IMG/VR virus record: IMGVR_UViG_3300027801_000026
Location: 1-57,037 of that record
DNA from: a virus
Direction: 5' to 3' (one strand)
DNA: 57,037 nucleotides
Positions 1 through 57,037 of this stretch are shown piece after piece (the stretch's first letter is position 1; every line of letters starts with the position of its first letter). A program made the position numbers and the translations under genes. The notes under the pieces were generated by a model. That model saw only the letters and a list, made by a program, of their open reading frames with translations, did not search any database and had not been told where the DNA came from.

Positions 1-1140
1 ATATGGATTACCTACAAATTTATTTGAGCTCCATGATGGAGTAGATGTTTCTGTTAATCCACTAATGATTGCTCTAAATACAAGTGGTTTTGCAGCTCCA
101 ATTTTTTTAAACCACAATGGAATAAAATCTTTATATGTTTCTCCTTCAAATTTCATGAAAGCATTATCTTCCATTGTAAAATCATCTACTGGTGATACTA
201 TATTTAATCCATCACCTGTTCCCAAATGATATTCTGTCTTCATTGGGATATCTTTCTTTTTTGTAAATCTGGTATCATCTGTTTCAGGAGAATATCTACT
301 ATTCCCAAGTGAGTTCATTCCGTATTCACGACCGGCTCTATCTCCTTCTTTTCGATTTATACCATATATAGGTGATACTGTTTTTAGTTTTATTCCCGCA
401 TTTTTTATTGTCCCATCTTTCTTTTTCTGTATGCCTCCTAGTTTCGAATTTTTTTCTAATTCCTCTAATGTGGTGGCTATTCTATCAGATTCCTTTGATT
501 TAGAATATGTATTTTCGTTAGAAGTAGATTCTACTGCATAACTTAAATTAGCTTGATTACTTCTCTCCTGTGCACCTTCACCAAATAAAGCACCTCTTAT
601 AATATCCTTAGCTACACCCAATCCTTTTCCAAGAGCTTGTTTACCAATTGTTTTTGGGTTTCCACCACCAGTTTGTTTTAAAAATTTACCAAATTCAGTT
701 CCAGAACCACCATATGCATCTAATGTAACAGGATCAGTAGATTTTAAATCTGTAAATCCCTTATCACCTATTAGTCGAGTCGGTATTGCGTTTGTAGGAA
801 TTCCTAATTTAGAATTTACCTTATCTCTTACATCTTTTATTGATTTTACCTTACCACCAGTTAATTTATCTAATCCTTTTCCTATTAAACCACCATCAGT
901 ACCACTACCCCCAATAGAAGTTGTCATTTCCTCAACATCTGATGTTGAACGATTTGCAATACGTGTGGCTTCGTTACCATAGATAAGTGGGTTGTTTAAC
1001 TCAACAAGTGATTTAATACGAATTCCACTTGTTTCTTGTTCTATTAAAGTTTCAGATTCTTTTTTTACTGCACCTTCTGCTGAACTTCCACCTGGAAATA
1101 ACAATTCTTTATTTTTAAATAATTCTATTATACTTGGCAT
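1..1140 (-). CDS. Tail or baseplate structural protein, 3' end cut by window edge
   Basis: The frame opens at an ATG (1138-1140, protein start MPSIIELFKNKELLFPGG) and stays open for 380 codons to the left edge, so the C-terminus is missing. The first half is Gly/Ser/Thr-rich and polar. The last visible part (about residues 330-380) is more ordered, with FIPLWFKKIGAAKPLVF followed by a segment ending STPSWSSNKFVGNPY. I associate that pattern, from memory only, with large virion proteins encoded after the tape measure in marine T4-like phages. It starts 5 nt after the tape-measure stop codon, so the two are probably cotranscribed. A tail or baseplate role is inferred from position and composition. 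No enzymatic motif was seen. Confidence 0.6.
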   Translation of the reverse strand, partial: MPSIIELFKNKELLFPGGSSAEGAVKKESETLIEQETSGIRIKSLVELNNPLIYGNEATRIANRSTSDVEEMTTSIGGSGTDGGLIGKGLDKLTGGKVKSIKDVRDKVNSKLGIPTNAIPTRLIGDKGFTDLKSTDPVTLDAYGGSGTEFGKFLKQTGGGNPKTIGKQALGKGLGVAKDIIRGALFGEGAQERSNQANLSYAVESTSNENTYSKSKESDRIATTLEELEKNSKLGGIQKKKDGTIKNAGIKLKTVSPIYGINRKEGDRAGREYGMNSLGNSRYSPETDDTRFTKKKDIPMKTEYHLGTGDGLNIVSPVDDFTMEDNAFMKFEGETYKDFIPLWFKKIGAAKPLVFRAIISGLTETSTPSWSSNKFVGNPY

Positions 1141-1145
1141 AATGA

Positions 1146-4100
1146 TTAGGCTCTATTTAATTTAAACTTGTTTACAGCACTTCGTTCTCCTCTATCCATA
1201 ACTATATTGGTAACCTTATCTTTATCTAAGTAAATATCTCGTTGTGATGTTGTTGCTTGTATTAATTGGTCCAATTTGTCCAACATATTGGTTTCGTATT
1301 CACTCACCGAACCTTCTTCTAATGATGATGTTTCAGAATCTCCAACACTTCCAATTACTCCTAATTCTGCTAATTTTATTAAAGGTGCTGATATTGCTGC
1401 AATTGCGGTCAACATTAATAATCCAGGCAAACCTGCAATTCCCATAAAGGCCATTGATAATCCTAATCCCATTAGTGCACCTGATAATCCTAATAGTGCA
1501 AGTGATAACATAGTTACTGGTCCAATAATTCCAATTAAACCACCCAATGATGTCATTATACTAGATAATCCCAAACCTACTGATTGCATACCCGTTCCTA
1601 ATACATTAAATGCAACACCTAACAACATAGTCGCGAATCCAATACCCATCATAACAGGTACTGCAACTAAACCACTTATTCCTAACATTACCAAACTACC
1701 AGATAATCCAATAAATGCCAATGCCAATGAAGCAATTGCTGCTACTTTTTCTAAAGTTATAACTTCTAAAACAGAAGATAATCCAGATGCAAATGTACCC
1801 ATACTTTCACTCATTGTTGAAACTGCGGATCCAATTGTTCCAAGTGCAGTTCCTGCTAAACTCATTCCTGTTCCCAACAACATCATTGCAAATCCTAATC
1901 CCATTAACGAAGGTAATGCAAATAAACTTGCAATTCCTAATGAGAACAACGATGTGGCTAAACCTAAGAATGAGTAAGCCAATACTCCCATCGCAATTGC
2001 CTTTTCTAAAGTTACAACTCCCAACATTCCTATTAATCCACCAGCCACTGCCGTAACGATGGATGCGATACCTTCAAATGCTCCTTTTATTATATCACCA
2101 AATGCAGATATTGCTGGTGCGGCTAACCCAAGAGCATATGCTAATGGAATCATTGCTGCACCAAATCCTGCTAGTACTAATAAACCTATTCCAATTTGTG
2201 GTAATGCTTTTGTAACTGTTTTTCCAAATGCAGCTAATCCCTTTCCTAATCCTCTTAAACCAACACCGGTTGCAACTCCCATTAGAGATAATGCTAACAT
2301 ACCTGGTATTGCTGCTATCATTGCAACCATACCCAATGCGGTTGGTATTAAATTAAGTGCACCGAAAAGAACTTTTGCATTACCCATTGCTTTTAATCCA
2401 CTAGCAAGACTCTTTAATGATTTACCAGCTCCTCCACCTTTTGTTGCTGCCTTTGTATCTGGAACTTTTACTTTATCAGCTATACTAGATGTTGCTTTAG
2501 ATGTTACCGCAGATGCAGCTTTTCCTCCGAAGAATCCTGCTACTTTCTGAGCTCCTGCTTTAACTATATTTTTCAACCATGCTGCAGATGATTTTACCAT
2601 ACCACCCATATCAAGTCCAAGTGATTTGAATCCCATTCCTAATTGACCTGAAGCAGTAACCATACCACCCAATCCTTTAAGTCCAGTACCAAGGTATTTG
2701 TTTAATCCCATGTTTATGGCCTCACCTGCAGCTGAAAACTTTTCATTGATTACACTACCCAATTGACCAGCATTTTCCATTTTGGTGTTCATCTTCTGTA
2801 GTTCTGCAACAGATATACCTAATAAATCAGCAGTTTGTTTCTTTTGGTAGTAATCCATTTTATTGAATGCATCAATACCACCTAATTGTTTAAGTGTTTC
2901 TTTTACTGCTCCTTCTATATCATCACTATATGCAAGTTCTCTTGCTTTGTTAAGATTAATGTTTTTACCTAACATTGCACCTAATTCTAATTCTTTAGTA
3001 ATAGATGATTCGAAATCAAGTAATCCATCTGCAATTCCACTAAGTGTACTCATATTAACACCAAGTTTAGCAGCATATCCTGCAGCTCTTAGAATATTTT
3101 CACCGCCATCTTTACCGAATAATGCAAATTCTTCAGTTGAATTTGCCAAATCTCCCATCAATTGAGCTGGGATTATTCCATTTTGTTTTGCAAACTCTTG
3201 TGTGGTTTTTGACATATCCAATGACATATCAGTTGAATTTCCATTCAACATTGAGAAGGAATTTATTAATTTAACTGCCTCACCACCACTAATACCCATA
3301 TTGGCAGACATTAAACCTACATTTGCTTGTAATGCAAATGTTGCTTTGTTTGTATCACCAAGTGCTGCACTTAAATCTTTTGCATTAGATACTGCATCAC
3401 CAAATACTAATGATAATACACCAGCCTTTCTTGCAACACCATCTGTTTGGAACATTGAAGTTCCTAATTCAGTATTTGCTTCTCCTATCTTACCAACAAC
3501 TACACCAAGACCTGATATTAAACCACCTACAGCTCCTGTTATGTTACCATATAGAGTTTTAACGGTCATTAATGTACCTTGAATAGTTTTCTTTACACCT
3601 TCAAGTACATCATGTTGGGATTGTATTAAATCTTTTTGTTCAGAACTCATGTTAGCATAATTCTGTGCTAAACTATTCTGTTCTTTTAGGTTTGTTTTTA
3701 TATCCTTCTGTGCTTTAAACCGACCATCTAGTGATTTCATCTGAGTATTGTACTCGTTTGTAAGAGCCTTTCTACCTTCAATATCATCTGCTCCCAATTG
3801 TGAAATACTTCTGTTGATTTCTTGTATCTTAGTTATAGTTCCAAGTTGTTCTTTACTTAGTTTAGTTGCATCACCAAAAGATCCAGTATTTTTTGCAGCT
3901 ATTGATAAACCCTCCTTTTGTAGGTCGTTTAAATTACCATACATAGAACCCATTGACTTGATAGAGCTTTCTTCACCTTTCAATGCATCTAACTTTTCTT
4001 GTCTAAGTTCTGATATTTCTTTTCTAAGTTCTTTTTGTTTTGAAATGAGAGATTCTAACTGCTTTTGCTCTTCTTTAGTTAGCGCAATAGATTTCTTCTG

Positions 4101-4166
4101 AAGTTCAATCTTTTCAGCTTGTACCTTCTTAGCTTCTTTTAATATCTCAGCATCATTTCTTGCCAT
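1146..4166 (-). CDS. Tail tape measure protein
   Basis: This 1006-aa protein is the largest in the tail-tube/baseplate block. Residues about 5-190 are charged and heptad-like (KEAKKVQAEKIELQKKS onward), predicted coiled coil. Residues about 600-950 form a long run of Gly/Ala/Leu/Met-rich hydrophobic stretches. That organisation is typical of tape measures, which fill the tail tube, set its length and are ejected with the DNA. It lies downstream of tube and chaperone-like genes, the usual place. It is much longer than T4 gp29 (590 aa), which would imply a longer tail. The start ATG follows a TTAGGA box about 10 nt upstream. Sequence-level homology to gp29 is not claimed. Confidence 0.8.
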   Translation of the reverse strand: MARNDAEILKEAKKVQAEKIELQKKSIALTKEEQKQLESLISKQKELRKEISELRQEKLDALKGEESSIKSMGSMYGNLNDLQKEGLSIAAKNTGSFGDATKLSKEQLGTITKIQEINRSISQLGADDIEGRKALTNEYNTQMKSLDGRFKAQKDIKTNLKEQNSLAQNYANMSSEQKDLIQSQHDVLEGVKKTIQGTLMTVKTLYGNITGAVGGLISGLGVVVGKIGEANTELGTSMFQTDGVARKAGVLSLVFGDAVSNAKDLSAALGDTNKATFALQANVGLMSANMGISGGEAVKLINSFSMLNGNSTDMSLDMSKTTQEFAKQNGIIPAQLMGDLANSTEEFALFGKDGGENILRAAGYAAKLGVNMSTLSGIADGLLDFESSITKELELGAMLGKNINLNKARELAYSDDIEGAVKETLKQLGGIDAFNKMDYYQKKQTADLLGISVAELQKMNTKMENAGQLGSVINEKFSAAGEAINMGLNKYLGTGLKGLGGMVTASGQLGMGFKSLGLDMGGMVKSSAAWLKNIVKAGAQKVAGFFGGKAASAVTSKATSSIADKVKVPDTKAATKGGGAGKSLKSLASGLKAMGNAKVLFGALNLIPTALGMVAMIAAIPGMLALSLMGVATGVGLRGLGKGLAAFGKTVTKALPQIGIGLLVLAGFGAAMIPLAYALGLAAPAISAFGDIIKGAFEGIASIVTAVAGGLIGMLGVVTLEKAIAMGVLAYSFLGLATSLFSLGIASLFALPSLMGLGFAMMLLGTGMSLAGTALGTIGSAVSTMSESMGTFASGLSSVLEVITLEKVAAIASLALAFIGLSGSLVMLGISGLVAVPVMMGIGFATMLLGVAFNVLGTGMQSVGLGLSSIMTSLGGLIGIIGPVTMLSLALLGLSGALMGLGLSMAFMGIAGLPGLLMLTAIAAISAPLIKLAELGVIGSVGDSETSSLEEGSVSEYETNMLDKLDQLIQATTSQRDIYLDKDKVTNIVMDRGERSAVNKFKLNRA

Positions 4167-4188
4167 TATAGTCTATTCCTAAGTTATA

Positions 4189-4392
4189 TTATTTACTATA
4201 ATCTGCGAAAAGCTTATCCAACTCACGCTTTTCTTTTTCGATTTGTTTCATCTTATCGATTACTACTTTAGGCATACCAGCTTTCTTAGCTTTATCTAAA
4301 TGTCTCCTTGTAGTATTGGTTTTAACACCATCAAAGAAATCTCCGATAAACTTGCTAATACCCAATCCCTCGTTTATGTTTTTTTTAGCCAT
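4189..4392 (-). CDS. Small basic helical protein before the tape measure
   Basis: A 67-aa Lys-rich protein (MAKKNINEGLGISKFIGDFF...). The N-terminal third contains an amphipathic IGDFFDGV stretch. The C-terminal half (KVVIDKMKQIEKEKRELDKL) looks like a helix or coiled coil. I do not recognise a named family. It sits 22 nt upstream of the tape measure, after the gp51-like gene terminator, and has its own ATATTTATA promoter box 27 nt upstream. By position it may be a tape-measure chaperone or small tail protein, but this is inference. Confidence 0.65.
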   Translation of the reverse strand: MAKKNINEGLGISKFIGDFFDGVKTNTTRRHLDKAKKAGMPKVVIDKMKQIEKEKRELDKLFADYSK

Positions 4393-4418
4393 GTGTGAAT
4401 CCTATATATTTGTTCTTA

Positions 4419-4427
4419 TATAAATAT
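4419..4427 (-). promoter_or_regulatory. Candidate late promoter box for the 67-aa gene
   Basis: Exact coding-strand 9-mer ATATTTATA, 27 nt upstream of the ATG at 4392. It lies just after the intrinsic terminator at 4441-4464, as expected for a new transcription unit. Confidence 0.55.
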
Positions 4428-4440
4428 AAGACAAAAAAAA

Positions 4441-4464
4441 AGTGAAGAATTTTACTTCTTCACT
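4441..4464 (-). terminator. Intrinsic terminator after the gp51-like gene
   Basis: Coding-strand stem AGTGAAGAA / TTCTTCACT (9 perfect pairs, 6-nt loop) followed immediately by an uninterrupted T run. The hairpin overlaps the last codons of the gp51-like ORF, which stops at 4452. Confidence 0.8.
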
Positions 4465-4718
4465 CTTACATTTGGACTTCGTCCTCCTTTTTTCTTAGAG
4501 GCCTTGTCGTGTTCTTCTTTTTCTTTTTTCTTTGATTCTAATAACTTCTTGAAATAGAAATTTCTCCAATGGATTGGCATGAAGTAAACTTCTGACCAAG
4601 TAAATCCGTTACCATAGTTAACCATTTCCCAAATCTGAGAATGTAGTTGGATACTATAATCATTCGGAAGGGTAAAAAAACCCAATCCCAAATGGGATGT
4701 CAAGTGCCTCCTGCTCAC
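4452..4718 (-). CDS. gp51-like / tail-assembly protein, possibly made by frameshifting
   Basis: The 88-codon frame overlaps the end of the gp26-like gene by 59 nt in the +1 frame. Its nominal start is a GTG at 4718, buried in the upstream gene. The conserved-looking core begins around residue 27 (IWEMVNYGNGFTW, VYFMPIHWRNFYFKKLL). I associate that pattern with the short proteins annotated gp51 (baseplate hub assembly) after gp26 in cyanophages, although T4 gp51 itself is much longer. The C-terminus is very Lys-rich. No convincing Shine-Dalgarno site with normal spacing precedes GTG 4718 or the internal ATG. A run of seven T at 4674-4680 (coding strand) lies in the overlap. Translation could therefore be by coupled initiation or by a +1 frameshift from gp26. 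Confidence 0.65.
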   Translation of the reverse strand: MSRRHLTSHLGLGFFTLPNDYSIQLHSQIWEMVNYGNGFTWSEVYFMPIHWRNFYFKKLLESKKKEKEEHDKASKKKGGRSPNVRVKK

Positions 4719-5424
4719 CGGTTACATCTGATGTGAAGTTGAATGTTAAATCCAAATCAGGTGTAAACTCTTGTATGTACTTCCTAAGAGCTCTCGAATC
4801 TCTAGCAAGTAAACTGTTTTTTACATAATTGTTAATATATCCTCTATCTTCGTTACCATCTACATCTTGAATCATATATCTTAGTCGAGTTGTAACATCC
4901 TGTGATACATTCTCACCTTTAGTTAATCGATTAAGTGCTTGTATTTCAGCATTAATATCAATTTCATCTTTATGTGTTAGTAATCTAAATATAATTTTTT
5001 TCTTACCAAGTGGTAAATCAAACTCATATCTGTTTTCTGAATTTAGATTTTCTTCAGATACTTCCTTAACTTGGACCTTAGAAAGGTCTATGTTAACTTT
5101 TTGTTTTTCTCCTGATGTTGGGTCTGTCATCTCCACTTGATAATCTTTACCATATCCTAAGATACGTGTTGCTAATAAAATAGCATTCTTATCACCAATG
5201 AATATATCACCTACATCAACTCCTGGAGATACAACTACGGATTCGAATAATTTATCAAGTACCACTCCTTTTTTAATAAGATTCTGTGATGCTAAGATAT
5301 CCTCCTCTTTGGCAGTCATATACTTTATTTCAACTGTACCCTTTGATAGTGGGTTTGATTCGGGATAAAGTTTACCCTTAGATGGAAGGTCTATTACCTC
5401 CGTTGGAAAATCATATTTTGCCAT
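4660..5424 (-). CDS. gp26-like baseplate hub / tail chaperone protein
   Basis: A 254-aa protein with the N-terminal pattern FPTEVIDLPSKGKLYPESNPL and VEIKYMTAKEEDILAS near residue 35. I recognise this as the signature of the family named for T4 baseplate protein gp26. It is somewhat longer than T4 gp26 (208 aa). It lies between the tail tube and tape measure, the position held by tail-assembly chaperones in most tailed phages, and it is followed by an overlapping out-of-frame ORF. The start ATG has no clear Shine-Dalgarno site. An ATATTTATA promoter box is 23 nt upstream. Whether it is a virion hub component or a chaperone cannot be decided from sequence. Confidence 0.75.
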   Translation of the reverse strand: MAKYDFPTEVIDLPSKGKLYPESNPLSKGTVEIKYMTAKEEDILASQNLIKKGVVLDKLFESVVVSPGVDVGDIFIGDKNAILLATRILGYGKDYQVEMTDPTSGEKQKVNIDLSKVQVKEVSEENLNSENRYEFDLPLGKKKIIFRLLTHKDEIDINAEIQALNRLTKGENVSQDVTTRLRYMIQDVDGNEDRGYINNYVKNSLLARDSRALRKYIQEFTPDLDLTFNFTSDVTGEQEALDIPFGIGFFYPSE

Positions 5425-5446
5425 AACTTTGTTTATTTTGTTCGTA

Positions 5447-5455
5447 TATAAATAT
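5447..5455 (-). promoter_or_regulatory. Candidate late promoter box for the gp26-like gene
   Basis: Exact ATATTTATA on the coding strand, extended to ATATTTATATACGAA, 23 nt upstream of the ATG at 5424 and after the terminator at 5480-5504. Confidence 0.55.
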
Positions 5456-5479
5456 ATAACTTTTAAAAAACGATAAAAA

Positions 5480-5504
5480 AAAGGCTCTCACTAAGAGAAC
5501 CTTT
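5480..5504 (-). terminator. Intrinsic terminator after the tail tube gene
   Basis: Coding-strand stem AAAGGTTCTC / GAGAGCCTTT (10 pairs with one G-U, 5-nt loop) followed by eight T. It is 26 nt past the tail tube stop codon and would separate the abundant tube transcript from gp26. Confidence 0.8.
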
Positions 5505-5529
5505 AATCATTTATATATTGTAATCTTTC

Positions 5530-6018
5530 TTAGAATTCTAAGATTGCGTAATCATACGATAATGTAAGAGTAACTTCTGCTGGGTCATTTGAACTCCAAT
5601 CTAAATCATTAAATACAGCATTGTTTATAAATGCTCCTTTAAGAGTCCATTGTTCAATCTTATCACCAACTGGTCCTAATAGATATATTTGTACATCTTT
5701 CTTATAGAAATCTGCATATCCATCTCTACCTGTAATAGATTCATGTGATGTTCTCACCCATTCCATTACTGATTGAGCTCCACTTGGAACGATTGGGTCA
5801 AATAATGTAATTTCTACATCTTGCCATTCTCCCTTACCTTTTAATTTACGTTTAACGTTAATGTGGTCTAGGGTAATAGTTTCAAACTGAATTGAAGGTC
5901 TATTTGCTGTTTTTATTAAATATGAAGGGATACCATCGATTTCCATGATGAATCTATTCTTCATCTTTGGTTCGAAATTGGTATAAAACATATCGTTAAA
6001 TTCTAATACTTCTGCCAT
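5530..6018 (-). CDS. 19: Tail tube protein (gp19-like)
   Basis: 162 aa, close to T4 gp19 (163 aa). It has the tube-protein pattern of an early NRFIMEIDGIPSYLIKTANRPS strand region, a central WQDVEITLFDPIVPSG segment and a C-terminal VTLTLSYDYAILEF strand. Subunits of this family stack as hexamers inside the contractile sheath. It follows the sheath gene directly, as in T4. A good Shine-Dalgarno site (AAAAGGAG, 9 nt before ATG) supports this start. The gene has its own promoter-like box and a strong terminator, in keeping with high copy number in the virion. Confidence 0.9.
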   Translation of the reverse strand: MAEVLEFNDMFYTNFEPKMKNRFIMEIDGIPSYLIKTANRPSIQFETITLDHINVKRKLKGKGEWQDVEITLFDPIVPSGAQSVMEWVRTSHESITGRDGYADFYKKDVQIYLLGPVGDKIEQWTLKGAFINNAVFNDLDWSSNDPAEVTLTLSYDYAILEF

Positions 6019-6040
6019 GTTGTTTATCTCCTTTTATATT

Positions 6041-6049
6041 AATAAATAT
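6041..6049 (-). promoter_or_regulatory. Promoter-like box for the tail tube gene, one mismatch
   Basis: Coding strand ATATTTATT, one change from ATATTTATA, 23 nt before the ATG at 6018, which is the same spacing as neighbouring sites. Confidence 0.45.
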
Positions 6050-6072
6050 AAGGTTTTTTTATTTTTAATTAA

Positions 6073-8439
6073 TTATGCCGTAAAAGATGCCCCAGTCGGT
6101 AAGATGTTGAAATCTAACACGATGAATTCGGCAGTTTTAGTTGGTTGTAAGAAAATCTGTCCAGCCAATATGTTTCTGTCGATTACATCTGGTGTGTTAT
6201 TACTCTCATCCATTACCACCCTAAATGCATACAATCCTTGTCTTTGTTGTATTCCTTCTAAATAAGGATTCACAGTATTTAAGAATTTACCTCTTGTTGT
6301 AGAAGTATTTTGTTCAAATACTAAGTATCTTGATGTAGAAGCTATATACTTCTTAACTTTAATCATCAATCTTCTAACATTGATTCTATCAAGTGCCGAT
6401 GCTTTATCTTGAAGTGTCTTTTGTCCAAATGCTACGATACCTTCTCCAGGGAACTGAGCGATTGGATTAATTTTTCCTTCATATAATTCATCTCTTTCAG
6501 CGTGTGTTAATCTGTTTAGTACAGATATAGCACCTACTATACCACCTCTATTTAAACCTGCTGGTGCAAACCATTCGGCTGCAACTGCATCGTTAGAAGC
6601 ATATATCCCAGGCATCAATACTGATGGTGGAACTGAAATAAGTTTATTTGTTCTTGAATCAATTGTTTTAACCCATGGGTAGTATGTACCTACGTAGTTA
6701 GAATCAATTGCTGCACCTTGTTCGATTGCTTGTGATATAGTATCAGAAGTTGTTTGTGATGTTCCACTATTATAAGTTACACCCACAACGTCTCCGATGA
6801 AGAATGCATCTTCTCTAGCTTCACACATATCAACAACTTTATCAAATACATAAGAATGATGTCTTCTTACGATTCCAGGTACAGATACTAAATTAATATC
6901 AAAATCATCTGGGTTAGATACTGAGTTGATTGCTTTTACATATGCAACAGAACCAACAGAGGTTGAAGTGGATAAATCAAATCCTTGTGAGTTTCCACTA
7001 CCAAAGTTTGCAGATGAACCAGCCAACGCGATTTCAGTAGTTGGAGATATACCATCGAATCCATTTTGGAATCCAACAACAAATTGTCTTTTGTTTATAT
7101 CTTTTGATAAAGAACCAGTCAATTCATATCCAAAGGCTTTAGTACCACCTTTTATAGTTACAGTTCCATCAAAAGCAAATACAGTATTACTACCTTGTGT
7201 TGCTGATGCAGGAATTACAGATAAGTAATTGTTATTATCTATCTTAACTTGTACAGTTTCTAAATCAATACCACTATAAGCAACTGCTTTAGAAGCGTTG
7301 TTTACATCAGAACCAGTAGAGAATATTACTGCAGGTACATCAGATTCAGATAAACTACCACCCATATAAATTGGATTGTAATATTTAGCGTGTGCAAATG
7401 GTCCAGCAACAAGAGGGAATGAACCTTCAGCTGAAGTTTCAACTCTTATATACTTAGAACGATTTGGATAATCACCATTTTCTGTTTGTTTACCGTTTGC
7501 ATCAATTACTAAGTTTCTATCACCAATTACTTTTTTGATGTAGTTAGGAGATGCAGGGTCTAAGTTAACATTGTTATATGTTTCTAATACAGTTTTTCTT
7601 TTATCAGTATCTTTATACTCTCTAATAGCTACTGCGAAAGTTGCGTAATCAGTAGAGTTGTTAGAACCAGCTGGTTTAACGTTAAAGATAGATACTTTAT
7701 ATTCTTTATTATAGTTAGAACCATCACCAAGAGTATGTATCTTGAATAGGTTATGTCTTTCTCCTGAAATCAATTGAGATTGAATCCATGGAGTTGAAGC
7801 GTTTTTAATATCTTGAGTAATGTCTTGATTAGCTAATTCAACTACTTCAAGTCCATCAAATCCTGCAGTAACTTGAGTTGCTGCTTCACTTTCAAAATAA
7901 TTATATACATAAGAACTTTTAATACCTCTTGGGTTTGTTCCGAATACATCACCTAAATCATTTCCCTTAGTAGGGTCAATAGATGAAGATATTACAGAAG
8001 AACCACTTACTGTGATATTAAATTCCGATGAACTTACTGGTCCTTGTGTTAAAGTAGAACTAGCTAAACCACCTACTCCTAAGTGGGTTTCAAATAATGT
8101 TCCTATTACAGTTCCATGTTTTGTTGAATCTGAGCTACTAATTGCTATAGCTACAGGTACTGTTTGTGTGTAACCACCTGTTTGACCGACACGAACAATA
8201 GTTACTGTTCCTGCTTCTCTTAGGTAGTTTTGTACGGTATATCCTGTATAGTAAGAACCATCAGGTGTACCGAAAATCTGTTCGAATTCCGATTGGGTGT
8301 TTACAACGGTTGGTACGAAGGCTGGGCCCTTTTTGAAAGGTCCTATTACAGCTGCTCCTATTTCTCCAATACCTTGTGATAAGAAAGAAAGGTCATTTTC
8401 TCTCGTAAATACTCCAGGTGATACAATTTTTTCTGCCAT
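6073..8439 (-). CDS. 18: Contractile tail sheath protein (gp18-like)
   Basis: 788 aa, compared with 659 in T4. The N-terminus MAEKIVSPGVFTRENDLSF is the classic sheath start. It is followed by GEIGAAVIGPFKKGPAF and the EFEQIFGTPDGSYYTGYTVQNYL region. The C-terminal third (residues about 560-788) is the most conserved sheath domain, with LPPS-like VPPSVLMPGIYA, FAPAGLNRGG and NVRRLMIKVKKYI. The extra length is in the polar middle (about residues 130-450), probably surface insertions. A strong Shine-Dalgarno AAGGAG sits 10 nt before the start. The tube gene follows. Function: contraction drives the tube through the host envelope. Confidence 0.95.
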   Translation of the reverse strand: MAEKIVSPGVFTRENDLSFLSQGIGEIGAAVIGPFKKGPAFVPTVVNTQSEFEQIFGTPDGSYYTGYTVQNYLREAGTVTIVRVGQTGGYTQTVPVAIAISSSDSTKHGTVIGTLFETHLGVGGLASSTLTQGPVSSSEFNITVSGSSVISSSIDPTKGNDLGDVFGTNPRGIKSSYVYNYFESEAATQVTAGFDGLEVVELANQDITQDIKNASTPWIQSQLISGERHNLFKIHTLGDGSNYNKEYKVSIFNVKPAGSNNSTDYATFAVAIREYKDTDKRKTVLETYNNVNLDPASPNYIKKVIGDRNLVIDANGKQTENGDYPNRSKYIRVETSAEGSFPLVAGPFAHAKYYNPIYMGGSLSESDVPAVIFSTGSDVNNASKAVAYSGIDLETVQVKIDNNNYLSVIPASATQGSNTVFAFDGTVTIKGGTKAFGYELTGSLSKDINKRQFVVGFQNGFDGISPTTEIALAGSSANFGSGNSQGFDLSTSTSVGSVAYVKAINSVSNPDDFDINLVSVPGIVRRHHSYVFDKVVDMCEAREDAFFIGDVVGVTYNSGTSQTTSDTISQAIEQGAAIDSNYVGTYYPWVKTIDSRTNKLISVPPSVLMPGIYASNDAVAAEWFAPAGLNRGGIVGAISVLNRLTHAERDELYEGKINPIAQFPGEGIVAFGQKTLQDKASALDRINVRRLMIKVKKYIASTSRYLVFEQNTSTTRGKFLNTVNPYLEGIQQRQGLYAFRVVMDESNNTPDVIDRNILAGQIFLQPTKTAEFIVLDFNILPTGASFTA

Positions 8440-8489
8440 TTTATTTTACTCCTTAGTTAATGTGTTGAATATTCATACTCGTATATAAG

Positions 8490-8498
8490 TATAAATAA
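8490..8498 (-). promoter_or_regulatory. Promoter-like boxes before the sheath gene
   Basis: The coding strand reads TTATTTATACTTATATACGAG. A TTATTTATA box is followed directly by ATACTTATA, each one base from ATATTTATA. They lie about 43-59 nt upstream of the sheath ATG. Confidence 0.4.
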
Positions 8499-8516
8499 CT
8501 TTTTCTAAAATATGAT

Positions 8517-8825
8517 TTATACTTCAGATGTTGTTAAAATTTCTTCTTTTTTTTCTTTTTCTTCTGTTGGAGTGAATATGTTAGTAGCTGGATCATAATT
8601 ACCATCACCATATTTGCCATTCAATCCCTTAAACATTGTTTGTTCTTTTTCGACTAAACCTGAATGTTGAGATATTAAATCTTTTTCAACTTGTTCGAGT
8701 TCATCTAGTCTTCTTTTCTTTTCTATTTGAAGTTGTCCTAATCTTGTAAAAAGATTTGCAACATCTTGTCTTAGTTGTTGTACTTCTTGTACTTCTTCTT
8801 TTGTAAACTTAATTGTTTTCGCCAT
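8517..8825 (-). CDS. Small coiled-coil protein upstream of sheath
   Basis: A 102-aa charged protein. Residues about 8-70 are a continuous predicted helix with leucines and valines at heptad spacing (EEVQEVQQLRQDVANLF, LGQLQIEKKRRLDELEQVE). The remainder is a short NGKYGDGNYDPATN turn region and a Glu/Lys-rich tail. I do not recognise a named family. It is a single gene between two promoter-like boxes, next to the sheath gene, so a minor tail component or assembly factor is plausible. No signal peptide or membrane segment. Confidence 0.7.
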   Translation of the reverse strand: MAKTIKFTKEEVQEVQQLRQDVANLFTRLGQLQIEKKRRLDELEQVEKDLISQHSGLVEKEQTMFKGLNGKYGDGNYDPATNIFTPTEEKEKKEEILTTSEV

Positions 8826-8857
8826 TTTGATATATTTTTGTTTTTGTCAAGTGTATA

Positions 8858-8866
8858 TATAAATAT
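8858..8866 (-). promoter_or_regulatory. Candidate late promoter box for the coiled-coil gene
   Basis: Exact ATATTTATA on the coding strand, 33 nt before the ATG at 8825. Confidence 0.5.
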
Positions 8867-8896
8867 ATAGTTTTTTAATAAACGTTAAATTATTAT

Positions 8897-10207
8897 TTAA
8901 CTAACCGTAAATGTTAAAGTTGCAGAGTATGCACTTACCAAACCATTTGTTGAATATTGTCTTACTCTTGCATATCGTGTACCCGTTCCTATATCAAAAG
9001 TACCACTATCTGTTGTTGTTACAACTGAAGTTGCTGACCATAGTGTTTGACTAACTAATGTTGATGAGAAATCTGAATTATTATCTATCTGTACATCATA
9101 TACATCATTTGTACCATCTCCTGACCAAGAAAGTGTAAGAGTACCATTCGTCCAAGCTAATGAAGTTGGTACAGCACCTGCAGTTTCATCAGTATGTGAA
9201 TTACCACCTTTATTGTGAGTTATATATCCATTAACTAAATAAGTATCATTTGTTTCAACATCAATAGATACTATCTCTGATGTTTGATTTATAATATCAA
9301 TAGATATTACATCAATTTCAGTAATAACACCAGAAACTTCTTTAATTAATTTATCGTTTGTAGTAATGTTAAACATTTCTTTGAATCTATATTCTCCATC
9401 ATTACCATCTTTAACTAACATTGGGTGTTCTGCAGTTGCAGTTATTTCACCATCATTAATATCATAATGTCTACCTGAAAAAGAATATACTAAATTTACA
9501 ACTTCCACATCTTGTGCAGTTGTTGTTAATGAATCGGTTGACCAATCTAAGAAACCACTTTCTTCAGTTCCTAATCCTCCAATTGAAAATCCTCTCAATA
9601 CATCTCCTTCTTCTAAATCACCAACTTCTACAATAGTACCATCTGATAATGTTACAGGTGAATCTATTGTTAAACATAATGCGGTTGAGTTACCATCATA
9701 TGAATCTACAGCATAAACAGTTTTTGTTCTAGCTGAATTGTAATTTGTGGCATGATCATTAAAACCATCTGCAAAAGTTCCACTAAGTGTATGTGATTGT
9801 GCACCTAATAAAGTTGTTTGGTCACTTGCTCCTTGTGGATTTACTCCACCAACTGTAATTACAGCGGATACATCTTGATTTGCAGCAATACTTAAAAAAC
9901 CAGCAGTAGATGCTGAAGAGTTGTAAGTAGGAGTAACTGACCATGTGAAATTTTGATATCTAGATGAAATTGATCCAAACTTAGAACCAGCTACGGTAAA
10001 ACCAAGTGTATAAGTTTCATTTGTAGCTTCAACTGCATAAGTATATCCATCAATTGAACCAACGGTATCGATTCCATAATCATCTAATTTTACAATAGTT
10101 CCTGCTGAACTATTTATTGCGTTTAATGATACATTTGCACCTTGTGTAATACCGGTTGCTCCTGCTAAATTATTTAAACTAAGTGTATCTCCTGAGACTC
10201 TTGCCAT
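8897..10207 (-). CDS. Virion-type protein with embedded Hint (intein-like) domain
   Basis: 436 aa in three parts. Residues 1-177 are a beta-rich Ser/Thr/Gly region. Residues 178-332 are a Hint domain. Residues 333-436 look like a fibronectin-III-type beta domain (SLAWTNGTLTLSWSGDGTNDVYDVQI). The Hint core shows Cys178 at the start of CLTIDSPVTL, block-B TxxH as T258-A-E-H261, and the C-terminal block TYLVNGYITHN with His331-Asn332. The next residue is Lys rather than Cys/Ser/Thr. That resembles bacterial intein-like domains, which cleave or splice without a +1 nucleophile. It sits between a glycosyltransferase gene and the sheath block, so a self-processed tail or decoration protein is likely. 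There is no homing endonuclease insert. Confidence 0.8.
   Translation of the reverse strand: MARVSGDTLSLNNLAGATGITQGANVSLNAINSSAGTIVKLDDYGIDTVGSIDGYTYAVEATNETYTLGFTVAGSKFGSISSRYQNFTWSVTPTYNSSASTAGFLSIAANQDVSAVITVGGVNPQGASDQTTLLGAQSHTLSGTFADGFNDHATNYNSARTKTVYAVDSYDGNSTALCLTIDSPVTLSDGTIVEVGDLEEGDVLRGFSIGGLGTEESGFLDWSTDSLTTTAQDVEVVNLVYSFSGRHYDINDGEITATAEHPMLVKDGNDGEYRFKEMFNITTNDKLIKEVSGVITEIDVISIDIINQTSEIVSIDVETNDTYLVNGYITHNKGGNSHTDETAGAVPTSLAWTNGTLTLSWSGDGTNDVYDVQIDNNSDFSSTLVSQTLWSATSVVTTTDSGTFDIGTGTRYARVRQYSTNGLVSAYSATLTFTVS
9212..9676 (-). other. Hint domain segment (Cys178 to Asn332)
   Basis: The segment starts at the TGT codon 9676-9674 and ends at the AAT codon 9214-9212. It has first-residue Cys, TxxH block B and terminal His-Asn, so all residues for N-terminal acyl shift and Asn cyclisation are present. 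The downstream nucleophile is replaced by Lys-Gly-Gly. Confidence 0.8.
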
Positions 10208-10219
10208 TGTATATCTTTC

Positions 10220-11218
10220 CTATATATTATAAATATAAACTAATTCGGTTATCCACCCATCCTTATCTGTGAAATTTTCTTTCATAAATGATTTTAAAGA
10301 TAAAAACCATTGATTTTTTTCTTCGTAAGGAGTATTGATTAACTGAGTATAAATATCACTAAATTCTTTTTTAGATGAAGCTCTGTAAGGATATTTAAAA
10401 TCTTTACACCAAGTTTTGTGTAAAATTGGTAATTTACCATAATCTACTGCCTCAAATATACCATATCCAAATGGTTCATTATTAAAACATGAATGAGATA
10501 TACCCCAATCCATATTATAGAATACATCTCTATATTCGGATTTATAATGATACATTTTCATTTTACGAGTATCCATTTTTAATCCATTTTTCCAAAGAGT
10601 ATTAAACTCACTTGAATTAGTAAATACATATGATGGTAACCCATCCAAGTAACGAGGATTCTTTCTACCCTCGGTTCTTGCTGCAAATCCTATTCTCTTA
10701 GAATCAGTTAATGGTAAGTTTTGTTTAAATTCGTAAAAATTAGGTATATTTTTATTTTTTATCAATATATCAAATAAACCGACCCATATAGAATGAGTTG
10801 ATATATCATTTATTTCAGTTTCCCACTTTGAATCCATATATGGGTGTTGTACAAATGAACTATCATTTCCCATTGATGATTTTAATATATGATCTACTGA
10901 ATTATGTAATATGTTTGAATGTATTTTGTGTTTGTTCTCTTCTATTACCTTCATTGGAGTATAATGTCCATGTAATATGTTGATTCTTCTTGCACCATTA
11001 CACAATTCTTCAAATTTATCAATATCATCACCGTGCCAATGGGCTTCTATTGGAAATTCGTAATCTTCATGTCCTTTTGGTTTGTTTCTATGTAAAAGAA
11101 GTATAGGTTTTACATCTAATTTGGGTGCAATTAACTCTAACCATAAATTTACCCAAGTATCAGTACCAGCATTTACCCAAGGTCCTCCACCAGTAGTATA
11201 ATATACATCATACATCAT
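10220..11218 (-). CDS. Glycosyltransferase, GT4-like (GT-B fold)
   Basis: 332 aa, without signal peptide or membrane segment. The C-terminal half carries NNEPFGYGIFEAVDYGKLPIL, matching the E-P-F-G-x4-EA-x3-G-x-P donor-binding signature of GT4-type glycosyltransferases. Upstream there is a HGHY motif (NILHGHYTPMKV) and a KRIGFAARTEGRKNPRYLDGL strand-loop typical of the start of the second Rossmann domain. It is encoded between fibre-like genes and the Hint protein, so it may glycosylate virion proteins or modify receptor sugars. The 3' end contains the promoter box for the Hint gene. The AT-rich codon use matches its neighbours. Confidence 0.75.
   Translation of the reverse strand: MMYDVYYTTGGGPWVNAGTDTWVNLWLELIAPKLDVKPILLLHRNKPKGHEDYEFPIEAHWHGDDIDKFEELCNGARRINILHGHYTPMKVIEENKHKIHSNILHNSVDHILKSSMGNDSSFVQHPYMDSKWETEINDISTHSIWVGLFDILIKNKNIPNFYEFKQNLPLTDSKRIGFAARTEGRKNPRYLDGLPSYVFTNSSEFNTLWKNGLKMDTRKMKMYHYKSEYRDVFYNMDWGISHSCFNNEPFGYGIFEAVDYGKLPILHKTWCKDFKYPYRASSKKEFSDIYTQLINTPYEEKNQWFLSLKSFMKENFTDKDGWITELVYIYNI
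10228..10236 (-). promoter_or_regulatory. Candidate late promoter box inside the glycosyltransferase 3' end
   Basis: Exact ATATTTATA on the coding strand, encoding the last residues of the glycosyltransferase (YIYNI) and lying 21 nt before the Hint gene ATG at 10207. Confidence 0.5.
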
Positions 11219-11221
11219 AAA

Positions 11222-12589
11222 TTACTTTTTAATAATTACTTTTCCTGCAAAAGTTGTAGAAAATACAACAGTTACTTGATTTACTGAGTTTGTTGTTATT
11301 GAATTTGGTATTTCTTGTTGAGATGTAACTGTATTCCAACATTGTACTATTGGATATTGTTCGTTTAGATTATGAGATATTACATAAGAAGTTGCACCAG
11401 TTATAGTTTGTTTATATGTGGTTAAATCTGTTACTTGAGATGATCCACTTATAATTCCACTTGGAACATCTGTAAAATTATCATAATCTAAGTAATATAT
11501 TCCATCTTCACCATCTAATAGATTTGCATCAGATGCAGTTCCTTGTACAACGTGTCCACCCTTAGCTACAACGATTCTTCCACTTTCAGTACTTGCAAAT
11601 GTTACGGTTACTGTATTTGTATTGGTTGTTATGATTGAACTTGGTAAAAAGTAACTATCGTTATCATCATATACACTAACTATTACATTTTTTGTACCAA
11701 AGTTGTGAGTTACTGCTTTAGAAGTTGCATTAGTAAACGTATCTGTTACGGTTGCAACTTGGTCTACTGATAATCCTGTTAAACTACTACCATCTCCTTG
11801 AAACGAACCACTAAATGAACCACTAACGGTCATACTACTTAAAGTACTACCATTTATTTGTCCTGAACCACTTATTACAGAATCTCCTAATTTTGATAAA
11901 AATGTTGATGTTAATTGTGAAGAACCAGATACAATACTTGTTCCACCAGTTATTTGAGCTAATGTTATTGAATTACCAAGTGGAGTTGATATACCAGCAA
12001 TGGTTATTGTAGAATTAGTAAGTGAAGCGTTAGCTAAATTTTCAATGGTATTATTATCACCATCAATTGATTTGTTTGTGAGAGTTTGTGTACTACTTAA
12101 ATCTACTATTGCTATTTCAGAACCACTTATACCGGCCGTCCATACATCGTTTGTAGAATTCCATAGTAATGAACCACTTACGGTAGAACTACCAGTTGCG
12201 TCCTTTATATAGATACCACCTGTTGTGGATGAACCACCATAGTTAAGTTCTATGATATTATCACCTATATTAAGTGATGTGGTGTCAATAGTTGTTGTAG
12301 TACCCTCTACTGAGAGGTCACCTGATATTATTACGTTGTTTGAAAATGTTTTGTTACCTGCAATGGTTTCATTGCCAGTTAGGTTAACGTATCTAGAGTC
12401 ATATGATGAAGTAAAAAAGTCAAAAGAATCTTGTGTTGCTAGTTCAAGAATAGATGGTGTACCACTATCCTTTTCAAAATACAACTTTCCATCATACGTA
12501 TTAATGGCCAATTCACCGAGAGCGATGTTGGATGTTGTTGGTACTCTACCTGGTACCGATGTTCTTTTAAGTTTAACTACCTGGGCCAT
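11222..12589 (-). CDS. Tail-fibre-like protein with KLKR N-terminal domain
   Basis: 455 aa. The N-terminus MAQVVKLKRTSVPGRVPTT then NIALGELAINTYDGKLYF is a short attachment-like domain, shared with the 217-aa protein at 17540-18193. Next come beta-helical or collagen-like Ser/Thr/Gly repeats with SGSFSGSFQGDGSSLTG. Two copies of an HN-type module follow (VTHNFGTKNVIVSVYDDND near residue 300 and ISHNLNEQYPIVQCW near residue 405). The C-terminus AGKVIIKK ends in a strand with no S74 chaperone. Role: receptor-binding or structural fibre, inferred from composition and from the row of similar genes upstream. It abuts the glycosyltransferase gene (3 nt). Confidence 0.75.
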   Translation of the reverse strand: MAQVVKLKRTSVPGRVPTTSNIALGELAINTYDGKLYFEKDSGTPSILELATQDSFDFFTSSYDSRYVNLTGNETIAGNKTFSNNVIISGDLSVEGTTTTIDTTSLNIGDNIIELNYGGSSTTGGIYIKDATGSSTVSGSLLWNSTNDVWTAGISGSEIAIVDLSSTQTLTNKSIDGDNNTIENLANASLTNSTITIAGISTPLGNSITLAQITGGTSIVSGSSQLTSTFLSKLGDSVISGSGQINGSTLSSMTVSGSFSGSFQGDGSSLTGLSVDQVATVTDTFTNATSKAVTHNFGTKNVIVSVYDDNDSYFLPSSIITTNTNTVTVTFASTESGRIVVAKGGHVVQGTASDANLLDGEDGIYYLDYDNFTDVPSGIISGSSQVTDLTTYKQTITGATSYVISHNLNEQYPIVQCWNTVTSQQEIPNSITTNSVNQVTVVFSTTFAGKVIIKK

Positions 12590-12738
12590 ATATATGACAA
12601 TCTTTTTCTAATTAATAAAATTACAATACTTCTCACAGAATACATGACCTTTATATAAAGATATATATGTATTTTACAAGTTTATTATCAAATTTCCTAA
12701 CTATACTGAATAACCTTATATAAGATTAACCGATATTG
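12590..12738 (-). promoter_or_regulatory. 149-bp intergenic leader with two palindromes
   Basis: No ORF is supported here. It holds a perfect palindrome CTTTATATAAAG at 12649-12660 and CTTATATAAG at 12715-12724. The coding strand near the first reads ATCTTTATA, one base from the promoter 9-mer, about 63 nt before the fibre gene start. It could contain a promoter or a dimeric-protein operator. No T-tailed hairpin was seen. Confidence 0.4.
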
Positions 12739-15700
12739 TTAAGATATTTTACTTTTCAATTCCTCTATTTGTATTTGTTGTTCTTTAATAGCTTCTATAA
12801 GTAATCCAGTAAGTTTGGCGTAATCTACACCCTTAAATCCATTATCTCTATCAATTACCAACTGAGGAAGTACTTTTTCTACATCTTGTGCAATTACACC
12901 AACATTTGGTAATGTTTGTTGTAATATATCAGCGTTTGAATTCCAATCCCAAGTTACACCTTTTAATTGTTGTACTTTTTCTATTGGGTTTGAAATTAAT
13001 TCAATGTTATCTTTTAATCTTTCATCTGAAGATGCATATGCTACAATATCTCCACCTACGTTCAATGCTCCACTTATACCAACTCCACCAGTCACTATAA
13101 CTGCTCCGGTTGTTTTAGTTGTAGAAGCGGTTGTGTTAGAGAATGTTTTAGCTCCACTTAATGTTTGTGTTCCACTTAAGTGTGCCGTATTTGTTGATAA
13201 GTATGCATCTGCGATAACACTACCTTGCCATACACCACTTGAAATTGTTCCAACTTCTGTGATATCTAAAGCATTTATATCAGCTTTTGTTTGGTCAGCA
13301 GTTGCAGAAGTTTCAATACCATCTAATTTAGTATTATCGGCTGAAGTAAAGTTTATCTGTGTTAATCCACCATCTCCTACTGAATATGTAGTGTTGGTAT
13401 TAGTAGTATATGAAGGTAAACCAAATGAACCATCGTGTTTTAGGAAATGTCCTGCAGTTCCTGCTGATGGAACGAAATTACTATTTCCAGTTCCAACAAG
13501 AGTTCTTATTTGAGCTGCTGTTTGGTCAGCGGTTGCTGATGCTTCAATAGCATCTAATTTAGATTTTAGAGTAGTTGTAAAGTTTTGTTGTGTTAAACCA
13601 CCCGCACCAACAGTAGCTAATTGAGAAGTTAATGCAACTGTTCCTGTTGTATCTGGTAATGTTATTGTTCTATCAGCTGTTACACTTCCTGCAAGTAATG
13701 TTACTTCATATGCATCTGCCGCGTTTCCTTCAAATATCACACCGTTACTTGTTGATACAGTTGCTACATTATTTGTAGTTGTTGTACCGGTTACGGTTAT
13801 ACTACCAGGGAATGTGATTGTATCAGATGAATCACCGATTGTAGCGGCACCACCTAAAGAAGCGTTTAATGCAGATTTAACATCGGCCGTTGTTGTAGTA
13901 TTTGTGTTGGCCGTCATATCATCTGCAACTAAATCAATAGTTCCATCTCCATCTACATATGTAGCAGATATTCTTGTTTCGGTGTTTCCACTAAACATAG
14001 CACCTACTATATCTTGTACTGCTTCAGTTGATAACTGAGTATTTGTATCCGTATTAGTAGTATATGAAGGTAAACCAAATGAACCATCGTGTTTTAAGAA
14101 ATGTCCTACTGTTCCAGCTACTGGTACGAAATTACTATTTCCAGTTCCTACTAAACTTCTTATTTCAGCTGCTGATTGGTCAGCGGTTGCTGAGGTTTCA
14201 ATTCCACTTAATTTAGTGTTTAAAGCTGAAGTGAAGTTAACATCCGATTGTGTTGCTACTACGAAATCAATATCACCAGTTGTATCTTGATAAGTTACAG
14301 TTATTCCTGTCTCAGTTCCACCTAACATTCCACCAACGAAATCTTCAACTTGTTCTTGTGATAGTTGAGTGTTTGTATCCGTATTAGTAGTGTATGAAGG
14401 TAAACCAAAAGTACCATCGTGTTTTAGGAAATGTCCTACTGTACCAGCTACCGGTACAAAGTTACTATTTCCAGTTCCTACTAAAGTTCTTATTTCAGCT
14501 GCTGATTGGTCAGCCGTTGCTGATGCTTCAATAGCATCTAATTTAGATTTTAGAGTAGTTGTAAAGTTTTGTTGTGTTAAACCACCCGCACCAACTGAGT
14601 ACGTTGTGTTTGTATCCGTAGAAGCAATTGTACCTCCAGCAGAAATAGTAACATTTGTACCAGCGGTTAAAGCAGCAACTACATTAGTTGAATCCGTTAC
14701 ATCTGCTGATGCTTCGATTGCATTTAGTTTTGAATGGTCAGCATCTGTAAATGTATTTGAATCTGTACCAGCTTCAACGGCTGCTACAATTTCTGCATTT
14801 GATTGATCTGCCGTAGCACTTGCTTCAATTGCATTTAGTTTTGAATGGTCAGCATCTGTAAAGTCATTGGTAGTTAATCCACCATCACCAACTGAATATG
14901 TTGTATTGGTATTGGTAGTATATGAAGGTATTCCGAATGTTCCGTCATGTTTTAAGAAATGTCCTGCTGTTCCTGCTGATGGAACGAAATTACTATTTCC
15001 AGTTCCTACTAAAGTTCTAATCTCTGCTGCTGTTTGGTCAGCCGTTGCAGAAGTTTCAATACCATCTAATTTAGTATTATCTGCCGATGTAAAGTTAATT
15101 TGAGTTAATCCCCCATCACCAACAGTAGCTAATTGAGAAGTTAATGCAACTGTTCCTGTTGTATCTGGTAATGTATAAACTCTATCAGCAGTTAATCCAC
15201 CGGCCTTTAATGTTCCTTCGAAATCATCAGCAACTGTTCCTTCAAATATAATTCCATTAGAAGTACTAAGTGTTTCAATGTTTTCTGTTGTTGTTGTTCC
15301 AGTTACTACTAAATTACCAGCAACTGTAATTGTATCAGATGAATCACCGAATGTTGCAGTTCCACCTAAAGAAGCGTTTAATGCAGATTTAACATTTGCT
15401 GTATCCGTTACATCTGCTGATGCTTCGATTGCATCTAATTTAGATTTTAGAGTAGTTGTAAAGTTTTGTTGTGTTAAACCACCAGCTCCTACTGAGTACG
15501 TTGTATTTGTATCCGTATAATTTCCACTATGTAAATTAGTAGCACCTTGGTCTGTTGTCCAATCAATATGTTCGTTTCCTACAAAACCAGTTGTACTATC
15601 ATGTGTTATTTGTACTGAACCACTAACAGTTCCACCAGGTAATGAAGTTAATACATTTGCTGCATCTGTTACATCTGCTGATGCTTCAATAGCATCTAAT

Positions 15701-17490
15701 TTCGATTTTAGAGTAGTTGTAAAGTTTTGTTGTGTTAAACCACCCGCACCAACTGAATAAGTCGTGTTTGTATCCGTAGAAGCAATTGTACCTCCAGCAG
15801 AAATAGTAACATTTGTACCAGCGGTTAAAGCAGCAACTACATTAGTTGAATCCGTTACGTCTGCTGATGCTTCGATTGCATCTAATTTAGTATTATCGGC
15901 TGATGTAAAGTTAATTTGTGATAACTCTCCATCTTGAATAGAATATGTTGTATTCGTATTTGTTGTATAAGAAGGTAAACCAAATGTACCATCGTGTTTT
16001 AAGAAATGTCCTGCTGTTCCTCCAGCAATTCCTAAATTTGTTCTTGCAGTTCCAGCATTTGATAAATCAGATAAGTTACTTGCTTTTGCTAATTTTGTTC
16101 CTACTGTTGTTGTTAATGCAACTACATCAGAATCTCCGTTTGCAATACTTGCAGAAATTTCTAATAATGTATCATAAGCTGCAGGTGCTCCACCTAGTAA
16201 ATCAGATACTTCTCTTTGTACATAAGCAGTTGTTGCTATTTTAGTAGAGTTATCATTATCAGCTTGTGTTGGTGCAACTGGATTACCAGTTAATGTTGGT
16301 GAAGCTAAATTAGCTTTTAAATCCAATGCAGTTTGACCAGCAGTTGAAACTGGTTTTAAAGCATCTGTTGTATTATCTACATTACCTAATCCAATATCAC
16401 CCTTTGTTAATTCTCTTGTTGCAACAGTTCCGTTTGCATCTGTTACAAGTCCACTCGTGTTCGTTGTTATATTAATATCTAAATCTGATATTATAGTTGC
16501 CCCTGTCAATGCAGTTGTATCGATATCTACAGCATCACCAGCTAAGTTAGTTGGTAAGGTATAATTTACTGTTCCTGCAGCATCAACTCCGATTGTAGTT
16601 CTAACACCACCAGCAGTTGTATCATCTAAAATAGTTTGTGCGAATGTTGAAGCAACTTGGTCTGAACCTGATACTACTCCTGCTGGAAGAGAAGTTAATA
16701 CATTTGCTGCATCTGTTACATCGGCACCTGCTTCAACTCCTGTGGTTGCACCAACTGTTAAACTTGCTGCTGTTCCACTAATATTTGTACCAACTAATGC
16801 TGATGGTGTTCCTAAAGCTGGTGTTACCAATGTTGGTGAACTTGATAATACTACATTTCCTGTTCCTGTTTTAGTTGTTACTCCTGTTCCACCTTGATTA
16901 ACAGCTATCGTAGTTCCTTGCCAAGTACCAGTTCCAATTGTTCCAACTGATGTAATTTGTGTTTGAGCTGCATCTACACTTAAACTGTGAGTTGTACCTT
17001 CACCACTTGTTGCGGCGGTTGAAGTTATTCCAGTTCCACCAGTAATTGTTCCTACATAATCACCAGTTGTGTCGGTTGTTAATACTACTGAATTTGCTTG
17101 TATGGTTGCAACTCCCCCAGCTGCTATTACTACATCTCCACTTATATTTCCAAATACACTATCTTCTAAATTAGAAAAAGTTACTTTCTTTTCTGTTCCA
17201 GCATCACTTATAACTAAATTATCTCCTTGTGCAATCGTAGCTCCACCAAGAGAAGATAGTGCATCTATATTAATTGCCGATACTCCAGTTAAACTTGAAC
17301 CATCTCCTACAAATGAACCAGTAAATGATCCAGAATAATTTACCGCTGGTTGAATAGATTGGTCAACTCCACTTGAATTTAAGGTTTTTGTTTCAAGAGT
17401 ACCGTTTTCTACGGTTAAGCTTATTAAATTTCCATTCTCATCAGATGGAAATTGAAGTGAGCCTGAAATTTTGGGGTTATGTATAATCAT
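12739..17490 (-). CDS. Long tail fibre with C-terminal S74 chaperone
   Basis: 1583 aa. The N-terminus MIIHNPKISGSLQFPSDENG is followed by about 1450 residues of Thr/Ala/Asp/Gly-rich repeats. The unit GGLTQQNFTTTLKSKLDAIEAS recurs four times (the related QINFTSADNTKLDxIExSA more often), and GHFLKHDGxFGLPSYTTNT five or more times. The last ~110 residues (about 12739-13060) are a peptidase-S74 intramolecular chaperone with the SDERLKDNIELI start, GVTWDWN, GVIAQDVEKVLPQLV and a final heptad helix (IEAIKEQQIQIEELKSKI). S74 domains trimerise fibres and usually cut themselves off before the Ser of SDxRxK. The repeats suggest a long trimeric shaft. This is among the largest proteins in the window. 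Confidence 0.85.
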   Translation of the reverse strand: MIIHNPKISGSLQFPSDENGNLISLTVENGTLETKTLNSSGVDQSIQPAVNYSGSFTGSFVGDGSSLTGVSAINIDALSSLGGATIAQGDNLVISDAGTEKKVTFSNLEDSVFGNISGDVVIAAGGVATIQANSVVLTTDTTGDYVGTITGGTGITSTAATSGEGTTHSLSVDAAQTQITSVGTIGTGTWQGTTIAVNQGGTGVTTKTGTGNVVLSSSPTLVTPALGTPSALVGTNISGTAASLTVGATTGVEAGADVTDAANVLTSLPAGVVSGSDQVASTFAQTILDDTTAGGVRTTIGVDAAGTVNYTLPTNLAGDAVDIDTTALTGATIISDLDINITTNTSGLVTDANGTVATRELTKGDIGLGNVDNTTDALKPVSTAGQTALDLKANLASPTLTGNPVAPTQADNDNSTKIATTAYVQREVSDLLGGAPAAYDTLLEISASIANGDSDVVALTTTVGTKLAKASNLSDLSNAGTARTNLGIAGGTAGHFLKHDGTFGLPSYTTNTNTTYSIQDGELSQINFTSADNTKLDAIEASADVTDSTNVVAALTAGTNVTISAGGTIASTDTNTTYSVGAGGLTQQNFTTTLKSKLDAIEASADVTDAANVLTSLPGGTVSGSVQITHDSTTGFVGNEHIDWTTDQGATNLHSGNYTDTNTTYSVGAGGLTQQNFTTTLKSKLDAIEASADVTDTANVKSALNASLGGTATFGDSSDTITVAGNLVVTGTTTTENIETLSTSNGIIFEGTVADDFEGTLKAGGLTADRVYTLPDTTGTVALTSQLATVGDGGLTQINFTSADNTKLDGIETSATADQTAAEIRTLVGTGNSNFVPSAGTAGHFLKHDGTFGIPSYTTNTNTTYSVGDGGLTTNDFTDADHSKLNAIEASATADQSNAEIVAAVEAGTDSNTFTDADHSKLNAIEASADVTDSTNVVAALTAGTNVTISAGGTIASTDTNTTYSVGAGGLTQQNFTTTLKSKLDAIEASATADQSAAEIRTLVGTGNSNFVPVAGTVGHFLKHDGTFGLPSYTTNTDTNTQLSQEQVEDFVGGMLGGTETGITVTYQDTTGDIDFVVATQSDVNFTSALNTKLSGIETSATADQSAAEIRSLVGTGNSNFVPVAGTVGHFLKHDGSFGLPSYTTNTDTNTQLSTEAVQDIVGAMFSGNTETRISATYVDGDGTIDLVADDMTANTNTTTTADVKSALNASLGGAATIGDSSDTITFPGSITVTGTTTTNNVATVSTSNGVIFEGNAADAYEVTLLAGSVTADRTITLPDTTGTVALTSQLATVGAGGLTQQNFTTTLKSKLDAIEASATADQTAAQIRTLVGTGNSNFVPSAGTAGHFLKHDGSFGLPSYTTNTNTTYSVGDGGLTQINFTSADNTKLDGIETSATADQTKADINALDITEVGTISSGVWQGSVIADAYLSTNTAHLSGTQTLSGAKTFSNTTASTTKTTGAVIVTGGVGISGALNVGGDIVAYASSDERLKDNIELISNPIEKVQQLKGVTWDWNSNADILQQTLPNVGVIAQDVEKVLPQLVIDRDNGFKGVDYAKLTGLLIEAIKEQQIQIEELKSKIS
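13411..16010 (-). repeat. Near-identical DNA repeats inside the 1583-aa fibre gene
   Basis: Two repeat families can be followed by eye. A ~75-bp unit encoding LTQQNFTTTLKSKLDAIEAS occurs near 13537, 14521, 15418 and 15676. A ~55-bp unit encoding GHFLKHDGTFGLPSYT occurs near 13411, 14061, 14386, 14920 and 15970. Copies differ by only a few, mostly synonymous, changes. They are direct repeats in one reading frame, so unequal recombination would add or remove in-frame shaft modules. Confidence 0.8.
14732..14796 (-). repeat. 65-bp stretch identical to one in another fibre gene
   Basis: Positions 14732-14796 are identical by eye to 23859-23923 in the 968-aa gene, about 9 kb away. Flanking bases diverge quickly. 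It encodes part of EIVAAVEAGTDSNTFTDADH. Recent gene conversion or recombination between the two fibre genes is the simplest explanation. Confidence 0.75.
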
Positions 17491-17520
17491 CTTTTTTTTA
17501 TTCCTATTTTATTTACTTAT

Positions 17521-17529
17521 TATAAATAT
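17521..17529 (-). promoter_or_regulatory. Candidate late promoter box for the 1583-aa fibre gene
   Basis: Exact ATATTTATA on the coding strand, 31 nt before the ATG at 17490. Confidence 0.5.
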
Positions 17530-17539
17530 GTTTTTTTAA

Positions 17540-18193
17540 TTAAAAAGTTTCTCCATCAACAGTTCCTATAACAGTAGCTGCAGCTGTTCCAGTTACATCT
17601 CCACTTAAGGATACTTGAGCCGAACCACTAAATACTGCTCTGTCATTAATTGAGTTTAAAACTGTTGCACTAAGTCCTGCAATATTTTCAACATCTACCG
17701 AACCACTAACTATCTGACCACCTCTTGCAACAACCGCGTATCCACTTTGTATAGTTGGAAAAGTTGCTCTTACATTATCATCATCAATTATCTGTAATGT
17801 TGCAGGAATCATTTGAAAATCATTTGCATCATATACTTGAACAATTGCATTTGGAGTAGATAAGTTATGTTCTACACTCCATGTATCAGCATTTGTAAAA
17901 GATTGTTTTACAGTTGCATTTTGAGATACTGAAATACCTGTTAAAGCAGAACCATCACCTTGAAAAGCTGAAGCTGAAACTATACCTACTATACTTACTG
18001 AACCACTTAGAGTACCTTCATGATCAAGTGTAACAATTTCTTTAATATTATCACCCTCACCAGCAGAACCACTTTTACGAAGGAAAACTTTTCCATCGTG
18101 AACGTTCATTGCTAACTCACCAATTGATAAATCAGATGTAGTTGGTTTATTACCAGCAGCAATATTTCTTTTTAATTTAATTATTTGAGCCAT
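17540..18193 (-). CDS. Short fibre-like protein with KLKR N-terminal domain
   Basis: 217 aa. The N-terminus MAQIIKLKRNIAAGNKPTT then LSIGELAMNVHDGKVFLRK is paralogous to that of the 455-aa fibre protein. The middle module (WSVEHNLSTPNAIVQVYDAND, GYAVVARGGQIVSGS) matches the HN-type module of the same protein. The C-terminus is a short SGDVTGTAAATVIGTVDG segment without chaperone. It may be an adaptor carrying only the attachment domain and one beta module. It lies 17 nt downstream of the 1450-aa fibre gene, probably in the same transcript. Function is inferred from similarity to its neighbours only. Confidence 0.7.
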   Translation of the reverse strand: MAQIIKLKRNIAAGNKPTTSDLSIGELAMNVHDGKVFLRKSGSAGEGDNIKEIVTLDHEGTLSGSVSIVGIVSASAFQGDGSALTGISVSQNATVKQSFTNADTWSVEHNLSTPNAIVQVYDANDFQMIPATLQIIDDDNVRATFPTIQSGYAVVARGGQIVSGSVDVENIAGLSATVLNSINDRAVFSGSAQVSLSGDVTGTAAATVIGTVDGETF

Positions 18194-18209
18194 AGTTGTG
18201 TATCCTATA

Positions 18210-21200
18210 TTATTTTTCTATTTTTCTTTTCAATTCATCAACTTCTTTCGATAAATCCTTAATACCCTCAATTAATAATGAAACCAATTTATCATATTTA
18301 ACTGCTTTATATCCATCTTCACGAGTTTGTACTAATTCTGGTAAGATTTTTTCAATTTCTTGAGCAATTACACCATAATCTTTACCTTTATAAATATGTT
18401 GTTTTTCAGTATTCCAATCAAAAGAATACCCTCCAATTTTATTTATTTTTTCAAGTGGGCTGGTAATTGGTAAAATATTGTTTTTTAACTCTCTATCTGA
18501 TGATGAAAATGCAATAATATCATCGGTTGCTTTTATAGTTCCAGTTACATGAATATCATCTGATATATTAAATCGTGTATTTGCATGATTCCAAGTAATT
18601 GATTCATTAGCTCCTGCTATTTCGATACCTGCACCATCGGCGGTTGCTGAATCTGTTGAACCACTTGCAACTGTTATTAATTTATCTTCTATCTTAAGGT
18701 CTGAAACATTTATTGCAACAGAATCACCAAGTACAGTTAAGTTTCCACTAATTACAACATTACTTAATGAAGCACTTGCGAAAGTTACATCTGAAGTTGT
18801 TGTTATTCCTTGATTAGAAGCTCCTAAGTATCCCCATTGTGTTGCTGAGATTGTGTTTGTACCAATAGCTGCTATTTGAGTAGCCTCACCACTTGTTAAT
18901 GCAACTCCTTGTACACTTCCAACAGTTAATGAATCAACATTACCACTTAAATCACCACCTGCTGCTATTTGAACAGAACCACTAAAGATTCCTCCTTTAA
19001 TATTTGCAGTTATATTATTTGTAGTTCTTATTAAATCAATATTTGCAGTATCACCGAACGTTAATACATTTTCATGAGTATCACCTTCTAAAGTATCTAT
19101 TCTATCATCAAGTGATGTACTTACAGCAGAGAATCCAGTAACTGAATTTATTTGTACTTGAGATGAACCACTTACTGTTCCTGCTGGAAGTACTAATTCA
19201 ACTCCTTCTTGGAAGTGTACTGAACCAGTATCTAATGATAAACTTCTATTTGTATCAATAGTACCACCACCACTTAAACCTTTACCACTGCCAAGAGTAA
19301 TTGATGAGTGGTCAATATGTTCGTTTGCTACAAAGTTTGTAGTTGAATCATGGTCTACTTGAGAAGAACCACTAATTACACCACCTTTTAAGTTTGCAGT
19401 TAATGTATCTCCAGTTAAAATCATATCAACATTAGTTGTATCAGATACTGCTAAATTTGTTCCACTTGAAATATCAATTGTTCCAGTTAAGAATGAACCA
19501 CTTACAGATTCAATTGCAGTTAATCTTTGGTCTTGTACTCCTTGTTCAGTTGATATAGAACCTGTTTCAGTTGATAAGAAACCTAATCTTGAATCTTGTA
19601 CTGCAGTTGCAGTAATTGCAGATGCACTATAAGAGTTTAATGATTCGTTAGATACTGTTGAGTTTGCTAATTGAGCTGAACTACTAACAGTACCAGTTGG
19701 TAAATGGTCAATTACTTGTTGAGAACCTGAAACTGTTCCTGAAGGTGCACCAGCTGCTGAAACTCCATTTACAAAGTGAGCTGAACCAGTATCAATTGCA
19801 ATAACTATATTACCAGTATTACCATATGCACCAGCATCACTTGTTCCTTCTTCTGTGTGTATTAAACCTGTCGTAGTTGGTGATATTGTTGTTGTAGAGT
19901 TTACTGCTGTAATATCTCCAGCACCTGCGGCAACTAAAGCATCATTTACAGCTTTTGTTGTTGGTACAGAGTTAGGGTCATCTGCAATAGAAGCAGATAC
20001 TGCATAAAATGCTGATGTTCCTAGTGTTCTTTTCTTAAATAATCCTCCTACGTTAAATAATGCATCGTAATCAGATGAACCACCCGATGCAACACTTGAA
20101 AGTGTTAATGTAGTGAATGTTGGTGAGTCACCAGTTTGTAAACCAGTATCAACATCAGTATTTGCTCCATTAATTGTAGCTCGTACAGTACCTTGTGTTG
20201 GTGAACTAAATGTAGAACCACTAATTATTCCTCTCTTATCTAAAGAAGAACTAAATCTTGTTTCTGAATAGTATAAATTAGTACCTTCTGTTAAATCACT
20301 TGTAGTTGATGTTCCTAAGAAAGAACCACTATGTACATTATCTGCATCAGTTTTTAATTTTACCAATGCATCTGTATATCCAACCTTTGATGTGTTGGCT
20401 ATAATAGCAGATGCTTGTCCACCAGTTATAGTTGTTGGTATTCCTGTAATACTTGAATAAGTTACTTGAGATGAACCACTAATTACTGTTTCAGCATCTA
20501 ATTTTGTTTTTACTCTTGCATCTGTATAATAAAGGTTTGTATTTTCGGATAAGTTTGCGGTAGTTGATGTTCCTAAGAATGAACCACTATGTACCGCATC
20601 TGCATCTAATTTTGTTTTTACATTACTATCGAAATTAGTTATTGTATTTGCATTTACTTGTACAGAACCTGATATTAATCCTACATTATCTATTTGTTTT
20701 CTTACATCAGCTATCCAACCAGTTGTTTGGTCAGCATCTACTTGAGATGAACCACTAACTATTCCATTACCAATTGATTCATATCTTGAATCTAAATCAC
20801 CAGTAACTTGAGATGAACCACTAATTACTGTTTCGGCATCTAATTTTGTTTTTACTCTAGCATCTGTATAATAAAGGTTACCAGCTTCGGTAACTTGGTC
20901 GGTATCAATACCTGTTAGTTCCCCACCTTCTCCTTTAAATCCTACTGATGAACTTACTTTTGCATCTAATACGAAGGAAGTTGTATTGTGATCCCATTGT
21001 AATGATTTACCAGCACCATCTATCTCGATACCAGCACCATCAGCAGCTGCTGAATCGGCTGAACCACTTGCAACCGTTATTAATTTATCTTCAATTCGTA
21101 ATTCTGTTGTTGAGATTTCTGTTGCATCTCCTAAAACAGTTAAATCTCCTGTCACCGTAACATTACCAGTAAACGAACCAGTATTAAATGTTACATCTGA

Positions 21201-22562
21201 TGTTGTTGATAAATTTTGATTTATATTATCAAGTTGAGTTTTGTTTGAATGTGAATGAGATACATTACTTAGTAAATCTAATCTACTATCTATTGATGTA
21301 GAAAGTGGCCCTTCTATTGTATCTAATCGAGTATCAACTGAAGATGAAAATGTGGTAAAAGTTTCGTTTGATGATGAAAGAATTGTACTTCCACCTAATA
21401 TTTGTATTGAACCACTTACTACACCTCCTTTTAAGTTTGCGGATATACTACCATCATTGATAATTATATCAACTTGATTAGTATCAGTTGATGCAGAAAC
21501 TATATCGTTATTTATTCCACTAAGTGATGAATAATTTACTTGAGATGAACCACTAACTATTCCGTTACCAATTGATTCGTAAGTGGAATTTAGAGAAGAG
21601 GTTATTACTTCTACTTGGTCTAATCTACTATCTAAAGATGATGTTACTGTTTCTAAAATTACACTTTTTGCTTCTTCTATATCTAATCTACTATCAAGTG
21701 AAGAAGTTACTGTTTCTAAAATTACACTTTTTGCTTCTTCTATATCTAATCTACTATCGTGAGATGCTGATGTTAGTTCTAAGTTATCTAATCTACCATC
21801 TTGTGAACCAGTATCAGTTTCTAATTGACCAACTCTACTATCAAGTGATGAAGTAGTTGATTCTAAGTTATCTAATCTATTATCTTGTGAACCAGTATCA
21901 GTTTCTAATTGACCAATTCTACTATCTAAAGATGATGTTACTGTTTCTAAAATTACACTTTTTGCTTCTTCAACATCTAATCTACTATCTAAAGATGATG
22001 TTACTGTTTCTAAAATTACACTTTTTACTTCTTCTATATCTAATCTACTATCTACTGATTGTGAGTAATTAGTAAAATTTGTTACTGAGGATGAAAGTAT
22101 TGTACTACCAGGAAGTGATATAGATTCAATTGAAGCACTTACTACTCTTATATCTAAATATCTTTTTGATGGAGTACCTAAAGTAAATACTGCATCTGCA
22201 GTTGGGAGGAACGAACCACTAAATGATGAATTAATACTAACATTATCGGATGAATTATCTCCATCTCCTAAGAAAATATTACCGGCCAATACAATGTTTC
22301 CACCGATGGTTGCATCTCCTGTTGTTTCTATACTCGATGCATAGATATCTCCACTTGCCGATATATGTGAACCTGTAATATCTGACAATAAATGAAGTGA
22401 ACCACTATTTGATTCATTTAGTTTTACAAGTATCTTAGAGCTCGTGTTTGAGCCACTACCATCACCAATAACAATAGTTTCAAGTGATGTATTATAGAAC
22501 AATTCAGATTCCTGAAGTGATGTGAATGAAGTTCCTCTTCTTAATTTTAGTATTGCAGCCAT
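18210..22562 (-). CDS. Long tail fibre with heptad shaft and S74 chaperone
   Basis: 1450 aa. The N-terminal domain is MAAILKLRRGTSFTSLQESEL. Around residues 170-330 there is a 21-residue repeat built on SVILETVTSSLDSRLDIEEAK (three heptads), predicted as a trimeric coiled coil. The shaft continues with Ser-rich VISGSSQV repeats and two NxxxTGDLTVLGD beta modules. The last ~105 residues are an S74 chaperone (SSDRELKNNILPI, GYSFDWN, YGVIAQEIEKILPELV) ending in a heptad helix. Unlike the 1583-aa protein the shaft mixes coiled coil and beta repeats. Two promoter-like boxes lie upstream. Confidence 0.85.
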   Translation of the reverse strand: MAAILKLRRGTSFTSLQESELFYNTSLETIVIGDGSGSNTSSKILVKLNESNSGSLHLLSDITGSHISASGDIYASSIETTGDATIGGNIVLAGNIFLGDGDNSSDNVSINSSFSGSFLPTADAVFTLGTPSKRYLDIRVVSASIESISLPGSTILSSSVTNFTNYSQSVDSRLDIEEVKSVILETVTSSLDSRLDVEEAKSVILETVTSSLDSRIGQLETDTGSQDNRLDNLESTTSSLDSRVGQLETDTGSQDGRLDNLELTSASHDSRLDIEEAKSVILETVTSSLDSRLDIEEAKSVILETVTSSLDSRLDQVEVITSSLNSTYESIGNGIVSGSSQVNYSSLSGINNDIVSASTDTNQVDIIINDGSISANLKGGVVSGSIQILGGSTILSSSNETFTTFSSSVDTRLDTIEGPLSTSIDSRLDLLSNVSHSHSNKTQLDNINQNLSTTSDVTFNTGSFTGNVTVTGDLTVLGDATEISTTELRIEDKLITVASGSADSAAADGAGIEIDGAGKSLQWDHNTTSFVLDAKVSSSVGFKGEGGELTGIDTDQVTEAGNLYYTDARVKTKLDAETVISGSSQVTGDLDSRYESIGNGIVSGSSQVDADQTTGWIADVRKQIDNVGLISGSVQVNANTITNFDSNVKTKLDADAVHSGSFLGTSTTANLSENTNLYYTDARVKTKLDAETVISGSSQVTYSSITGIPTTITGGQASAIIANTSKVGYTDALVKLKTDADNVHSGSFLGTSTTSDLTEGTNLYYSETRFSSSLDKRGIISGSTFSSPTQGTVRATINGANTDVDTGLQTGDSPTFTTLTLSSVASGGSSDYDALFNVGGLFKKRTLGTSAFYAVSASIADDPNSVPTTKAVNDALVAAGAGDITAVNSTTTISPTTTGLIHTEEGTSDAGAYGNTGNIVIAIDTGSAHFVNGVSAAGAPSGTVSGSQQVIDHLPTGTVSSSAQLANSTVSNESLNSYSASAITATAVQDSRLGFLSTETGSISTEQGVQDQRLTAIESVSGSFLTGTIDISSGTNLAVSDTTNVDMILTGDTLTANLKGGVISGSSQVDHDSTTNFVANEHIDHSSITLGSGKGLSGGGTIDTNRSLSLDTGSVHFQEGVELVLPAGTVSGSSQVQINSVTGFSAVSTSLDDRIDTLEGDTHENVLTFGDTANIDLIRTTNNITANIKGGIFSGSVQIAAGGDLSGNVDSLTVGSVQGVALTSGEATQIAAIGTNTISATQWGYLGASNQGITTTSDVTFASASLSNVVISGNLTVLGDSVAINVSDLKIEDKLITVASGSTDSATADGAGIEIAGANESITWNHANTRFNISDDIHVTGTIKATDDIIAFSSSDRELKNNILPITSPLEKINKIGGYSFDWNTEKQHIYKGKDYGVIAQEIEKILPELVQTREDGYKAVKYDKLVSLLIEGIKDLSKEVDELKRKIEK
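21597..22052 (-). repeat. 63-bp tandem-like repeats encoding 21-residue heptad units
   Basis: Copies begin near 21628 and 21691 with an exact 63-bp offset, with further copies near 21921 and 21984. Between them are shorter variants encoding SQDNRLDNLE-type units. Each unit is three heptads. Synonymous differences are few, which suggests recent duplication. Confidence 0.8.
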
Positions 22563-22588
22563 TTATCTGATAATTCCTGTTTGTTGTA

Positions 22589-22597
22589 TATAAATAT
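22589..22597 (-). promoter_or_regulatory. Candidate late promoter box for the 1450-aa fibre gene
   Basis: Exact ATATTTATA (extended ATATTTATATACAACA), 27 nt before the ATG at 22562. A second variant ATACTTATATACG lies about 50 nt further upstream, just after the terminator at 22674-22699. Confidence 0.5.
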
Positions 22598-22673
22598 CAC
22601 TCCTTTATAAAATTGGAGTTTTCTGTGACTTTATCCCACGTATATAAGTATAGAAAAAATAAAAGTATAAAAA

Positions 22674-22699
22674 AATCCCCCAACTTTCGAGGGGGGATT
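22674..22699 (-). terminator. Strong intrinsic terminator after the 968-aa fibre gene
   Basis: Coding-strand stem AATCCCCC / GGGGGATT (8 pairs, 10-nt loop containing TCGAAAG) followed by seven T. It is among the few GC-rich stretches in the window and isolates the 1450-aa fibre gene from upstream read-through. Confidence 0.85.
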
Positions 22700-22720
22700 C
22701 GTTTTTTAAGTATATTCCGA

Positions 22721-25627
22721 TTAGAATGTACCACCATCTATTGAGTTACTCGCAACAAATGAAGAACCATTCCATTGAATTACATCACCAGCAGTTGAAG
22801 CATCAACAGCTTGTAACTTTTCGTTAGCATCAGTATATAAGAAAGCTCCGTTTGCACCGGCGGCTAAACCAGTTACAGTAATATCACCACTAAACGTTGC
22901 ATCAGTACCATCATCTGAAAGTACAGAATCAACTAATAATCCACTAGCGTTTGCTTTTAGAACTGTATTAGAAGTAGGAGAAGCGTTTAATGTTGCAATT
23001 TCCTTTTCACTTCCAAGTTTTCCAGCCATCCAATAATCAGTTGAAGCATCCCATAGTAATGAACCACTTGTTGTAGAACCACCATCTATATCACTAACTA
23101 AAAGTCCAGCATCTCCCGTACCTCCAGCGTAATTAAGTTCAATAATTCTATCACCGATGTTTACCGTTGTAGAATCAATAGTTGTAGTTGTACCTTCAAC
23201 ACTTAGATTACCAGTTACAGTTACATTACCAGTTAAAGTTGGATTTGTTACAATACCAACAGTTATAGTTTGTCCTGATACAGAAGTTTCAATTTCATTG
23301 GATGTACCAACAATACTTAAATCTTGTGTTTTAAGAGCAATTGAACCGTTTCCAGAAGAACCACTAATATCAAGAGTACTTGCAACACCTGTTAATGATG
23401 AACCATCACCAACAAATGAACCTGTTATAGTTGAAGTTCCTGCAACATCACCAATGGATGCTCCACTTATTCTACCACTTCCAAAATCAGTTGCCTGATT
23501 AGAAAGAGATGAAACAACTTGTGATGAACCACTTATTACTCCACCTGTTAGGTTAGCTGATATTGTATCACCAGTTAGTATCATATCAACGTTAGTTGTA
23601 TCTGATACCGCTAAGTTAGTATTAGCAGAGATATCAATTGCACTCAATAATGCAATAGAACCCAATCCTAAAGTTGTTCTTGCAGTTGATGCATCTGCAT
23701 CATCTACAAGTGTTGCTCCAAAGGTTGAAATTGTTGTACTTGCCGGTAATGTTAGTGTTTTGATATCTGCATCTACTTCACTATCCATTAATGCACCTGC
23801 TGCAGTTACATTGGCCGTATCGGTTACATCTGCACTTGCCTCAATCGCATTTAATTTCGAATGGTCAGCATCTGTAAATGTATTTGAATCTGTACCAGCT
23901 TCAACGGCTGCTACAATTTCTGCGTTACTTTGGTCGGCTGTTGCACCAGCTTCTACATTTAATGCAGTTAGAACTTCAGCTGAGGTTAAACCTTCTACTT
24001 CTGTTCCATTAATTCTAAGAAAATCATTATCTGCTACTACATCATTAGCTGTTAAAACATTTCCATCTGAAATACCTTTAGCTAAAGCTTTTACAAATGC
24101 TAGATTTGTTACTTCTGAATCCATTAATGCACCTGCTGAAGTTACATTAGCCGTATCTGTTACATCGGCACCTGCTTCAACTCCTGTGGTTGCACCAACT
24201 GTTAAACCAGCTGCTGTTCCTGTTAGGTTTGTTGCTACACCACTTGCTGGTGTACCTAATGCGGGTGTTACTAAGACTGGACTTGTTAAAGTTTTATTAG
24301 TAAAAGTTTGTGCTCCACTAATTTGAGCTATTTCAATTTCTGAAGATTTTACACCAGCTTTCCATACATCATTAGTTGTATCATATATAATAGAACCAGT
24401 TGTAGTTGTTGCTCCTGTTGCATCTTTAATCCAAAGTCCACCATTCGTTGCACCACTACCATTCAATTCTAATATATTATCAGATATTTGAACGACTGTA
24501 GAATCAACAGTTGTAGTTGTACCAGCAACTTGAAAATCACCAGTTACAGTTAAGTTTCTACTGATTGTTACATCTTGTGGTAAACCAATTGTTACTGTGT
24601 TATTAGTTATTGCGGTATCTACTTCGTTTGAAGTTCCTGCGAAAGTTAAATGATCAGTTAATAAAGCAACTGAATCATTTCCAGATCCGCCAGATATTAT
24701 TAAATCAGTTCCAAGTCCTGTAAGAGATGCTCCACTACCAACAAATGAACCTGTTATAGTTGAAGTTCCTGCTAAATCACCAATCAATTCACCACTTATT
24801 CTACCACTTCCAAAATCAGTTGCCTGATTAGAAAGAGATGAAACAACTTGAGCTGAACCACTTATTACTCCACCTTTTAAGTTTGCAGTTAAAGTGTCTC
24901 CAGTTAGTATCATATCAACGTTAGTTGTATCACCAACAGCTAAGTTAGTATCATCAGATATATCAATTTCTCCAAGAGTTAATGCTTGACTTGATAGTGT
25001 TACATAATCTCTCCCTGCAGCAATTGTTACAGCAGTTGAATTATCAGTTCCAGCAGCATCTACACCTATTGTAGTTCTAACTGCTCCTGCGTTTGCATCA
25101 TCTAAAATAGTTTGTGCGAATGTTGTAGCAATTTGATCCGAACCAGTAACTACTGTTCCGATTGCCAATGCTATTGTATTAGCAGTAATTGTCCCTCCTA
25201 ATGAAGTATCAGCTCCAGCGATAGTAATACCATCGTTGGCTAACATTGCATTAGTTACTTCTGTAGATCCGATTTGGGCTGAACCAGACATTATTCCAGT
25301 TCCACCAGTTTGAGGAGTTGCTTTAACCTCGATGTTTCCACCTTTGTTAAGTATGTATAGTTTTTGATCATCAGTATCGAAGAACGGAATACCATCAATA
25401 TATGTATTATATGATGCTCCTGTTAAATCTGGTACGGTTGTTCCTTGTAAAATTTTATTTACTGGACTGGCCGTTGAACCATCAATACCAACAAATACTA
25501 AGTCTGCCCCATTCGCGATAGTCCCTAAGCCACTCGAACCAGTAACAACTAACAGTTCACCTGCTCGTGTTGTTGCTGAAGCCAGTCCTTCAAGATTACC
25601 TCTCCTGTGTTTAATTATTTGTGCCAT
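22721..25627 (-). CDS. Tail-fibre-like protein, 968 aa, no chaperone
   Basis: The N-terminus MAQIIKHRRGNLEGLASATTR then GELLVVTGSS is a variant of the KLKR attachment domain. The body is an internal duplication. A block containing VVSSLSNQATDFGSGRISGE, GTSTITGSFVGSGASLTG and a beta module (VTGDFQVAGTTTTVDSTVV, ILELNGSG, GLWIKDATG) appears twice, around residues 260-440 and 690-880. Segments are shared with the 1583-aa protein, including a 65-bp identical DNA stretch. The C-terminus ends SSFVASNSIDGGTF with no S74 domain, so folding may need a separate chaperone. It is followed by a strong terminator. Confidence 0.75.
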   Translation of the reverse strand: MAQIIKHRRGNLEGLASATTRAGELLVVTGSSGLGTIANGADLVFVGIDGSTASPVNKILQGTTVPDLTGASYNTYIDGIPFFDTDDQKLYILNKGGNIEVKATPQTGGTGIMSGSAQIGSTEVTNAMLANDGITIAGADTSLGGTITANTIALAIGTVVTGSDQIATTFAQTILDDANAGAVRTTIGVDAAGTDNSTAVTIAAGRDYVTLSSQALTLGEIDISDDTNLAVGDTTNVDMILTGDTLTANLKGGVISGSAQVVSSLSNQATDFGSGRISGELIGDLAGTSTITGSFVGSGASLTGLGTDLIISGGSGNDSVALLTDHLTFAGTSNEVDTAITNNTVTIGLPQDVTISRNLTVTGDFQVAGTTTTVDSTVVQISDNILELNGSGATNGGLWIKDATGATTTTGSIIYDTTNDVWKAGVKSSEIEIAQISGAQTFTNKTLTSPVLVTPALGTPASGVATNLTGTAAGLTVGATTGVEAGADVTDTANVTSAGALMDSEVTNLAFVKALAKGISDGNVLTANDVVADNDFLRINGTEVEGLTSAEVLTALNVEAGATADQSNAEIVAAVEAGTDSNTFTDADHSKLNAIEASADVTDTANVTAAGALMDSEVDADIKTLTLPASTTISTFGATLVDDADASTARTTLGLGSIALLSAIDISANTNLAVSDTTNVDMILTGDTISANLTGGVISGSSQVVSSLSNQATDFGSGRISGASIGDVAGTSTITGSFVGDGSSLTGVASTLDISGSSGNGSIALKTQDLSIVGTSNEIETSVSGQTITVGIVTNPTLTGNVTVTGNLSVEGTTTTIDSTTVNIGDRIIELNYAGGTGDAGLLVSDIDGGSTTSGSLLWDASTDYWMAGKLGSEKEIATLNASPTSNTVLKANASGLLVDSVLSDDGTDATFSGDITVTGLAAGANGAFLYTDANEKLQAVDASTAGDVIQWNGSSFVASNSIDGGTF
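23859..23923 (-). repeat. Partner copy of the 65-bp inter-gene identity
   Basis: Identical by eye to 14732-14796. A second shared block of about 50 bp (encoding part of GATTGVEAGADVTD) lies near 24156-24210 and matches about 16709-16762. Confidence 0.75.
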
Positions 25628-25806
25628 TTTGTTTTTTCCTTTTTAAATTTGTTTTGTTATTTTTTCTGAAAACCTTTATTTAGTTTTTAAATAATTATGT
25701 AACCAATTGTTCAACGGGACATTTGCCCTTAAAAAACCCTATATAGGATGTTTATCTATTATAAATATGAATAATAAGATTATTCACATCGATAAAATTA
25801 ATTTTT
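25628..25806 (-). promoter_or_regulatory. 179-bp intergenic leader of the 968-aa fibre gene
   Basis: No ORF is supported. An exact ATATTTATA box lies at 25760-25768, 133 nt before the ATG at 25627, giving an unusually long predicted leader. The leader has a small GGGCAAATGTCCC inverted repeat (near 25715-25728), preceded rather than followed by T residues on the coding strand, so it is not a terminator. A leader structure affecting translation is possible. The start itself has AAAAAGGAAAAAAC before ATG. Confidence 0.4.
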
Positions 25807-26505
25807 TTATATTTCTCCACCATCAATTACAAGTTTACTAACTCCATCGGTAAAATGAACGGAACCTGTATTGACATTTACACCGTTGGAATTTAATACA
25901 ATTCCATCTCCTGCATTAACATCAAGTGATAAAGAACCTTGAGTTCCACCACCACTTAAACCATCTCCAGCAAATACTGCTGAAATATCTCCTGTACCTG
26001 ATACATTTGTTGGTTGCCATTGTGCAGCTGAGGCGTTCCATGCAAGAACATCTCCATCATCTAAGGAAGCAGTAGATACATCTAATAATTGTCCCATCCA
26101 AGAAGTTGAACCACCACCACCAGCAGAACCAGTTAGTGCAGATAAATCGATTGACATTGATATTTGGTCTGAACCTTGTAGATTTTGTCCGAATAATGTT
26201 AATGTATTAACACCATCGAATGAACCACTCATAAATGAACCACTATTGAATGAGAATTCAGAAAAAGCTACGGTATCACTAAAAGTACTTACATAATCTG
26301 CTAATGTTACGGTTGCTCTATATAATGAACCACTATCTTCAACAAATACTATCTGTCCATCAGAAAAGTAATTTACTGAAGTAGAATTCAATACAGTAGA
26401 AGTATAGACCTTAAATGCACCCTTTATCCTTTGAATATCGGCTAGGGCCGTATTCGCGGATATCGCTGCGGAGGTTAACTGTAATTTTGAACTTATACTT
26501 GGCAT
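25807..26505 (-). CDS. Fibre-associated protein, 232 aa
   Basis: The N-terminal ~80 residues (MPSISSKLQLTSAAISANTAL, DIQRIKGAFKVYTS, GQIVFVEDSGSLYRATVTLADY) look like a compact beta domain that occurs at the start of fibre-like proteins. The rest is SGSF and Gly-rich sequence with GSAGGGGSTSWMGQLLDVSTAS. It ends with DGVSKLVIDGGEI, resembling the end of the 968-aa protein. No chaperone and no catalytic motif. It lies between the 1561-aa and 968-aa genes with its own promoter-like box. Probably a short fibre or connector. Confidence 0.65.
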   Translation of the reverse strand: MPSISSKLQLTSAAISANTALADIQRIKGAFKVYTSTVLNSTSVNYFSDGQIVFVEDSGSLYRATVTLADYVSTFSDTVAFSEFSFNSGSFMSGSFDGVNTLTLFGQNLQGSDQISMSIDLSALTGSAGGGGSTSWMGQLLDVSTASLDDGDVLAWNASAAQWQPTNVSGTGDISAVFAGDGLSGGGTQGSLSLDVNAGDGIVLNSNGVNVNTGSVHFTDGVSKLVIDGGEI

Positions 26506-26535
26506 TTATTTTTTCTTTTATTCCTTATTCTATTA

Positions 26536-26544
26536 TATAAATAT
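26536..26544 (-). promoter_or_regulatory. Candidate late promoter box for the 232-aa gene
   Basis: Exact ATATTTATA on the coding strand, 31 nt before the ATG at 26505. Confidence 0.5.
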
Positions 26545-26551
26545 TTTGTTA

Positions 26552-29500
26552 TTAAAAAGCTCCTAATGAACCAGAAACTGCTAATACTTTTAATCTCATT
26601 GTTGATGCTGAGTTTTGTGCCTTGGCACCTAATACGAACCACTCTGCAAATCCATCTTTTGCTGAATCCAATATAATTGAATGTAACATTGAATCAGTAG
26701 CTCCTAAAGGTGCACTTGTTCCATCAGCGTATTCTACTAAAACATATTGACCAGTTGTACTTCCACCAAAACCATCTATCATAGATGATGGAATCCCTCC
26801 CATATCAGAACCACTTGGAAATAATATTAATGATTGTACTCCACTTGCCCAACTCATTGCTGCTGCCGAAGCAGATATTGCGGTATTTAAGTTTGAACCA
26901 CTAATTGTAGCGGCCAATGTTGCATTTTTACCACCAGCTAAACTAATACTTGTACTTCCTATATCACCGGCCTTAAATTTATAATAAGGGGATGATGTAT
27001 TTTCGGTATAAGCAGTAACTTGTGGTGGAACATCACTATTTAAAGTATCCGCTCCCATTAATCCATTATAATTTGAGCTAAATCCTGCATCCGAACCATA
27101 ATTCGAATAATAAACATATATTGTTCCATATACTGCTGATGTAGTTACCGTCATTGTTTGATTTGATAATGTTATTGATTCTGAATAACTATCTGTTACA
27201 GTTATGTTAATTGAATAAGTTCCAGCTGCTAATGAACCTGTTGGTTGTATTTCAAATGGTGAACTTGTACCACTTACATCAAATTTACTACCATCTGTGC
27301 CAGCAAGTGTTACCACAAATGGGTTATCACTTTCTGTATCAGATACAGTTAATGCTCCTGCATCAGAACCACTTGTTGAGTTATCCGTTTCATAATTTGA
27401 AGTTGCGGTAAACGAAGCTGCTGGTGAAGCGTTTCCAAATACTGTTGATGTTATAGATTGATTACCAACATTTCCATATTGGTCTGTATATGTTATTATA
27501 CTTGATATTGTATCTCCACTTTGTGTTACAGAACCACTAATAGTTACACCTAAAGTTAAATTACCACTATTATCTACTGCAATTGCTGGGTTTTGGGAGC
27601 TAAAAGTTTGTACTGTCTGTGAACCATAGTTTGGAGAATAGGTTACTCCTATTTGTGCAAGGTTTCCATTTTCATATCCTGTTGCATCTCTAAATGGGGC
27701 TCCACTACCAGTAGATTCGATAATATACATTGTTGTATCTCCAGTTAAACTACCGGTATCTGATTGTGCAATACTTATTGTGTGTCCTTCTGTATTTGTT
27801 CTAAATGAATGTATATCATCTACCGAAGCACTAAACGTATAACTTGATGCACTTAACTGTGAGTTAGTGGTTAGTAACCAAGTATTAGAACTTTGGGTTA
27901 AAGTTAACTGGCCAGATGAATCTGTGAACGATACATTATCATAATCAATAGAATCTGATTCAGTATCACTAAATGTTAAGGTAACTAATGTTCCACTTGA
28001 ACCGGTTGCTTGATTTGTGTTTAATATTGATGAATTACTGAATACAATATCAGGTGCATTGTTAGTTGTTACATTAACACTTATACTTCCACTACCAACA
28101 TTTCCATATTGGTCAGAAAATGTTATATTTGAGTTAATAGTATCTCCACTTGTCTCACTACTTCCACTTATATTACTACCAACTGTTAAATTACCACTTG
28201 AATTAACTGCAATTAATGCGTTTGAAGAAGTAAATTCTTGTACAACTTGTGAACCATAGTTAGGTGAGTAAGAAACTGATAAATCTCCTTGTGTTCCTGT
28301 TCTACCATCTGAATTTAATCGTATTGTGTTACCACTTGTTGCTGATTCTATTATATAGAACGTACCATTAGTACTCAATGTACCTGTATCTGATTGTGAT
28401 ATTATTAAACTTCTATCATATGAGTTACTTTTACCAAAATTATCAAATGTGTTAAATGTATATGAGTATTCATTAGATAACAAATCTCCTGATGATTGAA
28501 TATCAACTGATGATGAGTTTGAATTGTTATATTGTAATTGGAAAGAGGATGCATCTGTTCCACTTAACGATGCAGAGTATGGAGTATCTCCTTCTGTATC
28601 AGTTATTGTTACATTTACCAAGTCAACACTAGCGGTTGCTTCGTTTGTATTCATATCACCAGTAATATCACTAAATGATGCACTTGGGTGATGATTTGCA
28701 AATACATTTATAGTAACTGAAGTTGTATCAGAGTTGTTATACTGGTCTGTAAATGTTATATTTGAACTAATAGTATCTCCACTACCTGTTCCTGAACCTT
28801 TTAGATTTCTACCTATGGTTAAATTACCACTATTATCTACTAAAATAGCAGGATTAAGTGAACTGTACGTGGAAACGACTTGTGAACCATAGTCTGGTGA
28901 GTAAGATACACTTAACTGTGATGTGTTACCTGCTCCGAAACCACTTGCATCTCTAATTGAATCATTAATGTTAGCAGATTCTATAATATATGATGTTGTA
29001 TCTCCACCCAAAGTACCATCATCTGCTTGTGCAACTGTGATTGTTCTACTACTATATACTGTTGATTTATCAAATGTGTCGAATACAGAAACATCATATG
29101 TATAAGTTCCTGCTGATAAATTACTTCCTGCATGAATACCAATTGAACTTGAAGCTGCATTACTGTAAACTAAATCAAATGATGAACCATTTGAGCCTCC
29201 TAATGAAGCTGAAAATGGTGAGTTACTTTCTGAATCAGAAACACTCATACTAACCATTGTTTTACCATTTGTTGATAAGTTTGAATTAAAGTTACCAGTA
29301 TTATTTGTAAAAGTTGCGGTTGGTGCTTGATTTATAACATATCTAGAATCATACGATGATGTAAGTTGTGAAGAACCACTAATAGTTCCAACAGGTGTTT
29401 GTGTTAAATATGATGAAGTTGATGCACTTATACCATCTACTTCAGTTTGTATTGAAGAAGTAAATATATTTAAGTTACCAATTGGATGAGAACCACTTAA

Positions 29501-31237
29501 TATATCAGTTCCTCCTAATACTTGAACCGAACTTGAAATCAATCCACCTGGAATTGATGTTATATCTGTATAATCAACCGAACCACTTGATGTTAAATAA
29601 GATGAAGTTGTTGATGAAATTGCATCTACTTCAGTTTGAATTGAAGATGTAAATGTGTTTAATGATGTATTATCACTATGAGATAGTGAATCAATTCTTG
29701 AATCAATTGATGATGATAGTGATGTTACACTAACATCAGTTGCATATGTTGCATCTAATGAACCTGTAAAGGATTCTAATGAATCAATTCGTTGATCTTG
29801 AGAACCACTATCAGTTTCTAATTGAGTTATTCTTAAATCAGTTGAAGCTGTATATGTATTTAATTCTGTAATTGGATGAGAACCACTAAGTAATCCTTTA
29901 CCACCAGTTAGAACATCGTAATCTACTTGAGATGAACCACTAATTGTTCCGGCTGGAGCCTGAGTTAAATAAGAGGATGTTGTTGCAGAAATTGCATCAA
30001 CTTCTGTTTGTATTGAACTTGTGAAAGTGTTTAGATTGGCTACATCCGAATGAGATGAAGAAATAAATCCTAAATCAGTTATTTGTTTAGAGCCACTTAT
30101 AGTTCCTGATGGTAATTCCGAACCTGTTGGGATAGTTACAGTATTACCACTTGTTATTGTTAATTGATCTCCACTTACAGAAAGTGTTTGAGAATCGGTT
30201 TCACTTGTTAAATAAGATGATGTTGATGCAGATAATGCATCTACTTCAGTTTGTATAGATGAAGTGAATGTATTTATCGATGTAGTTGAATCTGATGAGG
30301 AAATGAATCCTAAACCAGTAATTTGTTCTGAACCACTTACTGTTCCACCATCAATTGATGTTAAGTAAGAAGAAGTTGCTGATGAGATTCCATCAACTCT
30401 TGTTTCTATTGAAGAGGTGAATGTATTTAGTGAACCTACATCTGAATGTGAACCGCTTAATATTCCTGTTCCACCTAATATTTGAACTGAACTTGAAATT
30501 ATTCCACTTGGAAGTTGTTCCGAACCACTTATTGTACCAGCTGGAGTTTGGGTTAAATAAGAGGATGTTGTTGATGAAATTGCATCTACTTCAGTTTGAA
30601 TTGAAGAAGTGAATGTGTTAAGATGTGTTATATCTCCACCTCCACCACCAGAACCACTTAATGCATATCTTAAATCATAAGATGAAGTTAATTGAGAACT
30701 TCCACTAATTAATGAAGGTACATTTGTAAGATTTGAATAATCTATTGAACCTGTAAGTGAAGTTGCTTCTAAAGAACCTGTTATTTTAAAATCAGAAGAT
30801 ACATAATACCATGCAGAACCGGTTGACCATATAGATGAACCTCCTCCTCCTCCACCACCAAGTGAAGATAAATCAACAGAGTTTCCTTCTGAAATAGTTA
30901 ATACTTTAGATACCGAGTTAAAAGAAACTATTTGGTCATCAGTATCAACTGTACTAAGTGATGTTGCAATAGATGAACTGAATGCAGTAAAACCATCTGT
31001 CTGAGTTATATCAACTTGAGATGAACCACTAAAAAGAGTTGGTAAGTTTGTAAGGTTACTATATGATATTCCAATTAAAGATGAACCATCTCCTTGAAAT
31101 GAACCAGTAAATGAACCAGAAACACTTGAAGCTAAAGAAAAATCTACTGCTCCAGCACCCTCTACGGTAAAATCACCTTGGATTACCGAAGCGGTTACTA
31201 CACCCTGTATCTGTTTACTCGAAATTAACGTTGCCAT
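26552..31237 (-). CDS. Very long fibre with four cadherin-like repeats
   Basis: 1561 aa. Residues about 1-630 are a shaft of NTFTSSIQTEVDxISxxTSSYL repeats and Gly-rich hinges (GGGGGGSS). From about residue 635 four ~210-residue units follow, starting near 635, 847, 1062 and 1272. Each opens with a NxxPxxxF strand and a VSDTESDxPF motif, and the first three contain YIIES, YSPxYGSQVV and GDTISSxITFTDQYGN. These resemble cadherin-like Ig-fold domains, which often bind carbohydrate or calcium. The last ~240 residues (VYGTIYVYYSNYGSDAGF to LAVSGSLGAF) form a distinct tip domain, a good candidate for receptor binding. No S74 chaperone. Confidence 0.75.
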   Translation of the reverse strand: MATLISSKQIQGVVTASVIQGDFTVEGAGAVDFSLASSVSGSFTGSFQGDGSSLIGISYSNLTNLPTLFSGSSQVDITQTDGFTAFSSSIATSLSTVDTDDQIVSFNSVSKVLTISEGNSVDLSSLGGGGGGGSSIWSTGSAWYYVSSDFKITGSLEATSLTGSIDYSNLTNVPSLISGSSQLTSSYDLRYALSGSGGGGGDITHLNTFTSSIQTEVDAISSTTSSYLTQTPAGTISGSEQLPSGIISSSVQILGGTGILSGSHSDVGSLNTFTSSIETRVDGISSATSSYLTSIDGGTVSGSEQITGLGFISSSDSTTSINTFTSSIQTEVDALSASTSSYLTSETDSQTLSVSGDQLTITSGNTVTIPTGSELPSGTISGSKQITDLGFISSSHSDVANLNTFTSSIQTEVDAISATTSSYLTQAPAGTISGSSQVDYDVLTGGKGLLSGSHPITELNTYTASTDLRITQLETDSGSQDQRIDSLESFTGSLDATYATDVSVTSLSSSIDSRIDSLSHSDNTSLNTFTSSIQTEVDAISSTTSSYLTSSGSVDYTDITSIPGGLISSSVQVLGGTDILSGSHPIGNLNIFTSSIQTEVDGISASTSSYLTQTPVGTISGSSQLTSSYDSRYVINQAPTATFTNNTGNFNSNLSTNGKTMVSMSVSDSESNSPFSASLGGSNGSSFDLVYSNAASSSIGIHAGSNLSAGTYTYDVSVFDTFDKSTVYSSRTITVAQADDGTLGGDTTSYIIESANINDSIRDASGFGAGNTSQLSVSYSPDYGSQVVSTYSSLNPAILVDNSGNLTIGRNLKGSGTGSGDTISSNITFTDQYNNSDTTSVTINVFANHHPSASFSDITGDMNTNEATASVDLVNVTITDTEGDTPYSASLSGTDASSFQLQYNNSNSSSVDIQSSGDLLSNEYSYTFNTFDNFGKSNSYDRSLIISQSDTGTLSTNGTFYIIESATSGNTIRLNSDGRTGTQGDLSVSYSPNYGSQVVQEFTSSNALIAVNSSGNLTVGSNISGSSETSGDTINSNITFSDQYGNVGSGSISVNVTTNNAPDIVFSNSSILNTNQATGSSGTLVTLTFSDTESDSIDYDNVSFTDSSGQLTLTQSSNTWLLTTNSQLSASSYTFSASVDDIHSFRTNTEGHTISIAQSDTGSLTGDTTMYIIESTGSGAPFRDATGYENGNLAQIGVTYSPNYGSQTVQTFSSQNPAIAVDNSGNLTLGVTISGSVTQSGDTISSIITYTDQYGNVGNQSITSTVFGNASPAASFTATSNYETDNSTSGSDAGALTVSDTESDNPFVVTLAGTDGSKFDVSGTSSPFEIQPTGSLAAGTYSINITVTDSYSESITLSNQTMTVTTSAVYGTIYVYYSNYGSDAGFSSNYNGLMGADTLNSDVPPQVTAYTENTSSPYYKFKAGDIGSTSISLAGGKNATLAATISGSNLNTAISASAAAMSWASGVQSLILFPSGSDMGGIPSSMIDGFGGSTTGQYVLVEYADGTSAPLGATDSMLHSIILDSAKDGFAEWFVLGAKAQNSASTMRLKVLAVSGSLGAF

Positions 31238-31238
31238 A

Positions 31239-31607
31239 CTATCTACTTACTATTTTACCTTTAACCAAGAAATCAGTACTAACGATAGAGCCAGGACTCA
31301 TTGTAATGGATTGGTTTGTTTCTAATATTATATTTGTTCCGTTATCTGTAACCGAATATGTTTCTGCAGATTTTTTTACTCCCTGTAAATACAAATCAAT
31401 GTAGTCTGCTAAATTATCCACTTTCATGTCTTCAAATACAAACTTTTTATTAGAAAAAGTAAGTGTAAATAGAACACCATCTAATGAAATAGAATCTGGT
31501 ATATGAGTAAAAATGGTTGTATCATTAATTACTTCTTGAACCAACGCCTTAAATCTAGCTCTATCATTAAAAGGAGTTATAATATTTGGTTTTTGTTTTG
31601 TGCTCAT
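31239..31607 (-). CDS. Small virion-type protein, 122 aa
   Basis: Starts MSTKQKPNIITPFNDRARFK and is beta-rich, with LADYIDLYLQGVKKSAETYSV, then NIILETNQSITMSPGSIVSTDFLVKGKIVS. The C-terminal half resembles short strand modules seen in fibre proteins. The family is not recognised. It lies 1 nt upstream of the 1561-aa fibre gene and overlaps the end of the 109-aa gene by one base, so it is in the same operon as the neck and tail-completion genes. It may join fibre to tail or neck. This is inference from position. Confidence 0.65.
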   Translation of the reverse strand: MSTKQKPNIITPFNDRARFKALVQEVINDTTIFTHIPDSISLDGVLFTLTFSNKKFVFEDMKVDNLADYIDLYLQGVKKSAETYSVTDNGTNIILETNQSITMSPGSIVSTDFLVKGKIVSR

Positions 31608-31936
31608 TAGTATACCTGTATATCCCCTTCTATTTTGATTACATCGCTTATAGCTAACAAATAATCGAAATTTGCCTTTTTAAATTTTATCAAAATATCC
31701 CTTCCACTTGTTGAGAATAGATAATCTTGTTCTAAAACATATTGTCCGTTTATAAATATATCAAATCGTGCGTGTTCGGGTCTAAAAACGCGTAAATTTA
31801 ATTCTAAATCTTTTAATTTTGCATTTTCAAGTTTCCATATCCAATATAAGTTATGAGACATGTTTTGAACAACCAGTTGATATTCATCTGGTTCGTGAAC
31901 TTGTTGTAAAATAGTTTGTAAATCTTTTAGTGCCAT
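31607..31936 (-). CDS. Small beta-domain protein, paralogous to the gp15-like C-terminus
   Basis: 109 aa. Residues about 55-109 (RFDIFINGQYVLEQDYLFS, FKKANFDYLLAISDVIKIEGDI) follow the same order of motifs as the C-terminal ~95 residues of the upstream 386-aa protein (WFRVYVNGVYVAHQKYNYE, LGYIVSSSDEIGITGKFIEL). This suggests a shared beta domain. The N-terminal half has a helical LKDLQTILQQVHEPDEYQLV and a YWIWKLENAKLKDLELNLRVF segment. No known family was recognised. It lies 4 nt after the gp15-like gene. Likely a tail-completion or connector protein. Confidence 0.65.
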   Translation of the reverse strand: MALKDLQTILQQVHEPDEYQLVVQNMSHNLYWIWKLENAKLKDLELNLRVFRPEHARFDIFINGQYVLEQDYLFSTSGRDILIKFKKANFDYLLAISDVIKIEGDIQVY

Positions 31937-31940
31937 AATG

Positions 31941-33101
31941 TTATAATTCTATAAATTTACCTGTTATACCGATTTCATCTGAACTTGATACAATATAGCC
32001 CAATTCAGTTTGTGATGAAACTAAATCCGTTGGATATGTACCACCTTCTGATAAAGAACCTGTATTGAAATTAAAAGTAATCTCTGTTCCTACTTCTTCA
32101 TAATTATATTTTTGATGTGCAACATATACACCATTTACATATACTCTAAACCAATCATCCGTATTAAATACTCCGTTTAATTCAGGTGGTAATTTAGGCA
32201 AATCAACAGATGTTAATTTTACACTATCATCATCTACAAAAGTAGCCTGTTTTGAACCACGAATAGACATAAAATCAATTATATCAGAATATTCGTTATA
32301 CATTTTCTTTTTAACTTCAGAATTTGTTCCATTTCCACCAGATAATCCAGTTAAATCAGTTTCTAATCCCCAAACTACCTTTTTTGGAGATAGGGATTTC
32401 TTATGAGTTGTTTCGTTGTTAAATTGTTCTGGTAATAGGTAAGCATTTACCATCATAGTAAATGTAGTTCTAACTATTCGCTGAGAACCCTCACCAACTT
32501 CGGTAGTATTATCAAATGAATCAATTTTTACTCTAAACTTAAATCCACTTTTATCACCCCAATATTCATCAGTAGCATATTGAAACGCCTCTACTATCTT
32601 ATTCATATGTTCTGTAAAATCAGTCCATACTAGTACTTCATATGAAATTGTAACATAATCTGGCATTACAACATCAAATATTTCAACTGGTCTTGCCGTA
32701 CCAGTCATTGCTGAAAACTTATCGTATTTATGTTTTTTAGAATATTTTGATATTGATGGATAAGATACATGACGATTCATAGTAGATGACATTCCTTCAT
32801 CTCGTTCAATTGAATTTCTCTTAAACATTATAAGAGGAATTTGTAATTGTCCGTTTTTATCTCTTAAGTACCCATTTTTTTGAATGGCCTTCCATCTTTC
32901 AGGATTACCATACATTACAGGTACTTTTATTTTTTCTCTAAATACTTCAATAGATGGTACAACAGTATCTATCATGTGTTCGGCTATGGCCAAATCAACA
33001 TCATATAAACGAACCCCTCTTCCTTTTTCTTGGATAGGTGCTTCTATTTTTAATTGCTCTCCTCTATTTATCGGAAGATTTTTTAGTGGGTCTACTGCCA
33101 T
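31941..33101 (-). CDS. Tail sheath completion protein (gp15-like)
   Basis: 386 aa, longer than T4 gp15 (272 aa). It follows gp13-like and gp14-like genes in the T4 order. The N-terminal ~245 residues include DLAIAEHMIDTVVPSIEVF, VPVMYGNPERWKAIQKNGYLRDKNG, PLIMFKRNSIERDEGM and a YEVLVWTDFTEHMNKIVEAFQY segment. I recognise this as the gp15-type pattern of marine T4-like phages. In T4, gp15 caps the tail and stabilises the sheath before head joining. The C-terminal ~95 residues appear to be an added beta domain, paralogous to the next gene product. The stop overlaps nothing. The start shares its base with the gp14-like stop (ATG at 33101). Confidence 0.6.
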   Translation of the reverse strand: MAVDPLKNLPINRGEQLKIEAPIQEKGRGVRLYDVDLAIAEHMIDTVVPSIEVFREKIKVPVMYGNPERWKAIQKNGYLRDKNGQLQIPLIMFKRNSIERDEGMSSTMNRHVSYPSISKYSKKHKYDKFSAMTGTARPVEIFDVVMPDYVTISYEVLVWTDFTEHMNKIVEAFQYATDEYWGDKSGFKFRVKIDSFDNTTEVGEGSQRIVRTTFTMMVNAYLLPEQFNNETTHKKSLSPKKVVWGLETDLTGLSGGNGTNSEVKKKMYNEYSDIIDFMSIRGSKQATFVDDDSVKLTSVDLPKLPPELNGVFNTDDWFRVYVNGVYVAHQKYNYEEVGTEITFNFNTGSLSEGGTYPTDLVSSQTELGYIVSSSDEIGITGKFIEL

Positions 33102-33661
33102 TATATTGTTCTTTCATCTATTTGTACTTGGCTTCTTCTTACCATAATTCCTGAAGCTATTAGTTGATTACTTGCATCTGCAAACGTATTAGTTTCTTTA
33201 TCATATATTTCAGGTTGTCCACCAATCCATTGTGGTTCTCTAACATTATCTAATTCATAGTATATTCCATCAAATAAAATAACATCACCAATTTCAGGAT
33301 ATCCAACTTCTACATTTTGTATGGCTTCTGTTGGTATGAGTGTACCATTTATATCTCTAACCTTTGGAACTGCATATGAAGTTTCTCGGATTCTCTGTAT
33401 ATTAAATCTAAATTCAACCATACCCTGTCTATCTGCACCAAAACCCTCATATACAATATTTATTGGTTCTCTATCTACAATACACATTAATGTAGAAGGT
33501 GCTCTCCATACCTTACCGAGAGATTCTCCGTATAAATTTGTTTTGGTTTCACCAACTGATACTTTAAATAAAACAATTGCTTGCTCTACTACATAATCAA
33601 CTACTTCTTCTGAAATAGTTTTTATGAAATCTAAATCCTTTGCATTGAAAAACTTTGGCAT
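33101..33661 (-). CDS. Neck protein (gp14-like)
   Basis: 186 aa, shorter than T4 gp14 (256 aa). It begins MPKFFNAKDLDFIKTISEEVVDYV and contains VSVGETKTNLYGESLGKVWRAP and a VEVGYPEIGDVILFDGIYYEL segment. That 'E-x-GD-x-I-x-F-D-x-I-Y-Y-E' pattern is what I associate with gp14 in cyanophage-type T4 relatives. In T4, gp13 and gp14 form the neck that closes the head and joins it to the tail. Order and tight spacing (4 nt after gp13, 1-nt overlap with gp15-like) support the call. No catalytic motif. Confidence 0.6.
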   Translation of the reverse strand: MPKFFNAKDLDFIKTISEEVVDYVVEQAIVLFKVSVGETKTNLYGESLGKVWRAPSTLMCIVDREPINIVYEGFGADRQGMVEFRFNIQRIRETSYAVPKVRDINGTLIPTEAIQNVEVGYPEIGDVILFDGIYYELDNVREPQWIGGQPEIYDKETNTFADASNQLIASGIMVRRSQVQIDERTI

Positions 33662-33665
33662 AATA

Positions 33666-34817
33666 TTATCCTACATAAATTGCTAATGGAACTTTATTCA
33701 TAACGGTCTGTTGTTGGTCGACCATTGCTGCTTCATTCTCCATTCGTTGTTTCTTACTTACTTCATTTAAGTTTTCTCTTAGTTGTTCTACTAAGTTATC
33801 CTTCTCTGTTTGTGCTTCGGCTCTTAAAGCCGCACCATCTAACGATACGTCTGAACCAGGAATTGGAACAGATGAATATTTTTCTCTAACTGCACCCAAT
33901 ATTTCCTTTGCCAAAGCAAGTGTATATTTTCTAATCCATTGTTTACCAACATCATTGATATTAAGGTATTTAGCAAAATTATATCCTATGTTTGAATAAT
34001 CAGATACTACATTTGGTAGAATAACAGTTGATGCTTCTCTAACCTCTTTCACAACTTGATATTCGAAATGATATAGATAGTCCTTTTCGGGTATTGGAAA
34101 AACTTGTAATTTATTATTTACTATATTAAATGTATGTGCTGATTTTCTAATCTGGTCATTGAATTCTATTTGTTGAATTCTTAATAAATCCTCGTAAATA
34201 GGCATCATAATAAATTGTGCTGCTGGTGAGAATGAACCGAATCCAAATTCATCAATTAAATTAAGAGTTCCTTGTCCACTTACCGAATAGGGGTCAAAGA
34301 ATCTTTGAATAGCAGGTGAGGCTTCGTGAAATACCTTAGTTACATCAATTCTTTCTCCACTTTCACTTACTGCACCCCATAAAGCTTGTAAATCATAGTC
34401 CTGTACTCCTTTTTTTGCATTAATAGAACCACTTTTTATATCAGCTCTACCACCTACATTTGCTTGGTTACCATATGATTCAGCAATAGTGATAATGTTT
34501 ATTAATTCAGAACCATTTACGGATTGATGTGTGTAATTCGATCCTGTTGGTTGTCCTTCAAGAGAACCAAGATTGTTTCGTATATTAAATTGATTTACTT
34601 GTGCAGAATACTCTGATACCGATTCTTCGAATACAGCAAAGAAGTTATCTGCTTGTAATTCAATATCTATGATTGGATACCCCAATCTTTTAGCACACCA
34701 TGATGCTACTTTAGGGGCATCAGTTTGAAAATTCGTATCCGAATCAAACGTTCCAAATGGTGTTGATGATCCTGATGTGAATGTTGATGAACCCGTCCAA
34801 ATTCTTGCTTGAGACAT
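33666..34817 (-). CDS. Neck protein (gp13-like)
   Basis: 383 aa, compared with 309 in T4. Near residue 35 there is KVASWCAKRLGYPIIDIELQ then FFAVFEESVSEY. This lines up with the T4 gp13 start, where a leucine-rich helix with RLGAPIINVELT leads into a helix. The C-terminal region WIRKYTLALAKEILGAVREKY, PIPGSDVSLDGAAL and a Glu-rich helix is the most conserved part in relatives I know. Role: head-tail joining. It is the first gene after the homing endonuclease and has its own promoter-like box, so it can be transcribed independently of the capsid gene. Confidence 0.7.
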   Translation of the reverse strand: MSQARIWTGSSTFTSGSSTPFGTFDSDTNFQTDAPKVASWCAKRLGYPIIDIELQADNFFAVFEESVSEYSAQVNQFNIRNNLGSLEGQPTGSNYTHQSVNGSELINIITIAESYGNQANVGGRADIKSGSINAKKGVQDYDLQALWGAVSESGERIDVTKVFHEASPAIQRFFDPYSVSGQGTLNLIDEFGFGSFSPAAQFIMMPIYEDLLRIQQIEFNDQIRKSAHTFNIVNNKLQVFPIPEKDYLYHFEYQVVKEVREASTVILPNVVSDYSNIGYNFAKYLNINDVGKQWIRKYTLALAKEILGAVREKYSSVPIPGSDVSLDGAALRAEAQTEKDNLVEQLRENLNEVSKKQRMENEAAMVDQQQTVMNKVPLAIYVG

Positions 34818-34848
34818 ATTTTTTTTCCTTATTATTCAGTTATACATC

Positions 34849-34857
34849 TATAAATAT
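34849..34857 (-). promoter_or_regulatory. Candidate late promoter box for the neck operon
   Basis: Exact ATATTTATA on the coding strand, 32 nt before the ATG at 34817, in the gap after the homing endonuclease gene. Confidence 0.55.
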
Positions 34858-34882
34858 TGGAAATTTAAATTAAAGGTGTTTA

Positions 34883-35302
34883 CTATAAAGACTGTTTAAA
34901 TAACTTCATCGCTTCATCTAATGTATCAACATATTCATTGTTTACTCTAAATTGATTTGAATCTGAATTATATATGATATGAATACAATCTTTAACAAGT
35001 AATCTGTTTTCGTTATTCTGTGTTGGGGTAACTACTCTTAGGTTTTCTAACTTATTGTTTTTTCTATCTCTATCAATGTGGTCTACATTCATTTTATTCG
35101 GTATCTCACCCTTCCATGCTTGTAATACTAATCTATGAATTAACTTAGTTGCTACAACTTTATCTTTCCTTAGATTTATTTGTACGTACCCTTTCTGATT
35201 ATATCTTGATTTAAGAATTCTATTTGTTTTCTTATTACGAACAGTTCCTTTGTTAGAAATCTCGTATCCATCATATAATGGGTGTGTTTTATATTGTTCC
35301 AT
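34883..35302 (-). CDS. Free-standing HNH homing endonuclease (NUMOD4 + HNH)
   Basis: 139 aa from the ATG at 35302 (MEQYKTHPLYDGYEISNKG). A longer frame back to 35335 would start inside a terminator hairpin, so I reject it. The N-terminal ~45 residues are a NUMOD4 DNA-binding motif (YDGYEISNKGTVRNKKTNR). The HNH core follows (KMNVDHIDRDRKNNKLENLR with catalytic-type His and the N-x2-N-L pattern), and then a short helical tail. Such genes sit between essential phage genes and cut unoccupied alleles, spreading themselves. It lies between major capsid and neck genes, after two terminators. Only a promoter-like ATACTTATA box directly abutting the start is seen, so expression may be leaderless or very low. 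Confidence 0.85.
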   Translation of the reverse strand: MEQYKTHPLYDGYEISNKGTVRNKKTNRILKSRYNQKGYVQINLRKDKVVATKLIHRLVLQAWKGEIPNKMNVDHIDRDRKNNKLENLRVVTPTQNNENRLLVKDCIHIIYNSDSNQFRVNNEYVDTLDEAMKLFKQSL

Positions 35303-35305
35303 GTA

Positions 35306-35314
35306 TATAAGTAT
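35306..35314 (-). promoter_or_regulatory. Promoter-like box abutting the HNH start codon
   Basis: Coding strand ATACTTATA, one base from the consensus, ends 3 nt before the HNH ATG (35302). If it is a -10-type element, the transcript would begin at or inside the first codons and be leaderless. Confidence 0.35.
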
Positions 35315-35320
35315 AGAAAA

Positions 35321-35349
35321 AAGGGGTATTAACATAAAGTGTACCCCTT
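35321..35349 (-). terminator. Second intrinsic terminator after the capsid gene
   Basis: Coding-strand stem AAGGGGTA / TACCCCTT (8 pairs, 13-nt loop) followed by six T. Confidence 0.8.
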
Positions 35350-35371
35350 AATCTAAATTATAGACAAAAAA

Positions 35372-35395
35372 AGAGGGATAAATTAATATCCCTCT
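35372..35395 (-). terminator. First intrinsic terminator after the capsid gene
   Basis: Coding-strand stem AGAGGGATA / TATCCCTCT (9 perfect pairs, 6-nt loop) followed by seven T, 66 nt past the capsid stop codon. Confidence 0.85.
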
Positions 35396-35461
35396 AATTT
35401 GTAAATACCTAAGTATTTTACTTCAAGTAAGTTTAAAACTTAATTAACTATAATCAATCGA

Positions 35462-37060
35462 TTATAAGTTAGCTAAATCCTTTACATATACTTTTCCGTA
35501 AAATTCTGGTCTAACCATCTTCTTAGCATATCTCGTCATAACGCCACGTCTTGGTGTGAAGTTAGTTGGGTCATATACTAGAGGAGTCATGATTAAAGGT
35601 ACATATGGTGCGTAAACAGCTCCAGTTTCAAGGAAATTACTTCCTTTGAATCCTAACAAGATTTCGTTTGAAGTCATGTAAGGGTTTTTGTAAACTGTGT
35701 ATCTGTTTGCGATAGAACCAATAGTAGTTACACCGGCTGCGAAAGATGTAGCATCTTTATCAGCTGAAACTGTAAATCCTGGGATTGATTCTAAAATAGT
35801 ACATACATCTGGAGAAGCAACAACGAAGTTAGCTCCACCTCTAAGTGTCAATTGGTGAATCTTGTTTGAAACTTTATTAAGTTTCGCACCAAGAGTCTGG
35901 AACCAAGAGTTCTTAGTATAAGCAGCTGAATTAGTTCCAGCAACCCATGCAGTGTTAGCTGAATCATATTCTTCACCTAAAGTTACAGACCAGTATTCAG
36001 TTGTTAAAGCATTAGCTTTTAACATATCAAGGATTTCTAAGTCAATCTCTAAAGAGATATATTCAGATAACATTGAAGTTAATTCTGCTTCTGCATCAAT
36101 TGAATGGTATGCGTTTAAATCCTGTGCTAACTCTGGAGTCCATACAGCCTTTAGTTTTCTAGTCTTAGCAACAATTGCTTCAGACTTTAATTCTAAATCT
36201 ACTTCTGGAATTCCGATATCAGCTGGTGTTCCTGGAGTGTTATCTTCAAAATCACCTCTGTTAGCTTCTACTGGAGCTTCAGAATATTTAACTGTTAAAT
36301 CATCAGCGAATAATAATCCTGCTGTTTTCGCGAAGAAAACTGCGTTAGTACTAGATATTTTAGAGTGTGCTGGGTAAAATCCATCAGCAACTGAAAAATC
36401 AGATGCAGATATGTGGAATGAACGTACAGCATCTAAATCAGGTCTTGTTAAACCAGAATAAGCAAAAGATACTTTTGCTAATGTTCCAGCTGCTACTGAA
36501 GCTGATAATGAACTATCATAGTTCACATCTGCCCATGAAGCTGATGCTATTGTTAAGTCCGCGTTTGCGATATCCGTTGAACCGTCATTTACTGAGTATC
36601 CAAATCTACCTTCACCGTATAAACCGTTTATAGCTGAATCAGTAGAACCTACGTCCGTACCAGTACCACCGAAAAGTGATTTTCCGCTAAATCCAGGGTT
36701 ACCCGCTTGAGCTGTACCATATTTAAAATCTAGATAAAAGATTAGTCCAGATGGTAAGTTCATTGGTTGTACACTAACGAATTCTTTAGAAGCAATCTCG
36801 CCAAAGATTCTTCTTACTAATGGAAGGGCAACGCCACTCCATTCTTCATTACCAGCAGAAGTACCTGTTGCGGTAGCTTCATCTAATAATTGTTTTGCTT
36901 GGTTCTCTAAAAGAACCGAAATTTGAGATTGCTCTCTGTCTGCTAAACCTTCAAGAAGTCCAGTTTGTTCCCATTTACCTTTAAGTTCTCTAGTCTCTGC
37001 TAGCATAACTTGCTGTGGGTTCTTTCCTTCCATTAATTTAGATAAATCAAAATTTGCCAT
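35462..37060 (-). CDS. 23: Major capsid protein (gp23-like)
   Basis: 532 aa, close to T4 gp23 (521). The N-terminal ~61 residues are a helical, charged delta-like region. The motif QLLDE-A (Glu61/Ala62) fits the T4 prohead protease rule, and the mature protein would start ATATGTSAGNEEWSG, close to where T4 gp23 is cut (after residue 65). Then ALPLVRRIFGEIASKEFVSVQPMN opens the HK97-fold part, and SIDAEAELTSMLSEYISLEID and the C-terminal RRGVMTRYAKKMVRPEFYGKV follow. It is preceded by scaffold (27 nt) and followed by two terminators, as expected for the most abundant virion protein. The first residues also contain KLME-G. Confidence 0.95.
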   Translation of the reverse strand: MANFDLSKLMEGKNPQQVMLAETRELKGKWEQTGLLEGLADREQSQISVLLENQAKQLLDEATATGTSAGNEEWSGVALPLVRRIFGEIASKEFVSVQPMNLPSGLIFYLDFKYGTAQAGNPGFSGKSLFGGTGTDVGSTDSAINGLYGEGRFGYSVNDGSTDIANADLTIASASWADVNYDSSLSASVAAGTLAKVSFAYSGLTRPDLDAVRSFHISASDFSVADGFYPAHSKISSTNAVFFAKTAGLLFADDLTVKYSEAPVEANRGDFEDNTPGTPADIGIPEVDLELKSEAIVAKTRKLKAVWTPELAQDLNAYHSIDAEAELTSMLSEYISLEIDLEILDMLKANALTTEYWSVTLGEEYDSANTAWVAGTNSAAYTKNSWFQTLGAKLNKVSNKIHQLTLRGGANFVVASPDVCTILESIPGFTVSADKDATSFAAGVTTIGSIANRYTVYKNPYMTSNEILLGFKGSNFLETGAVYAPYVPLIMTPLVYDPTNFTPRRGVMTRYAKKMVRPEFYGKVYVKDLANL

Positions 37061-37087
37061 TTTTATTTTCCTTTTTTTGGGTTAAAA

Positions 37088-38254
37088 TTATTTAATATTT
37101 GCTAGTTGTTTGAATCTATCAGCCATCGTGTTAGTTGATTCAGTAATTACTTCCTTAGAAGGAGCAGTACTTGCAACTGATTTAGATGCGAATGATTCAG
37201 TCAATTTCGCGGTTGGTTTTTGTTTTCTTGAAGTACCACCAATTTTTAGTGATTCAGCAAGAGTTGAAAATACTAATTTAACTTCTCTAACATTCTTAGT
37301 TCTGTCTAACGTTTCAACAACTTTCATTTTTTGGTCATTGCTTAAGTCATAAGAACGGAATAGTTTGTTAGTGTAAAGTAATTTAGCATTTAATAAATTT
37401 ACTTCGTTGATAGTTGATTTCAATTCCTTGATAGTACTTATTGCTTCTTCAAGCTCATTTTGTACTTCTTCAAGTTCATTAGTTTCTTCTACAACTTCCT
37501 CTTCAGATTCATCATCTTCTCCGTATCCCATTTCTTTAAGGATCTCGTCTAAGTTGATTTCTTCATCTAATTCTTCTTCAAAGTCTTCATCTTCTTCTTC
37601 AGAAACTTCTTCACCTTCAGATTCTTCATCATGATGTTCTTCTTCGATTTCTTCTGCAGGAACTTCTTCCTCTTCAGAAACTTCATCTTCGTGATGTTCT
37701 TCTTCGTGTGCTTCAACTTCGTCTGATGCGATATCGGATACTTCTTCAGATTCTTCATCATCAAGTTCTTCTTCAAGTTCTCTAATGATTGCCTCTAAAT
37801 CAAGTTCGTCTTCGTCTTCTTCAGATTCAACTTCTTCTTCTTCAGAAACTTCTTCTTCAGCTTCTTCAGCTGGAGCTTCAACTTCTTCTTCAGAAACTTC
37901 TTCTTCTTCTTCGGATTCATCTTCAGCTTCATCAGCTTCAATTTCTTCTTCTTCAGTTACAGTTTCTTCAGTTACTTCTTCACCTTCTTCAGATTCTTCT
38001 TCTTCAGTTACAGTTTCTTCAACTACATCTGATTCTTCTCCTTCTAATTCGTGTGTTTCTACTACTTCGTTTTCTTCAACTTCTTCTTTATCTTCATCCG
38101 CTTCTTCAATTTCTTGAGTTAGTTTCTGAGATAGAATAGATTGTAAACGAGGTGTGAACGCTTCTTCTAAAGCGATTTTAGCGTTTGCGATTGCAGTAGC
38201 CCTTACAGCTTTTGCATCAGCGATAGCTTCTTTTAACAAATTTGAGTTTGTCAT
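37088..38254 (-). CDS. 22: Prohead core scaffold (gp22-like) with long acidic region
   Basis: 388 aa, compared with 269 in T4. It starts MTNSNLLKEAIADAKAVRAT, where LLKE-A is a likely prohead protease site. Residues about 55-245 are dominated by Glu/Asp with few other residues (runs such as SEEEEVESEEDEDELDLE), an extreme acidic block. The C-terminal ~130 residues are the recognisable part (LNAKLLYTNKLFRSYDLSND, VREVKLVFSTLAESLKIGG), a pattern I know from gp22 of cyanophages. Scaffold proteins fill the prohead and are degraded by gp21. The acidic peptides left behind could neutralise packaging cations. It lies directly upstream of the capsid gene. Confidence 0.85.
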   Translation of the reverse strand: MTNSNLLKEAIADAKAVRATAIANAKIALEEAFTPRLQSILSQKLTQEIEEADEDKEEVEENEVVETHELEGEESDVVEETVTEEEESEEGEEVTEETVTEEEEIEADEAEDESEEEEEVSEEEVEAPAEEAEEEVSEEEEVESEEDEDELDLEAIIRELEEELDDEESEEVSDIASDEVEAHEEEHHEDEVSEEEEVPAEEIEEEHHDEESEGEEVSEEEDEDFEEELDEEINLDEILKEMGYGEDDESEEEVVEETNELEEVQNELEEAISTIKELKSTINEVNLLNAKLLYTNKLFRSYDLSNDQKMKVVETLDRTKNVREVKLVFSTLAESLKIGGTSRKQKPTAKLTESFASKSVASTAPSKEVITESTNTMADRFKQLANIK

Positions 38255-38442
38255 AATTTACCTTTCGATTTTATTTGTGTTTGTGAAAATATTGTGGATT
38301 TTCAATAGAAAATTAAAAAATCGGTTTTTTTGGGTTACCCTACATAAGAACTTCGTGGGTATTCATAAACCAATATAGTAAATCCACATTAATGGTGGAT
38401 TATTAGTAATAAGTATATAAAAATAGATTATAACGTAAGATA
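38255..38442 (-). promoter_or_regulatory. 188-nt leader between bS21 and scaffold genes
   Basis: No ORF is supported. On the coding strand a hairpin AATCCAC / GTGGATT lies at 38381-38401. The same AATCCAC recurs at 38294-38300, so GTGGATT could pair with either copy, giving mutually exclusive structures. A weak AGATTA / TAATCT hairpin followed by ATTTTTAT overlaps the bS21 end (38425-38449). No exact ATATTTATA box was found. This is the longest non-coding gap in the head operon. Confidence 0.4.
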
Positions 38443-38748
38443 TTAATCTCTTTTATCGTTTCTTTTATCTTTTTTATCTAAATTCCTTTGTTTTTTAGGT
38501 TTTTTAGTATAAAACTTTGCTTTAGTATCACCATTGCCTTGTTTATCAAGTATGGTTTGTTTTTCTTGTTCTCTAACAGCCAATTGTTTTTCTCTTCTAC
38601 GAACAGTTGTGGGTTTTTTGTAGTATCTTCTTTCTCTTACTTCCATAAGGTGACCAGAATCCATACTTCTTCTTTTAAATATCTTAAGTGCTCTGTTGAT
38701 ATCTCCCTTTCTTACTTCAACGGAAACAATTGGTAATCTTTTACTCAT
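38443..38748 (-). CDS. rpsU: Ribosomal protein bS21 homologue
   Basis: 101 aa. Residues 5-60 follow bS21 closely: LPIVSVEVRKGDINRALKIF, KRR, a short turn, then EVRERRYYKKPTTVRRRE and a basic helix. Cellular bS21 is about 60-70 aa. The extra ~35 residues here are Lys-rich and disordered (KFYTKKPKKQRNLDKKDKRN). bS21 sits near the anti-Shine-Dalgarno end of 16S rRNA on the small subunit and affects initiation. Phage-encoded bS21 is known, including in pelagiphages. Here it is inside the head operon, 28 nt after a putative core-protein gene. The ATG follows GGAG with only one intervening base, an unusually tight spacing. No prohead protease motif was noticed. Confidence 0.85.
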   Translation of the reverse strand: MSKRLPIVSVEVRKGDINRALKIFKRRSMDSGHLMEVRERRYYKKPTTVRRREKQLAVREQEKQTILDKQGNGDTKAKFYTKKPKKQRNLDKKDKRNDKRD

Positions 38749-38775
38749 TCTCCTTTTTTTAAATAACTTGGTTGA

Positions 38776-39111
38776 TTATGATATTTTTTTTACGATAAAA
38801 TCAATATCTAAAAGAATCCCATATCCAGCACCTTCGTAGTTATACATTGGTTTGAATTTTAATTTAGTTTTCTTTTCAGCGTATTTGGCCAATTGTTTAG
38901 TTATATCATCTTTTGATGTATTACCTAATTTTTCTATCTTATCCAACTCAACTGATTTTCTAGGGATGAATTGAATTATAGGCTGTCCGTTATGTGCTTT
39001 CCTACCACCGGTTACCAAGAAATCAGGAAATACCGATGGTAAATCGGATTTATTATCAGTAGATTGTAACACTACCTTTCCTTCATTAAGTATATCTGAA
39101 AGTTTTATCAT
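38776..39111 (-). CDS. Putative prohead internal protein with MIKL tag, 111 aa
   Basis: Starts MIKLSDILNEGKVVLQSTDN. The first ten residues match the tags of the 223-aa and 403-aa proteins and end in ILNE-G, a T4-type prohead protease site. The remainder is a small alpha/beta sequence (FPDFLVTGGRKAHNGQPIIQF, FKPMYNYEGAGYGILLDIDF). I do not recognise the domain. The ATG overlaps the previous stop (TAATG). The tag and location suggest packaging with the core. Function after cleavage is unknown. Confidence 0.7.
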   Translation of the reverse strand: MIKLSDILNEGKVVLQSTDNKSDLPSVFPDFLVTGGRKAHNGQPIIQFIPRKSVELDKIEKLGNTSKDDITKQLAKYAEKKTKLKFKPMYNYEGAGYGILLDIDFIVKKIS

Positions 39112-40862
39112 TATGATAATTGAAATAGTTTTTCTTCTGCAGCTGCATTGGTTCTGTAATCATAATGTTTTGAATTTACTCCAAAATCTTTTAGGGATTT
39201 TTCTAACCAAATTCTATATTTTATTTTACCATACTTTTTTTCTACTTTAGAAAGTATATCGTAAAATTTAGTTTCAGATTTACCAGATTTCTTTTTAAGT
39301 TGAGATATTTCTTTTTTATCTTCTTTAATTTCATTACGTCTCACTATCATTCCCGCACCACCATCCTTTTTAACGGATTTTAAAAACTTCTTTGCATCTG
39401 ATTCAGATTTATAAGAAGCAGTTGCTGGTTTTATACTACGGTTTGATACATCTTTTTTAACTTTAAACAATACATGAAATGGAGTTCCTTCTGTAATTGT
39501 AGATTCATCTAAATCTATCATTTTATCAAATTCAACAAATGATATAGCATCTTTGGGGTTTACTTTGAATTTCTTGGCGGCCTTTAATACAAGTTCTCTT
39601 GTGATTTTAGAGTTTGGTAATTTATCAATTAGTTTAGAAAAGTTACCATCTACCCATACCTTTGGATTCTTAGTAGTTTTTTCGTTAACTGATGATTCAT
39701 TAAATACAGTATAATTTTTGATACCTATCTTCTTTACAAGTTTATCAATTGCATGATAATCTCTATCAGGATGATTTCCATCTCCAAGTTCTATTTCAAC
39801 TTGACCTTTAGTTGGTCCGATTTTACTTACTTGTACTTTATATTTTTTATTTATCTTTTGGACTGCCTTTTTTAAAGCATCTACCTTATTAGAATTTGGT
39901 GGAGTTACCGATTCTCCAAATAATCCTACTAAATCTCCTTGGTATTTATTTCCTGGTCTACCAGAAAGTGCAGTTGCAAAATTCAATCTATCTTTTAACT
40001 TACCTTTTTTAAGAAATTTAAAAAGTTCCTTATCATTAAGGCTATAATCTTTTATAAATTTTTCTACTGCAGAACCACGAGTTCCTGTTAATCCAGCAAT
40101 ACCCATTGATAATTTACTAACTTCATTAATATTTTCTGCAAACTTAACCAAATCTCTAGCTCTTTTAACTAAAGTTTTAGAAGGGATACCATATGTATCA
40201 CTCATTACATCTTGTGTGAATTTGTTTGTTAGGAAACCTTGTAGTTCTTTTTTAGTAGCAACACCAACTCCGAATGAATCTTTTGCAACTTTATCTAATT
40301 CTTGAGCAGTTAACTTACCTTTAAAGTAATCTGTTAATGCATCTTTTTTAAAGTTGTATTTCTTTTCGTTTACTACTGATTCGAATGTTCTCTTCTTAGA
40401 TTTAGATACAATTTTTAAATCTTTTTCTTTTGCTAAGATGTATTTTTCAAATCTTCCATCTTTACCTAAGTTAACTTTGTATTCACCATTATCATATCTA
40501 ACTACATCACCAACAAACTTTTTCTTATATTTAGGGTCTATCCATTGAACTCTTGCATCGTAAAATTTTGGATTGATTTTTTCGTTTATTATAGATTCGT
40601 TTGGTGATGTTTGTACCGAACCGGTTGTTATAGTACCTGTTGATGTTCTATTACTAAATTTAACATGCTCTTCATCTAATACAGTTCCTTCGTATATAGA
40701 TTTAAGATATTTGATAAAATCAGTATCTTTACTCATACTCTTAAACTCTTTATCTGAAAAGACTTTCTTAACAAAGTCTCTAACATCTTTAGAATCTTGT
40801 CTTATTTGGTCTATTTGAGAAAACATACCTTCGTTCATAGTTGATTTGTTTTTATTATCCAT
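39111..40862 (-). CDS. Putative prohead internal protein with repeated cleavage-like motifs, 583 aa
   Basis: I choose the ATG at 40862 (MDNKNKSTMNEGMFSQIDQ), with AAAGGTGG upstream, over a GTG three codons earlier. It is Lys-rich and contains recurring (I/V/M)-x-E motifs: STMNE-G near residue 10, NESIINE-K, FESVVNE-K, NESSVNE-K and ESTITE-G. Between them are separate small domains, among them a YDNGEYKVNLGKDGRF strand module, a helical KDRLNFATALSGRPGNKYQG region and a C-terminal FGVNSKHYDYRTNAAAEEKL. Only E-G sites fit the strict T4 rule. It looks like a chain of modules joined by a repeated linker. No family recognised. The stop is coupled to the next gene. Confidence 0.7.
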   Translation of the reverse strand: MDNKNKSTMNEGMFSQIDQIRQDSKDVRDFVKKVFSDKEFKSMSKDTDFIKYLKSIYEGTVLDEEHVKFSNRTSTGTITTGSVQTSPNESIINEKINPKFYDARVQWIDPKYKKKFVGDVVRYDNGEYKVNLGKDGRFEKYILAKEKDLKIVSKSKKRTFESVVNEKKYNFKKDALTDYFKGKLTAQELDKVAKDSFGVGVATKKELQGFLTNKFTQDVMSDTYGIPSKTLVKRARDLVKFAENINEVSKLSMGIAGLTGTRGSAVEKFIKDYSLNDKELFKFLKKGKLKDRLNFATALSGRPGNKYQGDLVGLFGESVTPPNSNKVDALKKAVQKINKKYKVQVSKIGPTKGQVEIELGDGNHPDRDYHAIDKLVKKIGIKNYTVFNESSVNEKTTKNPKVWVDGNFSKLIDKLPNSKITRELVLKAAKKFKVNPKDAISFVEFDKMIDLDESTITEGTPFHVLFKVKKDVSNRSIKPATASYKSESDAKKFLKSVKKDGGAGMIVRRNEIKEDKKEISQLKKKSGKSETKFYDILSKVEKKYGKIKYRIWLEKSLKDFGVNSKHYDYRTNAAAEEKLFQLS

Positions 40863-41526
40863 TACAACCACCTTTAGTTATTCCACCACATCCACAACCA
40901 CAATCTGATTTAGATTCTTTTACTGATTCTTTAAGATTTAAACTTCTTTGAGCATTTACCAACCCATCGATGAATCCTTTTAACATTTTTTTAGTTCCTG
41001 CCTCATCTCTTGCTTTAATCGGTTTTTCTAAAACTTTTACATTATTTTTTATATATTTAACAATTGCATTATCAACTGCTCCCCATCTTATTTCTGCTTC
41101 GTTTACTGATTCATTAGTCATTCCCAAACGGTCTTTCATTTGGTCTTCGGTAATTTCACCCAACTTATAGTATCGAGAAAGAATGTGTCCCATATCTTCA
41201 TATAATCCAGCCATTCTTTGGTCTAATCCTTTTGCTTCAACAGCACATTTATCAAATTGCTTACCCAACTTATCCAATTCACTCATGTTTCTCTTAACAG
41301 TATGTTTATCGAACCAATCATCACCTTCATGTATTGCAAGTGTTCTTGCTGCTTCTGTGATACCACCAAGTGTTTCTGCGATTTCTTGAAGATCAGATTT
41401 TCTATCAAGTGATTCTTGATATTTGTTGTATGTAGAAACAATTTCTAAGAAGTGTTTTTTAACTTCTAAAGAAAGAGGTCTTTTTTCCTCACTTGCTTCT
41501 TTTAATAATTGAGTTAATTTAATCAT
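40855..41526 (-). CDS. Putative prohead internal protein with MIKL tag and Cys-rich tail
   Basis: 223 aa. The N-terminus MIKLTQLLKEASEEKRPLSL carries the shared tag with LLKE-A. Residues about 20-140 are helical (FLEIVSTYNKYQESLDRKSD, FDKCAVEAKGLDQRMAGLYED). NESVNE-A near residue 145 is a second site. The tail ends SDCGCGCGGITKGGCNG, four Cys among Gly, which could bind metal. It has a good Shine-Dalgarno AAGGAG 7 nt upstream. A candidate promoter box inside the preceding gene (41607-41615) lies 81 nt upstream. Its last codons overlap the next gene start. Function unknown. Confidence 0.7.
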   Translation of the reverse strand: MIKLTQLLKEASEEKRPLSLEVKKHFLEIVSTYNKYQESLDRKSDLQEIAETLGGITEAARTLAIHEGDDWFDKHTVKRNMSELDKLGKQFDKCAVEAKGLDQRMAGLYEDMGHILSRYYKLGEITEDQMKDRLGMTNESVNEAEIRWGAVDNAIVKYIKNNVKVLEKPIKARDEAGTKKMLKGFIDGLVNAQRSLNLKESVKESKSDCGCGCGGITKGGCNG

Positions 41527-41536
41527 GGGATTCTCC

Positions 41537-42748
41537 TTAAAATAATTTTTTTAATTTAGTGTCTTTATAAGTATCAGCGTAATACCACTTCTTATCTTTC
41601 ATATTATATAAATATACAAATTCAGCACCATTCTTACTATCAGCAGCTTTTAGATATGATTCAACATCTTTAGAATCACCTTTTTGTGGTTGTCCACTTT
41701 TATAGTATTCAATATCCTTATCATTAAAGATTCCTCTTGCTCCACCCATCTTGATTAGTTTAAGAACATCTTTATCATTTTTCATGTGATGTTTTAAACC
41801 TTTTTTCATATTTGATGGATAACCATCGTAGTGAACATATGCAGATATAATTTTACCGTTACTACCAATCACACCAACTTGAGAACGAGTTCCTTCGTTA
41901 ATTTGAATTGATTCAGGTATCATATCTGATATAGATGTTGTTGATTCATTCTTCTCATCGAAGATTGATTGTATTTTTGCTGCTAATTTATGTGAACCAT
42001 TCATTTTCAAATCAAATGCAATTGCATCTATTGATTCTTGACCATCCCAAGATGATTCTCCAGTTGCTGAATGAGCGATATCATCAGTACCCTCACTTGA
42101 ATCACCAAATGATGAACCCCATGCCGTATCTTTTTTCCATTCATCATATTCATCTGTGAACATTTCCGGTTTGTTTGGGTCATCTGAAGGATTCTTAGCA
42201 AGTTCAGGATTATCTTCTAAAACTGCAATAAGAGCTCTTGATTCAGAGTGAAAGTTTGCATCTGTTAAAGCTTCAACAGCTGCTTGAGACATTCTTTTTT
42301 CATATTCTTCTTTACCTAACTTACTTGGTGATACTCCTAAACTTTGTGCTTTTTTACGAACAACTTTGTTTACTTGAGGATTACCAGCTCTTGGTTTAGA
42401 TGGTTCTGATGTAGGTTCATCATTCTTCTTAGGTTCTTCTTTTTCCGGTTTATCAAAGATGTTCACTTTAGGAACATCTTTACCGGCAGAAGGTTCATCA
42501 CCTCCCTTCGCTGCTTTTTGCTTGTTATGAGTCCCTGCTTTTATTGCAGAATCTCGTGATTCTTTAGATTTGAAAACAGATACCACACCACTATCTTTAT
42601 TGATAGCAGTAAATGATTCAGCTTCTTGTAAAGCTTTTTTTGCTTGATAAGCAGTTCTTACACTATCTAATGTAGGTAGTGCATCACCAATTTGTCTATT
42701 TTCGAAACCTGGTGATGATTCATTTAGTAAATCTGTTAGTTTAATCAT
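41537..42748 (-). CDS. Putative prohead internal protein with MIKL tag, 403 aa
   Basis: A longer frame opens at 42808, but the ATG at 42748 (MIKLTDLLNESSPGFENRQ) follows AAAGGAAATAACAAA and clears the upstream gene, so I choose it. The tag ends LLNE-S. Then comes an INKDSGVVSVFKSKESRDSA module that I associate with marine T4-like phages. A Pro/Ser/Lys-rich linker (about residues 90-150) follows, then a helical region, SIQINE-G (a second site), and a C-terminal ~125-residue domain (YVHYDGYPSNMKKGLKHHM to YNMKDKKWYYADTY). That last domain looks folded but is not recognised. It lies 4 nt after the 67-aa gene. Confidence 0.7.
   Translation of the reverse strand: MIKLTDLLNESSPGFENRQIGDALPTLDSVRTAYQAKKALQEAESFTAINKDSGVVSVFKSKESRDSAIKAGTHNKQKAAKGGDEPSAGKDVPKVNIFDKPEKEEPKKNDEPTSEPSKPRAGNPQVNKVVRKKAQSLGVSPSKLGKEEYEKRMSQAAVEALTDANFHSESRALIAVLEDNPELAKNPSDDPNKPEMFTDEYDEWKKDTAWGSSFGDSSEGTDDIAHSATGESSWDGQESIDAIAFDLKMNGSHKLAAKIQSIFDEKNESTTSISDMIPESIQINEGTRSQVGVIGSNGKIISAYVHYDGYPSNMKKGLKHHMKNDKDVLKLIKMGGARGIFNDKDIEYYKSGQPQKGDSKDVESYLKAADSKNGAEFVYLYNMKDKKWYYADTYKDTKLKKLF
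41607..41615 (-). promoter_or_regulatory. Internal candidate promoter box for the 223-aa gene
   Basis: Exact ATATTTATA on the coding strand inside the 3' end of the 403-aa gene, 81 nt before the ATG at 41526. Confidence 0.35.
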
Positions 42749-42752
42749 TTTG

Positions 42753-42956
42753 TTATTTCCTTTTATTTTTTCCTTCAACGATAATTTTTTTACTTGTATA
42801 TCTATCAAGTTTGCCGTCTTTAGTAAGTTTTACTTCATAATTAGTTTTACGAATATCATTGTGGCCACCCTTATAAGGAGAGTCACCAATTGCCTTCTCA
42901 TGTTTACCTAATTCTATCTTATTATTTTTAAGATAATCTTGAATGCTAAATGCCAT
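42753..42956 (-). CDS. Small basic head-operon protein, 67 aa
   Basis: MAFSIQDYLKNNKIELGKHE then KAIGDSPYKGGHNDIRKTNY, with a strand-like YEVKLTKDGKLDRYTSKKI and a C-terminal VEGKNKRK. It is basic, with no membrane segment. IIVE-G near the C-terminus fits a prohead protease site, leaving a short basic peptide. It lies between protease and MIKL-tag genes (7 nt after the protease). Family not recognised. A core component is plausible. Confidence 0.6.
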   Translation of the reverse strand: MAFSIQDYLKNNKIELGKHEKAIGDSPYKGGHNDIRKTNYEVKLTKDGKLDRYTSKKIIVEGKNKRK

Positions 42957-42963
42957 AATTCTT

Positions 42964-43557
42964 TTAATTTAATTCTGTTATAATTTCTCTCATCAAATCT
43001 TGTGATTTACAATACTCATTACAAACCAAAGTTTGTTTTTGTAATTGTTTGGTCACAGATTCGTTCATTGGAGTCATAAATGCACCATGAGTTGATGGAT
43101 TAGAAACGAAATCCCAACCTATCAATTCAAAATCTTCACCTACTTTAACTTTTCCTTCTCCTATATTAACAACTGAACCCATTCCTCTTGAAGATATTCC
43201 AAGAAGGATTCCTGCCTTTAATAATTCTTTTAGTATATTTCCACTTGGAGTTGGTAATATCTCAACAGTACCTACTAAATCATCATTATCCCAATGAATC
43301 TCTCTTACGTTATGAGAAACATTCTTTAAATTGATTACCGAAGAATCTGGATGGTCTAATTCACCAAGAGCTCTTCTCTCTGTAATAAGTTGTTCGTATT
43401 TTTTGGCTTCTCTTTCTAAGATTTCTCTTGGATAGACTCTACCATTTTGATTTTCTGCACCTGCTCTTTGTAAAATACCTTTAACGATAGTTCTTCCGCT
43501 ATCATCTTCTTTTACTTTACCTTCGAACAGTCTTGTTTCTATTAATAAATTATTCAT
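42964..43557 (-). CDS. 21: Prohead core protease (gp21-like)
   Basis: 197 aa from the ATG at 43557, compared with 212 in T4. A TTG start at 43569 would only add MGSI and lacks support, whereas GGGGAG lies 5 nt before the ATG. The catalytic pattern of this serine protease family is present: GELDHP with His69 and GISSRGMGSV with Ser122/Ser123. IVKGILQRAGAENQNGRVYP and GWDFVSNPSTHGA are the other conserved blocks. The N-terminus MNNLLIETRLFEG contains RLFE-G, a likely autocleavage site. It matures the prohead by cutting core, scaffold and capsid. The ATG overlaps the stop of a 58-aa gene (TAATG). Confidence 0.9.
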   Translation of the reverse strand: MNNLLIETRLFEGKVKEDDSGRTIVKGILQRAGAENQNGRVYPREILEREAKKYEQLITERRALGELDHPDSSVINLKNVSHNVREIHWDNDDLVGTVEILPTPSGNILKELLKAGILLGISSRGMGSVVNIGEGKVKVGEDFELIGWDFVSNPSTHGAFMTPMNESVTKQLQKQTLVCNEYCKSQDLMREIITELN

Positions 43558-43733
43558 TATGCTCCCCAACTTTTACGTTTTTTAAACAAATCAAAAAAGA
43601 TTGCTGAAACTTCTGTACGAATCATTTTTCTGATTGTATCCTCATCGGATTCAGATAATTCTTCGCTGATGTTCCCTAACTTAACGTTATGGATTTCTTC
43701 ATCAATTATTTCTAACAATTCTCTTTTGGTCAT
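43557..43733 (-). CDS. Small protein upstream of protease, 58 aa
   Basis: A short gene from ATG 43733 to TAA 43557-43559, overlapping the protease ATG. The product starts MTKRELLEIIDEEIHNVKLG, is acidic in the first half and basic at the end (FFDLFKKRKSWGA), and is predicted all-helical. Translational coupling to the protease and tight spacing (10 nt after the previous stop) argue that it is real. Similar short helical proteins seem common beside gp21 in marine T4-like phages as I remember them. Function unknown. It might regulate or tether the protease. Confidence 0.7.
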   Translation of the reverse strand: MTKRELLEIIDEEIHNVKLGNISEELSESDEDTIRKMIRTEVSAIFFDLFKKRKSWGA

Positions 43734-43743
43734 TATATTATTA

Positions 43744-44295
43744 TTATCCGATTTTCTTTAAAGAATGAGTATGTGTTGCAACCCAATCCTGTCCTTTTAA
43801 TCCTGCCATTGATGCAGCTTTCTTAATTGCTTCAACAGTATTTCTTGCTTTTACTTTATACTTATTCTTCTTAGATAATTTAACACCATTAAGATTCATA
43901 TCTGCGAAACTCATTTCCCACATTCCAAATCCTTCTTTGATTACTGATTCTTTAACTTCTTCTTTCGTATCATCATCTTTTTTATTTTTAGCTAACATTT
44001 TTTCAAATGCTGCCTTCTGTGCAGGTGATTGAGCTTCTTCAACTTTAACAGTTTCATCAGCAGAACCAAACGTGGGGTGTGTTCCGTTTCCTCTACCAAA
44101 TCGTTCGTTCTTTTCTCCTTTACCTTTCCAAGTTTTTTCAATATTATTAAAGAATGCCTTTTTTTCGTCATCAGACATTTTAGGAATTGATTTTCCTGCC
44201 TTATCTAACGCCTTTTTAAAGAACTCTTGATATTCGGATTCTTCTATCATAGTTTCTCTAACTATGTTTTTGAAATTTTCTCTAGTTATTTTCAT
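43744..44295 (-). CDS. Head-operon protein, 183 aa
   Basis: MKITRENFKNIVRETMIEES opens an amphipathic helix resembling a capsid-targeting segment, but without the MIKL tag. The middle is Lys/Glu-rich and probably disordered (EKMLAKNKKDDDTKEEVKES). SVIKE-G near residue 123 fits the protease rule. After it comes a compact ~60-residue domain (FGMWEMSFADMNLNGVKLSK, VKARNTVEAIKKAASMAGLKG, WVATHTHSLKKIG). That domain could be released into the capsid. It overlaps the previous gene by 4 nt (ATGA). A promoter box lies 53 nt upstream. Family not recognised. Confidence 0.65.
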   Translation of the reverse strand: MKITRENFKNIVRETMIEESEYQEFFKKALDKAGKSIPKMSDDEKKAFFNNIEKTWKGKGEKNERFGRGNGTHPTFGSADETVKVEEAQSPAQKAAFEKMLAKNKKDDDTKEEVKESVIKEGFGMWEMSFADMNLNGVKLSKKNKYKVKARNTVEAIKKAASMAGLKGQDWVATHTHSLKKIG

Positions 44296-45071
44296 TTTTC
44301 TATCTCCTGTATGGTTCTGGCGATATTAATCAATCGCTCCTTTATCTTATAAATATGTTTATTTGTTCTTTTCCAATAATCTGATGAATCTAATTCATTC
44401 ATTGTTTTAATTTTGTTATACCAATTGAAAAACTTTTGAGTTTCAGCTAACTGATATTTTAGTTCTTTTAAACCCATTGCCATCTTCTTATGAGGATGTT
44501 TGGTTTCATCATTTTTTATTGCTAACCAACGATTTACTGGTCTTTTTACTTTAGCTTCGTTTACTGATTCTAATATCTTAGAGTTTTTTTCTATTGAAAG
44601 AATAACATTTTTTTCTCGTCTAATAGATATTCCTTTGAATGTCGATTTATTAAAATATTTATTCTGTCCACTTTGATAAGCCGCTAAAACATCATGGTGT
44701 GCAAATACACCACCTGGTATATTATATATGATAGTTCCTTTAGGTAATATTACATTCGTATAATCACCGATTCGTACACCCTTAACATCTCTTTTTAATT
44801 GGTACTTTCTATTATCTAAACCATATGTCCCACCACTCATAGTACCTGAGTTTGGTCTGAAAGATGCTTCGTTTACCTTACCAACTAATTTCATTCCAAG
44901 TTGAGTAGCTATTTTCTTCTTTTTATTCTTATCCTTACTACCATTATCAGAAAAAGCCTTAGGCGTAGAATAACCACTAACGTTTCCAGAAGTGGTTGAT
45001 TCATCTATCTCCTTTTCAATTTCTTGAATAAGTTCTGATATGTATTTATTTAGATTTTTGTCCATTGACAT
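44292..45071 (-). CDS. Head-operon protein with VNE-A sites, 259 aa
   Basis: MSMDKNLNKYISELIQEIEK starts a helical segment ending EIDES. Two VNE-A motifs (KLVGKVNEASFRP near residue 70 and ESVNEAKVKRP near residue 172) bracket a beta-rich central domain (YQLKRDVKGVRIGDYTNVIL, IIYNIPGGVFAHHDVLAAYQ). A helical C-terminal domain follows. If both sites were cut, the central ~100 residues would be freed. Family not recognised. It overlaps the 290-aa gene by 26 nt. The second Met (45065) is an alternative start. Confidence 0.65.
   Translation of the reverse strand: MSMDKNLNKYISELIQEIEKEIDESTTSGNVSGYSTPKAFSDNGSKDKNKKKKIATQLGMKLVGKVNEASFRPNSGTMSGGTYGLDNRKYQLKRDVKGVRIGDYTNVILPKGTIIYNIPGGVFAHHDVLAAYQSGQNKYFNKSTFKGISIRREKNVILSIEKNSKILESVNEAKVKRPVNRWLAIKNDETKHPHKKMAMGLKELKYQLAETQKFFNWYNKIKTMNELDSSDYWKRTNKHIYKIKERLINIARTIQEIEK
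44348..44356 (-). promoter_or_regulatory. Internal candidate promoter box for the 183-aa gene
   Basis: Exact ATATTTATA on the coding strand inside the 3' end of the 259-aa gene, 53 nt before the ATG at 44295. Confidence 0.4.
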
Positions 45072-45918
45072 TTTTTATTTCCTTGATGAGTTCATAAGAT
45101 AACATTAATGCCGAAACTTGTTCATCTAAAATCTTCTTACCAACTTTTTGTTTTTTCAAAACATTGATGGTTTCTCTAAGTTTGATTTTAGTAATCTTAT
45201 CTTTCATTGATTGATACATCGAATGGAGTTCTGTGATGGTTTTTACTAATTCTTTAGAAAAGTATTCACCAAATTTAGAAGTGTTTGATACATTATTAAT
45301 ATATTCTCTTAACAATCCCTTTTGGTCAGAATTTAAATTAGTATATTTCTTATTAAATGATTCAGTTAGAATTTTAAAAGTAAGTAATCTTAAATCCTTT
45401 TCTTGTTTCTTATAATCTTCAATTAACCTATCTTCTTTTTCCTTTAAAGTAGTAACTTTAGTTGAGATGTGTTCTACAAGAGTAAACTTGGAATCAAATA
45501 CATCCTTTACATCAGTAACGTTTATTGCCTTTGCTTCAAATAACTTATGAATAGAAGCTAAAATCTTATAATTAGTAACAGGAGATGACATGAAATTATC
45601 AATATCTAATGTTTCCTTAATTACTTTAACAAGATTGTACTTTTCTCGTTTAAGTTTAGTATAATCCAATCGTGTGTGGGCCTCTAATATAGCATCAATA
45701 TACTTCTCCGCTTTGGCCTCCGAATTATACTTTTCATTGATCAATAGATTAAAAAGTCTTAGTTCTTTTGCCAGCTCACTTTTGCCTGCAAAGAATTCTT
45801 TTATGATTTCCTTCGATTTTTCTTCTGAACCATTTAACACTTCAAGTGTTATTTGTTTTGTTAGAAGCTCGAATAGAAACCCTGTGTTTTTAAATTTAGA
45901 GTGTCTTATTTTTTTCAT
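45046..45918 (-). CDS. Helical protein after portal, probable prohead core component
   Basis: 290 aa, almost entirely predicted helix, Lys/Glu/Leu-rich. The N-terminus MKKIRHSKFKNTGFLFELLTKQ is the most distinctive part, and I remember a similar opening in proteins next to gp20 of marine T4-like phages. No catalytic motif, signal or membrane segment. It lies directly downstream of the portal gene, where T4 has the small core genes 67 and 68, but it is far longer than those. It has its own promoter box. A core or vertex-assembly role is inferred. Confidence 0.65.
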   Translation of the reverse strand: MKKIRHSKFKNTGFLFELLTKQITLEVLNGSEEKSKEIIKEFFAGKSELAKELRLFNLLINEKYNSEAKAEKYIDAILEAHTRLDYTKLKREKYNLVKVIKETLDIDNFMSSPVTNYKILASIHKLFEAKAINVTDVKDVFDSKFTLVEHISTKVTTLKEKEDRLIEDYKKQEKDLRLLTFKILTESFNKKYTNLNSDQKGLLREYINNVSNTSKFGEYFSKELVKTITELHSMYQSMKDKITKIKLRETINVLKKQKVGKKILDEQVSALMLSYELIKEIKNVNGQKSK

Positions 45919-45961
45919 TTGATATTATTCCAATTTTGATATGGTAAATATTATATCCTAT

Positions 45962-45970
45962 TATAAATAT
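45962..45970 (-). promoter_or_regulatory. Candidate late promoter box for the core-protein genes
   Basis: Exact ATATTTATA on the coding strand, 44 nt before the ATG at 45918. Confidence 0.5.
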
Positions 45971-45988
45971 AAAAATATAAAAGATAAA

Positions 45989-47722
45989 TTAATTTTCCGT
46001 ATCTTCGAGGATATTGTCCTCATTTAACATGTCTGTGTCTTCGTGTAAATACTTTCGTTTTGATGAAATTCCATTGATATATTTCAATGCCGTGTCTTCG
46101 GAAGTTCGAGTACGTTTCGATGTTCTTTCTTTATCACCAAGTGGATCTCTACCTAATGGGTGCTTATCTTTCCCATATGTACCACCTTCTCTTGGTCTTC
46201 CACCTTTATTCTTAATCTCTTGTTTTATTTTTTCAATTGATTCTTCAATATCATCTGGTTCTTCATCTTCGGTTGCAGGGTCATTACCCTCATCTTCAAT
46301 AGAACGGAAACGGAATCGATCTTTCAAATCATCTAACATTCTAACTCTCTGTACATCTTGTTCTCCACCACTTAGTTTAAATATGTTTTCATATACCCAA
46401 TCTTTGGATAACATATTCAATCCTTGTATATCTTGAGCCAATCTAACTTTCTCACTCCACAAGTTTACTTTTTCTTGTTCGTATATTGTAGATGGATTAA
46501 CTAATGATAAACTAAAGTTAGTCATTTCTGAATCTTGTATTCCTTGTGCATATAAATGAACGATTGCAATTTTAGATAATTCTGAAACTACTGTTCTCTG
46601 TATTCTTTCAATTGTTCTTGCGAATCTTACATCCTCTGCTGCTAATGTTGCTTTACCATTTACATTTTCTTCATATCCCAAATATGCTCTTGGAATTTTT
46701 AATGCTGCAAACATTTTGTTTTTTAAGTAATCAATATCTTCAATAGATGCATATTCCATTCCTGCAAGATTATCAATACTTGTACCACTATCACCACCAC
46801 GAACAGGAAGATAGAAATCTTCTGTTAGGTTTTGCATATTGTATTTTAAGTTATAGTCACCGGTATTCTTATCAACAAAAGGAACTTTCTTCATCTTGTT
46901 AATAATTCTTTGCATATAGTTATCAACTTCCGTTGGAGGAATGTTACCGATATCAATTTTGAAAACTCTCTTTTCAGGTGCTCTCATAATTCTATGGATT
47001 AACATTGCATCTTCCATAAGAGATAATTGTTTCCACAATCTTCTCCCATTTTCAATCATTGATTTTCCATATGGTAACCAGTTTGTATCTGCTAATAATC
47101 TAAAATGTGCTATTTCAAAGTTTTCGTATTCTTCTTTACCATTCGGGTCTTCGGTAATTTTAAACTTAACTGAATTTGGATTAGTAGGGTCTGTTCTTTC
47201 TAATCGTTCTGTGTTGTAAACAGAATGTGGAGTAACATTTACAATACCCTTTCCATCTGCCACTTCTAAACCTAAGAAGAAATCACCATACTTACACATA
47301 TTTCTTACCCATGGCCATAAGTTGAATTCAACATTAAGGATATCATAGAATAAGTTATCAAGAACATCTTTTACTTTTTCGTTATCCGAGTGAACCATTA
47401 AAGTATCACCGAATTCGTTTTTTAATGTAGATTCATCTGCATATATATCAAGTGCCGAAGCTAATATAGGATCATTATCCATTGCATCGTAATCTCTAAA
47501 AACTTCTCTACGAACTTGTTGGTATGCCATTGATTGGGCACCACCTGCTTGCTCGAAGAACGATTTTTGTATCTTCGTATATCTATCTCTTAGAGAGGAT
47601 AGATTTGTTTGTTGTCTTTCATCACCGTCAAAAACTTTTCTTTTACCATCTTTGTCAATCGTTACGATTGCCGTAGTACGGAAGAGTTTTGTTAGACGTC
47701 CAAAAAATGAAGTATCTGCCAT
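45989..47722 (-). CDS. 20: Portal protein (gp20-like)
   Basis: 577 aa, compared with 524 in T4. The recognisable blocks are YDAMDNDPILASALDIYADE near residue 70, FLGLEVADGKGI with YNTERLERTDPTN, the central APEKRVFKIDIGNIPPTEVD, and the stem/crown region with GKATLAAEDVRFARTIERIQ and FSLSLVNPSTIYEQEKVNLW. Portals form the dodecameric ring through which DNA enters and leaves, and nucleate prohead assembly. The C-terminal ~90 residues are acidic then basic (EDEEPDDIEESIEKIKQEI, GGRPREGGTYGKDKHPLGRD), a low-complexity extension relative to T4. The gene follows terminase, as in T4 order. Confidence 0.9.
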   Translation of the reverse strand: MADTSFFGRLTKLFRTTAIVTIDKDGKRKVFDGDERQQTNLSSLRDRYTKIQKSFFEQAGGAQSMAYQQVRREVFRDYDAMDNDPILASALDIYADESTLKNEFGDTLMVHSDNEKVKDVLDNLFYDILNVEFNLWPWVRNMCKYGDFFLGLEVADGKGIVNVTPHSVYNTERLERTDPTNPNSVKFKITEDPNGKEEYENFEIAHFRLLADTNWLPYGKSMIENGRRLWKQLSLMEDAMLIHRIMRAPEKRVFKIDIGNIPPTEVDNYMQRIINKMKKVPFVDKNTGDYNLKYNMQNLTEDFYLPVRGGDSGTSIDNLAGMEYASIEDIDYLKNKMFAALKIPRAYLGYEENVNGKATLAAEDVRFARTIERIQRTVVSELSKIAIVHLYAQGIQDSEMTNFSLSLVNPSTIYEQEKVNLWSEKVRLAQDIQGLNMLSKDWVYENIFKLSGGEQDVQRVRMLDDLKDRFRFRSIEDEGNDPATEDEEPDDIEESIEKIKQEIKNKGGRPREGGTYGKDKHPLGRDPLGDKERTSKRTRTSEDTALKYINGISSKRKYLHEDTDMLNEDNILEDTEN

Positions 47723-47845
47723 TTGTATTTATTTATTTAATTTATAACCTTTATTATTACCATTTTCTACAAGATATTTTATCTTGATGTTTGTCAATGA
47801 TATCATACTTATTTTCTTCTATACTATAAATATAGATTTATTCAA
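47723..47845 (-). promoter_or_regulatory. Portal gene leader with late promoter box
   Basis: An exact ATATTTATA box lies at 47825-47833, 103 nt before the portal ATG. This gives one of the longer predicted leaders in the window. The leader is AT-rich and has no strong T-tailed hairpin. Confidence 0.45.
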
Positions 47846-49450
47846 TTAATCCTTTTTCTTAGTATCTAGTAACCAACTTAGGTCTTCTTCGTGTTCACCT
47901 ATTCTCATTTTCCATGGATTTTCATCCATAGAAGTGTTACCACCAAACCCACCTTCGAATCCCGCAGTTGATTGTCCTATTCCACCCAAAGTTTGTTTAG
48001 TTAAATCAATTCCTTCTTGTCTTAATCTTAATGCAGTATCACGTACCCACAATCCGATTGATAATGCCATCGTTAAATCATCATTATATCCTCTCATTGC
48101 TTCTGCCCTATTACCATGCCATATAAATGTAAACAATTCATCTATCATTCGTGTGGAACGTATAGTTACCGATTTTTCTCTGATATATTGTTCTAATTTA
48201 GATATAATAAGTGGTCTTGTTTTGGAAGTTGTTGAAAAACCAGGGACCATACCTCGTTCTTCTGCTCTGTATTTATTATGTAATTGATTTTCCACATCTA
48301 CATACTTTAAATCCTTACTCATATAGAATAAGTTCTGATATCCTCTATCAATTACTTGTTGAATTACTGCCCAACCAATATTAGCGTTTTCAATTACCAA
48401 TAATGCTTGATTATATTCAGTTGCAAGTGCTACCAAGAAATTTCCGAAATCTTTTGTATCTAACTTCCCTTTATATTCAGCAACTTGGGTTGAGGCCTCA
48501 ATATCAATCACGTGACAGGTGGAAAAATCACCCCCATCACCACGAGCAACATCAGCAACAACCATATATCCTCTATTGTAATTTGGATATTCCCATTTCC
48601 AAAGATTACCATCAAAACCAGTCTTTTCAATTGGTTCTTGACAATAAGTTTCTTTATAAAACATTAAAAGTTGTGGGTCTATTACAGTATCACCAGAAGA
48701 TACGAAATCACAATCACATTCTTGAGCCGCTCCTTTTGGTCCTAATAAAACTTCTTGTTCATCTCTCCATGCTTGATCTCTTTCAGGATGAATCGACCAA
48801 TGTAATCTGATATTATTAAATGTATTTGTTCCTTCTTCAGAACCTACCCATATTTTGTGGAAAAAGTTCCCAACACCATTTGGAGTAGAAAGAATAATTG
48901 CATTACCACCCGTTGATAAGGTAGATTGAGCCGAAACCCATATATCCTCAATTTTATCAATGAATCCCGCTTCGTCAAAGACCAAAAGTGATAGTGCTTC
49001 AGAACGCCCTGCATCCGATGCGGCTGAAGTTGCTTTAATCTGAGAACCATTTGAATATCTTAAAGATAATTTGTTATCTTCTACTGTGTTTTGTTTTAAC
49101 CACGAGGGTAAATATTGATTCATCACTCTAACCTTCGTTACAAGGTTCTTTGCAACTTCTTGCTTGGTTGCAATTACTAATACGTTAAAATCTTGGTTAA
49201 ATAACATCTTCCAAAGTGAAAATCCAGCAGTTAAGGTTGAAATACCTGTTTGTCGAGATTTTAGGATAATATTATATCTGTGTTTTGTAAATTCTTCAAC
49301 TGTTCTTTCTTGGAACTGATATAAATGGAATGGAATTTTACCACGTACAGGATGCTGTATCATACAATACTTCTTCATGAAATATGCCGGATCTGATGCA
49401 CATTTCTGATATTCAAGTTTTATTATATCCTTGAGTGATTGTTTGGCCAT
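47846..49450 (-). CDS. 17: Terminase large subunit (gp17-like)
   Basis: 534 aa, compared with 610 in T4. The ATPase domain has Walker A SRQTGIST at residues 65-72 and Walker B LLVFDE at about 155-160, with catalytic Glu160. The RNase-H-like nuclease domain has VVADVARGDGGDFS (Asp300), VIENANIG (Glu354) and a late GYNDDLTMALSIG Asp pair. It therefore contains both the packaging motor and the headful-cutting nuclease. It shows no intein or frameshift. It starts 3 nt after the spanin-like gene stop. No recognisable small terminase (gp16) is adjacent, though the 218-aa zinc-motif protein upstream is a possible candidate by position only. Confidence 0.95.
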   Translation of the reverse strand: MAKQSLKDIIKLEYQKCASDPAYFMKKYCMIQHPVRGKIPFHLYQFQERTVEEFTKHRYNIILKSRQTGISTLTAGFSLWKMLFNQDFNVLVIATKQEVAKNLVTKVRVMNQYLPSWLKQNTVEDNKLSLRYSNGSQIKATSAASDAGRSEALSLLVFDEAGFIDKIEDIWVSAQSTLSTGGNAIILSTPNGVGNFFHKIWVGSEEGTNTFNNIRLHWSIHPERDQAWRDEQEVLLGPKGAAQECDCDFVSSGDTVIDPQLLMFYKETYCQEPIEKTGFDGNLWKWEYPNYNRGYMVVADVARGDGGDFSTCHVIDIEASTQVAEYKGKLDTKDFGNFLVALATEYNQALLVIENANIGWAVIQQVIDRGYQNLFYMSKDLKYVDVENQLHNKYRAEERGMVPGFSTTSKTRPLIISKLEQYIREKSVTIRSTRMIDELFTFIWHGNRAEAMRGYNDDLTMALSIGLWVRDTALRLRQEGIDLTKQTLGGIGQSTAGFEGGFGGNTSMDENPWKMRIGEHEEDLSWLLDTKKKD

Positions 49451-49452
49451 TG

Positions 49453-50163
49453 TTACTTCTTTTTCTTCTTAAATGAAATTTTCCAATAAATAGAACCACC
49501 AATATATGGAGTTACTGTGTTGTTTACATTTAATGCACCAACATCGAGACCCCACATTTTATCTTTTTTATCTTTATATAATATACCAATTTTCGCTTGG
49601 TTTAAGAAATTGGTTTTGTCAAAAGCTGCACCGATTCCATAATAGAATTTTCGTTTAGGTAATTCTTTTACTACCGTTGTGTTGTATATTGTAGGGATTT
49701 TAAAATTCCATACAACATCTCTACTTATTATTTTGTTTTGAGTTATGGTATCTGTAATGATACCGAATCCTAAAGTTGGGTTGGGTTTTGTGCCCAATGA
49801 ATCGATAGTAATATCAGGATCAAAATCATATGTCAACTGCAATGTATCCTTTACTTTATATTTTGTAAAATAGTTTTTGATAATCTGTAATGAATCGACA
49901 TTTGCAGGAATCTCCACAATCACATTTTTTATTTTAGTAATGTACTTAGGAATATATGTAGGAACTTCAACACGTTTTTCTACGAATACCGTATCTACCG
50001 TATGTTTAATCAATTCAAATTTCTTACCATCTACTTTTACGATATCTTTATCGGCAATAGTATCTCCACCACCACAAGACCTCATTAGTAATACAACGAT
50101 TATCAATCCTACAATTAATATCTCTTTGAAATATTTTTGTAATATGTTAAATATAATGCTCAT
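49453..50163 (-). CDS. Membrane-anchored spanin-like protein
   Basis: 236 aa. One N-terminal transmembrane segment (EILIVGLIIVVLLM, residues about 14-28) is followed by RSCGGGD, where the Cys could be lipidated, although the lipobox is poor. The periplasmic part has VDTVFVEKRVEVPTYIPKYI, a strand-repeat stalk like the Rz-type proteins of many Bacteroidota phages. The end is a beta-rich region (KFYYGIGAAFDKTNFLNQAK, WGLDVGALNVNNTVTPYIGG) with a poly-Lys tail. Roles: envelope disruption at lysis, or a membrane-bound assembly factor. No endolysin or holin is adjacent. It overlaps the 218-aa gene by 17 nt. Confidence 0.6.
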   Translation of the reverse strand: MSIIFNILQKYFKEILIVGLIIVVLLMRSCGGGDTIADKDIVKVDGKKFELIKHTVDTVFVEKRVEVPTYIPKYITKIKNVIVEIPANVDSLQIIKNYFTKYKVKDTLQLTYDFDPDITIDSLGTKPNPTLGFGIITDTITQNKIISRDVVWNFKIPTIYNTTVVKELPKRKFYYGIGAAFDKTNFLNQAKIGILYKDKKDKMWGLDVGALNVNNTVTPYIGGSIYWKISFKKKKK

Positions 50164-50803
50164 AGTTTTTTACTCTTAATTCTTCAAAAGCGGATAATCT
50201 GTTCGTTTCCAACTCTTCTATTTCTTTCGTACCGATATCAATAAGTTCTTGTATCTCTGCCTTAACTTCATCAATTGATTTTGGTAATTTCCATTTTTCA
50301 ACAGAACCATCCTCATTAACGTACTCATATTCTTCAACTACCTCTGAGTGAGATTGTTTAAGTTCTTCTAATTTTTGTTTTCCATACACAATCATTTTTG
50401 TCCAGACCTTATAATTTTGATATGGAGCGAATAAACCTTCAACTCTAAGTAGAGTTTCTCGTTCGGATGTACAATTTAAACAAAATCCACCATTTTCAAT
50501 AAATTTTCTATCTTTATCAGATTTTTTTATTGTTTTACAGGTGACATTCTTACACTTACCCTTTTCTTCAAGGTATTTTCGTATCTTTTGAAATGCTTCG
50601 TGGTTTTTACCGGTCTTTAAGGTATATCCTTCTTTCTTTTCGAATTTGTGATTGGTATCTTCCCAAACATCACCTACTTTATGTGAGGTCTTTGCCTTAT
50701 CATAACCAATGGTTGTGTTTTTATCATACTCACCAGTTTGCACCATATCCATCAACTTTCTACGAGTTGGGTGCATATATTTTTTCTTAAATTCTTTTCC
50801 CAT
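50147..50803 (-). CDS. Cys-motif protein upstream of terminase, 218 aa
   Basis: The N-terminal third is basic (MGKEFKKKYMHPTRRKLMDM). A CKNVTC pair at about residues 98-103 and a CLNC pair at about 123-126 could form a zinc site. The C-terminal half is a long Glu-rich helix (IDEVKAEIQELIDIGTKEIEELE). I do not recognise a named family. The gene stands before the spanin-like and terminase genes and has its own promoter box. Small terminase, regulator or structural roles are all possible. A zinc-binding fold is the only thing the sequence supports directly. Confidence 0.6.
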   Translation of the reverse strand: MGKEFKKKYMHPTRRKLMDMVQTGEYDKNTTIGYDKAKTSHKVGDVWEDTNHKFEKKEGYTLKTGKNHEAFQKIRKYLEEKGKCKNVTCKTIKKSDKDRKFIENGGFCLNCTSERETLLRVEGLFAPYQNYKVWTKMIVYGKQKLEELKQSHSEVVEEYEYVNEDGSVEKWKLPKSIDEVKAEIQELIDIGTKEIEELETNRLSAFEELRVKNYEHYI

Positions 50804-50830
50804 TATTACACATTAGGTTATATTGTTGTA

Positions 50831-50839
50831 TATAAATAT
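50831..50839 (-). promoter_or_regulatory. Candidate late promoter box for the terminase operon
   Basis: Exact ATATTTATA, extended ATATTTATATACAACA, 28 nt before the ATG at 50803. Confidence 0.55.
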
Positions 50840-50863
50840 ATAAAAATGAAGAAACCGTTATTT

Positions 50864-53800
50864 TTAGAAGAAAATACCTAAGATTTGATTTACACTGGCG
50901 AATGTTCCAGTTAACTTAAAGGTGTTTCCATTATATAAAAATACAATACCTTCATTTGGTACAATTTTCTTAGAACCACCGATTGATTGTAATCTCCCAA
51001 GTTCTAATTTAAGTTTTTCAATCTTTTTTGGGTCACCTGATTTCTTAACATCTTTAATTGTCTTATCAATTCGTTTTTTCATATCACGAACTGCCGCTGT
51101 GGGATTTACAGTTAATGCAGATGAAGTAAATTCTAATACTTCTGCTCCTAATCCTAAGAATATCTGTTCGAACTTCATTACGTTTGTTTTAGATATTTTA
51201 ACTTGGTCTTGTTTATCTATTTTCTTAGACCATTCTAATGTTTTCTCATCAGTAATGTTTCTCTTGTCTAATCTAAATCCCTTATCGTAGAATGCCCATC
51301 TTTTAACTAATCCCATTTTAGTTTTGTTATCTAATGAAGAAGGAGAGTTTTTATCAACCCATTGAGACCACCATGCTTGATGATAATCTGCAACTCCATC
51401 AGTATCCTTTAAACTGAATTCTTTTTGTAGTTTAGATATCTGTGAATTATATTGAGAACGTTTTTTAGCTAAGTTCTGTGATTTAGGTAACTTCATAACA
51501 GGTGGGCCCTTTATAGTATAGTTATCTTGAACATCTTTATTGATTTGTGCAATCATACCTGCTAATACTCTTGCAGCATCTACGTTTTCACCAATTGCAA
51601 TACCATCATCATTGTACTCCATAGTTCCATGGAATACCAATAATGCTTGTCCATAAGGAATAACATTAACTGATGTTGGATATATTACTTCAAGGTTCAT
51701 AAAACACGCTCCTTGTTTGAATACCTTATCTCTTTGTTTTTCAGATAATGATTTAATAGAGTCTGAAAGGTCTTTCATTGCGAAGTTATAAGCTTTTTCT
51801 AATTCACCCCTACCAGCAAACTTGGTTGCAATTCCATTGATATCCAATGCATTTTCACCTTTGTTTTTTAAATGTCCTTTATTACGAGCGGCAACCAATC
51901 TCCCATCTCTCCATGAAATTGCCAATGCTTGACCATCTGTTTTTTCTCTTGCAAATTCCAATGTACCCTCTAATGCACGATTTACTATATCTTTAAGTTG
52001 TCCAAATGTTAAATTGATATCTGTATCAAATGGATGAGACATATGGCCATACGCACCACCTTCCATTAGAAGATTAGATTCGTTTATGTTTTCTTTTATT
52101 AAACTTTCGTTTTTTCCTTGGAATTTTTCACTCAATCTAACCATAGATTCTTTACTTCTAAAATCTCGGTTTGAACCTTTGTTATTTTTAAACCCAAATG
52201 ATTTATAAAACTGAACTAATCTTGTCTTAGAACCACCGAAATCCGAGGAAGGAGTGGTGAATAGAGTTTTATTATTAGAATCTGCGTATTTAATCAAATC
52301 TTTCATTACCTTAGAACCAACACCATTACCACGTTGTTCTTTTGGAACTACAATTCTATGTAATTCTAATCTATCAGGATATTCGTAAATATCTAAGTCA
52401 ACTTTGTATTTATTTGATAAATTACTTTCAATGTTTTCTTTTATTAAACTTTCGTTTTTTCCTTGGAATTTTTCAACTTCCTTTGCTCGTAATACTGGTA
52501 AGAATCTGAATTTAGCTCTTTTTATTATTCTTCCTTTTTTTCTTACTACGTTCTTATGAACTACTTGAGTTTGTGCAATAGATAAATCAGCTTTCTTAAT
52601 ACCAGGATATAATTCTTCTGAGAATTCGGCATAAACTTGTCTATATGCCATCTTGTAAGCAATCTTCTTAAGTTTAGAAAGAGGTTTTCTACGTTTCATT
52701 GTTCTTGCTCTTCTTCTAGCAATTTCCTTACCCTTTCCTGCCATTGCTGCTTTTCTTCTTAATCTATCAGCAGGTCTCATCTTACCTCGTTCATCGAGTT
52801 CTTCATTTAAACCCATCTTTTCTTGCCATGAATCAAATGCATCGAAATCATATTCTTGTTTTTGAGAATCCCATCCACATGAATGACATAAATACTTTTC
52901 ACTATCATCAGCTTCTATTTCCCATTGATGATTACATTTTTCACATTTAACTTCCGTACCAGCTAATTCTACAATTTGTTCAAATACATTTGGAGCTTTT
53001 TTATGATATCTAAAAGTTACTACCTTCTTACCATTAATTGTTGGTAAACCATGTTCATCTTCACCAATAGTTTTAACAACTACCTTTTTGTTTTTGAATT
53101 TACCCATTAAAAGAGTATCTCCAATTTCTACTGGTAATTTAATTATTTCTTGTAATGAATTTTCAAACTCTTCTTGAGATTTTTTATCACCTTGTTGAGA
53201 ATCTAATGATTGTTCTCTTTCGTCTTTATTAGTATCCAATCCACCTACTACTGAATATCCTACTAAGGAAGCTTTTCGTGTTACGTGTTTGAACCACTTA
53301 GAATATGCATCACTTGAATAGATATCAACTTGGTTAGTTGCAGTTTGTGCACCAAGTACACCAGCTGGGAATGGAGTTACTGCTTTAACAGGTCCGTTTG
53401 GATAAGTTGGGTGTTCATAATAATCTTCCAATTCCCTAGTAGTTATCATGTTTACTATTTCGTATCCAATTTTTGCTGCTCTTTTTGCATTGATACGAGC
53501 AAATACTTCATAGTTTGGAAAAAATATATTTGGTCCATCATCTGATTGTCCTATTCCTGATTTTGATGCTTCATTTATTAACCATTCTTCTATTCGTTCT
53601 TTTGGAATAAAAATACCTTCGTTTAATTTATCAGTAATTAACTTAAAGATGGTTTTATTAAATTTAGTAAATGCAGTATCTTTAAAGAATTTCTGTTTTT
53701 GGTCCTCCGAACCATTAGTTAGTCCATGTCGTACTTGAGTACCACTTACACCACCACCACTTATAGGTGCAGCATAAACATATCCTCTATCTCTATATCC

Positions 53801-54214
53801 TTCAGTTGGTTCACCTTTATATGGTTGGAAGTATTTCCCACCTAAACGTGCTTTATCCTTTTCACCAACTACGGTTATAAATGCAGTTGTTTCTTCTTCA
53901 AACTTTTTAAGTATTTCTGTTGGTTTGTATGGATTCTTAACTAAATGTATTTTGGAACTTGGAATTCCAAACATGGTTGTCATTATCTTTACCTTTTCTT
54001 TGAAGTTAAAAGGTGATTTTAGATTATCGGTTTTATTAGAAGTTCCTATGAATACATTATCCTTACCGAACTTCTTGACAAGATGTTGGTACGTACCATA
54101 GTGTCCTTTATGGAAAGGCTGAAACCTACCCACGTAGATAACTACTGTTTTATTAATAGGATTTCCATCCTCAAGTAGTATTTGTTCTACTAAATAATTT
54201 GAAAGTTCGCTCAT
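50864..54214 (-). CDS. Multi-domain nucleotidyltransferase/zinc-ribbon/GNAT/ligase-like protein
   Basis: 1116 aa. Residues 22-195 are an NMNAT/cytidylyltransferase-like Rossmann domain with GRFQPFHKGHYG (HxGH at 35-38) and SGTQVR at 157-162. LNE-G at 197-200 fits a prohead protease site. Residues 365-402 are a short GKFKNKKVVVKTIG module. A zinc ribbon uses Cys424, 427, 443 and 446. Residues 478-575 are very basic and helical. Residues 597-690 are a compact GNAT acetyltransferase (LHRIVVPKEQRGNGVGSKVM, LVQFYKSFGF), flanked by a repeated EKFQGKNESLIKENI. LLME-G at 716-719 precedes a C-terminal ~400 residues resembling the ATP-dependent ligase fold: EKTDGQ (Lys758), FMNLEVIYP and EGIVF. Motif V is weak. 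The N-terminus MSELSNYLVEQILLEDG could be a targeting peptide. Enzymatic roles are inferred. Confidence 0.8.
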   Translation of the reverse strand: MSELSNYLVEQILLEDGNPINKTVVIYVGRFQPFHKGHYGTYQHLVKKFGKDNVFIGTSNKTDNLKSPFNFKEKVKIMTTMFGIPSSKIHLVKNPYKPTEILKKFEEETTAFITVVGEKDKARLGGKYFQPYKGEPTEGYRDRGYVYAAPISGGGVSGTQVRHGLTNGSEDQKQKFFKDTAFTKFNKTIFKLITDKLNEGIFIPKERIEEWLINEASKSGIGQSDDGPNIFFPNYEVFARINAKRAAKIGYEIVNMITTRELEDYYEHPTYPNGPVKAVTPFPAGVLGAQTATNQVDIYSSDAYSKWFKHVTRKASLVGYSVVGGLDTNKDEREQSLDSQQGDKKSQEEFENSLQEIIKLPVEIGDTLLMGKFKNKKVVVKTIGEDEHGLPTINGKKVVTFRYHKKAPNVFEQIVELAGTEVKCEKCNHQWEIEADDSEKYLCHSCGWDSQKQEYDFDAFDSWQEKMGLNEELDERGKMRPADRLRRKAAMAGKGKEIARRRARTMKRRKPLSKLKKIAYKMAYRQVYAEFSEELYPGIKKADLSIAQTQVVHKNVVRKKGRIIKRAKFRFLPVLRAKEVEKFQGKNESLIKENIESNLSNKYKVDLDIYEYPDRLELHRIVVPKEQRGNGVGSKVMKDLIKYADSNNKTLFTTPSSDFGGSKTRLVQFYKSFGFKNNKGSNRDFRSKESMVRLSEKFQGKNESLIKENINESNLLMEGGAYGHMSHPFDTDINLTFGQLKDIVNRALEGTLEFAREKTDGQALAISWRDGRLVAARNKGHLKNKGENALDINGIATKFAGRGELEKAYNFAMKDLSDSIKSLSEKQRDKVFKQGACFMNLEVIYPTSVNVIPYGQALLVFHGTMEYNDDGIAIGENVDAARVLAGMIAQINKDVQDNYTIKGPPVMKLPKSQNLAKKRSQYNSQISKLQKEFSLKDTDGVADYHQAWWSQWVDKNSPSSLDNKTKMGLVKRWAFYDKGFRLDKRNITDEKTLEWSKKIDKQDQVKISKTNVMKFEQIFLGLGAEVLEFTSSALTVNPTAAVRDMKKRIDKTIKDVKKSGDPKKIEKLKLELGRLQSIGGSKKIVPNEGIVFLYNGNTFKLTGTFASVNQILGIFF
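52086..52130 (-). repeat. 45-bp direct repeat, copy downstream of GNAT module
   Basis: Perfect copy of 52431-52475, offset exactly 345 bp (115 codons), in frame. It encodes EKFQGKNESLIKENI starting at residue 696. Confidence 0.9.
52431..52475 (-). repeat. 45-bp direct repeat, copy upstream of GNAT module
   Basis: Perfect copy of 52086-52130, encoding EKFQGKNESLIKENI from residue 581. The flanking bases diverge at once on both sides. Confidence 0.9.
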
Positions 54215-54235
54215 ATGAAATATACCGTATCAATA

Positions 54236-54244
54236 TATAAATAT
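54236..54244 (-). promoter_or_regulatory. Candidate late promoter box for the 1116-aa gene
   Basis: Exact ATATTTATA on the coding strand, 22 nt before the ATG at 54214. Confidence 0.55.
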
Positions 54245-54258
54245 AACGTATTAGATAA

Positions 54259-54375
54259 TTAGTGATTTTTGTAGATAAACGGATCTCTCTTACGGAGTTC
54301 TTCCAATTTCTTCTTGTAAAGTTTGTTTCTCTTACGATTTTTAAAGTAAGTAATAATTTTTTTGATTAGGTTCAT
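54259..54375 (-). CDS. Small basic protein, 38 aa
   Basis: From ATG 54375 to TAA 54259-54261. The product MNLIKKIITYFKNRKRNKLY then KKKLEELRKRDPFIYKNH is strongly basic and helical. It overlaps the end of the glycosyltransferase-like gene by 35 nt in another frame. The ending KKKLEELRKRDPFIY resembles short proteins I remember from marine T4-like phages, which is the main reason to accept so short a gene. Function unknown. Possibly nucleic-acid or membrane binding. Confidence 0.55.
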   Translation of the reverse strand: MNLIKKIITYFKNRKRNKLYKKKLEELRKRDPFIYKNH

Positions 54376-55798
54376 TGTTTATTAGAGTATTTAGATTTTT
54401 AATATAAGTATTTCCTACTTTTTTTGCACCGTAAGAAAGTAAATTATTTCTGTTATGTATTAATATGGGTTTCAGTTCCTCATTTAATATATCCCATTCT
54501 TCATTGGTTTTATTTATAAGAGTTTTAATAACACCCAATAACTTTTGCATCCTTAACGAATTATCTTCGATATCATCATAACTTTCATCCCAATAATCTC
54601 CAAAAGTTTTGAATCCAAGAGATTTCAAGTATTTTAATACACCAGGCCTTCCAATTAAAACAAATGGATGTAAGTGTTGAAATGGTTTAAATGTTTTTTC
54701 TGATATATAATCTCCTGCTTCATAAAACAATGTTTCGGTTGTTATGGAAAAATAAGTTTCTTTATATAACTTAGCTGATTCAAATCCAAATCCCCATACA
54801 TCCCATATGTTATCATAATCAAGAACATTTTTTTCTTTTTGAACAAGAGTACGAAATCCTTTTATTATTTTATTTATAAAATCTTGGCCAGTCATATATG
54901 GCCTGTCATCAAATCCACTTCCATTAATTAAATCAAATCCAGCATCAAGTGTATATAACATTTTTATATCAAAAGAAGTATTTGTTTCATCAAATAATCC
55001 TTCATCAATCAAATAACTTATTAATATTAATCTATGTGGGGCAAGTCTTCTGTTTAAGCATAATGATTTTTTACTACGATTTGTAAGTAAATCCAAATCA
55101 GATTCTTTCATTAAACTATTTACATTTTTATTACCATTAAAATTAACAATATTATCTTGAAATAATATAGCTTCTGTGTCTTTAGATTTCGCCAATAGAG
55201 ACCATGGGTAAAAGGCAGTGTATAATAAATTTTTAGGAGGATGTGGTTGATTATCTAAATATTGTTTATAGATATCATATGTATTCATCGCTGCAGTTAT
55301 AACGATTACCTTAGATGCATTTATACCAGTTCGTTCACATGCCTTATGAATTGATTCAAATAAATTGCCATCAATACACCCCTCTGAACTATAATCAAAT
55401 ATGAAATAAAAGTTTTTTGCTTTAGAATATTCTATTGCTTTTTTAGAAATGAAATCAAAACAATGTTGTCCTTCGTGGTATGATATATCAATTCCATTTG
55501 CAATACCACTATTACCAAATGGGTGAATTGTGTAGTAAAAGTTTTCGTTTGTGTTATTTTCTATTATATTTTGAGTTGGATTGTAAACAATTTCACCTAT
55601 ATGAATATCCCTACACTCCCCTATATTTAAATTACAATCATATACAGATACTTGAGTATATACATTATTAAATTTATTTATGAAATCATGGGTTATAAAA
55701 AAATTATAATCCCACATCATATCTGTGTTATTCCAATTTATACCATTCGGAATAAATCCCCTTGGTCCTATGATATCAAATATTCTTCTAATTGACAT
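54341..55798 (-). CDS. Glycosyltransferase-like protein, 485 aa
   Basis: I choose the ATG at 55798 (MSIRRIFDIIGPRGFIPNG). The longer frame at 55819 begins with TTG. The C-terminal half contains YISEKTFKPFQHLHPFVLIG then YLKSLGFKTFGDYWDESYDD, a signature I associate with GT10-like (fucosyltransferase-type) proteins of marine phages and algal viruses. The N-terminal half is Asn/Ile-rich and unrecognised. No signal or membrane segment. It overlaps the preceding TPP-domain gene by 11 nt and follows an epimerase, so all three probably make or attach a nucleotide sugar. The family call is tentative. Confidence 0.65.
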   Translation of the reverse strand: MSIRRIFDIIGPRGFIPNGINWNNTDMMWDYNFFITHDFINKFNNVYTQVSVYDCNLNIGECRDIHIGEIVYNPTQNIIENNTNENFYYTIHPFGNSGIANGIDISYHEGQHCFDFISKKAIEYSKAKNFYFIFDYSSEGCIDGNLFESIHKACERTGINASKVIVITAAMNTYDIYKQYLDNQPHPPKNLLYTAFYPWSLLAKSKDTEAILFQDNIVNFNGNKNVNSLMKESDLDLLTNRSKKSLCLNRRLAPHRLILISYLIDEGLFDETNTSFDIKMLYTLDAGFDLINGSGFDDRPYMTGQDFINKIIKGFRTLVQKEKNVLDYDNIWDVWGFGFESAKLYKETYFSITTETLFYEAGDYISEKTFKPFQHLHPFVLIGRPGVLKYLKSLGFKTFGDYWDESYDDIEDNSLRMQKLLGVIKTLINKTNEEWDILNEELKPILIHNRNNLLSYGAKKVGNTYIKNLNTLINNEPNQKNYYLL

Positions 55799-56336
55799 AA
55801 TACAATTCAGGATATTCAACTAATACAGTTGGTCCCCCTCTTTGCAGAGCTTCTGTATATGCTGGTAGTATTTTTTCAGCAGTATCCAACTTTATTACTG
55901 GTATATGTTTTAACATTGATGAAAATTCTTCAGTATAATCTGCTTTATGTTGATGACCAGGATCCAATGGTGTAGTTGATCCCTTTCCAACTCTAATTAA
56001 TAAAGTTGGATTCCATTCCCCATCAGACATTACATTAATCTTATCAATATGATTAACCAATTGATTTGCAGCACATATAACAAAATCCCATCGTGGATAA
56101 AATGATACAACTGATTTACCAGCCATTCCCATTCCTAATGTCATTCCCATTTGTACTTCCTCCATTACCGGAGTTTCTATCATTCTTTCTTTTGGCAATC
56201 CCTCAATTGTTTTACTCATTGGATTTCCATAATAAACAATTTGCTGTCCTATGAATATCATATTAGGGTCTTCCATGCAAAGTTTCATTGATTCTGTCAA
56301 TGCATCTAAATAGGGTGTGAATTCTGGTTCTTCCAT
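55788..56336 (-). CDS. Transketolase-type pyrimidine-binding (TPP) domain protein
   Basis: 182 aa, about half the length of a normal E1-beta subunit (~325 aa). It covers only the Pyr domain and lacks the C-terminal transketolase domain. RMIETPVMEEVQMGMTLGMG corresponds to the conserved glutamate segment that activates thiamine diphosphate. ISFYPRWDF-like VVSFYPRWDFVICAANQLVN and LLIRVGKGSTTPLDPGHQH follow the E1-beta order. A PP-domain partner (E1-alpha-like) would be needed for catalysis and could be encoded beyond the right edge. The ATG overlaps the epimerase stop (TAATG). It may generate an activated aldehyde or branched-sugar intermediate. Substrate unknown. Confidence 0.7.
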   Translation of the reverse strand: MEEPEFTPYLDALTESMKLCMEDPNMIFIGQQIVYYGNPMSKTIEGLPKERMIETPVMEEVQMGMTLGMGMAGKSVVSFYPRWDFVICAANQLVNHIDKINVMSDGEWNPTLLIRVGKGSTTPLDPGHQHKADYTEEFSSMLKHIPVIKLDTAEKILPAYTEALQRGGPTVLVEYPELYYVN

Positions 56337-57037
56337 TATGGTCTTGAATTAGGATTAAATTGTTCTTTGTTGGCTTTATACCATTTTAGTGCATCTATCA
56401 ATCCACTTCTTAAATCATACTTAGGTTTCCAACCAAGTTTTAATAATTTTTCGTTTGATAATAATCTTGCTGGAATCATTGGTGCTTTGTTATTAACAAA
56501 TTCTACCGGGTTTGTGTTTCCTTCGATTTCTTTAATTAAATCAAGTACTTCCATTACAGTATGACCACTTCCATAACATACATTATAGATATCATATGTA
56601 TCAACTTTTTCTGCAACAACAATAAATCCACTTACCATATCATCAACATGAATAACATCTCTTATTTCAGTTCCATCTCCCCAAACAGGAATAGGATTTA
56701 AGTTATCTGCTACTTTTCTAATATTTGCTGGTGTAACATGACATTTTTCAAAATCATATTTATCATTCGGTCCAAATGAATTAGAAGGTCTGATAATTAT
56801 ACATTGCATTGGGTCGTGAATCTGATTAGAGAAGAACTCACATAAAGTTTCTCCATATCTTTTCATCCAACCAACTGCTTTATATGCAGGATATATGTTT
56901 GGTGTTTGTACATTCATATCTTCAGTACAATATTCTCCACCAATATCTGGATAAGTTGTGTTAGAAGAAATAAACATAAACTTACGAACTTTGTTTCTCC
57001 AACTTTGTTCCATAAGATTAGTATTCATTTCTACATT
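56336..57037 (-). CDS. NAD-dependent sugar epimerase/dehydratase (SDR), 5' end cut
   Basis: 233 residues are visible. The frame is open to the right edge, so the N-terminal NAD-binding GxxGxxG is outside. FMFISSNTTYP, the catalytic Tyr-x3-Lys (YPAYKAVGWMK), IIRPSNSFGPND and WGDGTEIRDVIHVDDMVSGF are the standard blocks of extended SDRs such as UDP-glucose 4-epimerase and GDP-fucose synthase. A catalytic Ser/Thr is in SSNTT. The exact sugar cannot be deduced. It is the first visible gene of the sugar cassette. The Met at 57028 should not be taken as the true start. Confidence 0.85.
   Translation of the reverse strand, partial: NVEMNTNLMEQSWRNKVRKFMFISSNTTYPDIGGEYCTEDMNVQTPNIYPAYKAVGWMKRYGETLCEFFSNQIHDPMQCIIIRPSNSFGPNDKYDFEKCHVTPANIRKVADNLNPIPVWGDGTEIRDVIHVDDMVSGFIVVAEKVDTYDIYNVCYGSGHTVMEVLDLIKEIEGNTNPVEFVNNKAPMIPARLLSNEKLLKLGWKPKYDLRSGLIDALKWYKANKEQFNPNSRP

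What the first reader, a model, noticed from the sequence alone, without database searches (positions are those of the whole stretch)
50864..54214. Composite NMNAT-like, zinc-ribbon, GNAT and ligase-like protein beside terminase
One 1116-aa chain joins an adenylyl/cytidylyltransferase-like domain (HxGH at 35-38, SGTQVR at 157-162), a four-Cys ribbon, a basic region, an acetyltransferase and a C-terminal segment with KxDG, LE and EGIV motifs like ATP-dependent RNA/DNA ligases. LNE-G (197-200) and LLME-G (716-719) fit prohead protease sites at domain boundaries. Cutting there would release an N-terminal NTase, a middle part with ribbon and GNAT, and a ~398-aa ligase-like part. T4 Alt is a known precedent for a packaged, ejected NAD-using enzyme. 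A link to NAD metabolism or RNA end modification here is inference.
Basis: partly seen in the sequence, partly recalled or inferred. Interest (0 to 1): 0.78.

Follow-up and report, generated by a model that had tools for sequence, protein, structure and literature searches.

The report
Phage head-cargo polyprotein with swappable enzymes
A marine T4-like phage encodes one long protein that looks built to be loaded into the virus head, cut at its seams by the head protease and delivered as separate enzymes (an NAD-making enzyme, an RNA-ligase-like enzyme, an acetyltransferase); hundreds of relatives swap other enzymes, mostly tRNA-related, in and out of the same frame.

Summary
In detail: 50864-54214(-) is one 1116-aa ORF with every motif at the stated residues. 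The N-terminal domain is NMNAT-like (profile against the PDB: 10 hits, all NMNAT). The C-terminal 398 aa belong to an uncatalogued family (no Pfam, NCBIfam or named PHROG hit; hundreds of IMG/VR loci). It keeps an RNA-ligase motif set, and the top five PDB fold matches are all T4 RNA ligases, but none is statistically significant. The cleavage idea is strengthened. The window has a gp21-type prohead protease. Nine of 11 head-region genes, but 2 of 26 others, carry an early (L/I)xE|G/A/S/N-type site. Six of seven such sites in the protein lie in linkers. Across relatives the site before the ligase-like domain survives in 101 of 105, while the middle is swapped freely: CCA-adding enzyme, HD hydrolase, P-loop kinase, GNAT, others. 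The GNAT sits between perfect 45-nt direct repeats; relative L049 shows the site without it. A virion-detected cyanophage NMNAT (S-SCSM1 ORF91) is homologous to this domain and starts with a T4-like leader. Best reading: a capsid-targeted cargo polyprotein, cut by the head protease and ejected, probably for RNA/tRNA repair. Cleavage, packaging of this protein, and all activities are untested.

The parts
50864..54214 (-). Whole polyprotein ORF, 1116 aa
54170..54214 (-). N-terminal leader MSELSNYLVEQILLE|D (residues 1-15), capsid-targeting-type propeptide
   Evidence: 57/57 complete nonredundant proteins have [LIVMF]xE in the first 18 aa; T4 CTS precedent PMC9026906
53618..54169 (-). NMNAT/NadM-like nucleotidyltransferase (residues 16-199), ending LNE|G
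   Evidence: Pfam CTP_transf_like; PDB profile search, 10 hits all NMNAT, best E 3e-7
52436..53569 (-). Middle piece 216-593 between INE|A and IKE|N: unknown DDGPN domain, RFKNKK beta module, four-Cys ribbon, basic helical region
   Evidence: AF2 model poor except the basic helices
52850..52972 (-). Four-Cys ribbon (residues about 415-455)
   Evidence: Pfam HypA E 4e-4, below cut-off; Cys conserved
52460..52807 (-). Basic Arg/Lys-rich helical region (residues about 470-585)
52091..52435 (-). GNAT cassette, residues 594-708 (115 aa), bounded by IKE|N on both sides
   Evidence: Pfam GNAT; RimI-like
52431..52475 (-). First copy of the 45-nt direct repeat EKFQGKNESLIKENI (before the GNAT)
   Evidence: only perfect repeat of 21 nt or more found in the nonredundant set
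52086..52130 (-). Second, identical copy of the 45-nt direct repeat (after the GNAT)
50867..52060 (-). RNA-ligase-like C-terminal domain, residues 719-1116, with about 200-aa helical insertion before motif IV
42964..43569 (-). Head maturation (prohead) protease, gp21 type; own leader MNNLLIETRLFE|G
   Evidence: PHROG 207 E 8e-51
35462..37060 (-). Major capsid protein with leader sites LME|G, LLE|G, LLE|N, LDE|A
   Evidence: PHROG 138
37088..38254 (-). Scaffold-like acidic protein, leader MTNSNLLKE|A
38776..39111 (-). Head-region ORF with leader MIKLSDILNE|G
40855..41526 (-). Head-region ORF with leader MIKLTQLLKE|A
41537..42808 (-). Head-region ORF with leader MIKLTDLLNE|S
45989..47722 (-). 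Portal protein
   Evidence: PHROG 213
47846..49450 (-). Terminase large subunit
   Evidence: PHROG 2

Best explanation
The gene encodes a head-cargo polyprotein of a T4-like marine phage. A short N-terminal leader, of the kind that carries T4 internal proteins into the prohead core, would load the whole chain. The phage's gp21-type head protease, which by its sites also trims the capsid protein and scaffold, then cuts after (L/I)xE at the seams. This frees an NMNAT-like enzyme, a ribbon/basic piece, a GNAT and a 398-aa RNA-ligase-like enzyme, which are ejected with the DNA and act at once in the host. The two ends are the fixed core; the middle is a cassette site into which lineages insert other enzymes between protease-site linkers. 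The most likely job is repair or protection of host and phage RNA (tRNA above all) and its cofactor supply early in infection. SHOWN here by sequence: domain content, site placement, conservation, modular exchange, protease in the same cluster. INFERRED: packaging of this protein, cleavage, ejection, ligase activity, RNA-repair role.
For: gp21-type protease in the window and in all 11 other family records tested. Early (L/I)xE|G/A/S/N-type site in 9 of 11 head-region ORFs against 2 of 26 others, Fisher P 2e-5. Sites upstream of the C-terminal domain 607 observed against 289 shuffled, but 63 against 144 inside it; 32% of module boundaries have a site within 12 aa against 13% of random positions. 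Site kept before the C-terminal domain in 101/105, also on rumen-associated contigs at 25% identity. The C-terminal domain also occurs free-standing with its own leader: L051 MIRLGKLLNEVLLKE|GGAYGH, L032 MKFLKSYEEFLNE|NLILE|GG, the form expected if each part was once separately targeted. S-SCSM1 ORF91 (virion protein by MS, PMC9602691) is homologous to this NMNAT (E 4e-9) and begins MKSFLQFLKE|A. Other cargos point to tRNA: CCA-adding enzyme (E 3e-38), HD nearest to the HD of tRNA nucleotidyltransferases (E 0.002), P-loop kinase nearest to Ser-tRNA(Sec) kinase (E 8e-5). Catalytic Lys motif invariant, and interrupted by a split intein in L026.
Against: No proteomic or N-terminal data exist for this protein. 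The motif is short, and with [LIVMF] the number of sites in this one protein is not above chance. IGE|N (876/877) lies inside the ligase-like domain and would have to be protected by folding. Leader P1' here is Asp, not A/G/S/N. Ligase assignment is not statistically significant by sequence (hhalign P 0.04-0.1) or fold (best E 0.35). HD occurs only with CCA in related phages, so that pairing is not independent. The window's own protein has no CCA, HD or kinase cargo. Sequences are related, so site counts are not independent events.
Confidence: 0.6

Rival explanations
1. Packaged, but only the leader is trimmed: it works in the host as one multi-domain protein, like the unprocessed N4 virion RNA polymerase or a polyvalent protein. 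The internal (L/I)xE sites are just acidic linker residues.
For: Linkers are often acidic, and leader-only processing is typical of T4 IPs (PMC9026906). N4 vRNAP is packaged unprocessed (PMC5512222).
Against: Sites are depleted inside the C-terminal domain and enriched at module edges. The site before it is kept in 101/105 with many different upstream modules.
Confidence: 0.2
2. Not packaged: a cytoplasmic late multi-enzyme whose gene only happens to lie beside the terminase.
For: Packaging was not shown here; P-HM2_162, a possible cyanophage counterpart of the C-terminal part, has no obvious leader.
Against: Leader with [LIVMF]xE in 57/57 and enriched over neighbouring ORFs (39/53 against 84/491 with the strict motif). 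Head-cluster synteny in Mel-JY01 and the jumbo contigs. Homologous NMNAT found in a virion (PMC9602691); NMNAT-like proteins reported from several cyanophage virions (PMC10665884).
Confidence: 0.12
3. The payload is about NAD, not RNA repair: the injected NMNAT rebuilds NAD+ against NAD-depleting defences, and the C-terminal nucleotidyltransferase fold modifies a protein or small molecule (or caps RNA) rather than ligating.
For: NMNAT is present in 55/59 complete proteins, more constant than any RNA-repair cargo. Phages rebuild NAD+ by other routes (NARP1, PMC12774641 abstract). Motif V here is K-L-T-G rather than the K-x-K of T4 Rnl1, so full ligase chemistry is not assured.
Against: Most identifiable swapped enzymes are tRNA/RNA enzymes; top fold hits are RNA ligases.
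Confidence: 0.3
4. The C-terminal domain is a DNA ligase that seals nicks in the packaged or entering genome.
For: The KxDG/EG motif set is shared by DNA and RNA ligases (general knowledge).
Against: The five top PDB fold hits are all T4 RNA ligases; motif III N(L/F)E..P.....Y matches T4 Rnl1 in register and motif IV-V spacing matches by eye.
Confidence: 0.08

Closest known systems
T4 internal head proteins (IPI-III, Alt) and their capsid-targeting sequence
   Same: Short N-terminal leader ending in (L/I)xE, gp21-type protease in the head cluster, enzyme cargo (PMC9026906)
   Different: T4 packs each cargo as a separate protein with its own leader; here several enzymes share one leader with cut-type sites between them
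Phage polyvalent proteins (Iyer et al. 2017, PMC5512222)
   Same: Several effector domains in one chain expected to enter the host; GNAT and ParB-like modules shared in kind
   Different: Those are proposed to be processed by an embedded peptidase; no peptidase domain was found in the members scanned, the phage head protease is the candidate. NMNAT + ligase-like + CCA/HD sets are not described in the passages I read
Virion-associated NMNAT-like proteins of T4-like cyanophages (S-SCSM1, S-CREM2, S-CBWM1, S-SZBM1)
   Same: Homologous NMNAT domain (S-SCSM1 ORF91, E 4e-9) with LKE|A leader; detected in virions (PMC9602691, PMC10665884)
   Different: S-SCSM1 ORF91 is a 409-aa protein without ligase-like domain or cassettes; the other three were not examined by sequence
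T4 RNA ligase 1 (Rnl1) and ligase 2
   Same: KxDG, N(L/F)E..P.....Y and EG.V.....G..(F)K(L/I) motifs in the same order; top PDB fold hits
   Different: About 200-aa helical insertion before motif IV; T replaces the second motif-V Lys; no significant sequence score
Archaeal/NadM NMN adenylyltransferase
   Same: GRFQPFHxGH and SGTxVR motifs; all PDB profile hits are NMNAT
   Different: Fused in a phage head-cargo chain; activity untested

Membership tests
T4-type capsid-targeted, gp21-processed cargo | gp21-type prohead protease encoded in the same head cluster | tested here: met
   PHROG 207 E 8e-51; in 11/11 other family records
T4-type capsid-targeted, gp21-processed cargo | Short N-terminal leader ending (L/I)xE | tested here: met
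   MSELSNYLVEQILLE|D; 57/57 have [LIVMF]xE in the first 18 aa. P1' Asp is not the usual A/G/S/N
T4-type capsid-targeted, gp21-processed cargo | Present in virions and cleaved there | not testable with these tools
   Only a homologous NMNAT of S-SCSM1 is reported in virions (PMC9602691)
Polyvalent proteins | Several effector domains in one chain in a late/packaging context | tested here: met
Polyvalent proteins | Embedded peptidase that releases the domains (proposed in PMC5512222 for many members) | tested here: not met
   No peptidase domain in the members scanned with Pfam
NMNAT (NadM-like) | GxFxPxHxGH and SxTxxR motifs and closest relation to NMNAT | tested here: met
   Key residues invariant or nearly so in 32 relatives, though one clade has PFGPHH for PFHKGH; 10/10 PDB hits NMNAT
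NMNAT (NadM-like) | NMN + ATP to NAD activity | not testable with these tools
T4 Rnl1-type RNA ligase | Nucleophile Lys in KxDG (T4 K99) | tested here: met
   K41 of the domain invariant in 47 and in relatives at 25% identity
T4 Rnl1-type RNA ligase | Motif III Glu (E159), motif IV Glu (E227), motif V first Lys (K240) | tested here: met
   E125, E371 and K383 invariant; E159 register from hhalign, motifs IV-V matched by eye
T4 Rnl1-type RNA ligase | Motif V second Lys (K242) | tested here: not met
   Thr at that place (T385), invariant
T4 Rnl1-type RNA ligase | Significant sequence or fold similarity to known ligases | tested here: inconclusive
   Top five of 350,542 PDB chains are T4 Rnl1/Rnl2 but E 0.35-1.3; hhalign P 0.04-0.1

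The most novel reading that the evidence does not exclude
A large, undescribed group of mostly marine T4-like and jumbo phages carries a polyprotein 'magazine': one targeting leader, a fixed NMNAT and RNA-ligase-like enzyme, and a cassette region where enzymes are swapped between head-protease sites, so that a ready-made tRNA-repair and counter-defence kit is loaded as one chain, cut inside the prohead and injected in equal amounts.
Probability: 0.45. Interest if true: 0.88.

Novelty: new variant of a known kind. Interest (0 to 1): 0.76.

Why it matters
If true, phages do with the head protease what RNA viruses do with polyprotein proteases: equal loading of many enzymes through one targeting signal. 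It would put RNA repair at the moment of DNA entry rather than after early gene expression, help explain why NMNAT-like proteins keep turning up in cyanophage virions, and give a readable catalogue of injected counter-defence enzymes: everything between two (L/I)xE| sites in this frame is a candidate. It also defines a ligase-like family with no Pfam, NCBIfam or named PHROG entry.

Tried and rejected
Sequence search of the C-terminal profile against the PDB, Pfam and PHROGs: only chance-level hits. hhalign against T4 Rnl1 and Rnl2: motifs in register but not significant; reversed and unrelated profiles score lower, though not by much. hhalign and HMM between this domain and the KWDGAPA...EG(Y/F)VAI proteins of cyanophages (P-HM2_162, Melnitz ORF16): no significant link, so I do not claim they are the same family, although both are paired with an NMNAT (P-HM2_162/163, S-PM2 p141-p142). 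Basic region against Melnitz ORF17: no support. AF2 of 216-593: pLDDT 50, not used. Repeats as a general mechanism of cassette exchange: only this protein among the nonredundant set holds a perfect repeat of 21 nt or more, so the mechanism is suggested by one recent event only. tblastn for homologues in 50,697 phage records: the C-terminal domain only in Mel-JY01 and two uncultured huge-phage genomes. Literature searches for a described equivalent found none in the library held, which lacks most subscription papers. An earlier run of N-terminal leader counts (53/60) included fragments and mis-starts; one search replaces it.
Full report
OBSERVATION. The ORF 50864-54214(-) is intact and 1116 aa long. 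Pfam finds a cytidylyltransferase-like domain (26-108, E 1.7e-6) and a GNAT (615-676, E 6e-6), both at or above their cut-offs, and a weak ribbon match (417-449); nothing reaches a cut-off in the last 400 residues. The quoted motifs are at the quoted residues. The protein lies upstream of the terminase in a head cluster with terminase, portal, gp21-type protease and capsid protein.

SURROUNDINGS. The record is a 57-kb fragment. Some close relatives sit on contigs of 270-289 kb, with the protease about 8 kb away in the same order, so this is probably a piece of a jumbo T4-like phage. In the window, nine of eleven ORFs between the portal and the capsid gene begin with a leader containing (L/I/M/F)xE followed by G, A, S or N (for example MIKLSDILNE|G, MIKLTQLLKE|A, MIKLTDLLNE|S, protease MNNLLIETRLFE|G, capsid MANFDLSKLME|G); only 2 of 26 other ORFs do. 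T4's own gp67, gp68, gp21, gp22, gp23 and gp24 show the same pattern and gp18-gp20 do not, though gp17 has a chance hit. The T4 rule, cleavage after L/I-x-E and a 10-residue capsid-targeting sequence on internal proteins, is from PMC9026906.

RELATIVES. A scan of IMG/VR with the whole protein gave 28 loci, with the C-terminal alignment 580 confirmed matches (80 kept), and with the Mel-JY01 homologue 304 (80 kept); the sets may overlap. I read 188 of them. The ends are conserved and the middle is not. Complete nonredundant proteins run from 414 to 1999 aa. Of 59, 55 carry the NMNAT-like domain; 13 a P-loop kinase (Pfam AAA_33/Zeta_toxin, nearest PDB entry L-seryl-tRNA(Sec) kinase, E 8e-5); 8 a CCA-adding enzyme (E 3e-38); 6 an HD hydrolase, always with CCA, nearest to the HD part of tRNA nucleotidyltransferase (E 0.002); 2 a GNAT; others a ParB-like, DUF5661 or uncharacterised module. 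Modules change order: the RFKNKK module follows the leader directly in one clade and lies mid-chain in the other.

SEAMS. In 106 nonredundant proteins, [LIVMF]xE[GASN] occurs 607 times upstream of the C-terminal domain (289 expected on shuffling) and 63 times inside it (144 expected). It lies within 12 residues of 32% of module boundaries and 13% of random positions. These counts are not independent, because the sequences are related. The site directly before the C-terminal domain is kept in 101 of 105; one lineage has LLLM|GG instead. It is present in homologues only 25% identical on rumen-associated contigs. In the window's protein six of seven sites fall in linkers. The predicted pieces are leader 1-15, NMNAT 16-199, spacer 200-215, ribbon/basic 216-593, GNAT 594-708, two short linker pieces, and ligase-like 719-1116.

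LEADERS AND FREE-STANDING FORMS. All 57 complete proteins examined have [LIVMF]xE in the first 18 residues; the next residue is most often D or A. Quite different first domains (NMNAT, kinase, RFKNKK) share the leader type. Several phages carry the C-terminal domain alone, behind its own leader: L051 MIRLGKLLNEVLLKE|GGAYGHMNH, L032 MKFLKSYEEFLNE|NLILE|GGSYGH, L396 ...YIHE|ALQPILE|GGAGGH. In some fusions that leader-like peptide remains inside the chain (L029, L056: EEMIRLKKLLNEVLLTE|GGAYGH and similar). This suggests that separately targeted cargos were fused.

A RECENT INSERTION. The GNAT is flanked by a perfect in-frame 45-nt repeat, 345 nt apart, encoding EKFQGKNESLIKENI. No other member of the nonredundant set has a perfect repeat of 21 nt or more, and L049 has one linker of this kind (KFSGQTNEQLIKENINETKLLQE|GG) and no GNAT. 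L026 has the same GNAT family at another place, again bounded by KE|N and LSE|G. Similar GNAT sequences occur in DarB-like proteins of other phages.

THE C-TERMINAL DOMAIN. No Pfam or NCBIfam family matches and no named PHROG beyond chance. E40, K41, D43, G44, R60, N61, E125, E371, G372 and K383 (domain numbering) are invariant in 47 relatives. hhalign places K41 on T4 Rnl1 K99 and NLEVIYPTSVNVIPY on NFEFVAPTNRIVLAY; EGIVFLYNGNTFKLTG matches EGYVAVMKDGSHFKIKS by eye; but the second motif-V Lys (K242) is Thr, and scores are not significant. AlphaFold (47 sequences, pLDDT 82, but under 50 at the KTDG loop) gives a small beta core with a roughly 200-aa helical insertion. Of 350,542 PDB chains the five best matches are T4 RNA ligase 1 and 2, E 0.35-1.3; in the viral library, after its own family and a few unnamed proteins, many of the weaker hits are RNA ligases. 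The ligase idea was stated before this test, which gives the ranking some weight; it is not proof. In L026 a split intein (Pfam intein matches E 3e-6 and 4e-4, below the curated cut-off) with an ORF between the halves interrupts exactly K|TDG; inteins favour active-site codons (general knowledge).

VIRION EVIDENCE FROM ELSEWHERE. S-SCSM1 ORF91 (NMNAT) was detected in virions (PMC9602691), and NMNAT-like proteins are reported from virions of S-CREM2, S-CBWM1 and S-SZBM1 (PMC10665884; the authors note that carry-over was not excluded). ORF91 is homologous to this domain (E 4e-9) and begins MKSFLQFLKE|A. That links homologous domain, leader and presence in virions, in another phage.

MECHANISM. 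Most likely: leader-directed loading, cutting in the prohead, ejection, and early action on RNA. Confidence about 0.75 for packaging, 0.65 for internal cutting, 0.5 for RNA/tRNA repair as the main job. The NMNAT may feed NAD to repair or to counter NAD depletion; the ribbon and basic part may bind nucleic acid; the GNAT is RimI-like (E 1.6e-4, below cut-off) and could acetylate a host protein. These last points are inference.

VERDICT. The wider finding, a swappable, probably head-protease-cut cargo polyprotein in an uncatalogued phage family, is a new variant of two known kinds: T4 capsid-targeted cargo and polyvalent proteins.

Noticed in passing
L026:1-4294: Polyprotein gene broken by what looks like a split intein at K|TDG of the ligase-like domain, with a separate ORF (DUF7487, probably homing endonuclease) between the two halves: a 'fractured gene' arrangement.
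   Followed up: partly
window 38443-38748: Ribosomal protein S21 gene inside the head cluster, between scaffold and leader-bearing ORFs.
   Followed up: no
window 34883-35335: HNH endonuclease ORF next to the capsid gene.
   Followed up: no
L225:4781-6549, L228:3995-5774, L229:10950-14544: Cyanophage and Melnitz proteins with KWDGAPA...EG(Y/F)VAI motifs lie beside or are fused to an NMNAT; may be a second, distant ligase-like partner (no significant link to the window's domain).
   Followed up: partly
L395:4224-6173, L396:4893-6203: Homologues at 25% identity on 400-kb contigs binned as rumen Firmicutes; each bin also holds a gp21-type protease, so these contigs may be misbinned huge phages.
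   Followed up: partly
L227:2358-7836: S-SCSM1 ORFs 89, 90, 92 and 93 next to the NMNAT are also annotated virion proteins of unknown function; 89 starts MDSKTFNSLSE|A.
   Followed up: no
window 54341-57028: Upstream of the polyprotein: sugar epimerase, transketolase-like and a 492-aa unknown ORF, probably surface-sugar genes.
   Followed up: no
window 49453-50803: Two ORFs of unknown family (236 and 218 aa, the first with a membrane segment) between the polyprotein and the terminase.
   Followed up: no
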